Shown here piece by piece: positions 1 through 64,000 of a stretch of 64,000 nt of DNA (position 1 is its first letter; every line of letters starts with the position of its first letter). A model generated the notes under the pieces. That model was not told the origin of the DNA, ran no database searches, and worked only from the letters and a program-made list of their open reading frames with translations. Source of the DNA: Allomyces arbusculus (taxonomy: Eukaryota; Blastocladiomycota; Blastocladiomycetes; Blastocladiales; Blastocladiaceae); contig JADHYV010000065.1 in NCBI GenBank assembly GCA_027604705.1, positions 1 to 64,000 of the forward strand. The letters are read 5' to 3'. The position numbers and the translations under genes are program-made.

Positions 1-329
1 ACTGGGCAAACGAAACGTTGCAAGCGGCAGCGAGCAACTGTGGTCGCCGCAAACGAACGCCGTTGCCCATCGGCCCTACTCGACTCGTCGACGCGCCGCC
101 GGTCGCCAACACGCTCACCTGGGCGGTGACATAATTGTCTGCCTGTCCGACTGTCCGCTGTCGTCAACGTAGGCGTAGACGCCAAATTGTTTTTGATCTA
201 CTCATCTCGCCAGTGCAAAATGTGCTGATGGTTCCGCCCGACCCAGGCCCATCGAGCGCCAAAAGGCAGCCAATGTTAGCTCCTGGTATCGTCCTGTCCA
301 TCGCGAAGTTCACCGCAGGCATCACCAAT
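1..329. other. Left end of the window, no gene seen
   Basis: Contains the 3' flank of PGS1. Nothing else recognisable. Confidence 0.4.
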
Positions 330-2185
330 CTAAAACATGTTCTGTGTGACATACGCGACCATTTTCGTCAACCAATGCACTTGCCTCGCCTCCAGCTCCT
401 TCTCCTCGACCACCTGACTCGGCGCCCACAACCCGTTCACCTCGTCGCGCAACTCCTCTTGGAGCCGCTTGTTGGTCGTGACGACAATCGCCTGCGCCTC
501 GACGTCGCGGTGCATCGACCGGTGCCCGAAATTTGACGACCCGATCACGGTTAGCCATGGGAGACGAGACGCGACGGGCGAGATCCAGAGTCCCTTGGCG
601 TGGAACGTCCACCCGGGACGCGCGTACTCGGCAAGCACGATCGGTTGCGCCGCGCCACGGACGCGCGCGAGGAACCGCGACTCGAGCCACGTGTAGGCGT
701 CGGGGATGTACTTGGAGACGCCCTTCGACCCAAAGAAGCCGTTGGCCTACACGGTCCAAAACGCAACCGTCAGCAGTCGCTTCCAATCCCATCACGCGAC
801 TCCAAAAAAACCGAGCATACTTGCGGCGACGCCGTCAACACATGCACCGGCCGATTCAACCCCAACACCGTATTCATCGTCGCGGGCGTCATATTGAAGT
901 ACCCCGACGTGAAGTACACGTTCCAGTCGCTCTTCTCCCGCTGCACGTCGGCCGCCTGCTTGAGCCCGGCCCAGACCCCCGCCATCAAGTCCTGCTCCTG
1001 GTACACGCCGAGCGGGCTCGCCTGGACCGCCGGCACGATCAGCGTGTCCTTGGCCCCCTTCTCCACCTCCTTTGGCACGGACTCGACGACGAGGGCCGGC
1101 GCGAGCCGCGCCTGCGCGTGCCGCTTGTACTCGCGCGGCGCGTCGACGGGCGAGTACGGCGTTGGCGCGACCAACTCGTACCCTATGCCTTCACTGTTCT
1201 TTTCCGGTACTCGCACGCGAAACGACACGTCGGCGACGGCCTCGACCACGCGCGCATAATGCCGCGCAACACGCGCATCGGCAATCTGCATGTACCGGTC
1301 CTGGCGGTTGGTGAAATAATCGTGGCTCAAATTCGCGCCGGAAATGATCAGCTGGTCGTCGGTCGCGAAGAGCTTGAAGTGCAGCAGGCCCACGGTCTCG
1401 TTGAACCGCGGCGGGATCAGCCGCTTTTTCCAGCCCGTCAGTTCGGGCGTGTGGTAGAGCGCAATGTGGACGCGGTCCGGGAAGGCCGAGATGAGCGGGG
1501 CCAGCGCGGTGACCGAGTTGCTGGAGGCGCCGCGCGTACCGCGCAGGTAGTCGATAAGAATCGTGCATTTGGTGGCGGGGTTTGCGGCGAGGGAATCGTG
1601 GATGGTTTGAATCTAGGTGGGGTGGATTGGGTTGGTGGTTGGGATGCGAGTTCGAGGACGGGCGAGCGGGCGCGGAGAGAGTGTACCAAGTCGTGCTCTT
1701 GCGGACCAATGTAGAGCGCCGACAGGACGATATGGCGGCGGGCGTTGCGGATATTGGCCTGGGCGCACGGAACTGGGTCAGCACCAGATGTTGATCGCGA
1801 CCACGAACACTGGGCACACCGTCCACTGACCGTGGTCGGGCAAACTGCGCAGTGTACTGCCGCGGCGGCGTACGACGCTGTCCACCAGTTTTGGTCGGCC
1901 GGCAGGTCACCAGGTTCAATTTACCTTGAGTTGCTCGTAAAAACTGGCAGGCGACGTGAGCACTTGCACCTGATCGCCATCGACCATGTAGCCGAGCTTG
2001 GACCACGGCGATGGCGCAGATTCATTCTTGGCCAAGGCTGCTGCTGCGGGTGTTGATGGACTGGTGGCCAACGAAGTTGGTGCTGTTGCTGAAGCGGAAG
2101 TCGGCCATCCCGGTTGGCCTCGCGCGTGGTGCGCGACGAGCTGCGCGAGCAAGCGCGCCGTTTCGGAGAGCCGGTGCGCAACCAT
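330..2185 (-). CDS. PGS1: CDP-diacylglycerol--glycerol-3-phosphate 3-phosphatidyltransferase (phosphatidylglycerophosphate synthase)
   Basis: Makes phosphatidylglycerophosphate from CDP-diacylglycerol and glycerol-3-phosphate in mitochondria, the committed step to cardiolipin. I model four exons: 2185-1925, 1758-1687, 1612-821 and 746-330, all joining in phase 0, giving about 513 residues. The phospholipase D fold shows twice. The first HKD motif is H189-x-K191-x4-D196 followed by ISGANLS and YFTNRQDRY. The second is H424-x-K426, followed by IGSSNFGHRS; its Asp is missing, as in known PGS1 proteins. NETVGLLHFK and TASPQANGF also match the family. The start at 2185 gives an Arg-rich, Leu-rich N-terminus that could be a mitochondrial presequence, but an upstream exon cannot be excluded. 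Divergent from the syntaxin gene. The family is secure; exact splice sites are inferred. Confidence 0.88.
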
Positions 2186-2646
2186 GGTCTATTATTGCGC
2201 GTGCTGGCAGCGTGCGAGCTGTTCGAGAAGAGAGCCGGAATCGTCGAGCTCGAGGTGGAATGCCTGCAGCGGAAGGGCCAAGGACCAGGCATTGCGGCGC
2301 AACTGTGAGCAACAGTGGACAACGCTGATCAGCGAACGCACGTGGGTCGCGCAAAATGAACGTCCACGCCAGACCCGACCGAAGAGAAGGCAAAACCATC
2401 GCTTGGCGCCGCTTGCTCTGCTGCTGGCTCGACAGTTCTTGACTTGAAGACAGGCCTCGCCCCGGTCGTTGGCGCCTCCTCCTCCTCCTACTCCTCCTCT
2501 CCCACCCGTCAAGGACCCACCGCAACCGCAATTGCCCGCACTCGCGCCGCGGCACGACGCTCATCGACTCGCCGCCCCTCCAGCCCGCCCCGGCGCGACT
2601 CGCGCGGCCAGTTCTCTCCCAACTGCAATCAACCTACCAGCCAACC
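2186..2646. other. Divergent intergenic region between PGS1 and syntaxin
   Basis: About 460 bp between two outward-facing start codons. It presumably holds both promoters. I see C/T-rich stretches near 2480-2520 but no clear TATA box or other recognisable site. Confidence 0.5.
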
Positions 2647-4015
2647 ATGAGCCAGTACCAACGCCCACCACAACAAGACTCGCGCGGTGGCTACGAGCTG
2701 GCGAATGCTCGCGCGAGTCCTGCCCAGTCGCCGCCCGTTGGCCGCGACCGGATGGCCGAGCTGCGCGTATGTCTCTTCCCGACAGCCATGGCCGCTTTCG
2801 CCGCCAGCGAGACTGATGCCGCCTTCTTGACGTAGGCCGCCGGCATCCAACGCCCCATGACCGTCTACTCGAACGACCCGAACGCCGGCGTCGCTGCCGG
2901 GTCCCCGGGTGGGGCCGTTGTCGCAGAGTTTCTCGACGATGTACGCCGCCGCAGCAACTGCGTTTTTTCGACGAAGCTGCCGCGGACGGAGGCGCTGACC
3001 ATATCCGTGTGTAGGTGGCGGCCATGGACCGTGCACTGCGCCGCGTCAAGGAGGACCTGGCGCGACTCGACCAGAGTCAACGGCGCGTGTTTGACGCGAT
3101 GCCCGAGCGGCAGGCCGCCGAGAACCAGCGCGAAATTGATGCGATTACCGCACAGACCAAGAGCGTGCTGAGTCGCATGCGCGATGACTTGAACCGTATG
3201 TTCTTGACCCCGCAACGTTGCCTCGTCTCGTCGTTCGGGTGTGCCTCATCGCCATTTTTTCCGCGATGATAGACCTCGATGCGCAACTCGCGACCCTGAC
3301 GCGCGGCACCGCCGACTACGCCATGTGCGGCAATCAGCTCGTCACGGTCAAGAAGCGGTACCAGGAACAGGTGCAGGCGTTCCACGCGCTCGAAACGGCT
3401 TTCCAAGGCCGCCAGCGCGACCGCTTACTGCGCGAAATGCGCATTGTGAAACCCGACGCGACCGCCAACGACGTCGACGAGTACCTCGCCTCCGGCGGCC
3501 AGGGTGGGATCTTCGCCCAGGAAGTCCTGCACTCGGCACGGTACGGCGAGGCGCGCAACGCGCTCCGTGCGGTCCAGGACCGGCACGCCGAGTTACGCGC
3601 GATCGAGGCGACCGTCGAGGAATTGGCACAATTGTTTCTCGATTTGAACACGCTGATTGAGCAGCAGGATTATACGATCAATCAAGTGACCGAGTACGTC
3701 GAGGCGACGACGGCTGATTTGGAACGCGGCGAGAAAGAGGTCGACAAGGCCGTCGAGATTCGCAAGAACAGCATCAAGTGGTCGTGGTACCTGTGTGGGT
3801 GCGTCGTGCTGATCATCGCTGCAGTCGCGATTTGGCTGTTTGTGTTTGGGCCTGGCAAGGACTGGATCAAGGGGTCCGGGAACTCGTCGGGCAGTACGAC
3901 GACGACGGTCGTCATGGTCACGGCGACCCCCACGCCGACGCCGACGGCTGGTATTGCCAAGTCGTTGGTCGATGCTGCGTGGACGCCCGCACCGACGCCC
4001 GCACCAACACCTTAG
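2647..4015 (+). CDS. Syntaxin-like Qa-SNARE with a long luminal/extracellular tail
   Basis: Target-membrane Qa-SNARE that forms the four-helix fusion bundle, most like plasma-membrane Sso1/syntaxin-1 types. Exons 2647-2766, 2836-2940, 3015-3195 and 3273-4015 give about 382 residues. An N-terminal Habc-like region begins around EFLDD/VAAMDRAL. The C-terminal SNARE helix (about residues 240-305) carries the central glutamine in LNTLIEQQDYTI. It is followed by a single membrane segment, WYLCGCVVLIIAAVAIWLFV. Most syntaxins end a few residues after this anchor. Here about 55 further residues follow, rich in Thr, Ser and Pro with a TPTPTPT run and a PAPTPAPTP end. The tail would face the lumen or outside and could be O-glycosylated (inference). 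Convergent with the Rab6 gene, also a trafficking factor. Confidence 0.85.
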
Positions 4016-4517
4016 ATTTGGCCTTTTTGTTTCTTTTTCATTTTAGTTTTTTTTGCATTGCACCGTTTCGCACTGCGCCCGCTCGCCGCCTCCTCGACGT
4101 ACCGTTAATTGGCTGTTTGTTGTGTTTTTGCTGCAGCGGCACGATGCCCCCTTCGTTCCTTCTTTGCCCCGCCAACCGTTTCCCCTTCACCGTGTACTGA
4201 TGCATGCCCGATTTCTCCGTACCTACAAGGCTCCTGTCGTGCGTTTGTTTGTGCACGGCACGCCCGGCCGTCCTGCCCCCCTGCTTTCCTTGCTTCTCCC
4301 TGGTTGCTCAGTTTTTTTGGCGCTTAAATACAGATATCATCCGGCCGTGCAAAAAGGCGAGAGCATAAAAAAATCTATTATCAAGACGGCGAGTTGCGTG
4401 GAACCAAACGACCAAAACGATTCAAAACTGCACCCGAGCCCAAGCCCTCCCCACCATCCTCGGCAGGCTCCCCTCCCGCGGCGCGCTCCTCCTCCATCCC
4501 TCCTCCCCTCCCGGCGC
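4016..4517. other. Convergent 3' region between syntaxin and Rab6
   Basis: About 500 bp holding the 3' flanks of two converging genes. It starts with a T-rich stretch at 4020-4055 just after the syntaxin stop, a plausible 3'-end signal. No gene seen. Confidence 0.45.
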
Positions 4518-5478
<961 letters not shown>

Positions 5479-6370
5479 GGTGACGAACGACGGGGTGCGG
5501 CGGGACGGGAGCGGGAATCGATAATGGGAGCCAACACGCGCGGGTGTGGGAGATGGGTTGGTCGCGTCGGTCGGGCGGGCGGAGCTGGAGCTGGAGCACG
5601 CGAGCGTCGGTGCGCGGTTCACGGCGCGCGGTGGACGGGTACGCGTGCGCGGCGTTGACACGGGCACGAATCAACGATGGCTTGGCTCAAGAGCAATGCG
5701 GGCACGAGCGAATTCAGTCGTGCTGAGCCTGGTCCGGTCGGTGTTGCGGGAGTCGCGAGATTGCGCGACGCGTGTCGCGGTGGCGGGCGGGCGTTGGCAA
5801 CGAGCGGCGGCGCGCTCGAATCAACAGGCAGGCTGCGAGCTGGCCGGCCGGGAGTTGGTTGGTTGGCAGCAGGCAGGATCCGCGCGGGGGCGGCGTCGGC
5901 GGAAGGGCTGGCGCGCGTGCAGAGAATGGCACGCTCGGATCCGAGTGCGCAGAGTCGTGCGCGGTCGCGATGCTGCTGCTGCAGGTGGTGGTTGCGTGGG
6001 CCGTGGTTGCGTGGGCCGTGGTTGCGTGGGCCGTGGTTGCGTGGGCCGTGTGCTCGACCGTGGTGGTGGTGGATTGGTGTGCCGGCGGGGAGGAAGCACG
6101 CGCGCAACGTCAAGGGACGAATGCTCTCGCCGGCGCCTTTCGCCCTGCTGCTCTTGAGCGGGCTCGCAAGGAAAGGGCGGCGGCGTGGCGCCTCTGCACG
6201 TGGCACGCAAACTGCAAGCGGGACGCGGCCTGCACGACCCAAGAACACAAATCACGTCAAGCTCAGATTTGAATTTGGTGATCGACGGCGACTGTCGGCC
6301 CTGCCGGGTGTGCACAACCGCTTTATTCCAGAACGGTTCGTGATCCCGCCCAAACGAGCGAGCACGATGA
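5479..6370. other. Intergenic region between Rab6 start and the THOC7-like stop
   Basis: About 890 bp of GC-rich DNA upstream of the Rab6 gene. Open frames occur on both strands but are low-complexity and lack domain similarity, so I do not call a gene. It contains a 15-bp tandem repeat, listed separately. Confidence 0.5.
5988..6047. repeat. Minisatellite, four perfect 15-bp units
   Basis: Four identical head-to-tail copies of GTGGTTGCGTGGGCC lie at 5988-6002, 6003-6017, 6018-6032 and 6033-6047, followed by a partial unit. The plus strand is strongly G/T-biased. Confidence 0.9.
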
Positions 6371-7258
6371 TCACCCGCGCCGCCCGCCAATCTCGCCCTC
6401 CTCGGCACCCGTATGCGCGCGCGAATGCCCCCCACCCGCCGCTGCAGCCGGCCCCGGCGCCGTACTCCCCGGCCGCCCCGCTGCCGCCGCGACATCCGCG
6501 GCCAACTCCCTCTGCATCTCGGCCCTCGCCGCCATCTCCTCCTTGACCCCATCCCTAACCCCGGCCACGGCGCGCAACGCCCTTTGCAACTCGGCCCGCC
6601 GCTCGGCCGCGTGCCGCGTCTGGTCCACCAACCGTTGCCGCAATGCCGCAATCGCCAACTCCAGGTCGTTGGTCTGGAGGTTCAACGCCGCGCGCGATTG
6701 GGTCTTGCGGACATCGGCCATGATCGCCTCGTACTCGATCTTGCGGTGCAACTGCTGTTCGAGTTCCGCGCGCCGCGCAATCAGCGCGTCGAGGTCGGCC
6801 TGTGTCGCGCGCTTGGCCTCGTCGGTCGACCGCAGGTGGCCGTATTCGGCGTGCTGTTCCGTGGATTCCATGGTGGCGACCATGCGGAATTTGCGGTGCG
6901 CGACTTGCGCGGCCATGGCGTGCAGGTGCAGCAGTTCAGCGTGGTCCGGGCTAATTCCGACGAGGGAATTTTGTGCGGTCAGTGGGGTCGTGCGTGGTCA
7001 GGAGCAGCAGCAAACTGGGACGAGCGCAACGTACGCACACGTCGCCCGGGTGGCTGGCCAGCGCAGTTTGCAGGTCGGCGTAGGCCTTGTAGAGCGGGTC
7101 GAGCGTCGCCTGCTCCTCGATCGTGTGGTCAAGCCGGCGCTCGATGCCAACTAGCAGGCGCGGCGTGTCAGCTGGTGGCCGTGGTCAGGAGGTCGGTGCG
7201 TGCAATCGACCGCACAGTTCATGTCATTTGGGCTCTCGAGGAATTGGATGAGGTCCAT
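6371..7258 (-). CDS. THO complex subunit 7-like coiled-coil protein
   Basis: Probably the THOC7/Mft1 subunit of the THO mRNA-export complex. A likely three-exon gene starts with MDLIQFLESPND at 7258. The second exon carries GIERRLDHTIEEQATLDPLY (about 7165-7040) and the last runs from about 6950 to the stop at 6371. The long central coiled coil contains QLHRKIEYEAIMADVRKTQS, which aligns with the family hallmark in which a basic stretch precedes Y-[ED]-A and a short loop with Ser/Arg. A second heptad-rich segment follows and the C-terminus is Ala/Gly/Pro-rich. Splice junctions for the first two introns are inferred from phase only. It diverges from U1-70K, another nuclear RNA factor. It could be another coiled-coil protein. 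Confidence 0.58.
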
Positions 7259-7594
7259 GGCGCGGAATGCAGCGAGTGATGGAGATCGGTTGTGCGAGGA
7301 TATGGTCAGTTTCGGGTTGAGGTCGACGACGTCGACGACGGCAAGGTGAGGGCCAGGCGATTGCTGACAACGGTCTCGAACCACGCGCTGCCACGTGCCT
7401 TGTTCCCGCCAAGCAGCTCGCGACCAAGCTGGCGCCGTTTCTGCCGCCGCGACCACGGCGACGAGGACGACGAGACGACGTTGCCAGCACGCGACGCCGG
7501 CACGACGACGAGCAGCAGGGCCTGAACGACCGCAACAGCAGCGACACTTCCCGATCAGCATCTCAACGCAACAGCGCAGCACCAGCAACCAGCC
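7259..7594. other. Divergent promoter region of the THOC7-like gene and U1-70K
   Basis: About 335 bp between two outward starts. The part before U1-70K is CA-rich. No TATA box or other defined element is evident. Confidence 0.45.
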
Positions 7595-9140
7595 ATGACT
7601 GACCGTCTCCCGCCGAACTTGCTCGCGCGGTTCGCGCCACGCCCGCCCATCGAGTACCTGCCGCCGCTCGACCGCGCCCCCGGCGAGCGCGAAGGGCCAC
7701 GCTACTCGGGTGTCGCCGACCTGATGGCCGAGCTCAAGACGTACGACCCAGACTACGTGCCGTGGGAATCGGCCGAGGAGAAGCGGCAGCGCAAGGTTAG
7801 TGTCTGCCTCCTCGATCGCGCAGCGCCTTGGATCGCGACGCTGACCGTGCTCGTGCTGGATTCAATTCAACAGAAGGAGGAGCGCGAGCTCAAGGCCAAG
7901 GAAGAGATTGAGAAGCGACTCGCGACATGTAATTATTTGTGGTACACCTTTCTACCCCCTCCCGGAACGGCAACAATGGCGATGGCGAGCGGCCGGCTGA
8001 GATGCGGTGCCCAGGTGGTCTGATCTGGTGCGTTGTCTTCTCGTCGGCCTTGCCCCCTGCCCCCACTGCCCTCCTGCTCCTCTCCTCCTCTTCTCCCGAA
8101 GTTTCGGTACGGACCCCTCCCGCTAATCCACCTGCACCCCACCTCACCACCCAGGGAACCCGCACGACGACGCGCACGCGACCTCGGACCCCTTCAAGAC
8201 GCTTTTTGTCGGGCGGCTCGCGTATACGACGACCGAATCCTCTCTCCGGAAAGAATTCGAGTACTTTGGCCCCGTCAAGACCATCAAGCTCGTGACCTCC
8301 CCTTCTGGAAACTCGCGCGGGTACGCGTTTGTCGAATTCGACCGCGAAAAGGACATGAAGGCCGCGTATCGCGACGCCGACGGGATCAAACTTGACGGCC
8401 GCCGTATTCTCGTCGACGTCGAGCGCGGACGCACCGTCAAGGGCTGGAAACCGCGCCGCCTGGGGGGTGGGCTCGGGCATACCCGCGCTGGCGACAAGAC
8501 CGAGAATCAGACGTACCCGGGACGCGACATGTCGCACCTGCGCAAGGCGGAAGCCGCGGCTGCGGCCGCGGCCGCGGCGAATGGGCCGTCCCGCGGGGGG
8601 TACGGAGGTGGGGGGCGCGGCGGGTTCGGTCGCGGCGGCGGATTTGGCGGCGGACGCGGTGGGTTTGGCGGTGGCCGCGGCGGATTCGGCGGTGGCCGTG
8701 GCGGGTATGGCGGCGGTGGTGGCGGCGGTGGGTACGGCAGTTCGCGCGACGGCGGCGGGCCGCGCCCCGGGTTCGATCGCGGCGCGCCTCCGCCTCCTTA
8801 CGGGTCGCGCCCAGGCCCGCACAGCGGTGGGGGGTACGGCTCGCGGCCGTCGTACGGCGGGGATCGGGACCGCGACCGCGACCGTGACCGGCCGGCGTAT
8901 GGCGGGGACCGCGACCGCGACCGCGACCGGGATCGGTATGGCGGCGGGGACCGGGACCGGGACCGGGATCGGTATGGTGGGGGTGACCGGGACCGCGACC
9001 GGTATGGTGGGGATCGGGATCGGGACCGCGACCGGTACGGCGGTGGCGGTGGGGACCGCGGCGCGCCGCCGCCTGGCGCGTACGATCGGCGTCGGGAGCG
9101 GTCGCCGCCGCGCGGGTATGATTCTGGCCGCCGGTATTGA
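7595..9140 (+). CDS. SNP1: U1 small nuclear ribonucleoprotein 70 kDa
   Basis: U1 snRNP protein that binds stem-loop I of U1 snRNA for 5' splice-site recognition. Exons 7595-7795, 7874-7928 and 8155-9140 give about 413 residues. The N-terminus shows the U1-70K signature: [15 protein letters not shown], then the helix ending [15 protein letters not shown]. The RRM has RNP2 LFVGRL and RNP1 RGYAFVEF, followed by [20 protein letters not shown], the family's RNA-binding extension. The C-terminus is unusual: Gly-rich FGG/RGG repeats (about residues 215-270) and then [11 protein letters not shown] blocks, with almost no Arg-Ser dipeptides. The DNA encoding this tail is internally repetitive. Convergent with the Ups1-like gene. 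Confidence 0.93.
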
Positions 9141-9507
9141 TGCGCGAGTAAAGTGAAGGAGCGAGGAGTGCAGTGCAGTGCAGCGCAGGTAGCGTGGATT
9201 TGGAAATGAAATGCATCCGCTTCTTGTATCTTCCACCTACTCGTCCTCACGCTGGACGGAACCCCACAATAACGCAAACGACACGACCTCCCGCCAGCAC
9301 CAAACGGAAACGAAAAGCCAAACGGCAAGGAAAAAGGTATGGAGCCACTCAAAAAAGAACGAGAAAGGGAAGAACGAAACCAATAAACGATTGAAAGCTA
9401 CGACGACTTCAAAACAAACCACGACGAGAACAGGACACTATCGACCCCCAACCAACGGGGTCACTACCCTCACTTTCATCTCCACCTCCTCCATCTCCTC
9501 GAATCCT
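9141..9507. other. Convergent 3' region between U1-70K and the Ups1-like gene
   Basis: About 370 bp, A-rich in its middle (9290-9430). It should hold both polyadenylation regions. No gene seen. Confidence 0.45.
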
Positions 9508-10322
9508 CTACGGTGCCGATGGCGCCGGCACCGCCGCGGCGGCTGCACTCCCCTTGGCCGCCTTGACCTTTTCCCGCACGCTCGCCAGGACATGCAGCAT
9601 CCCCATGCGCGACCGCTGCAAGTTATCCGCGAACCGCGACACGCCGAACCGTTCCAACCGGCCCGTCAGTCCCCACCCCAGATCCGAACTGATATGCGCC
9701 GTCGTCGTCACGACCGTCGCGTTCGGGTTCGTCGGGTGCGGCGTGATTTCCTGCACTTCCTCGACGTAGAGCATCCGCCGGTGGTCGAGATTGCGCGTGC
9801 GTGTGACCATACGCCGTGCGGCGCAGTCGACGCTCGAGTCTTCGAGAATTAGGACGACCGGGTTCACTTTGACAAGGTTCGCGGCCCATGCGGGGACAGA
9901 CCCGGATTTGCGGTGCACGCGGGTCGTCGTGAGCGTCGTGCCGTGTACAGACCGCGCAAGAACGTCGGATTGAAGGACGTGCTTGGCGAACGGGTTTGGG
10001 TACTTGTTGAAAATGGCAAATGTCACGTCCGACCACGGCGCGCTACATGCACGGAAGTGGTTGGTGGTAAGATGCGGGGGTGTCGCACAAGGACGATGAG
10101 CGGCATGGGTCCTCTTCGCCGCGCGCGCGTCGTCGCACCGCATCGCATCGCATCGAGCCGCGTCCCATCCCATTGGAGCGCCGGGAGGTGGGACAAACGA
10201 GTCCATTGCTGGCACAGGTCCATGATTTATCGGGCCAAACCCTACAACAACACGCGCGGCGCGGCGGTGATGGCAGCGGCAGAGACGTACTCGAACTCGG
10301 TCGAGTGGCGGAACACTTTCAT
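9508..10322 (-). CDS. Ups1/PRELID1-like mitochondrial lipid-transfer protein
   Basis: PRELI/MSF1-domain protein of the mitochondrial intermembrane space. Ups1-type members carry phosphatidic acid to the inner membrane for cardiolipin synthesis. Exons 10322-10291 and 10042-9508 give 188 residues. The spliced N-terminus reads MKVFRHSTEFDAPWSDVT, the canonical family opening, followed by KYPNPFAKHVLQSDVLARSV. LILEDSSVD and RMLYVEEVQEI match Ups1/PRELID1 better than the Ups2/SLMO branch. The last about 25 residues are Lys/Ala-rich. PGS1, which acts later in the same pathway, lies about 7 kb away; that is noted only as a coincidence of content. Confidence 0.85.
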
Positions 10323-11564
10323 GGTCAAACGAACAAGAGCTGGAACAATCACAGCAGCAACGCCGTCGACGAGATAATGCACAAACGAGTGGGTCGAGGA
10401 GCGAAGCGTTTGAGGCACACAGCGGCTGTTACTGGGGCGGAACGGCGCGCAGGAACGGCGCGAAACGACGCGCCGATGAGGTCCAAGGACGGCGAGCGGG
10501 CGCGCGGCGAGGGGGGCGAATAGCGCGCGAACGAGAGCTGCGTGCGGCTGAAACTTCAACGGGCCGAAAGAACAGGTCGACGGGTCGGCGTCGGGTGCGG
10601 GGGTGGCGTGGCCGCTGGCGTGGCCGGTGAACACGGGCGAGGGCGCGTGCGGGCACTCGAGTGCGGGTAGTAGCAGGCGGTGGCGACGTGGATGTGGTCG
10701 AGGAGATTGTCGTGCAGCAGGTCGTTTGGCCAAGTGGGGGTGTGGGATGGATGAGTGAGAGAAGCTGATTTTCTTGGTGATCAGAAAACTCGAGAGCCGG
10801 GCGCGTGTCAACTTCGCGATCCGTGCAGCTCCGGCCGGGTGTTTTCGCCATCGGACGTTGCGTTGCGATCTGCGAACCCGCTGGAAGATCTGTCAAACAA
10901 ACCCTAGACAGTGTTCTGAAGTGGTTCTGCCCAGCAACAAGTCACTTGCCGCGGCCTGACCAGCACGCACTCGCCTGCGCACCCACTGCAGAAATATTTA
11001 AATCCACTGACACCAGCTTTCCTGTCCTGTAACTACTAAATTCGCCCTTACTTACCTGAGCAGATCTCGCATGTCACGGATCCTGCTCTAAATACAGGGC
11101 GTATATTCAAAGATGCCTTTTTACAATCCACGCGCGAATATTAGACGAGGTCGTTTGCGCTCTCAGCCTGTGCCTTTCGGGGTTACGGGTTGGGCGTGCA
11201 CATGGTTTCAGCAGAGCGAGTGGTTCGCTGGGTACCGACATGAGTTGGTCAGATTTTGCTAGCTTTTGCTCGGTTTTTGAATTTCGCTGGCAACTGCCGA
11301 CGAACAGCAGAGGTTCTATGATACCTGTCTAGCGACAGTTTGATGCCCCGACGAAGAAACCGTCCACCTTGGGTGCGGGAACAAAACAATGGTTACAAAT
11401 CACTTGAATCCCCAGCAGTCATTGAAAGCTCACATCGACAAATAATCAAAGAGTTGACTGGTAAAACAGTCTTTTACGAGCATAAGAACGACTCTGCACA
11501 ATGAAAAAGTTGTCAGTTGAAGAGTACGGTCGTTTTTGGTGCAACTGAATTTGACTTCTGTCAT
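10323..11564. other. Gene-poor intergenic stretch
   Basis: About 1.2 kb between the Ups1-like gene and tRNA-Val. GC falls to the right, and 11,040-11,560 is visibly AT-richer than its surroundings. Open frames are short and unrelated to anything I recognise. Confidence 0.5.
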
Positions 11565-11636
11565 GTCACCGCCCAGGATCGAACTGGGGACCTTGAGTGT
11601 GTGAGACTCACGTGATAACCACTACACCACGGTGAC
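11565..11636 (-). tRNA. tRNA-Val (anticodon CAC)
   Basis: On the minus strand the 7-bp acceptor stem GTCACCG pairs with CGGTGAC. The anticodon loop CTCACAC gives CAC, reading GTG valine codons. The A box (TGGTGTAGTGGTTATC) and B box (GTTCGATCC) are both intact. Length is 72 nt with no intron and no encoded CCA. The nearest downstream T-run is about 65 nt away. Confidence 0.95.
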
Positions 11637-11644
11637 GAAATAGA

Positions 11645-11673
11645 CGATGCTTAACTGCTGAGCTAACCCACCG
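11645..11673 (-). pseudogene. tRNA 5'-half remnant next to tRNA-Val
   Basis: Read on the minus strand, immediately upstream of tRNA-Val, this segment contains TTAGCTCAGCAGTTAAGC, matching a tRNA A box and D arm. No matching anticodon arm or T arm follows before tRNA-Val begins. It looks like the 5' half of a second, truncated tRNA gene. Confidence 0.4.
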
Positions 11674-12382
11674 TTGAATTAAAACAACCAAGAATTTATG
11701 GGGTCGTCACCAGGCCACGAATTCAATGGCTCTTGACCAGAGCACCATTGACCGATTTCACTTCCGTAGCACAGGCTCCCAAACGCGTGTGCTTTCACAT
11801 TTCGTTGCCGCAACAATTTTCTTCGTGGTCCCTGAAGCCATACGTCATGGTCTGGAACGACGCAGCTTGGTGCAAGAACTCCAGCCTGATTCAGCTCCAC
11901 CAACTCCAAACGCTCACCTACGACGATCTGAACAGGTGGAGAGTGTTGTTATTGACTGCCGCAAGGGCGTCCCGGTCGGGTGGGAGCGTACCGCGCGGCG
12001 TTCATGCTTACACTGTGTTCCTGCGACTCTGCTCATTTCATACATGGTCATGATCTCTGCCATAAACCGAACCTTCCATCCAGTCTTCACAGCAAATTTA
12101 TCAATGAGATCGGCGCGACCGCCGATGAAGATGTCTGCGAGAGACGAAGCGCAGGCAGAAAGACGGGCGGGGCAGCAAGGAATGAAAATAGGACAAGAGA
12201 GAAAGGCAGAATATTTTACCATCCGTGGAAAATACTTGCTTGCCAGAACGATTCGCGCAAATAGTGGACGACATCCAGAGTCCAGTCTAGCTTTTGTTTT
12301 CTAATTTCAAGCACGCCCACCTTCGCTACCTATGTACAAGTCGTCTGCTCCTCCACCCTCAGTCCATCTCGATCCAGTCCAT
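11674..12382. other. Unassigned, AT-richer region
   Basis: About 700 bp with open frames on both strands (for example 11,726-12,304 on plus and 11,914-12,222 on minus). None shows a recognisable domain or the strong G/C third-position bias of neighbouring genes. It may be decayed sequence; I do not call a gene. Confidence 0.4.
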
Positions 12383-14230
12383 TCACTGCTGACCCGCCGC
12401 GGGTCCGCCCACCTGCGCCTGCGCGCCCACGTCCTGGTTCTCAGGCGTGGTCGGTGCCTCTTCCACTTGCGACTGAGCCGGATCTTCGTTGTCGTCATCA
12501 TCCACGGGCGCCGATGCTGCGACCAGCGCGTCCACGAGCACGACCGACAACAGCGTCGCCGTCAAATCCGCACCATGTGGTGTCGGCCCCGCCGCCGGAT
12601 CGACCGGGCCCACCGCGTCTGTCGCGGGCGTCACAGCCGCAGGCAGTGCCATGATCGTGACGACGTGTTCGCGGACCGAGTCGACGATGCGGCTCACGGC
12701 GCCAACGATCCCGAGCCACCTAGATACCAACCACACCCACCTTGTCAGAATGCGACCGTCGACCACGTCCACCGAATAAACGTACCGGTTCGTGCATGCC
12801 AAGATCTGGTGCAGTATTGCCTCCCACGACCGCAACCGCGCCGGGTCCAGTGCGGCCAAGAGCCGCACAATCCCGCGATCAATACATTCTGGGCTCAACA
12901 GACTCGTTTGCATCCACCGCTGCGTCGCCCGCGCCACAGGTGTCCCCGCCGCCGGAACGGATTTACCGGGTTTCGGCCACGCGCGATCCACCTGCACCTG
13001 TTGCACGACCGCGATCCACCGCACGCTCCACGCGTTCACGTTCAGCAAGACCCGACGATCGACGTCGGCCAGCTGCGACTGAACGAGCGCAAGCCACGCG
13101 AGCATGGACAAGTGTGGCACCTTCTCTCCCACTGTCACCACTCCTTGGTCGCCGCGCACGGCGCGTACGTGCGCGTCCGAATCCACCACGTCCCGCAGCA
13201 TCCCCCTTTCGCGATCGCGCCACACCTCGAGCACCAGTGGCGGCACCCTTGCCGCAGACGGTGGGGTCCCTCTCGCCCCAGCCCCGACCAACGCCGCCAA
13301 GTAATCCAATGCCGCGCGCGCGTCGCGCTCAACAAGCCGTTCCATGGCCGCCCAGACGACGCCCATGTGGCACGAGCGCGTGGATGCGAGCACGTACGCG
13401 TCCAGCAACAGGGCGTGCGTTATCGTCCCCGCAACCGCCGCGTGAATCGCCGCGGGGAGCGGTTGCGACTGCACGGCGACGGCGACGAACAACGCGCGCA
13501 CTTTGGGCTCGTCGGGACGCCACGCGTGGAAATAGTGGAATACGCGGCAGAGCCGGCCGAAGGAGCGGGTTGGGATCGGATCGTTTGCATGTAAGCGCGC
13601 GATGAACCCGCGGGTCACGCAGAGGTGGTAGAAGCTGGTGGGCGTGACGATGCGGCGTAAGGTCGGGTCGATGAGGGAGGGCGTGTAGACGGTATCGTCG
13701 CCGGGGTCAACGCGCGCGGTGGAGAGGAGAGAAAGGTAGATCGCGTTCAGGTGCCGCGTGACGGCCGTGTACCACGCGCGGTTGACGCGCGCGGCGGCGC
13801 AGAGCGCGCCGGAGGCCACGGGCATGTAGACGAGGATATCGGCGAGGAGTTCCGGCAGGAGGAGGGCGATCGCCGCGGAGCTGCCGCCGGTTGGGGTGGC
13901 GGGGGTCGGTGCGGCGTTAATATCGAGCCCGAGCGTGTCGTTGTCGAGGGCGGGTGGTGCGTCGGAATCAGCTTGCGTAGGGACAGTGTCGAGCACCGAG
14001 TCGACGCTGACCGTCGTCGCTGCGGTCGGTTCGATCACAATTCCTTGGTCATGGCTGATGTGCTCGGTGCGCAGAACGACGGGCGTGAGCGGACCCACGA
14101 CTTCGTTGCCGAGCGCCGAGTCGGGCGGCGTGTCCTTCATGGGCTCCGTCGCGACAGCGCTGAAACACACAGTCAGGGGCGGGACCACGGTCGACGCGTC
14201 CTGAAGAAGCACGTCGTGTATTTCGGCCAT
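12383..14230 (-). CDS. F-box-like protein, single exon
   Basis: An uninterrupted 615-codon frame with strong G/C third-position bias. The N-terminal 110 residues are low-complexity. A degenerate F-box follows at about 124-162 (LLPELLADILVYMPVASGAL, then AARVNRAWY), which normally binds Skp1 in SCF ubiquitin ligases. The next about 400 residues look helical and repeat-poor, with conserved-looking Trp/His positions such as FHYFHAWRPDEPK. The C-terminus is acidic and Gln-rich. I recognise no substrate-binding domain, so a role as an SCF adaptor is inference from the F-box alone. Confidence 0.65.
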   Translation of the reverse strand: MAEIHDVLLQDASTVVPPLTVCFSAVATEPMKDTPPDSALGNEVVGPLTPVVLRTEHISHDQGIVIEPTAATTVSVDSVLDTVPTQADSDAPPALDNDTLGLDINAAPTPATPTGGSSAAIALLLPELLADILVYMPVASGALCAAARVNRAWYTAVTRHLNAIYLSLLSTARVDPGDDTVYTPSLIDPTLRRIVTPTSFYHLCVTRGFIARLHANDPIPTRSFGRLCRVFHYFHAWRPDEPKVRALFVAVAVQSQPLPAAIHAAVAGTITHALLLDAYVLASTRSCHMGVVWAAMERLVERDARAALDYLAALVGAGARGTPPSAARVPPLVLEVWRDRERGMLRDVVDSDAHVRAVRGDQGVVTVGEKVPHLSMLAWLALVQSQLADVDRRVLLNVNAWSVRWIAVVQQVQVDRAWPKPGKSVPAAGTPVARATQRWMQTSLLSPECIDRGIVRLLAALDPARLRSWEAILHQILACTNRYVYSVDVVDGRILTRWVWLVSRWLGIVGAVSRIVDSVREHVVTIMALPAAVTPATDAVGPVDPAAGPTPHGADLTATLLSVVLVDALVAASAPVDDDDNEDPAQSQVEEAPTTPENQDVGAQAQVGGPAAGQQ

Positions 14231-14954
14231 GGTGGCGGGTCCAAATCGGGATTCTTGCGGTAGCTCCCGCTGGGCAGCGTCGGGGACAGGGCGACTTGAT
14301 CGGTAGTGTTACAAAGGTGCGCAACGGGCGCGAGGTACAAGGCTGCAAAATGGATGGACGGGTGGGCCGACTCTTTGTTTTTGGTTCTCGGGAGCAAAGC
14401 GGAGGTTGGGTCGGGGGTCGAGGTCGGTTGGGTCGGGTCGAGGTCGGTTGAGAGAGAATTGGAGCGGCGGGGACGGAAACGCCGCGTCCCCGGCGCCGGT
14501 GCCAAATCATGATATATCGCGCGCGGTTCTCGAGCAGCTGCACCAAGTTGCTGGCGCCATGGAGCGATGTGGCGGCGGCAAACCGATGCGGTCGCATGGT
14601 TGGTGAGGCCGCCTGCAAGTTTGCCAGCGAGGCCCGCACAGGGAGCCTGATTCGAACGTGACCGCGTCTCATGATATATATCGCCAGTTGCCACCATCAC
14701 GCCGCTTGTCGCGCTCCTCTGGCCGTCACCATCGCCGCCACGGATCGCCTCCTTCCGGCTTCGCGCTCCTCGGCTCGACTGTCTCCACGCTGGCCGCACT
14801 CCACTCGCCTTCTCACCGTGCACGCGACTCGCAGCACGCGACACGTCCTCACGCCGCCAGCTGCAACCCTGGCCTGATCCGGCCACTTCAACGACGCGCC
14901 TGTGATCCGCACTGCGCTCTCTGATCCGACGCACCAACCCGCAACCGCAAAACC
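14231..14954. promoter_or_regulatory. Divergent promoter region with two TATA-like elements
   Basis: About 720 bp between two outward starts. Two near-identical sites occur: ATGATATATCGC near 14,509 and ATGATATATATCGCC near 14,670. Each could act as a TATA box; the pair may serve the two genes. This is position and sequence only, without expression evidence. Confidence 0.4.
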
Positions 14955-16873
14955 ATGTACTCTGTCCGGCGCCAGTCGCTGCTCGCCGGCCAGCTGCCCG
15001 CCGACGGCAGCTCAGTGCCTCCCTCGCCGCGCACGCCGCTCTCCGCGGCTACGCGCAAGTCGTTTTCGCTCACGCAGGTGCTCGGCACGCCGCGGTCCAA
15101 CGGGTCCCTTGCCAGCCTGAAAACTATCGATCTGCCGGGGGCGGGCGCCCAGCAATTACTCTCACCGTCACCGGCGCCCAACGCCGTGCAGCCGCGTCGG
15201 AACTTGGTCTTGAATTTGATTATCGTGCGGCAGTACGTGTCTCTGAGAGCATGATCGGGGTCAAGAGGGCAAGGGCTGACGAGGATTCATAGTGCCGAGA
15301 CCGACTTGAACGTGCGCCGCCCACGCGTCGTGCAGAGCAACATTGGTACGTCTTAGTTTGGCATCGTCGGAATGGCGGCACCGACTGATCCAGATCGTAC
15401 GCGCTTGAACAGACAACCCGCTCAACAAAAAGGGCTTGCAGCAGGCTATGCTCCTCGCCTACCGCCTGCGTCACGAAAAAATCGACTACATCTACTCGAG
15501 CCCGCTCACGCGTTGTCGCCAGGTCCACTTCATTCAGTTTCTCCGCAAGTGTACGGGATCGTGTTACTGACGCGTCAGATCCGACTCGCCCGCTCTAGAC
15601 GGCAGAGGAAATAGCCAGATTCCACGACAAGGCCGTGCTCTACGACGACCGGCTCAACGAGCAAGTACGTTTCCTCACTCCCCCCTCCCCCGCCACCATC
15701 ACCACCTCCTCACTCACCTTCTCCACCAAGAACCTCGGCGACCTGACCGGCCTGACATGGCTGGATGCCAAACGGCGCCTGAAAGCGCTCGACCGCACGT
15801 TCGACGAGTACTTGTCCGACCCCAGCCACAAGGCCGAGACAGATGACGATCTCAAGGAACGGATTATCAGTGTCTACATTGACGTGGTCGAAAAACACGT
15901 GCTCGAGCCGAACCGCATCCACTACGCGCGCCCCGCCGGCGCTACGTCGCAGTCGAACCTCCTCGTCGACAGTTACGGCCCGGCCACGCCCGTGACAGCT
16001 GTCCCGCCGCCCGCGCCGCACGCGGCGGGCCGGTTGCCGACCAAGGAATGCACGGTCGTGCTCGTCACGCACGGAGGGCCGATCAAGCACCTCCTCGCGC
16101 ACTTGGTCGAGGAACTTGGGTTCTCGACCACACCGCGGCCCGCCCCCGGTCACGGCGTGCACCATGCAATGCGCGTTGCGCGGCGCGCGAAACACCGCAC
16201 CGCCACCCCATCCACCACCAACCCCAAACTCGCGGCGTACCGCCGCCGCGTCTCGACCTCCGGCGCCCCCGCGCCCCCCGCACCGCGACTCACGCAATTC
16301 CCGAAAAACACGGGGCTCTACGCGGTGCGGCTCGCAAGGCACTATGACCCAAGCACGGACGAGTACGACTGGTCCGGGCGCGTCGGGCGGTTCAATTGCG
16401 TCGCGCACTTGGCGGGCAGCTCGTGGCTGACGGTCGCGCCCAAGGGGACGCCGCATGGGGTTGTGGAACGGGTGCCGATGGTCGCGACCGTCACGATCGC
16501 GCCGGCGAATGGGCCGGCGGCGGGTGGGAAGGTGCGGGCAGTGGTGGCCAAGGAGGGGCAGGCGGAGGGCGGGAATGGAGCGGGTACGGTGACGCTCGTC
16601 AAGTACAAGCGCGCGAAACGGGACTTGAAGAAGGAGCGCGCCGCAGCGGCGGCGGAGAAGGCGGCTGGGACGGGGATGGGGAAGGCGCGCGGTACGGGAG
16701 GGCAGGCGGGTGGAAGCGCGAGCGGCGGCGCGCGCGGGATGATGCGGATGTTCGGTAAGATGTTCACGGGCGGCGACGCGACGACGACGAGCGCGGCACC
16801 GGGCGCGCCGGGTGGGACGGCAGTGGGCGCGCCGGCGGGCGAGGAGAAGCGGAACAAGAGCCTCGGGTGGTGA
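14955..16873 (+). CDS. Histidine phosphatase superfamily (phosphoglycerate-mutase-like) protein
   Basis: Phosphohistidine phosphatase/mutase fold. Exons 14955-15232, 15293-15345, 15413-15522, 15599-15664 and 15731-16873 give 549 residues. Splicing recreates the catalytic RHG-type motif as VRHAETDLN (His about residue 93). The second core segment is SSPLTRCRQTAEE, the acid region follows LNEQNLGDLTG, and the second catalytic His is in VTHGGPIKHLL. A 90-residue Ser/Pro-rich N-terminal extension and a C-terminal tail of about 130 residues, rich in Lys/Arg, Ala and Gly, flank the core. A poorly conserved Pro-rich insertion interrupts it. The fold is clear; the substrate (sugar phosphate, protein or other) cannot be told from sequence. 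Intron 3 has an unusual GTCCAC donor. Confidence 0.78.
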
Positions 16874-17360
16874 GAGCGGGATCGGATCGGCATCGTGCCG
16901 GCTGGGACTGGGTCGACGAGGTGAGGCGACTTGAATGGAACCAGGGTTGAACAGACAGAGCGACCAATTGCAAGTCACACGTGAGCGCGACGCGAGTGTT
17001 AACAAACCACAGCACCGCCAGCATCACCGTCGACTTCCGCTCCCCGGCCTCGGCCCGGCCACTTCGGCGGTGCCCGACTGACTAACGGCGCCAAGGCCGA
17101 ACCACACACCTAGCGCGACGACCAAGACCCCTGGATAACAGCGGCGCGCTTGTGAGGAAAGGGTCAACGCGCGCACGTTCTCTCCCTGCAGCTGACCGTG
17201 ATGTCAGGGCGCGCAACTTGCAGTCTCCTGGTTTCGGTGTCCCCCGTGCCGAGCAACAAGCGTCGTTCGCGACCGACAGAATATAAAATGGCGCCGTGCC
17301 CATCGCGCCTGCCGTCGCCCTTCTCCCCCTCCTCTCTCTCCCCACCAACTTCAATCAGTC
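16874..17360. other. Intergenic region upstream of the 17,361 gene
   Basis: About 490 bp carrying the 3' flank of the histidine phosphatase gene and the promoter of the next gene. The only clear element is the TATA box listed separately. Confidence 0.45.
17282..17288 (+). promoter_or_regulatory. TATA box
   Basis: TATAAAA lies about 73 bp upstream of the ATG at 17,361 in otherwise GC-rich DNA, followed by a C/T-rich stretch that fits a transcription start region. Confidence 0.55.
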
Positions 17361-18444
17361 ATGGGATTCACACTCCGCCGCTCGCCGTCCGAGGACCGTC
17401 GCCTGCGCGCCAACGCGGCCGCTGCCGCCCGGTCCACCGCCAACGGCACCCACCGCTTGTCCCGCCATCGCCAGTCTGCCGTTTCGCCGCTGCCGCGCGA
17501 CACGTCCAAGCACTCGCTCAACCCGGCTGACGACGAGGACAATGACGACGAGTCGAGCATCGCCAGCTCGACCTCATCGCCGTGGTCCGCCTCGTCTTCC
17601 TCGTCGTCGGCCGCATTCCCGGCCAACGTAACCCTCCGTGCGGCCCTGCAGAGCGCGTCGGCCATGCAACAGTTCCCGGCTCTGCCGGCATGGACGTCGC
17701 CGTCGGTCGAGCACACCGTGGATTCGGATGAAGCCAACTTGGGGACAGAGGCCCGCATCGTGCGCCGGCTCACGCGCCGGTACGTCGAAGCCATGGCTGC
17801 GGACCCAGCACCGGCAATGCCGCCTCCGCCTCGCGCGAGTACCGGAATCAGTCAAGAGTCGGCGCGCGACTTGCTCTCGCGCACGCGTGCAGCCGCGCGG
17901 CGGTTGCGCGAAAGTACGTCTCAGCTTGATGTGGACGCTTGGTTCTGATCATCAACAGAATTGACCATGTTCTTCTTATCTAGCCCGCCGCCGCCTCGAA
18001 CTCGCATCACAGACTGGCCGCCGTTCCGCTGCGCACCCAGGCGACCCGCCCTCCGACGACTCGGACTCGTCGGTGGACATTGACCGCGTGCCACCGCCGC
18101 CGCAACCGCAGTACGTCGCGCGGGCCCCCGCGTCGGCATCGACCGCGCCGTTCTGGTCGCTGGTCGTGCGGCTCGACGGGATGCTCGGCGCCGAGTCAGT
18201 GCACCAGACGCACCCGGCGTCGCCCGTTACGTTCTCGCGCGACGCGCACCAGCCCGATTGGCAGACCCCGCGGGGATTGATTGCCGATGGGATTGTGCCG
18301 GTCACGGACCGCATGAGAATGCTGCCGTCACCGGCAGGCAGTGGGCCAGGTGAGGACGCGACGACGGCGAGGGGCGCCCGACAGGTGGCCGGGAATGCGG
18401 CGGGTACGGACGTGCAGCAGCAGCTGCAGCAGCACATGGTGTAG
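17361..18444 (+). CDS. Unrecognised protein, two exons
   Basis: Exons 17361-17913 and 17984-18444 (donor GTACGT, acceptor TCTAG) give 337 residues. Residues 1-110 are Arg/Ser-rich, with a run of Asp/Glu and then serines. A better-structured helical segment follows (ARIVRRLTRRYVEAMAADP, and SQESARDLLSRTRAAARRLR ending at the splice). A conserved-looking patch, FWSLVVRLDGMLGAE, sits in the second exon, and the tail is Gln-rich. I recognise no family. Coding status is supported by codon bias, an intron with good signals, and a TATA box upstream. Confidence 0.6.
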
Positions 18445-18842
18445 ATGGGATGGATGGATGGTGGCGGTCCGAACGGGCCGTGGTCGTGCCATTTGGGAAA
18501 CCGTTCCGTTTGGTTGGGTGAGTGTGGAGGAGAGTCGGTGCTTTGCGTTTCTGTGCCTGTTCGCTTGTTTCGTTTTTGTATACCCGCACGACCTCGCGCA
18601 ACCATCTTCAGAGTGGTACGATGATAAATTTATGATTTGAAACACGTTGATCCTCTCGCCAGGAATCGACAGGGTAAGTGAACGGCAATTCGCGAAGCTC
18701 GCAGGTGCGAGGGGCCCAACGCCTGTCGCGTCACATCGTTACATCGTTGGCTGAGAGTGCAGTCAACCCTCTTGCACGCCATGCGCGGCCCGTTGGACTA
18801 CCACGAGCGCAGCGCGTGGCTCGCATCGACAAACGAACTCGT
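18445..18842. other. Convergent 3' region
   Basis: About 400 bp between two converging stops. The stretch 18,540-18,665 is AT-rich, including ATGATAAATTTATGATTTG, a plausible polyadenylation zone. Confidence 0.45.
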
Positions 18843-21503
18843 TTACGCGCGCCCCACCGCAACCGTCGCCGCCGCTGTCGGGCCTACAATCTCGTTGGCC
18901 GCGAGTTTCCGGCGCTTGGCCGCGCGCAACTCGTCGACTACATACACGTTCGATCGTGGTCAGTCCTTCGTTCACTCGTGCAGAGTCAGTGCAAACAACA
19001 TACTCATCACCAGCTCCTCGGCGTGCACCTCCTCTGCCGTCACGCGACTCCTCGCCCACCCCATCCCCACATCACCGCCACCCCTCCCGACCTCCAATCC
19101 CCACCGATCCACGCCCAACCTCCCCTGCGCGCGTACGACCACATCGTCCAACGCCGCGCCCAACACCTGGTCGATCCACGCGCCGCCAAATTCCCGACCG
19201 TGCTCGTGCACGTAGGCCAACTGCACGCCTACCTCGGCCGCGGCCGCGCCGGGCACGGTTGCCGGCGTCGGGCGCGACAGGGTCGGCGGTTTCGGGCGCG
19301 CGGGCGGCGCGGGTTTCGTGGGTGGAGCCGACGCGGTGCTTGAGATTTTCGAAGGAGGCGCGTCCGAGCTCGTGGTGGGGTCCTGCGCGGCGGGCGCGGA
19401 CGCGGCGGTGGTGCCAGGAATGGATGTGGAAGTGGAGGTGCTCTTGCCTGCGGCGGCAGCTGCAGCGGCGATCGCGGTCGTCGATGGCCGTTTCACGACG
19501 CGTTTCTTGCCCGGGGCTGGCGTTGGGGCCGGGGCAGCGGGTGCGGTGGGTGCAGTGGCTGCTGGGGTTGGCGCACTGGGCGCGGTAGGTGCGGTCGACG
19601 TCGGTGCGGCGGCGGGCGGTTTCGAGGTCGTAGGAGCGGCGTTGGCCGTGGATGACACGGCGGGGGTCGCGGCAGTGGTCTTTTTACCGCTTTTGATCGT
19701 CTTGGCCGGTGCGGGAGCAGCAGGTGCTGGCGCAGCAGGAGCAGCCGGTTTCTGCGCGGCTGAGGGTGCCGGGACCGCGGTTGTTGCAGGTTTGCTCGGT
19801 GCGGCCGTATTCGTCGGTGTTGCGACCGGTTTCGCCGGTGCGGCGGTAGGTGCGGTGGCCGTACCCGGCCCCGCCGCCGCCGGTGCCGCCGTTGCGGGCT
19901 TTCCCTGCACAGCCCCGTGCGCAGCCCCCTGCGTCCCCTGTCCCGCCGCGGCGGCAGCTGCGTTCCGCACCATCCCAACCAGCGTGGCCGTGATCGCCTT
20001 GAACTTTTCCAAATTTGCCTTGGTCGCCAAACTCCTCGGCTCGTCCATAAGCGTCTGGCTCTGCTTGAGCGCAACTTGTTGCGCGCGCAAAATCGCAATA
20101 AACTCGGCGTGCTTGGCCAAGATCGTATCGCGCGTTGGCAACCCGTCAAACGCCGGCTGTCCGCGCAATTGTGCCATGTTGCCCTCGATCTCCTTGAATT
20201 CCGTGATCATCGCGACCAAGAGACGCATCAGCCGCGCGGCTTCGTCGGCGTCGGTTACGGGACGTGCGGCGACGGCGAGGTTCGCGGTGGTTGTGGACGC
20301 GACGGCGGTAGTCGGCGCTGGCGGCGCGGGGGACGCCGAGGTGCTCGGACCGCGCGCGGGTGGAGTCGGCCGTGGTGCGGCGTTCGGCGCCGGTGCGCGG
20401 CTGCCGGTCGGGACCGCAGGGGACGCACTCGTCGCAGGGGTCGCAGACGAGGCCGGTGGACGCGAGGCGGCGGCATTAGCAGCGGCGGCGGCGTTGGCCG
20501 CGGCCATGGCCGCGTGCGCTTGCGCTTGCGCGTTGGCCTGTGCCTGCGCATTCGCCTGCGCCTGCACTTGCGCGGCGAGGATCGCTTGCCGTTGCGCGGC
20601 CTGCTGCTGTTGCTGCTGGTTCGCGGCCTGTTGCTGCTGTTGCTGTGCAGCCGCGTACGCGGCTGCTGCGGCCATGGCGGCTTGCTGTGCTTGCTGTTGC
20701 TGCTGTTGTTGCTGTTGCTGCTGGAGTGCGGCTTGCTGCTGCGCGTGCTGGTGCTGCAACGCCGCCTGCTGTTGCTGCTGCTGGTGCTGCAGCGCCGCTG
20801 CCTGCTGCTGTTGCTGCTGGAGCGCCGCCGCTTGTTGTTGCTGCTGCTGCAGGGCAAATATGCGCTGCTGCTGCGCCTGCTGCTGTTGCTGCTGCTGCTG
20901 CTGAAACTGATTGAGCGCAGCTGTGCCGACCATCGGCGACGACGTCCCGACCGGTGCGCCGGCCCCCGCGGGCGGTTTCTGCTGCGCTTGCGCTTGCGCC
21001 TGCTGTTGCGCCTGCTGCTGCTCGCGAATCCTTGCGGTGACCAACTGCTGCTGTGCCGGCGTCAAATTCGCCATACTGATCTTCCCCTGCGCGAGCGCCG
21101 CGATCAGCGCCTGCACGTGCGCCTGGACCTGCGCTGCCTGCGTCGCCTGCTGCACCGGTTGTTGTGGTGCCGCTTGCGGCTGCACCGCCGCCGCAGACGC
21201 CGCACCCACTTGCGCCCGCCGCGCGTCCAGCGTCTTGGTGATATGGTCCACTTTACCCTTGTACAGCGCGACATACTCCTGCACCGACGTGGCGCGCGCG
21301 AAGATGTCGGCCTCGAACTTGTCGGCCATCTTGGGGATGTCCGCACGGTGGCCCGCACCGGCGCGGTCGGCGAGCGTCTGGACGAGCGTCGCGCGCAACT
21401 TGGCGCGCACGTCGGGCGTGATGGCCGCGCGCCAGTCGCCGCCGCCGTTCGGGGCGCCGGGGGCGCCGTTGGGGTTCGGCGGGTTCGGTGGGGCCGCGCT
21501 CAT
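18843..21503 (-). CDS. MED15: Mediator tail subunit Med15 (Gal11) with KIX domain and poly-Gln
   Basis: Mediator tail subunit that contacts transcription activators. The main exon is 21503-19004; a short terminal exon, 18937-18843, follows a 66-bp intron (GTATGT to TGTAG) and adds MIDELRAAKRRKLAANEIVG. Total is about 864 residues. Residues 23-95 form the KIX domain: DWRAAITPDVRAKLRATLVQ, then PKMADKFEADIFARATSVQE and YVALYKGKVDHITKTLDARR. Residues 130-330 are Gln/Ala-rich with many Gln runs. A helical block near 400-480 (LVAMITEFKEIEGNMAQLRG) resembles the middle of fungal Med15. The remainder is Ala/Pro/Thr-rich. The KIX plus poly-Gln layout makes the call strong. A small KIX-like gene lies 1.2 kb upstream on the same strand. 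Confidence 0.85.
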
Positions 21504-22661
21504 GGTCGTGCGGTGCTAAGTGGTGGAGGTTACAGGCACGCGGCGGGAGCGTCGAGTGCGGAGAGTTGCAGCGTGGGGGCAGGTGAGGTGCTGGAGATGT
21601 CCTTCGGTCGACGACGACGTGAGGAAAATGAAGACGCTGAAGACCCGGTGAGGTTGGCGCGGTTTAGGCCGACATGGTCATGCAGCTAAAGTGACGTGGA
21701 GGAGAGATTCCATCGTGGATGGCTGGCTCCTGGCAGCTGTTTGCTGTTGTCGGCTGCATGATCGATGCTGGTGCAAGACCGACGAGAGCGCCTGATGAAC
21801 GGTCGCTTGGACAAGCATATGACGAAGGATAAAGCCGAATCGCCCCCGGGCTGAATGTGCGCTCCTGGAGTAGAGAGCAAGGGCGGAACTAAAATGTCGT
21901 GATTGCTCAACTATTTGCATGCTCTGAGTCTCGCCAAGAGAAATTGAGGTGCCTTCACACGACCTTCGCAACGAAGACGTACCAAACATTAACAATTGAC
22001 AGCAAACAGCAGCAAGATTACAAGAGCGACAAAGCACCATGTCCGCACGATCCGTGCTCCTCAATCACAAGTCGCATGCAATGTACTGGCCCCTCATAGT
22101 ATTCTGTCATTGGCTACAGCCGCCCATGCTCGCCGCTGAACCCGTCGGTGCCCTCTCCAGACGCGATCCACGCAAGCAGCATCACTGTCCAAAATCTTCA
22201 TCGTGTTGCACTGTGGCCGCCGTTTCGGCGGTGCTTGTGCCCGCTTGTGCATGATGCCACCAACCTTGATGGAGAGTCATTATGACATGCGTGACCTTCC
22301 TCTAGCACATCGCGAAATAATGGTTCACCGGCCCTGCATGCTCGTATCTATATTCTTTCTTTATCAATCTCTGCGGCCATTTCGGGGATCAGCACAGGAG
22401 CCGCTACCAACGCATTTTGTAAGCGCCGGCAGTAAGATCGTGCACAGGTGGTCCCACACCAGTCTGGACATGTGCTGCACGCAAGTCGTGTTATGATCAC
22501 CATGTAACGCAAATGCGCGGCTCCGGATTTGCATACTTGGAAACGCGTGGTATCCATCGCCTGCATAAATCCATGTTCCGCTTTGATTAAGGGACCTTGA
22601 ATGGTTGTGCCAGCATGCTGTTTACCTCGAGTCGCCCCATCGCTCCAGCTTACTCACAACG
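21504..22661. other. Gene-poor region between MED15 and the KIX-like gene
   Basis: About 1.16 kb, AT-richer than the gene bodies from 21,900 on. Short frames on both strands show no family similarity. It likely contains the MED15 promoter. Confidence 0.45.
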
Positions 22662-23202
22662 CTAGGCCGTCGACGGTCGTGAAAGGGCGAAAGTTGAACA
22701 CTCTGTTGGGTCAGCGCGCAGTCGTGCCATGGCCGATTCGATCTTGAACAGATCAATTGGCAGCGGGAGCCCTTGCCGCCCTTGCCGCCCTTGCTGCTCT
22801 GGGTGTTCTTGCTGTTCTTGCTGCTCTAGCTGCTCTTGCATTCCCTGTTCTTTCTGCGCAAGTTTCTGGTCGTACCCAGGCACGCATTGCGCTGCTAAAA
22901 GTCGAGGATGTCTGCCATGAGATATGCCTGTTTCGTGCAATTGTTTTTTTACATGTCATGCGATTTGGCACTTGCTCAGGCCAAGCCACAGCTTCGTGGA
23001 TCTTCCGCACCACTTTTGGACCGTCGGCCGCGTCGATACGCTCAGCAATAGCCCGCTTTATGCATGTTCGCACAGCATCACGTGCGTTGGGCGAGACCAG
23101 CTCACGCCAGTCGGAACGCTTTTTTGTGAACATGTGGAAGGGCGCAAGAGACGCCGGAGAAGAGGACGCGGCATGCTTGTAATGTGATTGAATCAGGAGC
23201 AT
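22662..23202 (-). CDS. Small Med15-like KIX-domain protein
   Basis: Two exons, 23202-22953 and 22894-22662, joined in phase across a 58-bp intron, give 160 residues; an in-frame ATG at 23133 would give 137. The segment KRSDWRELVSPNARDAVRTC, then IAERIDAADGPKVVRKIHEA, aligns with the KIX start of the neighbouring MED15 (DWRAAITPDVRAKLR, IPKMADKFEAD). Spliced MTSAQCVPGYDQKL aligns with ATSVQEYVALYKGK, with about five extra residues between. A Gln/Glu-rich stretch follows, as after the KIX of MED15, and then the protein ends. The KIX fold normally binds activation domains. It may be a truncated MED15 paralogue or a decaying duplicate; the intron model is inference. Confidence 0.5.
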
Positions 23203-23521
23203 TGGTGGTTAGGCAAGAACGCAATCGTGTCGCGGTCTTGACTCGGCCGCACGTTCATGGGCGTGAGATCTTGCGCGAGCGCCGTTGCTGTGCGTGCGCG
23301 ATTATGAGCAGGTCTTCGCTCTTGGCCAACCGGCGATTGAAGGCATAGAGAGTGCTTGGCCGTGCCCGGTGCGGTTCTTGTGCGGCCTGGTTGTGCCTGG
23401 CGCTGGCGCGTGCGGGATCGTCAGTCAAGCGGCATCCTGACGTGGCATCTCGACGCCATTGCATGCTTGAGGCCAAAAGAACGGATTTGATTGCAATGCT
23501 CTTCGAAACACCTGGTTGCGC
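23203..23521. other. Short intergenic region
   Basis: About 320 bp between the phosducin-like stop and the KIX-like start. No gene or defined element seen. Confidence 0.4.
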
Positions 23522-24556
23522 TCACTCGTCGTCATCCTCATCCTCGTCATCGCTCGTCCGGTCCGTGCGCGCGTGCGGTATCCACACCCCGACGGGCGCA
23601 CCCGGCATCCCGCCCTTAGGCACAATCTTGAGCTGGTCGGCCTCGCGCAACGCGCCGTGCCTACAAGACAAAACCATTGTCGCGTCAGTAAACTTGTCCA
23701 CCCACCCTTTCCTGACCCGCACAACGTACCCGAGCAGCACGGCCTCGCAATCGCCCAACTCGAACGCTTCCCCACCGAGTTCCTCCATGTCGTCTGAGAC
23801 GCGCACCAAGTTGCACTGTAAGTCGCCACCGCGGTAGACTTGAATTGTCGGTAAAGCGAGGTGATCAAAGTCCTTGTCGGCGTGCGAGGCCACAAGCCGC
23901 AAAAACTTGACGTAGCCGTACTTGCTCGCGAGGTCGGTCAGGTGCCGGTTGAGCCGCGCGCACTCGGGGATATACTTTGGGATCAAGCTCGTCAGCCGGG
24001 TCGAACGCAAACGACCTGATCCGGCACGGAACAAACAGACAGTACGTACTCGCTCGTACAAGTGAATCAGGACCGGCGTCTCCTTGTGCTCCATGTCAAC
24101 CTCCTTCAGAAACTGCGCGACGCCAATCTCACGAAACACGCCAAACGTAGGCCTCGCGCGCGACTGCATCTGCGCCATCCGCTGCGCGCGGTACTTGGCC
24201 AACACTTCGTCGTCCTCCTCGCCCAACTCCAGTTCCGCCAACTCGTCCTCGAGCGCCTTCCCGCGCATCGCCTGCTTATCGAGCTTGGCCAGGAAATCGC
24301 GGTGCTGCTGGTCAGCCGCGGCACGCTCGAGCCGCTGCTGGTGCTTGTAGTCGGCCATGACCCCCTTGGGGCCCGTTTGCGGACCGCCGTGCGCCGAGGT
24401 CGGCATGGCCGGGAATGCGCCGGTGGGCGCGATGGCGGTCTCGGTGTCGGACAGGTCGTCCGGGTCGAGCTCGCCAAACGCGCGCGGCTCGAGTGTATGC
24501 GTGTCGTTTTGCTGAATCGCGCGGATCAGCCGCTCGTCGAGGTCGGTCAGGCTCAT
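23522..24556 (-). CDS. Phosducin-like protein (thioredoxin-fold chaperone cofactor)
   Basis: Phosducin-like proteins work with the CCT chaperonin in folding G-beta, actin or tubulin. Exons 24556-24050, 23974-23730 and 23660-23522 give 296 residues. The family's GPKGVMADYKHQ motif is followed by a coiled segment and a thioredoxin-like domain: FGVFREIGVAQFLKEV, then VLIHLYE spliced to RYIPECARLNRHL, KYGYVKFLRLVAS and ALPTIQVYRGGDL. The C-terminus is acidic (SDDEDEDDDE). Both introns (75 and 69 bp) are multiples of three and lack in-frame stops, so the unspliced frame stays open for 344 codons. The domain order is typical; the exact subfamily (PhLP1 versus PhLP2/3) is less certain. Confidence 0.82.
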   Translation of the reverse strand: MSLTDLDERLIRAIQQNDTHTLEPRAFGELDPDDLSDTETAIAPTGAFPAMPTSAHGGPQTGPKGVMADYKHQQRLERAAADQQHRDFLAKLDKQAMRGKALEDELAELELGEEDDEVLAKYRAQRMAQMQSRARPTFGVFREIGVAQFLKEVDMEHKETPVLIHLYERVRTVCLFRAGSGRLRSTRLTSLIPKYIPECARLNRHLTDLASKYGYVKFLRLVASHADKDFDHLALPTIQVYRGGDLQCNLVRVSDDMEELGGEAFELGDCEAVLLGYVVRVRKGWVDKFTDATMVLSCRHGALREADQLKIVPKGGMPGAPVGVWIPHARTDRTSDDEDEDDDE

Positions 24557-24681
24557 GGCGGCAGTAAGTCGGGTCGGGCAGTGAGCAGGTTGGGTGCGGG
24601 TCTGGGAGAGGGGCCGGTGGGGTGTGCGCGTCGGGAACGCCGTGCAGCAAGTCTCGGCGCGGTTTGGGTGCGTGGAAGACG

Positions 24682-25070
24682 ATGCTGGCGCTCAATCTCG
24701 GTTGGTTGGAGTTTGTTGGACACTTGGTTCATATTGCGCAACCACGTCATATGCCTCTCGGACCTGGCTCTTCGCGTTGTGGACCACCGGTAGTGCTGCC
24801 GGCCAAGTAGCGGCATTCTTTGAGCTCAACGAGGTGCCCGAGGTCGCGTCTGGCGTCGACTCGCTGCTCGCGTTCCACGAGCATGTGGCCGAGGCCGCAA
24901 CGGCAGCCGACGCTGCGGTCCCGGACCCAGCCTGCACGCCGGGTCTCGCCATCTCCATTTCGCACAGCGCGACGCGCCTCGTGCCACGGTGCACCGCAGA
25001 TGCAGTGGGCGAAACGGTGTGCTCGTTTGCTCATGAAGTGCCGTCGACACGCGAGGAACTGAGGGGGTGA
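24682..25070 (+). CDS. Possible small two-exon gene, unknown product
   Basis: The region 24808-25070 has a frame with strong G/C third-position bias and protein-like composition (AAFFELNEVPEVASGVDSLL, ending STREELRG). It has no internal ATG. A 19-nt first exon at 24682-24700 (MLALNL) followed by a GT...AAG intron restores phase and would give 93 residues. I recognise no family. The first exon is speculative; another start is possible. Confidence 0.28.
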
Positions 25071-25596
25071 AGGCGCGCGGTGGTTCCGGCCGCACTTGGG
25101 GTCGAATCTCAAAGCTGCGACCATGCGAGTCTGGATGGTCGAATTGACGGTCTTCAATCAGACAAAACACCCCCTTGGCTCGGCTACGACACCCTCCTCA
25201 TTCCAGTCGCGCTGCACCTTGCGCTTGATTTTCTGGTCCGATTTCTCGTGCTGAGTGCATGGATGGATGCAGCTTCTTGAGCTTCAAACGAGCATCTCTT
25301 GCTGACGGCGAGCAGATTCGCGGTGCGGAGGTCAGCATCACACGGTCGATCAGGCACGACGGCAACGTGCGCGGCAAAGCAAACCACACAGCGCGCCGCA
25401 AAGCAAACCGCAGGGCGAACCACAAAGCGGGCCTTGCTGAGCGCTCTGACCTCGGCCGTCGCGTTTTCTCTCGCACGGCAGCCTCGGCCTCTCCACCCCT
25501 CCCACCCCACTGAGCGCGCACGCTCTCTCTCCAGCGCGCGCTTCGCCATCGTCGACCGTCGTCCTCGCCCCGACCGCGACCTGTCTCACCACAGCC
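25071..25596. other. Upstream region of the two-TM protein gene
   Basis: About 525 bp. CGCAAAGC-like short repeats occur around 25,370-25,430, and C/T-rich DNA precedes the ATG at 25,597. No gene seen. Confidence 0.4.
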
Positions 25597-26463
25597 ATGC
25601 CCGTCACCACCACCACCGCTCTCCTCGCGCGCGTCTTCCCGACCGTGCACGCCGACAATGCGCCCGAATCCGTGCCGCCGTCGTACGTCCCACCCGGCAA
25701 GTCGCGCCCGGCCATGCTCGCGACCCCGTCGTCGATCGACCCGACCGCGAGCCCCTCGGCGGCCGCGCGCGTCGAAATGCCCGACGTCCCGCACGCGGCC
25801 CCTACGAGCCCCCCCGTCGACGCGTTCGGCCGCGTCGAGCCCACCATCCGTGCCTCCGGCGACACTGAGGCGCACCGGATCGGCGCCGACGCGCGGCGCG
25901 TGCGCGGCATTCCCGAACCGGCCACCTGGCGTGACCGTGTCGTCGATACCCTGCCCGTCCTGGCCGCGTTGCACCTGATGCGGCCGGCACCGCCCGTCGT
26001 GACGGCGCCCAACATGCACGCATCGCCCGACGCCGTCAGCGAGCACAAGACGCGCAAGACGCTCGCGGTCGCCGGATCGGTGATGCTCTGTGTGGGTGCC
26101 GCCGCGTGTATTGTCGCGCGCCGCCGGCTCGTGCGCGCTGAACACTTGCCGTTTGGGACGGTGCTCGTGCGCACGGTTGATAGCGCCAAGGTGCCCGTCG
26201 CGTCCGGGTCGGTGGCCATGGGCGCCGGCGAGGCGGCGTCAGCGGGGATCGCGCCGGTCAAGTTCTGGGAGAGCGTGCGGCTCGAGCGTGACGCGGACAT
26301 GGATGACACGCCGGCGCTCGAGGACGCCATGGGCAAGTGGCGCCGCCAGTACCGGCTCGCCGCGATCGGTGCCGTCGGGTTGTCGGTGTTGGGCGTGCTG
26401 AATGCGTTGGCCATTGAGCAGCCGGATATCGTGGACAAGGCGGCGCACGGGTTGACGCGCTGA
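25597..26463 (+). CDS. Predicted two-pass membrane protein, unknown
   Basis: Single exon, 288 residues. The N-terminal about 110 residues are Pro/Ala/Thr-rich and probably disordered. Two hydrophobic segments follow: about 150-172 (TLAVAGSVMLCVGAAACIVA, then Arg-Arg-Arg) and about 260-278 (AAIGAVGLSVLGVLNALAI). Between them is a soluble stretch with VLVRTVDSAKVPVASGSVAM and an acidic segment. The N-terminus MPVTTTTALLARVF could be a weak mitochondrial signal. I do not recognise the family, although two membrane spans with a soluble loop recall small mitochondrial or ER proteins. Confidence 0.6.
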   Translation: MPVTTTTALLARVFPTVHADNAPESVPPSYVPPGKSRPAMLATPSSIDPTASPSAAARVEMPDVPHAAPTSPPVDAFGRVEPTIRASGDTEAHRIGADARRVRGIPEPATWRDRVVDTLPVLAALHLMRPAPPVVTAPNMHASPDAVSEHKTRKTLAVAGSVMLCVGAAACIVARRRLVRAEHLPFGTVLVRTVDSAKVPVASGSVAMGAGEAASAGIAPVKFWESVRLERDADMDDTPALEDAMGKWRRQYRLAAIGAVGLSVLGVLNALAIEQPDIVDKAAHGLTR

Positions 26464-27235
26464 GGTGTGCGAGAGCGATCGGCAAGGGACGCATCGCGCG
26501 ACGCGTGTTTCGACGACCAAGGTGTGCCGCCGCGACGCGATGCGTCCAAGCAGTCTCCATTTGTCGAGCCGTGAGATATCCAGAGTGATTGGTTTCGTGT
26601 TTCAATCCGAATACAGCAATGTACATAGCCCTCTTCGTGGAGCGCGTCAGCGTCCTCTTTCACCCCGCGCGCTGGGGTATTTGCAGCCTGCCGCGACACC
26701 GTCGACGTCGACGGTGCAAGCTGGTGCAGTGAGGTGCGGTGGATGCGGTGGAGTGCGGTGGAGATTGCCACGCCATGCCGGAAAAGGCATGGCAGGCTGT
26801 CCCTGCCCAAAGTGGCCCACGCCAGCGCCGCTTGCGTTATTCTCAGTCGGCCGGCCGCGATGTCGACGAGACGATCTCATCCCCGCTGCCAGCGAACGAC
26901 GCGACGAGCCAAGACACCCCGCAATTGGACCAAAAGAGCACGCACTGCGACCCGACCGCCGACCTCTTGTGCAGTGCCCGCAGTGGACCGTCGAGCACGA
27001 GCAAATCTCTCTGCGAGCGGAACGCTTGAGTGGCCAGCCGATGCCCAAATAATGGACCGTGGATCACGACGCACACGTAAAACTGCACAGCACCTGTATG
27101 CATTGCTCAGCCCAAGGAATGCCTGCGGAAGCGTGGTCGTTGACAGCAAGGATGGCCGACACTTCCTGTAGGACTTGACGACGTCAAGTCGACTCCGGAT
27201 CCGACAACCAACCCCAACAACCAACAGCACGCGCA
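26464..27235. other. Intergenic region upstream of SMG1
   Basis: About 770 bp. A short triplicate of TGCGGTGGA lies at about 26,735-26,762. CAACAACCAACAGCA-type sequence precedes the SMG1 ATG. No gene called. Confidence 0.45.
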
Positions 27236-30200
27236 ATGCAGCAACAGCTGCAGCAACCGCAGCAGCAGACGGGCATGCCGCACTACGACGAACGGCAGTG
27301 GTTTGTCTCGTCCGTCTACTATGCCGACTACCACCTCGTGCACACGCCGCTCAAGGACAAGATTGCCGCCGCCAAGAACCTGCGCGCGTTGCTCGCCACG
27401 CACGTCTCGTCGCAGGACCGCGTCATCCTCGCCTGCTGCATTCTGCTGTGGCCGCAGAATGCCGACCGCAACGTTTACGGGCTTGACCTCGCCCACAATG
27501 ACGGTCTTGCTGCGCTCATCGAGCACCCGCAGCGCATGTCGGCCGCGCTTGCGTCCGAAGTCGGGTTTATCGTAGCCATGCTCGGATTCTACTCGATGCA
27601 GGTTTCGCGCGACCTCGGCACCGCGTTTTGCCAGTGGCTCTCCGAGAGCGTTGCGACCAACGTGCAGTTCCGCGCCACGGTCCTCAATATGCTGCTCGCC
27701 CCGCACCACCCGCTCCCGCCGCCACCATTGCACCCGGGCACGGTTCCGGCTGCCATCACGGGGCCCTTCCTGCCGGCACTCGTCCAGGCCGCGTGCGACG
27801 TGCTCCCGCACAAGCTCTCGCCGCCGCTTTTGACGTACCTGCTTTCGAACCATCTCGACACGGTCGCGCCCACGCTGCTTTCGCTCGTCGAAACGGGCTC
27901 GTCGCGCGAAAATGCGCTTGCATGTTTTTCCACGTGCGCGCAATCGCTTTTGCGGCCCGCCGTGGACCAGATCCTCGACTGGCTACGCGGCGAGCTCGGC
28001 GTCGACTCTATGGCTTCAACCGCATCGATCCAGCCGTTCGACCCGCTCCCGGCCAAACTCAAGTACCACGTATCGAGCCGCGTGCTTACGCTACTCCAGC
28101 TCGTGATCGCTGTTGTCCAGGCGCACCCGGACCGGCTCCGGGACCATTTACCGGCCATGGGCCCGCTGCTCACCGTGTGCATGAGAAAGGCGAAAAAGGC
28201 CACGTTTCTCGTACGCCAGATCCTCGAGTGCGTGCCTGTCAAGGACCGTGTCGGCGACAACAACGACTGGTGGGTCGCACTGCACGTGGATACGGCGCAC
28301 GCGGTCGTCAGTTCCAAAATGGCCATGGACTGGGCCGACGCGCTCGCCAAGGCACTTGATTCGGGTCATCCGACCGAGACGGCGCTCACGCACTTAGTCG
28401 GTAGCACGACCGCGCCGCTGTGGCAATTTCGCGTGCGGTTTGCCGCGGCCACGGGCCAGGGGACGCCCAATAACCCGACCGACTCGACCATGGACGCGCT
28501 CGACCGCGCTCTGATTGCATGCGCCAAGTGCACGAATGCGCCATTCCATGCCGGGGTCGTACGTGACCACTTGACGGCGGCCACGATTGGGGGGCCCATG
28601 ACCACGGCGCTCGCCATGGCGCAGGTCCCGAGCTACGTCGCGCGGCTCGCCCGGTGCTTTGCGGCGACCGTGGCAGCCAATGGCGATTTGGACGCGACTG
28701 CGCCTGTCTTTGCCGCGCAGGCCGACGTGCTCGCAGTGAGCATGGACTTGCTCGAGTCCAACTGGGGCATGATGACGACCGTGCTCGACATGCTCGGCGA
28801 CGTGCAGTGCGCAGAGCACACGTCCGATGTACTTGTCTTGATTGCGGCCAATTCAGGATTGGCCGCCAAGCCGCGCATGGCAGCGCTCACGGCTCTCACG
28901 CGCGGGTTCCCCAACGTGATGCGCGGCCACGACCACCTCGACCCGCTCGTGCAGGGCATTCTCGCGCACTGGACGACCGAAGATCTCAAACTCCACCTTG
29001 CGTCGGCCTTGGCCGTGGCCACTGACGCGGCGCTCGCTGACGTGTCCGAGCGCACGCGCGACCTGATTGCCCTGCAACTGACCGACGCGGCCGCGACCGT
29101 GACCAAGGCCTACCTCCCCATCGCCGCGCGCCTCCCGGGCCACCTGACGTCAACAACACTGCACCAATTCAAGCGGCATGTTTTCAAGTCGCCGCACAAT
29201 GGCCAGTTTCGGCAACCACATTTCGTGCAAGTCGTCGACAAGGACCGCGCCGAGGACTTGCCCGTGGCCGACATGGTTCAGATCTTCCACATGACGGCCT
29301 CATTCCCGCTCCCGCCGGCCTTGGTCACGTCGCGCGACGCGCTCGAGTTCTATTGCGCGTGGGAATGTGCGCGGTACTGTATTCTGACGCGGTTCAAGAC
29401 CCCGCTCGGCACTGCCTCACAGACACTCGCTGCGCTCGAGGCGTTCTTGCACAAGCAGTCGAAACTGGCGTTGCACTTACTCGATGCGCTCGAGCGGTGG
29501 ATCACGGTCGCGATGCACCCGTCGCCGCTGCACTTGCTCCCGCCGATCCCGAAAGTCAGTATGGCGTTTTTCATGGCGAATGCGACGCCAATTGGAGATT
29601 GGGTCGCGCGACTTCGGCGGTATGTGGCCCGGTACGCTGCACAGTACCGGTGGCTCGGGCTTGCCGCCAAGCACACGCTCGAGACGCTGCATGCCGCGAT
29701 TCCGGCACCGGGTGCCGCGAATCCCGCGCAGGGGGCCGCCGCGCCGGGACTCCTCGCGCGCGCGGATGTTCCGCAACTCGCGCTGCAGCTCGTGCAGTTT
29801 GGCTGGGCCGATACGCTCGCCGGTGTCCAGGCCGTGCTGCCCTCCCGCGACTTGTCCGTGGAATTGCAGCTCGCGCAGGGTCGCGTCGAGGCCGTGCGGA
29901 ATGACGAGAACCTGAACCACGTCGCGACGAGTTACCTGCTCCTCTCGGACTACAAGGGCATGGACGCGTTCGCGAAGGAGCACCAGCGCGACGGTGGGGA
30001 CCACCTGCTCGTCTACCACTACCAGATGCTGCAGGCGCTCGCGCACCAGAAGGACCGGCGGTGCGAGGTCATGGACCCGTTCCAGTTTGCCACGCCGCTC
30101 GCACGGATGCAGGCTGCGCTCGTCGAGGACCAGCCGCTCAAGTGCTTGGACGTCTACGAGTCGGTTGTCAAGGACGCGCTGGTTCCGCACGATACGCTCG

Positions 30201-33122
30201 CGATACTGCATTGGCCGACGGGTCCCGACTTGGATGCGGGGCGGTTCTTGAAGTTGCAGCGGAGGCTCGGGAACTTGAAGGTCGCACGCGCGATCTTGTC
30301 GCAGTTCGGGGATGTACGTGGTAAGGAAGTCGAGGATTTGAAGTTGACGCTCGCCGAGGGGCGCGCGGTGCTGTGGAAGGTCGTGGAAAGGCACCCGCTG
30401 GTTCTGGCGCGGTGGTTGATCAAGGACCGGCTCGAAATGGCTGCCGTGAACGGCTCCGCCGTCGAGGCGTCCGTGAAGCGGTGGATGATTGATCCCGCGG
30501 CCAAGGACAAGAATGTCGAGAACGCCGTGTCGCTCCTCGTCGGTCCCTCGCCCGTCCAGTTCAAATACGCTCCGTCGGCGCCGGATAGCGCTGTGCGGCA
30601 TCTGCTCGCCGCGGGCCTCTGCGCGGCACCCACCAACGCCAAGGCGTGGCATACAGTCGCCCAGTTTGCGGTCCACGTCGCCGGCCCGCTCGGTGGCGAC
30701 CAAGACGACGGCGCCGTCGAACTGGTTCTTCGTTCGCTCGCGCAGTTCCTCGCGTTGACCGACCACCCGACAGCGCCCAAGGCGCACGCCGCGGCGCTGC
30801 AGGTGATCCAGACGCTGCCACACGTGTCAGCGGTACTCGACGGCATGAATGGTTATTCGCTCGACGAGACCAACGCACACGTCTGGGAATTTCTCGTTCC
30901 GCAAGTGCTCCCGCTCGTCGAGCACGCGCATCCGGCCGTGCGCGCACACGCGGCGGCCGTGGTCGCGCGTGTCGCGCGCCGCGTCCCGGCAGCTTGCGTT
31001 TACCCCGTGCTCGTCAAGAGCATCGAGGCGGCGCAACGGCACACCGAGGACATGAACCCGTACGCGCCCTTGCTCGACGCGTTCGAGGACCAGGATATGG
31101 TCGAGGCGACGCGTGTCTTGATCCACCACGCGCTCAAGTTGACGGTGCTCTGGGAAGAACAGTGGTACCAGATGCTCGCGCATGTCTACGCGCAGGTCGC
31201 GAAAAGGCACATGGCCGTCGACGAAGCCGTGGCCTTTTTACGCGCGCAATGCGACGAATACCTGCACTACCCGGTCACCGAACATGAGGCGTGGTTCCAG
31301 GCCGAGTACACCGATAAGATCACGCGCGCGCTCGACGACGCTGACCGCGCGTGGGCGAACGTGCGCGGTAAGTGCGACGCGGACAAGTCGACCGAGACGT
31401 TCCGCGCCGCACTGAAAGTTGCGTGGCGGCCGCTGCAGGGATTGTCGCATATGCTGGGGCACGTCGTCAACCAGATGCGCACGCTGCAGCTCGACCAGGT
31501 CTCGTCGCTCTTCACGGACCTCGACTTGTCGAGCGTGTATTTGCCGGGTACCGACTTGAAAATGGCCGCCATGGCCGATGACGTGGTCGTGCTCCCGACC
31601 AAAACTAAGCCCAAGAAACTCAAGTTTACCAGCGAGCAGGGCACCACGCACCAGTACCTGCTCAAGGGCCACGAGGACCTGCACCTCGATCGGCACATGA
31701 TGCAGTTCTTGCGCGCCGCGAATGCGGCTCTGCGCGAGGCCGCGAGTAAAGGCGACTTGCAAGCCGCCGCCATGCTCGCTCCGTCCCCCGCGTCGCCTGC
31801 AAATCCCAACTTTGACGTGGCACGCGAGTACGCCGTGGTCCCACTCGGGGCGACCGCCGGGTTCATCCAGTGGGTCGACCACGCCGTGCCCATGTACACG
31901 CTGTATAAGCGCGCGCAAATGGCCATGCACCTCGACCCAGCGACCCCACCAACTCCACCGCCGAAACCGCTCGCCGTGTTTAATGCAGCTGCGCAAAAAG
32001 TGCTCGGGCTCGCGACGGTACCGACCACTCACTCGGTGCGGAGGCAGTGCACGGCCGCCCAACTGCGCGCGATTCATGAGCACCTCGTGGCCACCACGCC
32101 CGCGGCGTTTCTCAAGTCGGAGCTGCTCTCGATTGCCCCGACGGCGCGCGCGTACCTCGTCGGCCAGCGCCGGTTCACGCACTCAGCGGCAGCCATGTCG
32201 GCGCTCGGGTTTGTCCTGGGGCTCGGCGATCGACACCTCGACAATGTGCTGCTCGATGTCGCGTCGGGCCAGGTCGTGCATATTGATTTCAATGTGTGCT
32301 TTGACCGCGGCGCCAGTCTGCGCGTGCCCGAGCGCGTGCCGTTCCGGCTGACCCGGTTTTTCACGGACGCCATGGGCGCAGTCGGCGTGCTTGGGCCGTT
32401 CACGCACGCTATGCGCACGGTGATTGCGGTGCTGCGCAAGCACGACAAATACTTCATGGGGTTGCTCGAACCGTTCGTGTTGGATGAGAATCGCGAGTGG
32501 GGGATCATGGATGTGCCCGTGGCCGTGCCCGGCGGGATGGCCGTGGCTGCCGCGACCAAGAGTCTGATGGGCACGGCGCCGTCGACGGCCGAACCGAGTG
32601 CGGCTGACGACGACGACGTCGACGAATCGGTCACGACGATGCCGTCACAAATGACCAGTGATAACGGCGACGACGAGCTCGACGGTCCGCCACCGTCAAC
32701 GGCGACAGCGTCCATCGGCCACGCGCACGGCGAGGATGGGGTCGATGATTTGGGCGATGGGTTGGACGGGCTCGACATGAACGATCCCGTCGGCCAGTCG
32801 GGCGCGACCAAGGGGGATTTGGATCTGGACAATGTGGCCGCGTCCGGATCGTCGGTCTCTTCATCGGCGCACCGCGATCGCGCACTCGTGATTTTGGCGC
32901 AGGTGCACAACAAGATTAATGGGTTCCTGCGCCCGGACCAGACGGAGCCGCTGAGTATCGAGGATCAGGTACGTGCTTGCTGCCTTCTTGCCACCGTGCT
33001 TGTCGTGTTGCGGATGTGGACTGATCCATTTTTGCGTTGTCCAGGTCGACGCGCTGATTGCTGAAGCGACTGACGAGGAGCTCCTGTGCCAAATGTTCGA
33101 AGGGTGGACGGCCTGGCTTTGA
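27236..33122 (+). CDS. SMG1: SMG1-type phosphatidylinositol-3-kinase-related protein kinase
   Basis: PIKK family kinase that phosphorylates UPF1 in nonsense-mediated decay. Exon 1 is 27236-32968; a 76-bp intron (GTACGT to TCCAG) precedes a final exon, 33045-33122, encoding the FATC end. Total is about 1936 residues. The N-terminal 1000 residues look like helical repeats and the FAT region spans about 1000-1400. The kinase domain contains the SMG1-specific LPTKTKPKKLKF and YLLKGHEDLHLDRHMMQFLR, AGFIQWVDHAVPMYTLYKR, catalytic loop LGLGDRHLDN (about 1662) and HIDFNVCFDRG. The FATC ends QMFEGWTAWL, as in SMG1. Human SMG1 is about 3660 residues, so this version is roughly half length. SMG1 is missing from commonly studied yeasts. 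Confidence 0.93.
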
Positions 33123-33187
33123 TTTCTTGCGGTTTCGTTTCTCTCTCTTTACTTTTGTGCCGCTTGCTGCTCGCGCGCTGCCGCCCT

Positions 33188-33490
33188 TCAACATCTTGTG
33201 CCCGACTCGGCGACGGCGATTGGCATGACCAGCACCAAGACGCCAATCCGGGCCAACCCGTAGACAACGCGCGTGGCCAAGACGGTTTGGTTCGTCTCGT
33301 CGGACGTGTTCCACAGCGCCGCGCTCTCGAGGTATCGGCTCTGAGTGACAGCGATAGTGCTATCAATGCCTGCGCAACCGCTGCGTGTATGCCGTTGGGT
33401 TCCGCGACCTTTTTTCGTGGATCTCTTTGATGGCCAGCAGCGCGGCTTCAGATGGATTGATGGATTTGGAGAATGAAGCGATTTAATCAT
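33188..33490 (-). CDS. Possible small protein with one membrane segment
   Basis: A 100-codon ATG-started frame sits between the converging SMG1 and CstF-50 stops. Its first half is Arg/Lys/Ser-rich. The second half reads SRYLESAALWNTSDETNQTV and then VVYGLARIGVLVLVMPIAVA, a plausible single membrane span near the C-terminus. Another frame over 33,350-33,440 also looks protein-like, so splicing may differ. No family recognised; this could equally be 3'-flank DNA. Confidence 0.28.
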   Translation of the reverse strand: MIKSLHSPNPSIHLKPRCWPSKRSTKKGRGTQRHTRSGCAGIDSTIAVTQSRYLESAALWNTSDETNQTVLATRVVYGLARIGVLVLVMPIAVAESGTRC

Positions 33491-33607
33491 TCTGGTGTTT
33501 TGAGCGCGCGTCGTCGTCCCGAAAGACTCAAGTCAAGCAAGCAAATGCGAGAGACAATCATATTGTTGACGGCCACCCACTGCTACGCACATTGGTTCAA
33601 CGTTGCT

Positions 33608-35505
33608 TCACGCATCCCCCGAGCCGCCCATAATGTCGGCGTCGCGCACGCCCCAGTACCGGAATTTGCCATCGTCACCATAGGTGAGGAGCGCTGGGCT
33701 ATGCTGGCTGCTCGCGACGCGCGCAACACCCGTGCGATGCATGCTGTCGAACCGGCCGACCACGTCTCCAGTGAGCGCGTCCCAAGCGACGACCTGCGAC
33801 GTGACCTGCCCCGTCCCGTCATCTTCGAGTGCCGTACCCAGCACATGCCGCTCATCCCACGAAAACGACGCGACACCGTGCGCGGCCGCACCCACCATGG
33901 CCGCCGTTGGTGCCGGTCCGGACGCACGTGCGCTGACAGCCGCGTCCACGGCGGCACTCGACACGGCGCCGTAATACGCTTTGAGTGTGCGCCCCGACGC
34001 CGTCTCCCACAGCCGCGCGGTCCCGTCGGCGCCCGACGTCAACAGGTACGCGCCCGACTTGGACCACTGCAGAGACGTGACGCGGTGGCCGTTATGCGCG
34101 TGACGCCACGTTGACGTGCACCGCCCACCCGTCGCGTCCCAGAGCCGCACGGTGCCGTCGCCCGACGCCGTCGCAAACTGGCGGCCGTCAGCGGACATGC
34201 GCACGGTCGTGATTGCCGACGTCAACAGACTCGCGGGACCTGACGGCGCGCCGGCGGGCACGGCCCCTGCGGCCGACGCGTTCGTGCCCGTGGCCGACCC
34301 GAACGCAGACGATCCGGCACCGCCGGGCACGACGGTTGTGGTCGTGTCGTCGCTGCCACCGGCCGAGGCCGTGAAGCACCGGAACGAGCGCACGTCGTAC
34401 ATACGAATTGACGAGTGCGCAGTGCCCGCAACCAGGTACTGGCCGCACGGGTAGAAGGCGATCGAGTAGACGGGGAACGTGTCGGGGATGTACCGGAAGG
34501 ACTTGCGCGAGGAGGACCGCGAAATGTCGTAGAACCGGATATGGTGGTCCTCGAAACAGCCGGCCAGAATCATGCCGCTTGGGTGGAACGAGAGGTCGTG
34601 GATCACCTGGTGACGAACACGGGGTTAATTAGTCGGTTTGCACACGTGGTGAGGGGATAAAATGATGAAGCGCACGAACCCCCGAATTGTCGAACAGCGA
34701 CTTGTAGACGGGCCCATTGTCGTATTCGCCCGGCACGCCGCCGCGCACCGGTGCGTCGTTCTTGGGCACGGCGACGCGGTTGTTCAAGAGATCGTCCATG
34801 ACATCCATGTCGAGGATGCGGATCGTGTTGTCGTAGCCCGCGGTCGCGGCAAACTTGCCATCCGGGCTGATGGTCAGGCTCGAAATAATGCCATTGTGCT
34901 TTCCCGTGAAGCCGGGCGTGTAGGGTGGCAATGGCGCGCTGTCTAGAATTTTCAATTCACGTCAGGACACACACACATCTACTCGACCGATCACCAGCCG
35001 AGAAACGATCGTACCGCCCGTTTTTTCCATGAAGATTAGCTGGCCAAACGTGGTCCGGTTCTTGTCCACCAGGATATCAGACAGCCCCGCGGCCTCGGTG
35101 GGTTTTTCGTTCATGGGCACATCTGATTAATCACAACGACCCCCAATCACGCCCAGGTCAAAATTCCGTTCCAACCACCAACCAGCCAGTCAAATCCAGT
35201 ACAAATATATCGCCGAAGACCACACAAAGCACACTATTCCCCGCCTCCCAATCTTCCAGCGAGACCATACCGTCAGACTCTGCTTGGGCGTCGTCAAGGA
35301 GGGGCAAGTCGCCGGCCTCGGCCTGGGCGCCGAGATGCGCAAGCTGCGCGAGCCGCGGCGACGGGTCGAGCGAGTAGTCGGTAAGCCCCGTGGCCGTTGC
35401 CACAACCTGCGCGACCGATGGGAAATCGTATTCTTGCAGCTGTGCGACAATGAGTCGCAGGACCTCTTCGCGGTCCATTTGGTCGCCCAATGGAACGCCG
35501 GGCAT
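33608..35505 (-). CDS. Cleavage stimulation factor subunit 1 (CstF-50)
   Basis: WD40 subunit of the pre-mRNA 3'-end cleavage complex. Exons: 35505 to roughly 35225 (donor uncertain), 35122-35015, 34942-34680 and 34606-33608. The N-terminal segment DREEVLRLIVAQLQEYDF matches the CstF-50 dimerisation helix pair. WD repeats then begin at HNGIISSLTISPDGKFAATA, with VIHDLSFHPSGMILAGCFED, FRYIPDTFPVYSIAFYPCG, VRMSADGRQFATASGDGT and WRHAHNGHRVTSLQWSKSGA, and end in FRYW. FRYIPDTF and the KAYYGAVSS segment mirror human CstF-50 positions. Poly-Thr/Gly/Ala insertions between repeats are lineage-specific. Divergent from the Pop3-like gene, another RNA-processing factor. Confidence 0.87.
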
Positions 35506-35965
35506 GGTGGAACGGCAACGGAAATGACGTGAACAGTTGGCGAGAGGCAAGCACAGGTTCTTCGGTCACGATCAAGAATTTGATCGTTGCTGCAGGTCGG
35601 AAAATCGAGACTGGATGGGGCAATTCGGCTCCACGTTGGTGATCAAGTTCAGCACGTGCGGGAGTGACGGGACCTGATTATCAGACCTCGATTGCAGCGA
35701 GTTGCAGACCTCTTTCTGCAGGTGGGAAAGCTATTCGATCTGCGTGCAGCGGCGTGGTCGTGAAGGTGGCCGTCGACGGTGATAGTCGGCGCACAGAGCC
35801 GCGACGCGAGCGGGTCGTGCAAGTCGCAGGCCAGCAACGTCGCAGGTGACTGGGCATGACCGCGATCAACCGTGATCACCTTCAATCAGTCACATCGCCT
35901 GCCGGGCCGCACGACTCGAATCCACCTGCAACCACGACGACCAGTGTCCGTGCACTTGATGCACA
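35506..35965. other. Divergent region between CstF-50 and the Pop3-like gene
   Basis: About 460 bp between two outward starts, presumably containing both promoters. No TATA-like element stands out. Confidence 0.45.
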
Positions 35966-37343
35966 ATGACGGCCTCCCGCGGTTCTATCCGAGACCAGGA
36001 GCAGGAGAAGCGCAAGCGCGTCTTCAAGCAGGTGTTTGACAACCCGCTCCGCGTCAAGTGGTCCGTTTGGCCATGAAGAAACAGGCAGGTGGGATCAGCA
36101 ATGATCGCAAATGACGAACCCAGTCGATTTGCATGTCCAGGAACGCAGCAGCGACCCACGACGATCAAGTTCAGCTCGTTGACGCGCTTTGCCGCGTCCT
36201 GCCCGCGGTCGACCGCCGGAAACAGGTCTTTGCTGGCCTCAACTCGTGCAATAAGCTGCTGACGCGCATCGCCAACGGAGAGCCTGCTGTGCGCCCTCCA
36301 TCCAAGCGCAAATCCACATCTTCTGCTTCAGGACCAGCTCCCGAGTCGTCCTCAACGACGGCCACCGACGACCAGAAGATCCAGCTTGTCCAGCTTGCCC
36401 CTACATTGCCCGCCGATGAAGAACCGCACATGACGGCCGTCTTCCTGCTGCGCGGAGACGTGAACGCGGCACCCGAGCTCTATAGCTGGCTTCCGGGCCT
36501 GGTCCATGTCGCGCAAACCCGATTGGCTGCTGGATCAATGGCACCGAGGGGAGCCATTGTTCTCGCCGTGCTGTCCGAGCCGGGCTTCGAGGCTCAACTT
36601 GCACCGCTGGTCCATCCTGTTGCGCCCAAAGCTGCCGTAGTGCCGCACTTGGCCTGCGTCGCTGTTCGGGTCCGTCTTGATTGATTTTATTCCCGATTTG
36701 CACGCGCGCGGGGCTTACGTCTTCTCCACCAGATCCCGCATGTCGCGCCTGACTCGTTCCCCGCCGACCCGGCCACCGACGTACGCCCCTGCCTGCTCTA
36801 CCCACGCCACTGTGGTCGCCTTCCCTCTGATGCTTCTCCGGCCCCTCCTATTAGTCGCCCTTCACGCACCTGCAGCGCCTTTTGCACGCCTACCCGCAAC
36901 CGTCGGCGCCCTACTTCGAGTCCCTCCCGCCGCGCACCGAACTAAATCTAGCCAAGCAATGGGCGGCGCGCGTGTTTCAACCGGCGGCGACTCGCATCGT
37001 CGCGACCAGTATGCCGCTCACGGGCGCGAAACCGAAAACACCTGTACCGCGCAAGGAAAAGCGTGCTAAGCGTCGTGAAGCGCGTGCGGCATCGGTGCCC
37101 GCGAAAGCGGCGGCAGCGGCTGCAAGGAAGGCGGCCAAGGTCGTGGTGGCGGCCACTGACGGGCCGGCTGCCACCGTGGCGGCCGGTGTAGCAGCAGTGA
37201 CTGGGGCGACAGTGACAGCGGTACCAGGAGGGAGAGATGTGGCCGCGAAACCGTCTCCAGGTAAGAAGCGCGCGCAGCCGTCGTCACCGGGACAGTCGCC
37301 GCCGCCAGGACAACGGCAGAGCAAGAAGCCGCGAAAGGCTTGA
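35966..37343 (+). CDS. Pop3-like RNase P/MRP subunit
   Basis: Likely the Pop3/Rpp38-type L7Ae-fold protein of RNase P and RNase MRP, for tRNA and rRNA processing. Exons 35966-36060, 36141-36669, 36733-36780 and 36855-37343 give 386 residues. The opening KRKRVFKQVFDNPLRVKW is the characteristic Pop3 N-terminus. RKQVFAGLNSCNKLL matches the L7Ae-like helix that contacts RNA, and AVFLLRGDVNAAPEL and AIVLAVLSEP fit its strands. The C-terminal about 110 residues are Lys/Arg/Ala/Pro-rich and probably nucleolar or RNA-binding. Two introns use GTCCGT donors, each supported by restored phase and family sequence on both sides. The moderate score reflects how divergent Pop3 proteins are. Confidence 0.65.
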
Positions 37344-37725
37344 ATACAGTTGGGTCTGCTGTTGAGTGCTGTGCCTAGTCTCGACTCGAAAGTTGACTTT
37401 TTGCGACACGCTCTCGCGGTGATAGCGTGAGCATGTCCAACCAAGTCCAAGCACTCCTCAATGCGCTAGTGGGCCGGCAGAACGGGAATACGATCTAAAT
37501 TTACAAGTACGGCCACACGGGGGTGCCGTGATAAACCAACAACTCCCACGAAACAAAACAAAAAAAAACCACAACAACAAAAAACACAAGACGGAGGGTT
37601 GGACGAGGAGGCCGTGGGTCATCCCAAGACGCACACCAAACAAGGGGCAGAGAAGGGCATGGATATCAACAAACTAAGGGCCTCGCACGCAGTGCAACCC
37701 CCCACAACCAAGCCGAGGTGAGCGA
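37344..37725. other. Convergent 3' region between the Pop3-like gene and GPD
   Basis: About 380 bp. A purine-rich A-tract (37,550-37,590) lies just beyond the GPD stop on its 3' side, plausibly part of its polyadenylation region. No gene seen. Confidence 0.45.
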
Positions 37726-39333
37726 CTACAGATCGCGCACAATGTGCGATGCCGGCAGCGACTCGAACGAGATGCGGTAAATGACCGTGAACAGAGGGAA
37801 CTCGTGCGTCAAGTTCTGGCGCGACAGAATTTCGTAGACCTCCTTGGCCGTGAGCGTGCCCTGCAACTTTTGCCCATTCAACATTTCCTTTTCGAGCACG
37901 TCGAGCGGCTTGCCGGTCGTGACCATGGCCTCGGCAACACGGCGGTTGCGCCCGCCCGAGCACGTCGTGATCAAGTCAGCGACACCGCACGACTCGAGGA
38001 AGGTTTCGTCCCGCACGCCCGAATAGAACATTTTCGCAAACTTCTTCATTTCGAGCAGGCCAAGGCGAATGATGGCCGCCTTAGTGTTGTCGCCGTACCG
38101 CAGACCGTCGACGAAACCGGCACCGAGCGCGACAATGTTCTTGAGGGCACCGCAGATTTCGACACCGGCCACGTCCGGCACGGTCGAGACGCGGAAGTAG
38201 GGCGTGTGAAAGAGCTTCTTGAGCACCTCGGCGTTGTCCGGGTCCGAGTAGCCAATCGTCGTCTCGCAGAAGTTTTCGGCCGCGACTTCGTTGGCAATGT
38301 TAGCGCCCATCAGCACCGACACGTCGACGTTCAGGTTCTGCTTGATCAGGTCCGAGACGAGCGTCAGGCCCATGGCGCTCACGTCCACACCCTGTTGCGA
38401 AGCGGAAGATCGAGAAGGTCAGACAAGAGGCGTGGGGCATCGGGGCGCGAGATAGGCACAAAAGTGAGGAAACCGACCTTGATCAAGGAAATCGCGCGCG
38501 CGTCAGGGCGAATCCTGCCAACGAGCTTTTGGCAAATGCCCTTGACGAACTACGAGAGGGCACGATAGTGGGTCAGTAACTGCTGCCGAAAGAGAACGCG
38601 GTGCACGGCGCGAATGTAGGACCTGATGCGGCACGACAAAGATGAGCACGGTCGCGTCGTGGCACGTCTCAACGACATCAGGCACGGCCTTGACGTTGGG
38701 CGGCAGCTTGATGTTGGGCAGGTACTTGACGTTCTCGTGCTTGGTGTTGATGATTTCCGTGAGCTTTTCGCCGTTGATCATTTCCTCAAACACCCACATC
38801 TTGACCTCCCTGTCGAACCCGGCGTGCTCGGTCACGTTGCGGCCGACAATCTTGGCAATAGCCGAACCCCTATGCGTGCACACAAGCAGCGTGGTAAGCA
38901 AAAATGATACGAAACCGGCCAGGAGAGAGCGAGCAGAACGTGAGCACACTGGTGCGTACCAGTTGCCAGAGCCAATCAGGCACGCCTTTTCCTTGTACTG
39001 CGTCATGGTCGAATTGGGAGCGTTGAAAAGGGTCGGACGAGACGAATGGAGCCCGCGAGCGAGAGCGGGAGATGGACGCGGTTCGGTTACGGAATTTGCG
39101 GCGCGTGACAAGTGCCGAGCGAGAGCAGGCGGTCCCGACAAGATTGGAGCGTGGGTTGCGGTCAAGAGCGAGCGTTGAGCAGCCGGTCCAGCTGTCGAAA
39201 TATTGCGCGCCGAGAGCGTGGTTCTGCCGGCGTGCAAGACGGCTCGGCAGGGATAGATGCTTGTCGTGGTGACGAGGCGCGTTCGAGGCGAAAAAATGCG
39301 GTAGCTGCAGCGCTGTGGTGCCGTCGCGATCAT
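37726..39333 (-). CDS. GPD1: NAD-dependent glycerol-3-phosphate dehydrogenase with mitochondrial-type leader
   Basis: Reduces dihydroxyacetone phosphate to glycerol-3-phosphate, for redox balance, glycerol and lipid synthesis. Exons 39333-38960, 38869-38623, 38549-38478 and 38391-37726. The canonical start [16 protein letters not shown] (39006) gives 343 residues, the usual length. The frame extends in-frame to an ATG at 39333, adding 109 Arg/Ser/Thr/Ala-rich, acid-poor residues with LARGLHSSR near the end, typical of a presequence. The NAD motif GSGNWGSAIAK is split by intron 1. [66 protein letters not shown] and [10 protein letters not shown] are all conserved. Yeast Gpd2 likewise has an N-terminal mitochondrial signal. 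Intron donors include GTCCTA and GTCGGT. Confidence 0.92.
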
Positions 39334-40487
39334 AATACGCGCGGTCGGCCGCGAGAAAGAGAGGTGGATTATTTGGAGGCAACGCGCGAGCACGACGAGG
39401 GCGAGAGGCGGGGCGGACGCGCGAGATTGCGGAGCACGACGGAATGAGCGTTGGTTCGTGTTGTTCGTGGTGGTGGGGGTGGGGTAAAAATGATGTGGGC
39501 GGGACAACGTGGGGCGCGGTCACGCGAACATGACAACACCGACCCAAGGAAATGGGCAGGGATTTCGAAAAGTAAGAAATGGAGGACCCAGAAAATGATG
39601 CCACTATCGTTAGTCGTCACGTCCTTGGATCGCTCCCATCGCGCCGCCGCTGCCGCCGCCTCTGCCATCGCGACCTAATCAACCTGCAACACGCCCGGGT
39701 CTGCCCGCCGGATAACTTGCTGCACTTGTCTCGGTCGCCGCCATCCGGACACGCTCCGAGCGCGCGACACGGGGCAGTTGCGCTCGTGGCGGGAATCCGG
39801 TCGCGGTGCCGCCATCCGTCGCTTACGCTTGCCATTGCTTGTCGAGCGTGCAACAGCATCCGCGAGCGCAAAACGGCCAAGGAGCCGCCAGCCGCCTTGA
39901 CGACGGCGACAGAGCGATGTGCAGCAGCGAAAGATCGGCGGGCGGGTGTTGCAGCGTGTCGGGCAAGCACGATTTTTGGAATGCCCGTACCTCACAATTT
40001 CGGTGGTCGTGAATCCAATCGAGTGCAAGTCACGCTGGCGGTTGGTCGTATTGGTCGTGTTCGACAAGCCAAATGCGCAATGAAATGTTGTTGAGCGATC
40101 AAGAGCGAGGAGACCGACACGAACGCAAGAGGGAGAGAGTGGAATCGTCGCGGGCCTGGCCGCCTTTTATTGTCAGTGCCGGTGCGCGAGACTGGCCGAC
40201 ACGCACGTCGTGCTTTTGGCGCGTCCACGGTTCGCCGTAGTCGCGTCTCGAGGGCTGGCAAATGACGTCGTGCGTGGCGAGGGGGCGGCGGACCGGGCCT
40301 GTCGTTGGCGGCGGCGGGTCGCGAAACGCGTCGCGTCTCAACTTCTCCCTTGGCGCGGCGTCGACACGCGCCCGCATTACGTCGTCGTGCGGGGTAATCA
40401 GCCCCTCCTGGCCCCCATGACAAGGATGCACGGCACGCGATGCTAGACGCGCCTGGGTCCCGGTCTGGAGATTTGTAGGCGGTGATC
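39334..40487. other. Gene-poor region
   Basis: About 1.15 kb upstream of GPD. Overlapping frames exist on both strands but are Arg/Pro/Cys-rich and unlike any family I know. No gene called. Confidence 0.4.
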
Positions 40488-41529
40488 TCATTTGCAAGGG
40501 CGAAAGTCGTAACAGGAAGGTGGGCTGACCAGTCTGAGGTCTGGCCAGCCGTTCTGCAAGTCAGTCGGCATCCCGGGACGGGATATTTTAGAGAATCCAT
40601 CGCCGCCGCCGGCGCGAAAATGCCAAAAGCGCCTCCTTGAGGACAAAGGCAACATGCGCGCTTCTGGGTCCCGGCCGCAAGCCACCGACGCCGCCATGGC
40701 ATCACCGAGCAACCCCGCAAGCATTGTCTCGACCAGCATGTTAAAGTCCCAGTAGGTAATAATTACTGGAGTCTTGATGCTGAATGATTGCAATGGCCCT
40801 CGGTTTGCAGGGGAGAAATCGGAAGAGATGTTTAAAGCGCTCATCGTCGTGGGCAGAGCAGCACGAATCATCCACTCCACCCAATGCGTCCCAATTTCCT
40901 CCAAATACCATTCAGTATGTCCCATGGGCCGGCCAAAGTCGTCCACCCGTCGCCGCGGCATCACTGTATCTGCGCCAAGCTGGACCGGCTCGCCGTGCGC
41001 TTCTCGATGTTTCCACCCGCCTTCGACCCCGGCACGAGCGCGAGATTCGACATGCGACGACGGTCCCCACCACCCCAGGGCGGATGCTGTTCACCACCCA
41101 GCCTCCCAACATTCCCACTCCTATCGGGTCCCGACGCGGACATGGCCGCCTCGAACCCGCCACCCAAGATCCTCATTGGCGCGCCATGTAAACTACCGGC
41201 ATGCGTGAGCCCGCCCGTCGACGTGCCCAACACGACACTCCCTTTGTGGGGCACCGTCGCCAGGTCTTTGCGGGATCCCGACGCGCCCTGCGGCGGCGGC
41301 GCCTCGACACTCGCGCGCCGGTAGAAACTGGCCGGCGATGCGTGTACCCATTGTTGACAATGACCTGACAGCACTCCAGAATTGCGCGACCGTAGTTGCA
41401 CGTCGAAGTGACCAGCGGCAAGTCGAACGAGACGGAAATGCCCGTCGCCGACACGACCGTCGCCTCCAGTTTCAGCAGGCGGGGCATTGCAGCTAGATGA
41501 CCGGGTGGAATTGTGTCAGCGAGGGACAT
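40488..41529 (-). CDS. Unrecognised multi-exon gene or gene remnant
   Basis: Three protein-like segments follow one another on the minus strand. An ATG at 41529 opens MSLADTIPPGHLAAMPRLLK, then LEATVVSATGISVSFDLPLV and CNYGRAILECCQ. A second segment (about 41,340-40,970) carries GSVVLGTSTGGLTHAG and GGGFEAAMSASGPDRSG. A third (about 40,950-40,500) carries HTEWYLEEIGTHWVEWMIRA and ITYWDFNMLVETMLAGLLGD. They lie in different frames, so introns are required; an intron near 41,350-41,330 (GTACAC to CCAG) is plausible, the second junction is not resolved. I recognise no domain. It may be one intact gene or a decaying one. Confidence 0.35.
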
Positions 41530-41587
41530 GGATCACGGGTGAGGTGAAGAATGAGGTGGCCAGCGGACCTAAAATTGCCTGCCGACG

Positions 41588-42235
41588 TTACGCCTTGCGC
41601 TCCTCGCCTTGGGTCTTTCGACACAGCTTCCACGACTTGTAAATCGACAAGGACACGATCTCATTGTCCCTTCCCGAGTCAAGTCAGTCAAGCGCGGATA
41701 GTAAAAGGTCGAATGTGGATGCCGGCAACCAAACACGTACTCGGACCGTGCTCTCCAAATCCTCAATCTTGTCCGTATATAGCATGTTTTTTTGCTCGAG
41801 GACCTGGATCTTCATGCGCAAGCCGGTTGACTTCCTATCGAGGCGGAAAAAGATGTCAGTCGCGTACTTGCGCGCGACGGTGGAGGAAAAAGAGACGTGA
41901 ACGAACTTGGCAAATCGTCTCCGTTTTTGATATGTTGCACTTGACGTCGTCAATCTCCGACTGGTGATCGGCGCGCACGCGCAGGTCTTGCTGCGCGACA
42001 ATGGCCTCGATCTCGGCATTGCGCGACTTCGCCTGGTCGAGCTGCTCGGTGAGCAGCTGGATGCAACGGTCTTGCATGCCTTGGAACGCGTACCTACTTT
42101 GAGCTATTCTTTGAGCGAGAAATGGGGCCGTCAGAGCAGCACACGTCGAGGGAACTGAGGGCGACTGCGTACTTTGAGCCCTTGCACTTCCTCGCGGAAT
42201 CCGCGAATAACGCGCGGCGCGTCCTCGTTGCACAT
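41588..42235 (-). CDS. Small coiled-coil protein, multi-exon
   Basis: Minus-strand exons with clear heptad character: MCNEDAPRVIRGFREEVQGL (from 42235), LTEQLDQAKSRNAEIEAIVA with QSEIDDVKCNIS (about 42,056-41,907), LRMKIQVLEQKNMLYTDKIE (about 41,866-41,741), and an end SLSIYKSWKLCRKTQGEERK before a stop at 41,588-41,590. A phase-consistent joining gives roughly 130-140 residues, but one implied intron is only about 40 bp, so the junctions are provisional and the N-terminus may extend. No family recognised; generic coiled coils of this kind occur in cytoskeletal and flagellar proteins. Confidence 0.42.
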
Positions 42236-43395
42236 CTCGAGTTCGGGAGTTCACGCTGCAGTCACCAGCGCTGCCTTAGCAACGGATCCTCCAGACCGCA
42301 TCTGACCATTATCAACACGGAGCGTAACTATCGCCGCCGCTCCGCTGCACGCGCGGGCGCCGAGTTCGCCGGGTACCACAGGGACCAGCACCTGCGCTCG
42401 TTGCGCACCAATCACCACAGGCGCACGCCCACTTAATCCATTGCAATGACATGAATGCTCCCACATGCTACCCGACTACATTCGAAATTACGTCAACCCT
42501 GTCCCGACCCGACCAGGTCACCGGCATTATTTTGTCCCTCGCCGCCGCCCCGTTGCGCGACAATTGTTTGCGGTTCCCCATGCACAAGCACCGTGATTAT
42601 GCCCCCGCGCTCTGCTCGATGTCGCAGGGCGCCGCCATGCGCGGACCAGGTATTTCCTGCCATTTGCTCTACATTGCGACATCGCCCCCGAAACTTGAGG
42701 CGCCAGGAGCCTGCTGGCTCCCGCTTATCTTTCTTGGTGCTGAGTTGGAATAATGCTACCTTTATGCCTTGCACGCTGCTCGCGGACATTGATTTCAAAC
42801 TGGTTTCAGTGTGTATTGCGCTCACGTTGCTGCTCCTCAACTTGGCCGAAAAATGAGCGCTGCCTCGTGATTGCCATCCCACATCATTTCCAATGCACTC
42901 AACCTTTCCGCGCTAGCACCTGTAATCCGGTTTCGTCGCGTATTGGGAAATGTTTCATTGTCTCGCATGGCTTCCGTGAGGCACAGCGAGCAAGCGGTGC
43001 GCCGTCGCCAAAGCCCACGGACGTGACCATCGCATGACCGCGTCGAGAGCCGGCGTGAGACGTGCGAGACGCGCCTGCGCTTCCACCACATCTAGCAGCA
43101 TGTGCCAGCAGCTCCTGTCCGTCGTCCGTGACGCAACACCGACGTTCAGCGGCACCGTGTAACGAGCACGAGATTCACCCGACTGCCCCCCTCCCCCCCC
43201 CCCCCCCCCCAACTATTCGCATCGACGCGTACATTGCCGCACGTCGGTCGGCCTCGCGATGACGCGAGCATAAACTTGCAGCTATTGGCATTACCGCCTC
43301 CTTCTCGCAAACACAGACGGGACTCAGAAATCGATCGATTCCGCAGATTACATCCACTCTCACGCAACCATTCCCACCCCTCATCTCCATCCGTC
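42236..43395. other. Unresolved region downstream of the CHD gene
   Basis: About 1.16 kb. Weak protein-like frames occur on both strands (for example 42,451-42,753 on plus and 42,493-42,882 on minus) but no convincing exon chain or domain. The 3' flank of the CHD gene lies at its right end. Confidence 0.35.
43185..43210. repeat. Poly-C tract
   Basis: A run of about 26 bases that are all C apart from a single T, lying about 190 bp downstream of the CHD stop codon. It is a likely site of length variation or sequencing error. Confidence 0.9.
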
Positions 43396-46300
43396 CTAAT
43401 CCACCCCCCGCATCCCCGGCGTCCCCGGCGGCATCCCCACTCCTCCGAACCTCCTCACCGCGACCGCCGCCGCCGCGCGGGCCTTGTGCAACTCGTGCGC
43501 GCGCAGCAACAACTTCAGAAGCGGCGGCCACATGGGCGGCGCCAACTGACCCGATGCGATGCGCTGCAACTGCGTCTCGACATAAACCGCATCCTGCAAT
43601 GCGCGGCACTGCGTGGGCAGATGGTACCGCGGGTTCATGGCCGCGTAGGGCGTTTCGCGACATACCCAGCACGGTGTCTGCTGCGCGAACAAGTGCGCGA
43701 CGCGCGCCGACCCGCCGAGGTGCGCGGACCGCGTGAACTGCACGGGGGTCACGGTGCGCGAGGTCGGCGTGCTCGTGCCGGACGAGGATGCGGTTGCGGG
43801 CGCGGCGGGGACGGACGGTGGGGGCGGTGGTGGTAGTGGTGCTGGTGGTGGTGGTGGGGCAGGGGCGGCCGCTTTCGCCAACTTGGACGGCCGCCCACGC
43901 CGCTTCGGCGCGCCTTTGCTCGCGGTTGGCGCAGGGATCAGGACCACGTTCGGTTCCGCCGGCGGTAGTGGTGGCGATGGTGGCCGTGCGGTTCCGGTAC
44001 CTGGGGTCGACGCTCCGTTTGCAGTGGCCGGAGTTGAAACAGAGCTGGCGGTCGCGATGTCACCGGCCGTTTTGGTCTTGCCGCTCGGCACCTCGCTCAC
44101 GGCCCGTGCAACGCATCCCGCGGTCGCGGCCGTTTCGGCAGGCGCGTCTGGGAGCGGCACCGACGCCGACTTGCGCGACCGCAGCGGTGGTGGTTGCGGT
44201 ACGACGACAGCGGTTGCGGGAATGGTGGCGAGGGACTCGTTTGATGGCGGCGGCGGGCTGGCGGCAGCGGCACCAACACTCGGCGGCGGCAGTGGTGGTG
44301 GTGGCGTCACGGCGGCAGTCCCGTCCTCGACAAGCTCGTTGAACAGCGTCACCACCAGCGACGACGATCTGGGGGGCCCGTCACCACTTGTGCGCGGCGG
44401 GACTTGGTCCACGTCCATTGCGTCCTCGGCACTCGTGCTGGCCTTGGCACTCGCCGCGGGAACTGCGGCGCCCACGGCGCACACGGCGTCCACGACATCG
44501 ACCGCCATTGGCTCCCCGCCCGCGTCTGCGTTCTCTTCCACGGCCACCGCTTTCCTCACGGCCGCCAACGCCGCCGCGATCGGAATCCGCGCTACAACCT
44601 CGACCTCCCCACCGCCATTTGCTGCCTCCTCGGCCTCCTCTGCGCCGGTACGACTGCGTTTGGTCTCCCTTCCTTCCTCCTCCTCATACAGCTCGTCCTC
44701 GTCAATGTCCTCCTCATCCCCGTCCAGCTCGCGGTAACTCGCGTTGCGCGCGCGCTTGCGCGACTCGGCGTTTGCGCTCAACTTGGCCGCGCGGGGCACC
44801 CTCTTCCCATCGCGGTCGCGGTCCGACACGGCTTGGAGTTTCGCTAACAGATCGAGCCACGCCTGCTCGTCGAGCGCGGGTCCCTCTCCCTCCCCTACGA
44901 GCGACGCGACTCCCGCCGCCGTCGTCGACTCGGTCTCAACCGCCGACACCTCCGCATCCGCCGCCGACGTCGGATCCGCCTTGCCGGCCCCGCGCAACCA
45001 CACCGTCTCGAACCCAAACGCCACTCCCCCACCACCCTGCTCCTCCCCTCCGGCCTGCGCGCGATCCAGCAACCGGTCAATCTCGTGCGTGTCCCACGCG
45101 GTTGGGACGGCCGCGTCGGCGGCCTCGTCGTCGACGACAGCCTGCGCGCCGTACTGCAGAATGCCGGCCAGATCGGTTTCGTTGAGTGCGGCGTCCTTCA
45201 TTTTCTGCACGACGACGTGGTCAAGCGCCAGTTTCTTGCGGCCGAGCGCGACCATACGTTCTTCGGCGGACCGCGAGGTGACGAGTTTGAACGCGAGGAC
45301 GGGTCGGGTTTGCCCGATCCGGTGTGCGCGTGCGATGGCCTAGTTGGAGGAGAGGGGTGCGGCGTGAGCGCGAGGCGAACGCAGACGGGGCGCGGCCGGC
45401 CACATTCGTGTTGGCGTACCTGCAGGTCCTGGTGCGGGTTCCAATCAAGCTACATATATTAGATCCAACAGTGTCGTCAGTTCCATCCCCGCACGACCGC
45501 ATCTTGGCAGCCCAGCGCAGCAACATACGTCGTGCAAGATGACCGTATCCGCGGCCGTCAAGTTAATCCCGACCCCACCCGCCCGCGTCGACAACAAACA
45601 CACAAATGCGTCCTCGTCCTGATTGAACGCATCGATCCGGTCCTGCCGGTCGCGCTGCTTCGTGTTTCCGTCCAACCGGTAATACCGGAACGGCCTGACC
45701 GCCCCCGTCGCTCCACCTCCCACGACCGGCCCGAACCGCTGCAGCCCGACGAGATAATCCTCCAAGATATCCAGCGTGCGCAAGAACTGCGCGAAAATCA
45801 GCACCTTGTGCCCGTCGGCCCTGAGCCGCGGCAGAATCTGGTCCAGTAACACGAGTTTCCCCGCGGCCTCGACCAGCCGGCGATGCTCGTCGCGCGCGTC
45901 CGCGAGTCGCGGCAGGCCGTTCTCGACGTCTGGCAATGTGTACGGATGCGACAGGACCTTGCGGCACTGCACGAGCACGTTGTGCAGTGACGCCGACCGC
46001 GCGCCCGCGGCGCCCGTGCGGCGCGCCGATTGCCCGAGCGCCGCGAGAAGCACGCCGTTCTGCGAGTAAATGTCGCGGATTAGCGCGCGTTGCAGCGCAG
46101 TCATCCGGACCGGCACGAGCAGTTCGGCTTTTGGCGGGAGCGTCAGGTCGACGTTCGACTTGATCCGGCGCAGAAAGTAGGGGCGTAACAGGTCGTGCAA
46201 TGCCGCGAGTTTCGCCGACGCTGTCTCGGTCGTCGGCGTCGCTACGCCCGCCCGGTCCCCGTCGTCGGCCTCGCCTTCGGCGGCGTTGGGCGTGCTCGTC

Positions 46301-48724
46301 TTCGCGGCGGCCACCACCGCTGCCGCTGCTGCATCCAAATCGTACTCCCTTGCGAGCACCTCCGGGTCCGGGAACGCGTGCGGTTGAATGAAATGCAGCA
46401 GGTTGAGCACTTCGCGCACGTTATTCTGCAACGGCGTGCCGGTCACCAGGACCGTATGATCGATTTCGAACGCGGCCAACCGTTCAAAGAGTTTCGACGC
46501 GTCGTTCTTGAGCCGATGCCCTTCGTCGACTACCAACAAATCCCAATGCACGCTCTTGAGCCGACTGGCCGCCATGACCGCCTCGTAACTCGCAATCACG
46601 ACATGGCACTTGACGGAACTTCCACGCGCCGGGTCCGTGAACACTTCGTGCGCGAGCGTCAGGTCGCGGTCCACCGCAGTCCCCGGAACCAACACCGCGT
46701 GCAGTGCGGGCGCCCATTTGCGGAACTCGCGGTCCCAGTGCTTGAGCGTCGAGTTCGGCGCGACGACGAGCGCCGGGTACCGCGCGTGCCGCGTGACGAG
46801 GTACAGTACAAAAGCCACGATCTGGACCGTCTTGCCGAGCCCCATTTCGTCGGCGAGGACACAGGACGTGCGCGCACACCAGTTGCCGAGCAACCAGTTG
46901 AGCCCGTCCACCTGGTACGGCTTCAGTTTGCCGATCCCGTCCAGTTCTGCGGGCTGCGCTGTCAAGAGTTGGAACGACGCCGGGTCCGGCCGCGTGTCGT
47001 CCCCGCGGGGCCGCATTGCGCGGTCGCGCACCGAATCGAGTTTTTGCGCGTCGTGGAAACGCGCAAGGGCCGAGTCAAATTCGGGGTCCACGTCGCGGGC
47101 CAGAGTCGCACGCGTTTCCCACGTGGCTGCGGAAATCGGCAGGCCGCGCCACTTGACGAGGAACCGGCCGCCGTGCTGGACAGCGACCACCTTGTGCACG
47201 TGCGTCCATGCCGGATCAATCGCGTGCTGCTCGGGGATCGGCCACGTGCGATACTTGTCTTTCGCGACAGCGCGGTTGAACGCGCGCAGTTTGAGCCTCC
47301 GCGTGCCGAGCAACCAGTCGGCATGCACCCACCGCACCGCGCGGTATGACCGGCCCGCAAACTTGACCAGGTACTCCCGCGCACCTTCAGGGGAGTCGCG
47401 GTAAGTCAAAATCTTCTCGACCTCGTCGGCGCCGACGACGCACAGCGAGCAGTGCCCGTTATCGAGGAGCTCTAGCAGCGCTTCATCGCGCGATAGCTGG
47501 TCGGCGGCGACGCCCGAGTACTCAGCCATGATCGCTGCAGCCGCGCAGGTCCAGTGCGCGGCGCAGTGACACGCGCGGCACCGGAAGGTGGTCGAGGTCG
47601 GGTACGCCGCCGGGTGGTCGTCGGCGGGGACCGGGTTGTGGCAGACGGCGCATTTCGTCCCGGCCGGCGGGTCCTGGCACCGCGGGCACACGAACTGGTG
47701 GTCGAGGAGGTATTTGTCGAACGCCGTGGGGGTGCGCGAGTCGCGCTTCGGTAGACACGCCTAGATCGGCATCCGTGGTCAGACTCCGCCGGTTCGCTCC
47801 AGCAACGGTGGGTGGGAGTCGTACTCCGTGGTAGACGTTCGTGCACCGCGTGCACGGCCGGACATCGCCAAGCGGCAGGTAGTCCTCGTCGTCGTCGTCG
47901 TCGTCGCCCGACGACCCGGCAAACACGTACTTGGACTCGCGCGCCGGCCGCTGTTTTTCCTTCCTGCGCCGCGACGACCCGCTCCCGCGGCGCTTGGTCG
48001 GGCGAGCCGGGTCGGACGCGCCGCCGCACATGCAGCACCGCGTGTCGTGCGGTGGGGCGGCGAAGCGCGCGGTCAGAGTCGCGGCGAAGTCAGCCGAGGG
48101 TGGGGACGGCTCGGGTTCGGGCTCGGGCGGTGCGGGCGCCGTGGGCGGTGGTGGTGGTGGTAGTGGTGGTGGGGACAGGTCGCAGACGACGGGCGCGGGT
48201 CCCGGGTCGGCGTCGTCCTCGTCGTCGGAGACGGTGATCCGGCGATTATGGCGGCGCGACGCCGCCGGGGGGACGACGAGCTGCGCGTCGTCTCTGCTCT
48301 CCTCCTCCTCCTCCCCCTCCTCCTCCACCGCCGGTTTTGGGACAGGCGGCGGCGGCGGTGTTGGCGGCAGCGATCTCAGCTCCGTCTCTTCGCCCTCCCC
48401 TCCCTCCTCTTCAGCTCCGGGCGGCCCATAAACCTCCCACTCCCTCAACACCTCGGCAATCTCCTCTGGCAAGTCCGGCTCATTCCTCCCTTCGCGGGCA
48501 GCGACCTCGGTCTCGTAGTCGAGCACCGCGTACGGGCATGAGGTCAGGTTGGCGAGCGGTTCCCAGGTGGAGGTGCCGTCGGACCAGAGCACGCGGTACT
48601 TGATGGTCCCGCGGCGCGCCTTTTTGCCGGTGATCGAGCGCACTTCGTATTCGTCGTCCTTGGCGTCAGTCACTGCGGGGTCGAGGCTGGGGTCTGCCGG
48701 ATCGGGTGGAGATGGGTCGGCCAT
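43396..48724 (-). CDS. CHD/Mi-2 (Mit1-like) SNF2 chromatin remodeller with an extra N-terminal chromodomain
   Basis: ATP-dependent nucleosome remodeller, closest to Mi-2/CHD3 and fission-yeast Mit1. Exons 48724-47825, 47760-45529, 45449-45420 and 45339-43396 give about 1701 residues. Order: an N-terminal chromodomain (about 24-75; EYEVRSITG, VLWSDGTSTWEP); acidic and Pro-rich linkers; a PHD finger split by a charged insertion (CCMCGG, CTRCTNVYHGACLPKR, FVCPRC) plus a second Cys/His cluster (CAVC, CRACHCAAHWTC); two chromodomains (VEKILTYRDS, VHKVVAVQHGGRFLVKWRG). The SNF2 motor shows ADEMGLGKT, DEGHRLKND, TGTPLQNN, LLSTRAGGVGINLTAADTVI and AIARAHRIGQTRPV. A C-terminal CWVC-x-H-x-C knuckle follows a disordered Pro/Ala tail. 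The third exon is only 30 nt. Confidence 0.9.
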
Positions 48725-49114
48725 GGTTGGTGGAGCGGGCGAGTGACGTGGACGGTTGAATGGTGCAGTTGGTGCGGTTGGATAGTGGTGGGTGCAGTGG
48801 CCGGGGGCAGCGACCGCGTCGTCGTCTTAGTCGTGCGCGGCGAGTGCGCCAGGTCGCAGCGCGCGCGGGGGCGGGCGCGCCGTTGTGAGCGCCGGTCGTC
48901 GAAGTCGCGGTGGAGGTCGCAAGAGGCCGGATTCGCGCGGGCCGCGTTTGCGTCACTGGTAATGCAGTGAGCCGGCGGCCGAGCAGCGAGCAGAGCTGGC
49001 CGACCATCTTCCCCATCAACAACCGCTTCGGCACCTGCAATCCACCAGCACGATACCGCGACCGCCGACCGCGACCCGCTGCAGCACGACCGCGCGCCCG
49101 CACTCGCCGACACC
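48725..49114. other. Divergent region between the CHD gene and the mitochondrial carrier
   Basis: About 390 bp separating outward-facing starts. It presumably holds both promoters. No distinctive element seen. Confidence 0.45.
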
Positions 49115-50349
49115 ATGGCCGCGCTCTCCACCACCGCCGTCACCGCGGCCGCCCCAGCAGCCGATGCACCACCAACCCCTGCTCCAAGGCCCTCCTATTT
49201 CGGCCGCGGCCAGGCGGCCGACCAAGCCGCCGCGGGGTTTCTCGCGGGGGCCACGTCCACCGCGCTCCTGCACCCATTGGACCTCGTCAAGACGCGGTTC
49301 CAGGCCGACACCTCCTCGAAACGCCCACGCATCACCCTGCTCGCGTCGGCGCGCGCACTGGCCAATATCGCGCGCGGCTACGGCGTGCGTGGGCTGTACC
49401 AGGGGCTCGCACCGAATTTCGCGGGGGCCACGGCCAGTTGGGGATTGTACTTCTTCTTCTATGCGCGGATCAAGGAACACATGCTGTTGCAGAAGCGCGG
49501 ATACGTCGGGGTCGGGGACGTTGCCGAATCTGGCGGCAAGTTGGCGAGGGGGGAGCATTTGGTCGCGGCGGCCCAGGCGGGTACGTTGTCTGTGATGCGT
49601 GAGGTTTGGGAGGGGGTCGGGTGACTGACGGTGCGAGCGACATGGTGTAGGCGCGCTGACGTGCCTCGCGACCAACCCGATCTGGCTCGTCAAGACGCGC
49701 ATGTGCTTGCAGTCGCCGACGGCGCCGCAGTACAAGGGGCTGTTTGGTACCCTTTCCTGTCTGCCGTGCTCTCCTCGCCCGTCGATGGTCCCATATTGAC
49801 CAAATTCCGAAACCTCACCAGACGCCCTCTCGCAAATCGCGCGCACCGAAGGCCTGCGCGGCCTCTACCGTGGCCTGACCCCCGCTTTATTCGGCGTCTC
49901 GCACGGCGCCATCCAGTTCATGGTCTACGAAGACCTGAAACGGCACGCGTCCCACTACACCTCCACCCATTCCGGCGAATCGTGGCTGCTCGGCCCGACC
50001 TCCGAGTACATCTTCAATGCGGTCACATCCAAGGTGGTGGCCAGTGTGGCGACCTACCCGTACCAGCTGGTCAAGACGCGGCTGCAGTCGGGTGCGACGC
50101 GGTACAGTGGCGTGGTGGATGTGGTGAGGCAGACGTGGAGGGGCGAGGGGCTGGTCGGGTTCTACAAGGGGTTGGGCGCGAATGTGTTGCGCGTGATGCC
50201 TGGGACGTGTGTCACGTTTGTCGTATATGGTACGTCTTCGGGGATGGGGGGGGGGAGGGGGGCGTGGAGCAGGTGGAGAAGGCAGAGAACTGACGAGCCA
50301 GATGCGTGTAGAGACGACAAGCAAGTTTTTCCGCACGCACGCGCAATAG
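49115..50349 (+). CDS. Mitochondrial folate/FAD carrier (SLC25A32/Flx1 family)
   Basis: Six-helix inner-membrane carrier moving folate or FAD into mitochondria. Exons 49115-49580, 49651-49746, 49822-50229 and 50312-50349 give 335 residues. The three carrier repeats show PLDLVKTRFQ, NPIWLVKTRM and YPYQLVKTRLQ. Family-specific features are ASWGLYFFFYARIKEH, the Trp in PIWLVKTRM, and LFGVSHGAIQFMVYEDLKRH, all as in SLC25A32. The spliced end reads VVYETTSKFFRTHAQ. Intron 3 has a long G-tract (about 50,241-50,262). Folate versus FAD specificity cannot be decided by eye. Convergent with the Nudix gene. Confidence 0.9.
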
Positions 50350-50587
50350 CCGATCGTCGCCGTGCGTCGTTGGGAGCCTGTATGTATTTTCGTGGGACGC
50401 TGCAATATAGCGCAGCGTGGATTAGACGCCCCTTTTCGCTGTTCTCGCGACCAAGTCGGATCCGGATCGCTGCACTCCGAATTTAACTAGCTGTCCCGTG
50501 CTGGACCACGACAAATGCGTCTATTTCGCATCAACACCAAATCCAAACCAGGACCGCGCACCGGTCCCCCTTCTCCACCTCGTGAAT

Positions 50588-51453
50588 CTACATCTTGCTC
50601 ACATGTCCGACCGCTCGCCACCGCTGGACCAGCTCGACCATCGTCGGCTGGCCCGGGTTCGTCCACGCGTACGCTGGGTCGCGCGCGTACGCGATGCGTG
50701 CCTACACACCCCACCCGACTCTGGTCAGAATCCCGTCAAGCAGCACGCGAGAAGGTGGCAGCACAACGTACCAGCTCAATGCACACGGCCGCCGTCAGCC
50801 CCCACACGCGAAACTCCTCCCCCCGCCACGGCACCCGAAACTCGTGAAACTTGCACTGCACGCCGAGCCACCGCAGTTCGAAATCCGCGTGCACCTGCTC
50901 GTCGGCTTCCAAGAAGGTGCGGACCGGGACACAAAACACGGCGGCCACCTCCTCGTCGTTCAACGTCAACGAATCGACCAGCTCGTCGGCGCTGTCCGAA
51001 TCGCGGAGTTGCACGACGACGGGGTAGACGAGCGAATTGATCCTCGAAATGTGCGGGTGCAGCGTCGTCAAGTAACTGGAACGCGACGGCGGGAGGCCGA
51101 TTTCTTCGTGCGCTTCGCGCAGCGCGGTGGCCAGGATCGACGCGTCGGTTTCGTCCCATTTCCCGCCGGGGAAGGCGACTTCGCCGGCTATTGATGTGCG
51201 ATTACCGGTCAGCGCGTGTACGGCTCGCCCCGGAATGGCACCCGGAGGAGCAGTTACCGTGCGATCGCAGGTGCGCCGCACGGAGCGTCAAGACGACGCA
51301 GAGTCCGCGCGTGCGGCAGTTAACAAGCGGCACGAGTACGGCGGCCTTGTTGGCGTGCGGGAAGTCGTCGACGTGCGGGTCGTAGTTCGCGAGTCGCGCG
51401 AGCGCGGCCAGGTCGGCCTCGGTGTCGATGCGATTGCTGGCGTCGTCGGTCAT
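50588..51453 (-). CDS. Nudix hydrolase, CoA diphosphatase type (NUDT7/8, Pcd1-like)
   Basis: Hydrolyses CoA and related nucleotide diphosphates, in peroxisomes or mitochondria in known members. Exons 51453-51258, 51187-50772 and 50701-50588 give 241 residues. The spliced junction makes SHAGEVAFPGGK, the family's entry to the Nudix box. The box reads G-G-K-W-D-E-T-D then ALREAHEEIGLP, with the REUXEEXG core complete. HEFRVPWRGEEFRVWGLTA matches the CoA subgroup. The last exon, found by a GTACGT donor and TGTAG acceptor, adds ARIAYARDPAYAWTNPGQPT. The end is HVSKM, not a clear peroxisomal tripeptide. Confidence 0.85.
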
Positions 51454-51794
51454 GGCGGGCGACGCGCGTGTGGTTGGTCAAAAGTCGAGATATGCGATTC
51501 CTGGCGGGAAAACTTGGTCGGCAGGAGGAGATGGGAGGGCCAAGGCGCCAGCAGGCCGACCGGCCCGACCGGGCGTGAGGAATGAAATGGATTGCGACAG
51601 TGAGTCACTGTCACGCCCGACATCTCCGCGCTCTTCGTCCGTCGTCGCCAGTCGCGACCACCGCGACCGCCGTCGGCAACCTCCACCACGCCCGCCCCGA
51701 ACCCGCGCGCCGCGCGCGACTTGCCGCACTCGCCCTGCGCGCGTGCATTGGCACCAGCCAGTCCAGTCCCGCTGCATCCACGCGCCGCATCAAG
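51454..51794. other. Divergent region between Nudix and Mis18 genes
   Basis: About 340 bp. The Mis18 frame stays open upstream to an ATG at 51,582, so part could be coding if that start is used. No promoter element is obvious. Confidence 0.4.
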
Positions 51795-54292
51795 ATGCAA
51801 CCGACCGACCCTGCCGCACCTCCACCACCGCCGGCATCTGCACCATCAACGGCCGTCACCATCTTCCCCGCCACGCCGAGCGGCGACACGATGACCCCAC
51901 CCTGGATCGACGACCCGTCGCGCCCGCTGCTCTTCCAGTGCCGCGCCTGCCGCACCATCCTGGGTGACTCGACGGCGTGGTGGGCCGCGCATCCAGCCTT
52001 GGAGTTGGTTGCGCTGTTTGGTAAATCGATCTGGGTGGAGTGATATGAGGATGCGTCAAGTAACGACCCGGCCGGTTAATTATGGTAGCGCTGCCGACAT
52101 CACTCGTGCAGGACACGGCGATCATGGTCGAGACGGCCGGGCTCGCGCGCGGATGGTGTGTCTTTGTGGCGCGCTCCCAATCCCTCGCTGGTGGATCACG
52201 GACTGAATTCTCGAGCACGCTATAGCGCCTACTACCCGCTGCGCTGCAAGGCCTGCGCAACGTTTGCCGGCAAATACTACGCGACGTCGAACGATCTCGT
52301 CGACACGATCCGGTACCCCACCTTCCCGACCCCCCTCCCCCTCCCCCTCCCCTCCCCTCCCTAACCCACTCTCCTGATAGCGAAATGTACTGCCTCGCTC
52401 TGCGATCCGTCGACGTCTACCAATTCGGTGATGCCTTCGCCAACGACACCTCTTCGAAACTCTCCACCCGTCAAGTCCTGGCGCTGCCGTCTACCATCGA
52501 CGTTTCGAACCGGCTTGACGACATGCAAAGCTACTTGGCGCACCAGGCGGGGATGCAGAAGCAGTTGGATAAGGTACACGCGCCACCCCATTCTCTCTCC
52601 CCCCCCCCCTGCACCGCACCGCACCGCATATTGGACTCACCCCCTGCGTAGCTGCAAACAACGCTCATGACGTTTCTCGAAACCATGTCCGCGCGCACGT
52701 CCACCTCCGCGCAGCCGGCAGCGGCGGCGGCGGCGGGGGCGGCGGCCGGCGGACCGCGGCCGGTCAACGGCACTGCCCCCGCCGCCGGTGCCGCCGCGAC
52801 TGCGCGCCGCACCACGACCACCACCGGGGTCGGCGCCGTGATGCCCCCACCTCGATTGGCGGCGGTCGCCGTGGGCCCGAATTCACGCACCCCGTCGATC
52901 GACCGCGCGCCGCTCCCGCCACCGCATCCGCCAACGGCGGCACCCGCACCCGCACCGGCGCCCGCGCCTGGCACGGGCACGCCGCCGGGGTACGCGCACC
53001 TACAGCACGTTATGCACCATCAGCATCCGCAGCTGCAGCACCAAGCTCTGCAGCAACAGCAGCTAGCCCTCGCACAGCAACAACAACAACGCGCGCTGCA
53101 CCTCCAACAAGCGCAGGCGCAAGTGCAGGCAGCCGCGATCCAGCAGGCGCACGCGATGCGACTCCAGCAGCAGCAGCAGCAGCAACAGCAGGCGGCGGCG
53201 CAGGCCGCACTGGCAGCACAGCATCCGACACGTCGGCGTGTGATGGCCGCCGCCGCCGCCGCACACCAGCAGGCGCAGCAGCAGCGCGTCAGCGGAAGTG
53301 GCACGGCGGCGCCGCCGTCCCCCGCCGCGCCGTCCGCGCCCGCGCACAGGGTCCGCGTCCCGGCCCCCGCGGCCGCGGCCGCGGGCCCCGCCGCAGTCCT
53401 GCCCGCCGCTGCACCGGGCTCGACGGCGACTGCGGCCGCGAAACGCGCGCGACCGCCCGCACCCGCATTGGCCACAGTGCCTCCGGCAGCGGCGGCAGCG
53501 GGCCCGCCCGCGCGGCCGGCGACGATGGCCGCAGCGGTGACTGCGGATATGGATGGCGGTGGGGATGAGGCGCACACCGTGTCGGCATCGCCGCCGCCGC
53601 CGCCGCGATCAACGCCCGGTGCCGCGCCTGCTGGCACCACCACCACCACCACCACCACCACCTCGACCTCGACCTCGACCTCGACCGGCACGCCGACGAC
53701 CGCGACCGCGACCGACGGCACCGCCGCGCCCGCGGCGGCGGCGGCAATCGCCGAGTCCACCGCCAGGTTCGCGCTCGTGCCGGGAACCGATTCCGCAACG
53801 GCGGCGCGCAAGCGCGCGGCCTCCGTCGAGGAGGGCGCCGCCGGTGGCGAGAGGCGTGGGAAGCGCGCGAGGACCGCGTCGCCGCCGGCGGCGGTCGTGG
53901 CGAGCATCGACGACGGCGCGAGTGGTCCGGCGGCCGCGACGACCGGGCGCGGAGGGGTGCCGGATCGCGCGCGCGCGGGAGGACGACGGGACGCGCGCAG
54001 CGCGTCAGCGCCGCTCCTGGCGCCGCTGCCGCTCCAGGAGCCGTTGCAGCTCCAGGCGCCGTTGCCTCTGCAGGCGCCGTTGCCGCCCGCGCCGCCGGAG
54101 GAGGAGGAGGAGGAGGATGAGGAGGAGGAGGACGTGGCGGATCGGAAACCGGATGCGGGTGGCGGCGGCGGCGAGGAGGAGGAGGAGGTGGGGCCGGCAC
54201 CGGCGGTGGCGGCGGCACCAGCAGCAGCAGGAGCAGCAGCAGCACCGCGGCGGGTTATCGATTTGTCGGATTCGGACGGCGGTGGGGATTGA
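51795..54292 (+). CDS. MIS18: Mis18 kinetochore protein with a 540-residue low-complexity tail
   Basis: Mis18 primes centromeres for CENP-A loading through a Yippee-type zinc fold. Exons 51795-52020, 52089-52157, 52216-52312, 52381-52573 and 52652-54292 give about 741 residues. The Mis18 domain (about 37-190) has both zinc CXXC pairs, FQCRACRTILGDSTAW and YYPLRCKACATFAGKYYATS, plus LVQDTAIMVETAG between them and the DAFANDTSSKLSTRQVLALP segment after. A helix SNRLDDMQSYLAHQAGMQKQ follows. Typical Mis18 proteins end soon after (about 200-230 residues). Here exon 5 adds poly-Gln, Ala/Pro/Thr runs and acidic stretches, ending in RRVIDLSDSD, a classic SUMO-interacting motif. The start at 51795 is preferred; 51582 is an in-frame alternative. 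Confidence 0.85.
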
Positions 54293-56335
54293 TGGATGGA
54301 TGGTCGCCCGGCCGGGTTGGTCGGCTCAAGGTAATTCTCTTCGATCAGGTCAACATGATTGATTGATGGTGTGTGGTTTGTTGTCAAACGAGCGAGTGGC
54401 GCGAAGCCGCCGTTATCGCGGGCAGGTCGTGCGCGACGTGACGCGCGCGCGCGCGAGAAGGGGGACTTCCATGAGCAAGAACGAACGCGAAGGCTGGCGG
54501 CACGACAGCTGGCCAAATGGCTAGCAAGCATGGCGAGCAACGAGCAACGTGAACCAATTAGGAAGAAAGCGGCCCGAGCCCAGGTCGTTCATTATCCGTC
54601 ACTTGGAAAATAAAGCGAGAAAAAGAAGGCGCGGGCGGCTGTGAGACGATGGGCCACGTTGAAGGCGGCGAGATGAAGAGAGAACGAGGATGGAGAGCAG
54701 AGAGAAAGGTCTGGACGTCGTCGAACGGCGCCCTGAACAGGGAGCGGAGCGAGCGAACGGCCAATGGTAAAACAATAAGAAAGGACAACGAAATAAGGGC
54801 GCGGAGGGGAGAATGGAGGGCCGAAGGGAGTGGGGCAGGCGAGGGAAGAGGGGGGGGGGGGGGGCGAGGGGCAGGCGAAGCTTGGCCGTGAGACGACGGG
54901 GCGCGAGGGGGCATGCCAGCACGGTCGACTTGGTCAGCACGGCGCACAGATGCGGGCGCGATCAATAAGCGCGGGACGCTGGGCCGTAGCGGCACGAGCG
55001 GGAACATGCGGCGCGGCGGAACGAGCGGATGCGTCGAGGAAGCCTGGACGTGCATGGACGTCGAGAGCGAGCGCGAGGACCAAGTCGAGCGTGCCGAGCG
55101 ACGAGACGAGAGCGTCAGCGTGAACTTGATTGACGGCAGTACCGTCGCTTGCGCGACATGCCACGGCCAATACTTGGCCGCTGTTCGAGAGCATGCCGCG
55201 ACGACGGCACGAGCAAGAGCGAGGAGGCAACGACAACAGAGTCGGCGACGACTTGGTATCGAAACGGCTTTCGTCATCACTTGCGCACAACGGCCAAGGC
55301 CACACGCCGCGCACCCACGCGAAAACACCAGTTACTCCACCAAGACGAAGACGGGTTGAGCGGTCTACGTGCGGAAGCGGCGCGCCTGCGCGCGCTTGCA
55401 CACGACGACGACGGGCACGACGAGAATGGCACGGGCACATCGAGAATGGCGCCACACGCACGAGCGAGAACGGTCCACTGGCGCACTCGCCTGGCTTAAG
55501 GGCCGAATGCGACCCAATCAGTCGCTGCTCGCCGCGGCGGTGGCGGCGGCGACGTCAGACGACTCTACTCCATTCCAAACCAAACACAACAACAACCAAA
55601 CGCGAACGCAACGGCAGCGGCAGCGCGCGCAACGAGTTCTAGGGCACCGGATCACAACTGCGGGTATGTCGCGTGCCGACCAACCAACAAAGGTGCGCGC
55701 TGCCGAGGCGCCGCCGCGGGGGCCAAAAACGAGAACGGGAACGGGAACGACAGAGCAACGGGAGGGCGAGGGTTGGCGCGGTGCGCGTCGGCCCGGGCGG
55801 GCGCGGGCGAGCGGGCGGGCGGGTGCGAGATCGAGACACGGTGCGACTTGGTCCGGGCAAGCGGACAGGCGAGGAGCGCGGGGCACGTGGGAAGAGCGCG
55901 GGCGACGTTCGCGGGCACACGGGGGTTGCGCACGAGCGGCGCGCGCAGACGAGGAACGGCAGAGCACGCCAACGAGACAGACCCAAACAAAACGAGGAAG
56001 AGCAAGAAACGGGGAAGCGCACGGAACGGGGTTTCAACGGCAATGGGAAGAAACAAGGAAAGCGAACCGAAAGAACAGGGAGGGGAACTACAAGCATGAC
56101 GAGAACGGAAACGCGAAGAGCAGAAAACGAGAACGAGAACGCGAGGACAGGTAACGGGAACAGAAGACAGAGCAGCCGAAAAGACACTCAAAATGGCGAG
56201 CAACATCATCAACAACCAGCCAGGAAACCACAAAGCGGCGCAGCGCGCCAGAGCGCGCGCGCAGGCGAGCAGCCGACCAAGGCCCGAGAACCCGGGGGTC
56301 GGGGCGCGGCGGGGAAGACTTCAACGTCCGGATCG
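54293..56335. other. Two-kilobase purine-biased intergenic region
   Basis: No convincing gene between two converging stops. The plus strand is strongly purine-rich, most clearly at 54,440-54,900 and 55,690-56,230, with AACGGGAACG-type degenerate repeats and a G-run at about 54,850-54,864. Open frames here are long because of composition and are Arg/Glu/Gly-rich without domains. Confidence 0.55.
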
Positions 56336-57747
56336 TCACGGCATTGGCACGTCAATCCGTAACATGGCGCGCAGATCACGTGCGAGCGCGTCGGCCGCAC
56401 CCGTCGGCACTGGGGCCGCCGCGTGCATCGGCGGCGGCGGGACCGCGAAGACGGGCGGTGCATAGTGGTGCGCGTGGTGCGCCATGGCCCACGGGGACGG
56501 GATCGCGACGTGCGCGGGCGCGTACGGGTGCGAGTGCGCGTAGGCGTGGCTGACGGTGATCGGGAAGTGCGGCATCGGCGCGGGCGCGGGGGCGTACCCT
56601 TGCATCGGAGGCGGCGGCGGGACCGCCATACCGTGCATGCCCGGGGCCATCGCGCGCATCGCCGGCGGCGGCGACTGCATCTGCGCCAACGGGGCTGGCG
56701 GCGGCGGCAGCGCGTGGAAGACAGGTGCCGGCACGGGCGACGGGACCGTGGCCACAGCAGGCACAGGTGCGGCGGGTGTGGCGGGCGAAGCCGCGACGGC
56801 GCCGGCCATTTCGCGCATCCCCGCGGCAGCGAGGAGCGAGAGCAGTTGCCGCGACCGTTGCCGGAGGGACGTGGTCGTCTCGGCAGCCTCGTCCGACGAC
56901 GACGACGACGAGGAACCGGCCTCGTCGTCACTCTTGTTCCCCGACGCGGCGGTATTCTTGGTGGCCGCGGGGCTCTTGGGCCGCGTGGGCGAGGCCGGCG
57001 GCGACCTCGTCCCGCGCAGCGCCGGCGGCGCCGTCGCGAACCCGCCGAAATCGGGCATCGGCAGGGCGTCGGGCGCGGGCGACTCGAGGAACGTGGCGCC
57101 GGCGTAGGCGCGCGACGACGACGTGCTGGAAGCCGTAGCGGGGCGCGCCGAGTGCGGTTTCGCGGGTGCCTGCGAAGAACGCGGCGGTGTCGCTGGGGTC
57201 GCATTGGCGGTCGTGGAGCGGCGCTGGGTCGCGGGCGAGCTCGGCACGGGTTTTGGCGCGGCGGCCGACGGGACCGAGGCGCGACGCGGGCGCGGCTGCT
57301 GCGGCTGCGAAGAGGTGGCGGCCGAAGGGGCCACGTGCAGCAGACCGGGCGCGGGGGCGGCGGTCACGGCAGCCGGGGCCGAGCGCCTGGCGGAGAGGAG
57401 AGAGCAGAAGGGGTTGAGCGTGCGGCACAGCACTACTTTCAGCGAGTGAGCGATGCGTACTTTGCGTTGCTCGGGTGCTGCGTGCGCTTGGGCCGCGGCG
57501 GCAGGCCCGGGCTGGCGGCCTCGGTGGCGGGCGCCACGGGCGGGAGCGCGTGCGCGGCAAGGGCGGCGAGGTGCGCGGCGGCCGGGGCGGGCGGCGCGAC
57601 GGGCGCAGCCGTGGTGGTGGACTGTTTCGGGTGGTGGTGGCGGCGGTGGGCGCGCCGTGTTGCGGAAGCCGGGGACGACGGGGCGGCGGTCGCGGCGGTC
57701 GTCGTCGTCGTCGTCGCGGACGGTGGTGATGGGCCAGTGGGCGACAT
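56336..57747 (-). CDS. Proline-rich protein with a PNRC-like motif (possible decapping cofactor)
   Basis: Exons 57747-57461 and 57386-56336, joined at GTACGC/CCGCCAG, give 445 residues, mostly Pro/Ala/Ser. One ordered-looking patch stands out: RAYAGATFLESPAPDALPMP followed by DFGG, around residue 195. It resembles the PNRC motif (YAGxxFxxSPxPxxLPxP), which in PNRC2 and yeast Edc1/2 binds the decapping factor Dcp1. A serine/acidic run follows, then a helix LRQRSRQLLSLLAAAGMREM, and a C-terminal helix ADALARDLRAMLRIDVP. A role in mRNA decapping is an inference from the short motif alone. The ATG is directly preceded by a GGT-repeat leader (plus-strand orientation). Confidence 0.5.
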
Positions 57748-57755
57748 GGTGGCTG

Positions 57756-57786
57756 GGTGGTGGTGGTGGTGGTGGTGGTGGTGGTG
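57756..57786. repeat. (GGT)n microsatellite in a 5' leader
   Basis: About ten GGT units on the plus strand begin 9 bp upstream of the start codon of the minus-strand proline-rich gene, so the leader RNA would read (ACC)n. Confidence 0.85.
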
Positions 57787-58605
57787 TGTGTGGGGTGACG
57801 GCCGCGGGAGAGGAACGCGTGCGTGCGTGTGCGCCTGTGTCGGAGATGAGCCAGGTGACTTGAGAGTGAGTGAGTGATGGTGCGTGCAAAACGCAAACGC
57901 GGCCAGCCGGCACGGAGCCAGGCCGCCCCCCAACCGGGCGGCCGAGCCAACAACCAACGAGCGGCCGAGCGACCGAACGCGCGGCCCGGCCGGCCGTCGC
58001 CAACCGAGGCGAGGCAATGCGATGCGACGAGCCGCGGCATGGGAAGCGCGGAAGAGCGCACCTGCGATCGCAAGTCAGGAGCGCGGTGAAGGGTGAAGGG
58101 AGCGCGCGGCGGGAGGTGCGTGCTGGTGCGTCGATGGCGCGGCCGATGGACTGGGACGGCGCGACCTGCACGGGAGCGGGCAGGATGCGCGCGCAATGGA
58201 TGGACGGCGGCAGCGTCGGCGTCGGCGCGGCGGCAGGGAGGAGGGCCTCGGCAATGGAGGCAAAGGGCGGGCGGGCGGGCAGTGGGCGCCGGACAAGTCG
58301 TGGGGGCCGAGGCGGGGGGGAGCGATGGCGGGAAGGAGCGGGAGCGCAGGCGGGAGCGCAGGCGAGAGCGCAACGACAGCAGAGACGGCCGGCGGTTGCG
58401 GCCGGGAAACGCCAACGCGGCCCGTGGCTTGCCGTGGCCGCTGCACGTGCGCGCGGCAGCATTAGCCCACCGACCGCCGCTTCATCGCCGCGTCGCGGTT
58501 CCCCATCGGCCATCAACGCGATATGTGTTGTTCCTCTCCCGCCCGCAAACCAACATCAATTCATCCCCATTCAATTCATCCCCATTCAATTCATCCCCAT
58601 TCAAT
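57787..58605. other. Intergenic region
   Basis: About 820 bp of very GC-rich DNA upstream of the proline-rich gene and beyond the TFB3 stop. Plus-strand bias to G is strong at 58,080-58,340. Open frames are compositional. The minisatellite at its right end is listed separately. Confidence 0.45.
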
Positions 58606-58613
58606 TCATCCCC
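58557..58613. repeat. 15-bp minisatellite spanning the TFB3 stop codon
   Basis: Three full copies of CAATTCATCCCCATT plus a 12-bp partial copy. The TFB3 stop (TGA on minus, 58,606-58,608) lies inside the partial copy. As the unit is 15 bp, the same TGA recurs in frame in each further unit. Confidence 0.92.
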
Positions 58614-59779
58614 TCCTCGGCCCCACAAACACCCCGCGGTAGCTCGCCTCGAGCGACCGCAGATACGTGACCGCCACCGCAAACCCGCCCGCCTGGCACG
58701 CGCGCGCCTCCCGAAACGCGCCCCCGTACGCGTCGTGGTAGCTCGTCTGCATCACATACATCCCGTCCTCGACCGCGTCGTCGTGCTCGAGCGTCGCAAA
58801 CGCGTCGACGACCGTGTCCACGTCCGAGAACGTGACCACGTCCGCGACCACGTGCCCAAACCCGGCGCGGTGGTGCTGGTGGTGCGCATTGCCGACGCTC
58901 AAATGCGGCACCACATGCATCTGCTGCTGCCGGTGGTGCGCCAAGATCGCGTCGGCCGGCCGCGACGAACTCGCCATTTCATTCAGGATCGCCTCGGCGC
59001 GCGACTGCTCGGCCTGCTCTTCGTCGCGCCGCCGACGGAGTTGCTCGGCGCGCGCCGCGAGCCGCTGCTGCTGTTCTTGCTCCACAAAGGCCTTTTGCGC
59101 CTCGACTTCGCGGTTCAGCTTGGCCGTGTTGATCGCAATCTGGTCGTGGTTCTCGCGCTGGAACTTGCGCATGCGCTCCATGGTCGCCTCCACGTCCACG
59201 TCGTGCACGAGATTGAAGACTACGTTCTCAGAAACGTCAGTTTCACGGTTTGACGATGAGCGAAGAAAGAAAAGAAAAGAACAAGCAGCAACAGCAGCAC
59301 CACATACCCACGTCTTCCACCATCTCCAGGAAATCATTGTACTCGCGCAGTGTCGCAAAATCCTCGCGCCGCTTGTTAAACCTACACGCCCCGCGAGACC
59401 GGTAAGCCAACATTGTCCCGCGCGCGATCCAAATTCCGCATCAAAACGTACACACGCAACGCTCGCCGCCGCTCACGCACCTCCTTGTCGACCATCAAGT
59501 TCTCAAACACGGGTGCAATCACGTCCTGCTTGCGCAGATCCGTCCCGCAAATCGGACACGGCGCCTTGCCCAGTTTAAACACACGGCCAATGCATTCTTC
59601 GCAACTACATGCATCCGCGTGAGTGAGTCCTCCGTTGCGGTTTTGGAGAGAGATGGGCAGGACTGGGACACGAACATGCGATGGTTGCACTTGCTCACCA
59701 AAATCTTCAGATTCGGCTTCAGGTACCGCGAAAACTTGCACACCTGGCACGTCACTTCCTCGCCGTTGGTGCCGTCCAT
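58606..59779 (-). CDS. TFB3: CDK-activating kinase assembly factor MAT1 / TFIIH subunit Tfb3
   Basis: RING subunit linking the CDK-activating kinase to core TFIIH, for transcription initiation and repair. Exons 59779-59676, 59604-59452, 59381-59308 and 59219-58606 give 314 residues, close to the usual size (309 in human). The RING finger (about 11-56) reads CQVCKFSRYLKPNLKILVSK, CNHRICEECIGRVF, CPICGTDLRK. The MAT1 signature follows: FENLMVDKEVRERRRALRV, then FNKRREDFATLREYNDFLEM, VEDVVFNLVHDVDVEAT. A long charged coiled coil (FQRENHDQIAINTAKLNREV) and a Gly/Tyr-containing end complete the typical layout. Splice junctions restore strongly conserved sequence, so the model is firm. Confidence 0.93.
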
Positions 59780-60266
59780 GGTCAAGGAGCGTCACGGTGG
59801 GAGATGGTGCGGGTCGAAGGGTTGCAGCGGTGCTGGTGCTCCGAGATTCGGTCACGTCGAAAGATTCGAACTGAATTGGCCCCAATGTTGGGTTGCAACA
59901 AGTAGCTGGCGATTGTTGTGCTGGTGGTGGAGGATTGATTGGTGGATCATCGACATTGATGAGGCGAGCCAAGTGACTTTTTGGGACGTGGTCAGGGAAT
60001 CTGACGTGGTTTGCGGGAGGTTTGACTCGGACTCGCGCTTGGTTTGACGTGGAAAACCAATCAGGTCCACTGCCTGCTCCGCTTCACTTCCCCCAGCTGT
60101 CGCAGCGCGAATCATGTGTGCGACTGCGGTCTTGTGAGGGATAAAATTCTCAGATAAGAGAGAAGAGCTATATAATGATGATTTTGCGCTGGACCTGCCG
60201 GCCAACTGGCTCGCGCAATGCCGTGGCAAGATAACGGGAAAAAATATAAACGGGGCGTCATCGGCA
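59780..60266. other. Region between TFB3 and tRNA-Gly
   Basis: About 490 bp. The left half should contain the TFB3 promoter. GC falls towards the tRNA. No gene seen. Confidence 0.45.
60239..60250 (+). promoter_or_regulatory. Upstream TATA-like element of tRNA-Gly
   Basis: AAAAAATATAAA lies about 17-28 bp before the tRNA, the position of upstream TATA elements that recruit TFIIIB in several fungi. The role is inferred from position. Confidence 0.45.
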
Positions 60267-60337
60267 GCGCCGTTGGTCCAGGGGTAGGATACCACCCTCC
60301 CAAGGTGGTGGCTCGGGTTCGAATCCCGGACGGCGCA
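60267..60337 (+). tRNA. tRNA-Gly (anticodon CCC)
   Basis: The acceptor stem GCGCCGT pairs with ACGGCGC, followed by discriminator A. The anticodon arm CCACC-CTCCCAA-GGTGG gives anticodon CCC for GGG codons. The T arm TCGGG-TTCGAAT-CCCGG and A box are intact. 71 nt, no intron, no encoded CCA. Confidence 0.95.
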
Positions 60338-61250
60338 ACGTTCTAATTATACAACTTCTTCACTGCTGCATTTGAAGGCCCACTTATACATTTTTTGCTT
60401 TGCTCCCATTTCAAGTTGTCTTTTGGTTCAGAAGTGAGGGAGGTTTCTGGTTGGGTTCTGGTCATTGTGTTTTTCACCAAAAAGTTTCGTTTTTTGGGAT
60501 TTGGCCAGCTCCATCAAGAAACACACACATGCCACACCTGTCTACTGCAACCCACATGCACTTGCCACACCCATTGCAAATGGCAACATGGCTCAATGCT
60601 GCAAACCGGCTAATGGTAGCTCACGCGACGTTCAAATCACTCCAAGTCAACAGGGTAGCATACTAGTAGATGCCAACTTGTGAACAGAGACCCACCAAAT
60701 TCCAAACATCAGTGCATGCTTGGTGGTGGTGACCAACAGCAGCTGAGGTGACATGTCCCAGCCTTGATGCCACAGTTGTAAAGCATAGGGAGTGCCAATT
60801 ACAACTCTGATTGTGGTGTGGTCAAACAGTAATTCAAATTGCACATGATATTCAAGTTTGTGAGTGGGCTAAAGGCATGGTTTTTCAGAAGCAAAGCTGC
60901 CAATTGTACTGGGGAACAGGACTGACATGTACTCATCACAAACAATGAAGAGGAACCAAAGCAGCCACAACAACAAACAATGGTGTGCAGCCTGTTGCAC
61001 TCTGGCATGACAGACAGGTTGCACAGCCATGTCCTTGATGAAACCCAACAGCAGTCAGCATGATGGGCTGTGCAGTCCAAAAATGTGTCTCTGCAGCCTC
61101 CTTCCACTTGTGCACACTCGCAATGCCATCAAGTCAATGCCCAAATGCATCTGCCAGTTTGGCATGATTTACTTCATTCCATGCAGCCTGGGCTGAGTTT
61201 AGGCGGCCTGTCTATTTCCAATTGTAGTTCCCATCATCATCATATGCTCA

Positions 61251-61312
61251 GTGGGCATGCAGTGTTGCATACCTACCCACAGTGCTGGTTCAGGTTTGAA
61301 TCCTGGACAGTA
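61251..61312 (+). pseudogene. Decayed tRNA-Gly-like copy A
   Basis: The T-arm part TGGTTCAGGTTTGAATCCTG (61,284-61,303) matches tRNA-Gly TGGCTCGGGTTCGAATCCCG with only C-to-T or G-to-A differences, and every CpG is lost. The 5' part is recognisable but weaker (GCATACCTACCCAC against GGATACCACCCTCC). It cannot fold as a working tRNA. Confidence 0.55.
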
Positions 61313-61772
61313 TTTGAGCATGCAGTCAATGCAATTAGGTCAATCCTGCCCAACAGATATGCCTTCATGGGGACGCCTTTCTGTAACTGATTGACAATTT
61401 GGCCCTCACATGACTTGCACTGCCATTCTTCAGCTACCTAGCCTGAGCTCAAGACATTGAACAGATTCTGCTGTAACTCACAATACACATCATTGTTATG
61501 TCCTGGGCCCCTATTGGCCTTTTGCCTCTGGTACAACTTGCTAGCAGCCACACATGCTCTCCATCTCCAACTGTGCTTATTTGGCCACATGTGCATTGGG
61601 CTTGCCAGGAGCAGGCGCCAAATTGTACAAATGCTACCCACAACACCTTCTCTGTTGGTGTCATGGTCGTGACTACAGACATCGCCAGACGGTGTGGCGC
61701 AGCCAGCCAGACGCACTGTTGGGTCCCACATGTAACTGTTGCATCATAATCCAAACCAGTGCAGGTCTTCAG

Positions 61773-61836
61773 CACCATTGGCCCAGGGTAGGATACCACC
61801 CTCCCAAGGTGTTACACAGGTGCAAATCCCAGACGC
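61773..61836 (+). pseudogene. Decayed tRNA-Gly(CCC)-like copy B
   Basis: ACCATTGGCCCAGG and GTAGGATACCACCCTCCCAA reproduce the 5' half and anticodon loop of the tRNA-Gly at 60,267 almost exactly. The acceptor and T arms are degenerate (AGGTGCAAATCCCAGACG) and no longer pair. Three of four CpGs of the T-arm side have become CpA. Confidence 0.75.
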
Positions 61837-62200
61837 TATAGAGGGTTTATATTCGCCCAAGTGCGCTGGGCATTGGTTCTTGAAGTTTTTGGATTGCTCT
61901 GAGGTTTTTTGCCTTATCATGTTCAATCCTCAGCAATGATTGAGTAAAATCGCTACTTCAAGGATTGGCGCCAGGTAATGCGTTGTGTCCTTTCTGCAGT
62001 GCATACTCGACGTTTGAAGCGCGCCTAATTACTCTTTTCCATGCCACAGCCGAGTTCAGGGAAGCAAACGGTTGGATTATCGCACACGACACGCATCATC
62101 ATCAAGACTCGGGCTCATTTGGGCCCTACACTTGGCCCTACAATTCTGGTATAGCTCAATTCGAGCGCACAACGCGCTCGTCTCCCTTCTCCAACAGTTC

Positions 62201-63268
62201 TCACTTGGCAGCACGCGCATTCCGCTTGGACACGGCAGGCGCCGACTTGGGCAACTGCGCGGCCATCCACGCGGGGACGCGCGACGCATCAAACATCCAG
62301 GCACCCGTGCTAAACGCATCATCCGGGTCCTCGCGCACGGCGCGCGGCGCCTGCACGGCCGTGGCCCACGACATCTTCATCGGCGTTGCGGTCGCGGGAC
62401 GGGACTGCACCGTCGGCGCGGCGGCAGCACGAGCGGTCTGCATCTGCGGATGCCCCGAAACCGGGCGCGGCGTCTGCGTCGCCTGCGTCTTCGGCACTTT
62501 CGGCAGTTGCGCCTGCATCCACGCGGGCGCGGCCGACGCATCAAACAACCACGCGCCCGACGTGAACCCGACGTCGGGGTCCTCGGGGCGCACAGGCGAC
62601 GTGCGGCGACGGACCGAGACACTCACCGTCGCGTGCGCCTGCGCCGGCTTGCGCGCGACCGTAACCACACGCCCGCGGGCGCGCGGCGCGAGTTCCGCTG
62701 CCAACCACGCCGGCGCTGACGACGCATCGAACATCCACGCGCCCGTGAAGAAGGCGTCGTCCGGGTGCGACGCGACGGGGCGGGCGGGGCGGGCGGGTTG
62801 CACGCGCTGCGGTTGTTGCTGTTGCGGGCGAGCGGCTTGCTGCTGTTGCGGGCGCATGGCCTGCTGCGGCTTCTGCGTCGTGCGCGCGGTCGGATGAGCG
62901 GCCGCCTGTGCGGCAAACAAGGCCGCGGCGGCCGCGTGCACCTGGTGCATGAACTGCTGCGCGGCCGGGGACGTCGGCGACCGCGGCTCCGCCTGGTGCA
63001 TGGTCGAAGCATTCGCGGCCTGGGCGGCCGCAGCGCGCGCAAACTGGGTCGCGGCCTTGAGCGCGGCCATGGTCGATTGCTGCTGCAGCGGAGAGAGGGG
63101 GGCCGGCGCGCGAGCCGCGGGGGTGGGTTGCAGCGCAGCCGGACGAGCTTGCGCGGGCGCTTGAGCGGGCGCAGGCGCCGGGCGAGCTTGAACTTGCGCG
63201 GGTTGCACCTTGGCAGTCACTGGGACGGCGGCGCGGTGCGAGGAGCGAGCAGAGTGGGTGCGGCCCAT
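62201..63268 (-). CDS. Unrecognised protein with three copies of a 26-residue GAWxFDAS motif
   Basis: Single exon, 355 residues. Residues 1-165 are Ala/Pro/Gln-rich with Gln runs. Three copies of a 26-residue motif follow: 168-193 (HPDDAFFTGAWMFDASSAPA, then WLAAEL), 230-255 (DPDVGFTSGAWLFDASAAPA, then WMQAQL) and 314-339 (DPDDAFSTGAWMFDASRVPA, then WMAAQL). Consensus: [DH]-P-D-[DV]-[AG]-F-x-[ST]-G-A-W-[ML]-F-D-A-S-x-x-P-A-W-[LM]-x-A-[EQ]-L. The linkers between copies differ and are low-complexity, with basic residues and isolated RKPA or RRRT patches. I know no family with this motif. The strict conservation against variable linkers implies a repeated docking site or short structural element. 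A TATA box sits upstream; the CpG-depleted block lies downstream. Confidence 0.8.
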   Translation of the reverse strand: MGRTHSARSSHRAAVPVTAKVQPAQVQARPAPAPAQAPAQARPAALQPTPAARAPAPLSPLQQQSTMAALKAATQFARAAAAQAANASTMHQAEPRSPTSPAAQQFMHQVHAAAAALFAAQAAAHPTARTTQKPQQAMRPQQQQAARPQQQQPQRVQPARPARPVASHPDDAFFTGAWMFDASSAPAWLAAELAPRARGRVVTVARKPAQAHATVSVSVRRRTSPVRPEDPDVGFTSGAWLFDASAAPAWMQAQLPKVPKTQATQTPRPVSGHPQMQTARAAAAPTVQSRPATATPMKMSWATAVQAPRAVREDPDDAFSTGAWMFDASRVPAWMAAQLPKSAPAVSKRNARAAK

Positions 63269-63346
63269 TTTCTTGGATTGAAATTGAGATGAGAGTGGAG
63301 GTAACTCGAGAGTGGAGAATCGGTGGAAGGAGCGGGGTCGCGCTGC

Positions 63347-63353
63347 TTTTTAT
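63347..63353 (-). promoter_or_regulatory. TATA box of the GAWxFDAS-repeat gene
   Basis: TATAAAA on the minus strand, about 80 bp upstream of the ATG at 63,268, within GC-rich DNA. Confidence 0.55.
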
Positions 63354-64000
63354 AACGAGCGGGTCCAGGGCATGAAGCGAGCGTGATGCCTCTTGTGCAT
63401 CGTCAAGACATCCAACACCCACAAGGCATCGATAACCTGCCTGCAACATGTCAATTCACATTCGGGCGCCGCCGCGGAATATTGACGAGGCGAGCGTTGC
63501 ACCCACCTTTTGTGCGGCGCCAGGGCTTGGCCGCCTCTGCTGCTGGCTTGCAGCGAGTGGTGGCCATGTTGAGCGGCGGGAGTGCGGCGGAAAATTCACT
63601 ACGTCGTCGTTGAGGAGGAGGGCGGGCAACAGAAAATTTGAGGAATATTAGGCACGTGACCGCGTCGGGCTGCTTCACCTCTTCCAGTCGGCGCGAGCAG
63701 GTTGTAGCCAGTAAATATCAGTCGACGGCAAAAACGCGCCACAAAGTCGAATGCTTTCCACCAACATCTTTGAGGCTCGATCGTCGACCGATGCCGTTCA
63801 CCAGTGACGAGTGACACCATCACTTTGCGGCAGTGCGATGGGACAGCGTTCTGGCGTCGGAATGTGAAATGTCGCGCACTGGCGCGTCCATTGCGACTGC
63901 TGCTGATGGTTTCACTTTTTTTGCTCAATGCAGGATGTGTGTTGGACACTTTGTTCTGTTACTGATTCCATAGCTCTTGCGACAGGAAGATAAACGTCGC
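63354..64000. other. Right end of the window, no gene seen
   Basis: About 650 bp. Frames on both strands lack ATG starts or recognisable content. A gene continuing beyond the window cannot be excluded. Confidence 0.4.

Follow-up and report, generated by a model that had tools for sequence, protein, structure and literature searches.

A CpG-depleted block between a tRNA-Gly gene and a protein gene, in part an apparent decayed tandem duplicate

In the 64-kb stretch of DNA analysed here (the window), about 1.5 kb between a tRNA-Gly gene and a predicted protein gene has lost nearly all of its CpG. The loss is specific to CpG and is accompanied by a gain of TpG and CpA. This block is most likely (with a probability of roughly 0.7) old, non-functional and partly duplicated silenced DNA, in which deamination driven by 5-methylcytosine (5mC) would have produced the present composition. 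CpG decay of silenced DNA is already known in fungi and the block is a new example of it; its unusual point is that the identifiable part appears to be a duplicate of a tRNA and a gene tail.

Between 60,661 and 61,620 four CpGs were observed compared with 54.4 expected (observed/expected ratio, O/E, 0.074), which confirms the near-complete loss, with the same count of four, given in a preliminary description of this DNA. Mononucleotide shuffling of these 960 bases (n = 5,000) gave a mean of 54.4 CpGs and a minimum of 34. CpGs are left at 61,119, 61,204, 61,374 and 61,616. For the longer interval 60,338–61,670 the count was 11 versus 72.7 expected (O/E 0.15), the O/E of the whole window being 1.25, and the lowest value was 0.62 when 2,472 overlapping windows of 300 bases with a start outside 60,100–62,000 were compared. 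TpG and CpA, already described as frequent in the block, indeed reach 1.88 and 1.87 versus 1.11 and 1.10 in bases 1–60,000, and TpA is the same as background (0.47 versus 0.48). The summed density of CG, TG and CA in 60,338–61,735 is close to that of background windows (0.236 versus 0.257, sd 0.015), indicating that CpGs were converted and were not absent from the start. Reversing the TG/CA excess would bring the GC content of the block to 0.56; the values of three intergenic stretches in its vicinity are 0.54, 0.56 and 0.48. Expressed as the fraction of CG among all CG, TG and CA sites (the CG fraction, 0.50 for the whole window), the loss extends to all four 5' neighbours of CpG, with 0.05–0.15 in 60,338–61,735 versus 0.63–0.70 in bases 1–60,000. 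A change that affects only CpG, in all four 5' contexts and with a gain of both TpG and CpA, fits the deamination of 5mC.

A maximal-segment scan placed the block at 60,352–62,002 with a log-likelihood ratio (LLR) of 184, compared with 17.8 for the next best segment elsewhere and 19.0 for the best of 300 label shuffles at the same setting. Its edges vary with the scan setting, the strictest giving 60,352–61,941 (LLR 191) and the laxest 59,567–62,157 (LLR 161), both run without shuffles. At the lax setting a second CpG-poorer stretch was seen at 10,882–12,105 (LLR 31; GC about 0.46–0.53; O/E 0.86–1.06), which surrounds tRNA-Val(CAC) (11,564–11,636), the window's other tRNA gene. On the right side of the block a sharp return of CpG near 61,670 had been proposed; instead, five CpGs at 61,668–61,712 are followed by a CpG gap of 122 bases to 61,834, and the recovery is gradual. 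The left edge coincides with the 3' end of an intact tRNA-Gly gene (60,267–60,337, plus strand, anticodon CCC), predicted by ARAGORN and matched by Rfam RF00005 with 63.7 bits. This gene contains seven CpGs and has CG at 7 of its 14 CG, TG and CA sites, and its 5' flank at 35 of 110 (0.32). A tRNA gene acts as a heterochromatin barrier at fission yeast centromere 1, according to the accessible part of the respective study (PMC2040200). Here, too, a tRNA gene stands at the left edge of a presumed silenced stretch, with the difference that its barrier role is putative, and the analogy invites the idea that an active tRNA gene may form the left limit of a silenced domain.

Two decayed copies of the tRNA-Gly were found on the plus strand. 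The first, psi2 (61,246–61,308), has an alignment score of 45, compared with a best score of 37 elsewhere in the window on both strands and away from the tRNA and the two copies, and has no CpG left. The second, psi3 (61,772–61,835), was found by alignment and includes 26 bases around the anticodon that repeat the tRNA exactly (61,786–61,811). Neither copy was reported by the Rfam tRNA model at E ≤ 1, and no similarity was detected in the flanks of the tRNA copies beyond the copies themselves. Next to psi2 lies S2 (61,311–61,735, ends uncertain), identified by alignment, shuffles and blastn as a decayed duplicate of 61,920–62,345. This partner, which retains CpG, consists of intergenic DNA and the last codons of a minus-strand gene (62,201–63,268), predicted to encode a protein of 355 aa without a Pfam family, the 3' end of which is duplicated in the block. 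In this protein a motif around GAW(M/L)FDAS..PAW (GAWxFDA) occurs three times.

The score of S2 against its partner was reached by none of 300 dinucleotide shuffles under each of three scorings, and blastn detected a core of 61,561–61,634 matching 62,185–62,258 (73% over 75 columns, E 1.5e-4). The strongest support comes from 61,500–61,771 taken whole; weaker parts are 61,309–61,500, where, for the three scorings in turn, 0, 1 and 96 of 300 shuffles attained the score, and 61,620–61,771 alone (3, 0 and 14 of 300). A tblastn search of the block with 736 outside reading frames of at least 50 aa, filters off, returned the gene-tail duplicate as its three best matches, and the later ones among the best 30 matches listed were judged to be chance or biased composition. 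A rival match for the end of S2, 61,645–61,767 to 34,194–34,313 on the minus strand, emerged from a tiled scan of the window (score 49.0 versus a null top of 41.5) and was reached upon re-testing by 0–11 of 200 shuffles with a short tile and by 0–35 of 200 with a long tile. The order of the elements is repeated, psi2 being followed by S2, and psi3 by the S2 partner with the gene tail. As read from these alignments, the right part of the block is a probable tandem duplicate of tRNA and gene tail. A tRNA-derived SINE would be expected to show a tRNA-like head and a common tail in many copies. Two tRNA-like heads with related tails are present here, but the tail takes in the end of the neighbouring gene, which favours a segmental duplication. 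The block had been described as free of genes, and this holds in so far as no Pfam match with E up to 1 was obtained for its six frames, translated with X at stops; it does not hold for the decayed tRNA and gene-end pieces that lie inside.

For the direction of change, the intact tRNA-Gly was taken as ancestral for psi2 and psi3. In psi3, five of the six aligned CpGs have become CpA, none TpG, and one is kept, compared with transitions at 1 of 30 other C or G positions (Fisher 9e-5). The six aligned CpGs of psi2 have become TG (two), CA (two) or other dinucleotides (two), none being kept, so that 4 of 6 CpGs changed to TG or CA versus transitions at 1 of 29 non-CpG C or G positions (Fisher 0.0014). 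The seventh CpG of the intact tRNA lies outside both alignments, and if bases are counted in place of CpG sites, the values for the tRNA copies weaken to 0.005 and 0.020. A permissive alignment of S2 with its partner covered 38 CpGs, assigned to TG (11), CA (9), kept (3), other (6) and gaps (9); thus 20 of 29 ungapped CpGs changed to TG or CA, compared with transitions at 29 of 144 other C or G positions (Fisher 6e-7). With flat scoring and the core only, the numbers were 5 of 9 versus 8 of 58 (Fisher 0.011). Identity between S2 and partner is only 69–73% in these alignments, and the fate of a single CpG depends on the alignment chosen. The CG fraction is 2/78 (0.03) in S2 at 61,309–61,660, 20/73 (0.27) in the noncoding part of the partner at 61,836–62,200, and 184/319 in the coding region of the neighbouring gene; the value of 0.27 is below the 0.50 of the window and close to the 0.32 of the tRNA 5' flank. 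At the level of these aligned copies, the right part of the block shows the decay of formerly CpG-rich DNA, and the footprint of CpG deamination that had been proposed is supported, as CpGs of the tRNA-Gly and of the gene tail frequently correspond to TpG or CpA in their decayed duplicates. This comparison covers psi2, S2 and psi3 only, S1 being without a convincing copy in the window. An originally foreign, CpG-poor source, named in the preliminary description as an alternative, is excluded for most of 61,246–61,835, a local duplicate, but not for 60,338–61,245.

The latter segment, S1 (60,338–61,245), is the 0.9-kb left part of the block and the most CpG-poor one, with 8 CG among 214 CG, TG and CA sites. 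It may be what is left of a transposon, or foreign DNA poor in CpG from the outset, with only the right part being a decayed local duplicate. We regard this as possible, if on the unlikely side, and it is compatible with the explanation preferred here. It is favoured by the result that no convincing relative of S1 was found within the 64-kb window by tiled scan, pairwise shuffle tests and blastn/tblastn. The possibility that S1 is a further copy, whether of the duplicated unit, the 5' flank or the neighbouring gene, was rejected on both strands, as the scores fell within those of 100 shuffles each; the lowest result, 4 of 100, came from comparing the two halves of S1. In the tiled scan, which left out tiles overlapping each query and to which the match of S2 to 61,920–62,345 was therefore invisible, three of four S1 pieces scored below the top of their own null. 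For the tile 60,850–61,245 a minus-strand score of 50.5 was obtained near 6.2 kb versus a null top of 47.5, reflecting an inverted match of 61,108–61,190 to 6,226–6,317 (minus) that begins with the common TTGTGCACAC. When this match was re-tested with a short tile, 0 of 200 shuffles attained its score under two scorings and 48 of 200 under a third; with a long tile the numbers were 2, 0 and 133 of 200. This apparent match and that of S2 near 34 kb are each the best of many tiles and are regarded as marginal.

tRNA genes are favoured landing sites of some elements, which likewise counts for a transposon origin of S1. Neither a protein domain nor terminal repeats, by which a transposon would be recognised, were found within the window, however: the six frames contain no Pfam domain, and the two ends of S1 (100 bases each) share no more than one match of 7 bases and one of 4, which do not amount to clear terminal repeats or a target duplication. 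A search of a plasmid collection gave no match. Moreover, the loss of CpG runs continuously through S1, psi2 and S2.

According to the explanation we prefer for the whole block, the block would consist of an old local duplication without function, made up of tRNA-Gly copies and the tail of the neighbouring gene, and of the 0.9 kb of S1. As silenced DNA it would have been kept CpG-methylated in the germ line, the methylation possibly being attracted by the duplication or by the silencing itself. Deamination of 5mC to thymine over a long time could finally have changed nearly every CpG to TpG or CpA. We thus infer methylation to be the cause of the CpG loss, and its description as repeat-directed, made previously, is plausible because a duplication is present. 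A single motif pattern for DNA methyltransferases, applied to the six frames of the 64-kb window, found nothing, which says little. By analogy, Catenaria anguillulae, presumably of a lineage related to the source of the window, would count against the methylation reading. Very low 5mC has been reported for this species in the accessible part of one study (PMC8298701).

The accessible text of PMC4352252 ascribes the CpG-to-TpG decay of transposons in Tuber and Microbotryum, and weakly in rusts, to deamination of methylated cytosine and ties such decay in fungi to a Dnmt1-class (Masc2-like) enzyme. The block resembles the Tuber and Microbotryum cases in the CpG target, the excess of TpG and CpA and the non-functional nature of the DNA, but is partly a local duplicate of tRNA and gene end without a recognised transposon. 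For early-branching fungi, some protists and algae, 5mC was reported as confined to transposons, as in Spizellomyces, with 6mA at genes (PMC12695648, as far as accessible). Under such a system, silenced DNA would be expected to lose CpG and genes to stay rich in it. A review states, in its accessible part, that 6mA has almost entirely taken the place of 5mC in early-diverging fungi (PMC13297926). DNA methyltransferases of early-diverging fungi have been grouped, with Blastocladiomycota among the surveyed lineages, in the accessible part of PMC7862722.

A more specific version, namely that in a fungus outside Dikarya, with 6mA presumably dominant, a tandem duplication comprising a tRNA gene and a gene tail but no transposon drew CpG methylation to only one of its copies and an active tRNA gene stopped the spread, appears quite unlikely. 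If true, a duplication-sensing CpG silencing with a tRNA barrier would be recorded in the sequence.

Instead of slow deamination, a premeiotic CpG hypermutation similar to repeat-induced point mutation (RIP), triggered by the tandem duplication, could have acted within a few sexual cycles; we consider this very unlikely. The required duplication is present, and the lowered CG fraction in the noncoding part of the partner may reflect a mild effect on that copy. RIP should strike both copies, however, and the partner at 0.27 is near the tRNA 5' flank and far above S2, while the intact tRNA keeps its seven CpGs. A CpA-to-TpA signature is also missing, with CpA raised and TpA at background level, and S2 and its partner, being about 70% alike, would have had ample time for slow decay. 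RIP of the Neurospora type is disfavoured by this absence of a CpA-to-TpA bias and by the many CpGs retained in the partner copy. The zeta-eta region of Neurospora is a tandem duplicate with 5S rRNA genes and a methylated relic of RIP. Both zeta-eta and the block are thus tandem duplicates with an RNA gene, decayed by C-to-T changes, but in zeta-eta CpA is struck and both copies decay, whereas in the block only CpG is affected and one copy is largely spared. A CpG-type C-to-T bias, which would be in line with a RIP-like process, does occur in basidiomycete transposons, e.g. in Microbotryum (PMC4352252, accessible part), and an account of RIP across fungi does not mention CpG or Blastocladi in its main text as accessible (PMC12543289).

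A plain AT-rich, CpG-poor intergenic composition without methylation is hardly credible. The low-GC region at 10.9–12.5 kb does have less CpG than most of the window, but 12 overlapping 500-base windows with GC < 0.53, none touching 60,338–61,835 and all from two places only (10.9–12.5 kb and 21.9 kb), have an O/E of 0.86–1.06, about ten times that of the block, and TpG and CpA reach at most 1.38 in 500-base windows of 11,001–12,500. This equal-GC control and the direction of the changes seen in the copies of tRNA and gene contradict such a composition within the 64-kb window. Windows of equal GC with the same low ratio, which the preliminary description had named as evidence against its own interpretation, do not occur among these 12. 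A GC-rich window at 20,501–21,000 has TpG at 1.99 and CpA at only 1.19.

The block records CpG-specific decay locally and carries its own ruler, as conserved copies of tRNA and gene lie beside decayed duplicates. Should the source be an early-branching fungus, the block would be additional sequence evidence that CpG methylation once existed in such fungi, and it would suggest that duplicated DNA other than transposons can be a target of methylation. With respect to the lineage, an open frame of 1,942 aa at 27,236–33,061 (plus strand) has a PIKK kinase domain and a match to the Pfam SMG1 family, and its kinase region is closest to SMG1 in the PDB (206 bits versus 143 for mTOR). According to the accessible part of PMC5709506, Ascomycota and Basidiomycota lack SMG1, and a number of further fungal groups and many other eukaryotes have it, so that the source, if a fungus, is probably not a member of Dikarya. 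The high GC content would suggest Blastocladiomycota, as a guess only. One protein of the window was used to look for relatives in each of two collections; 16 pattern matches in genome_contigs included no relative, and viral_contigs yielded no pattern match. A CHD-type chromatin remodeller with a SNF2 domain and a chromodomain is encoded at 45,448–48,724 (minus strand), with a second, sub-threshold chromodomain in an adjoining frame; its best PDB match is CHD4, with CHD1 close. A perfect tandem array of 3.9 copies of the 15-base unit TCAATTCATCCCCAT was observed at 58,556–58,613, at the 3' end of a MAT1-like frame.
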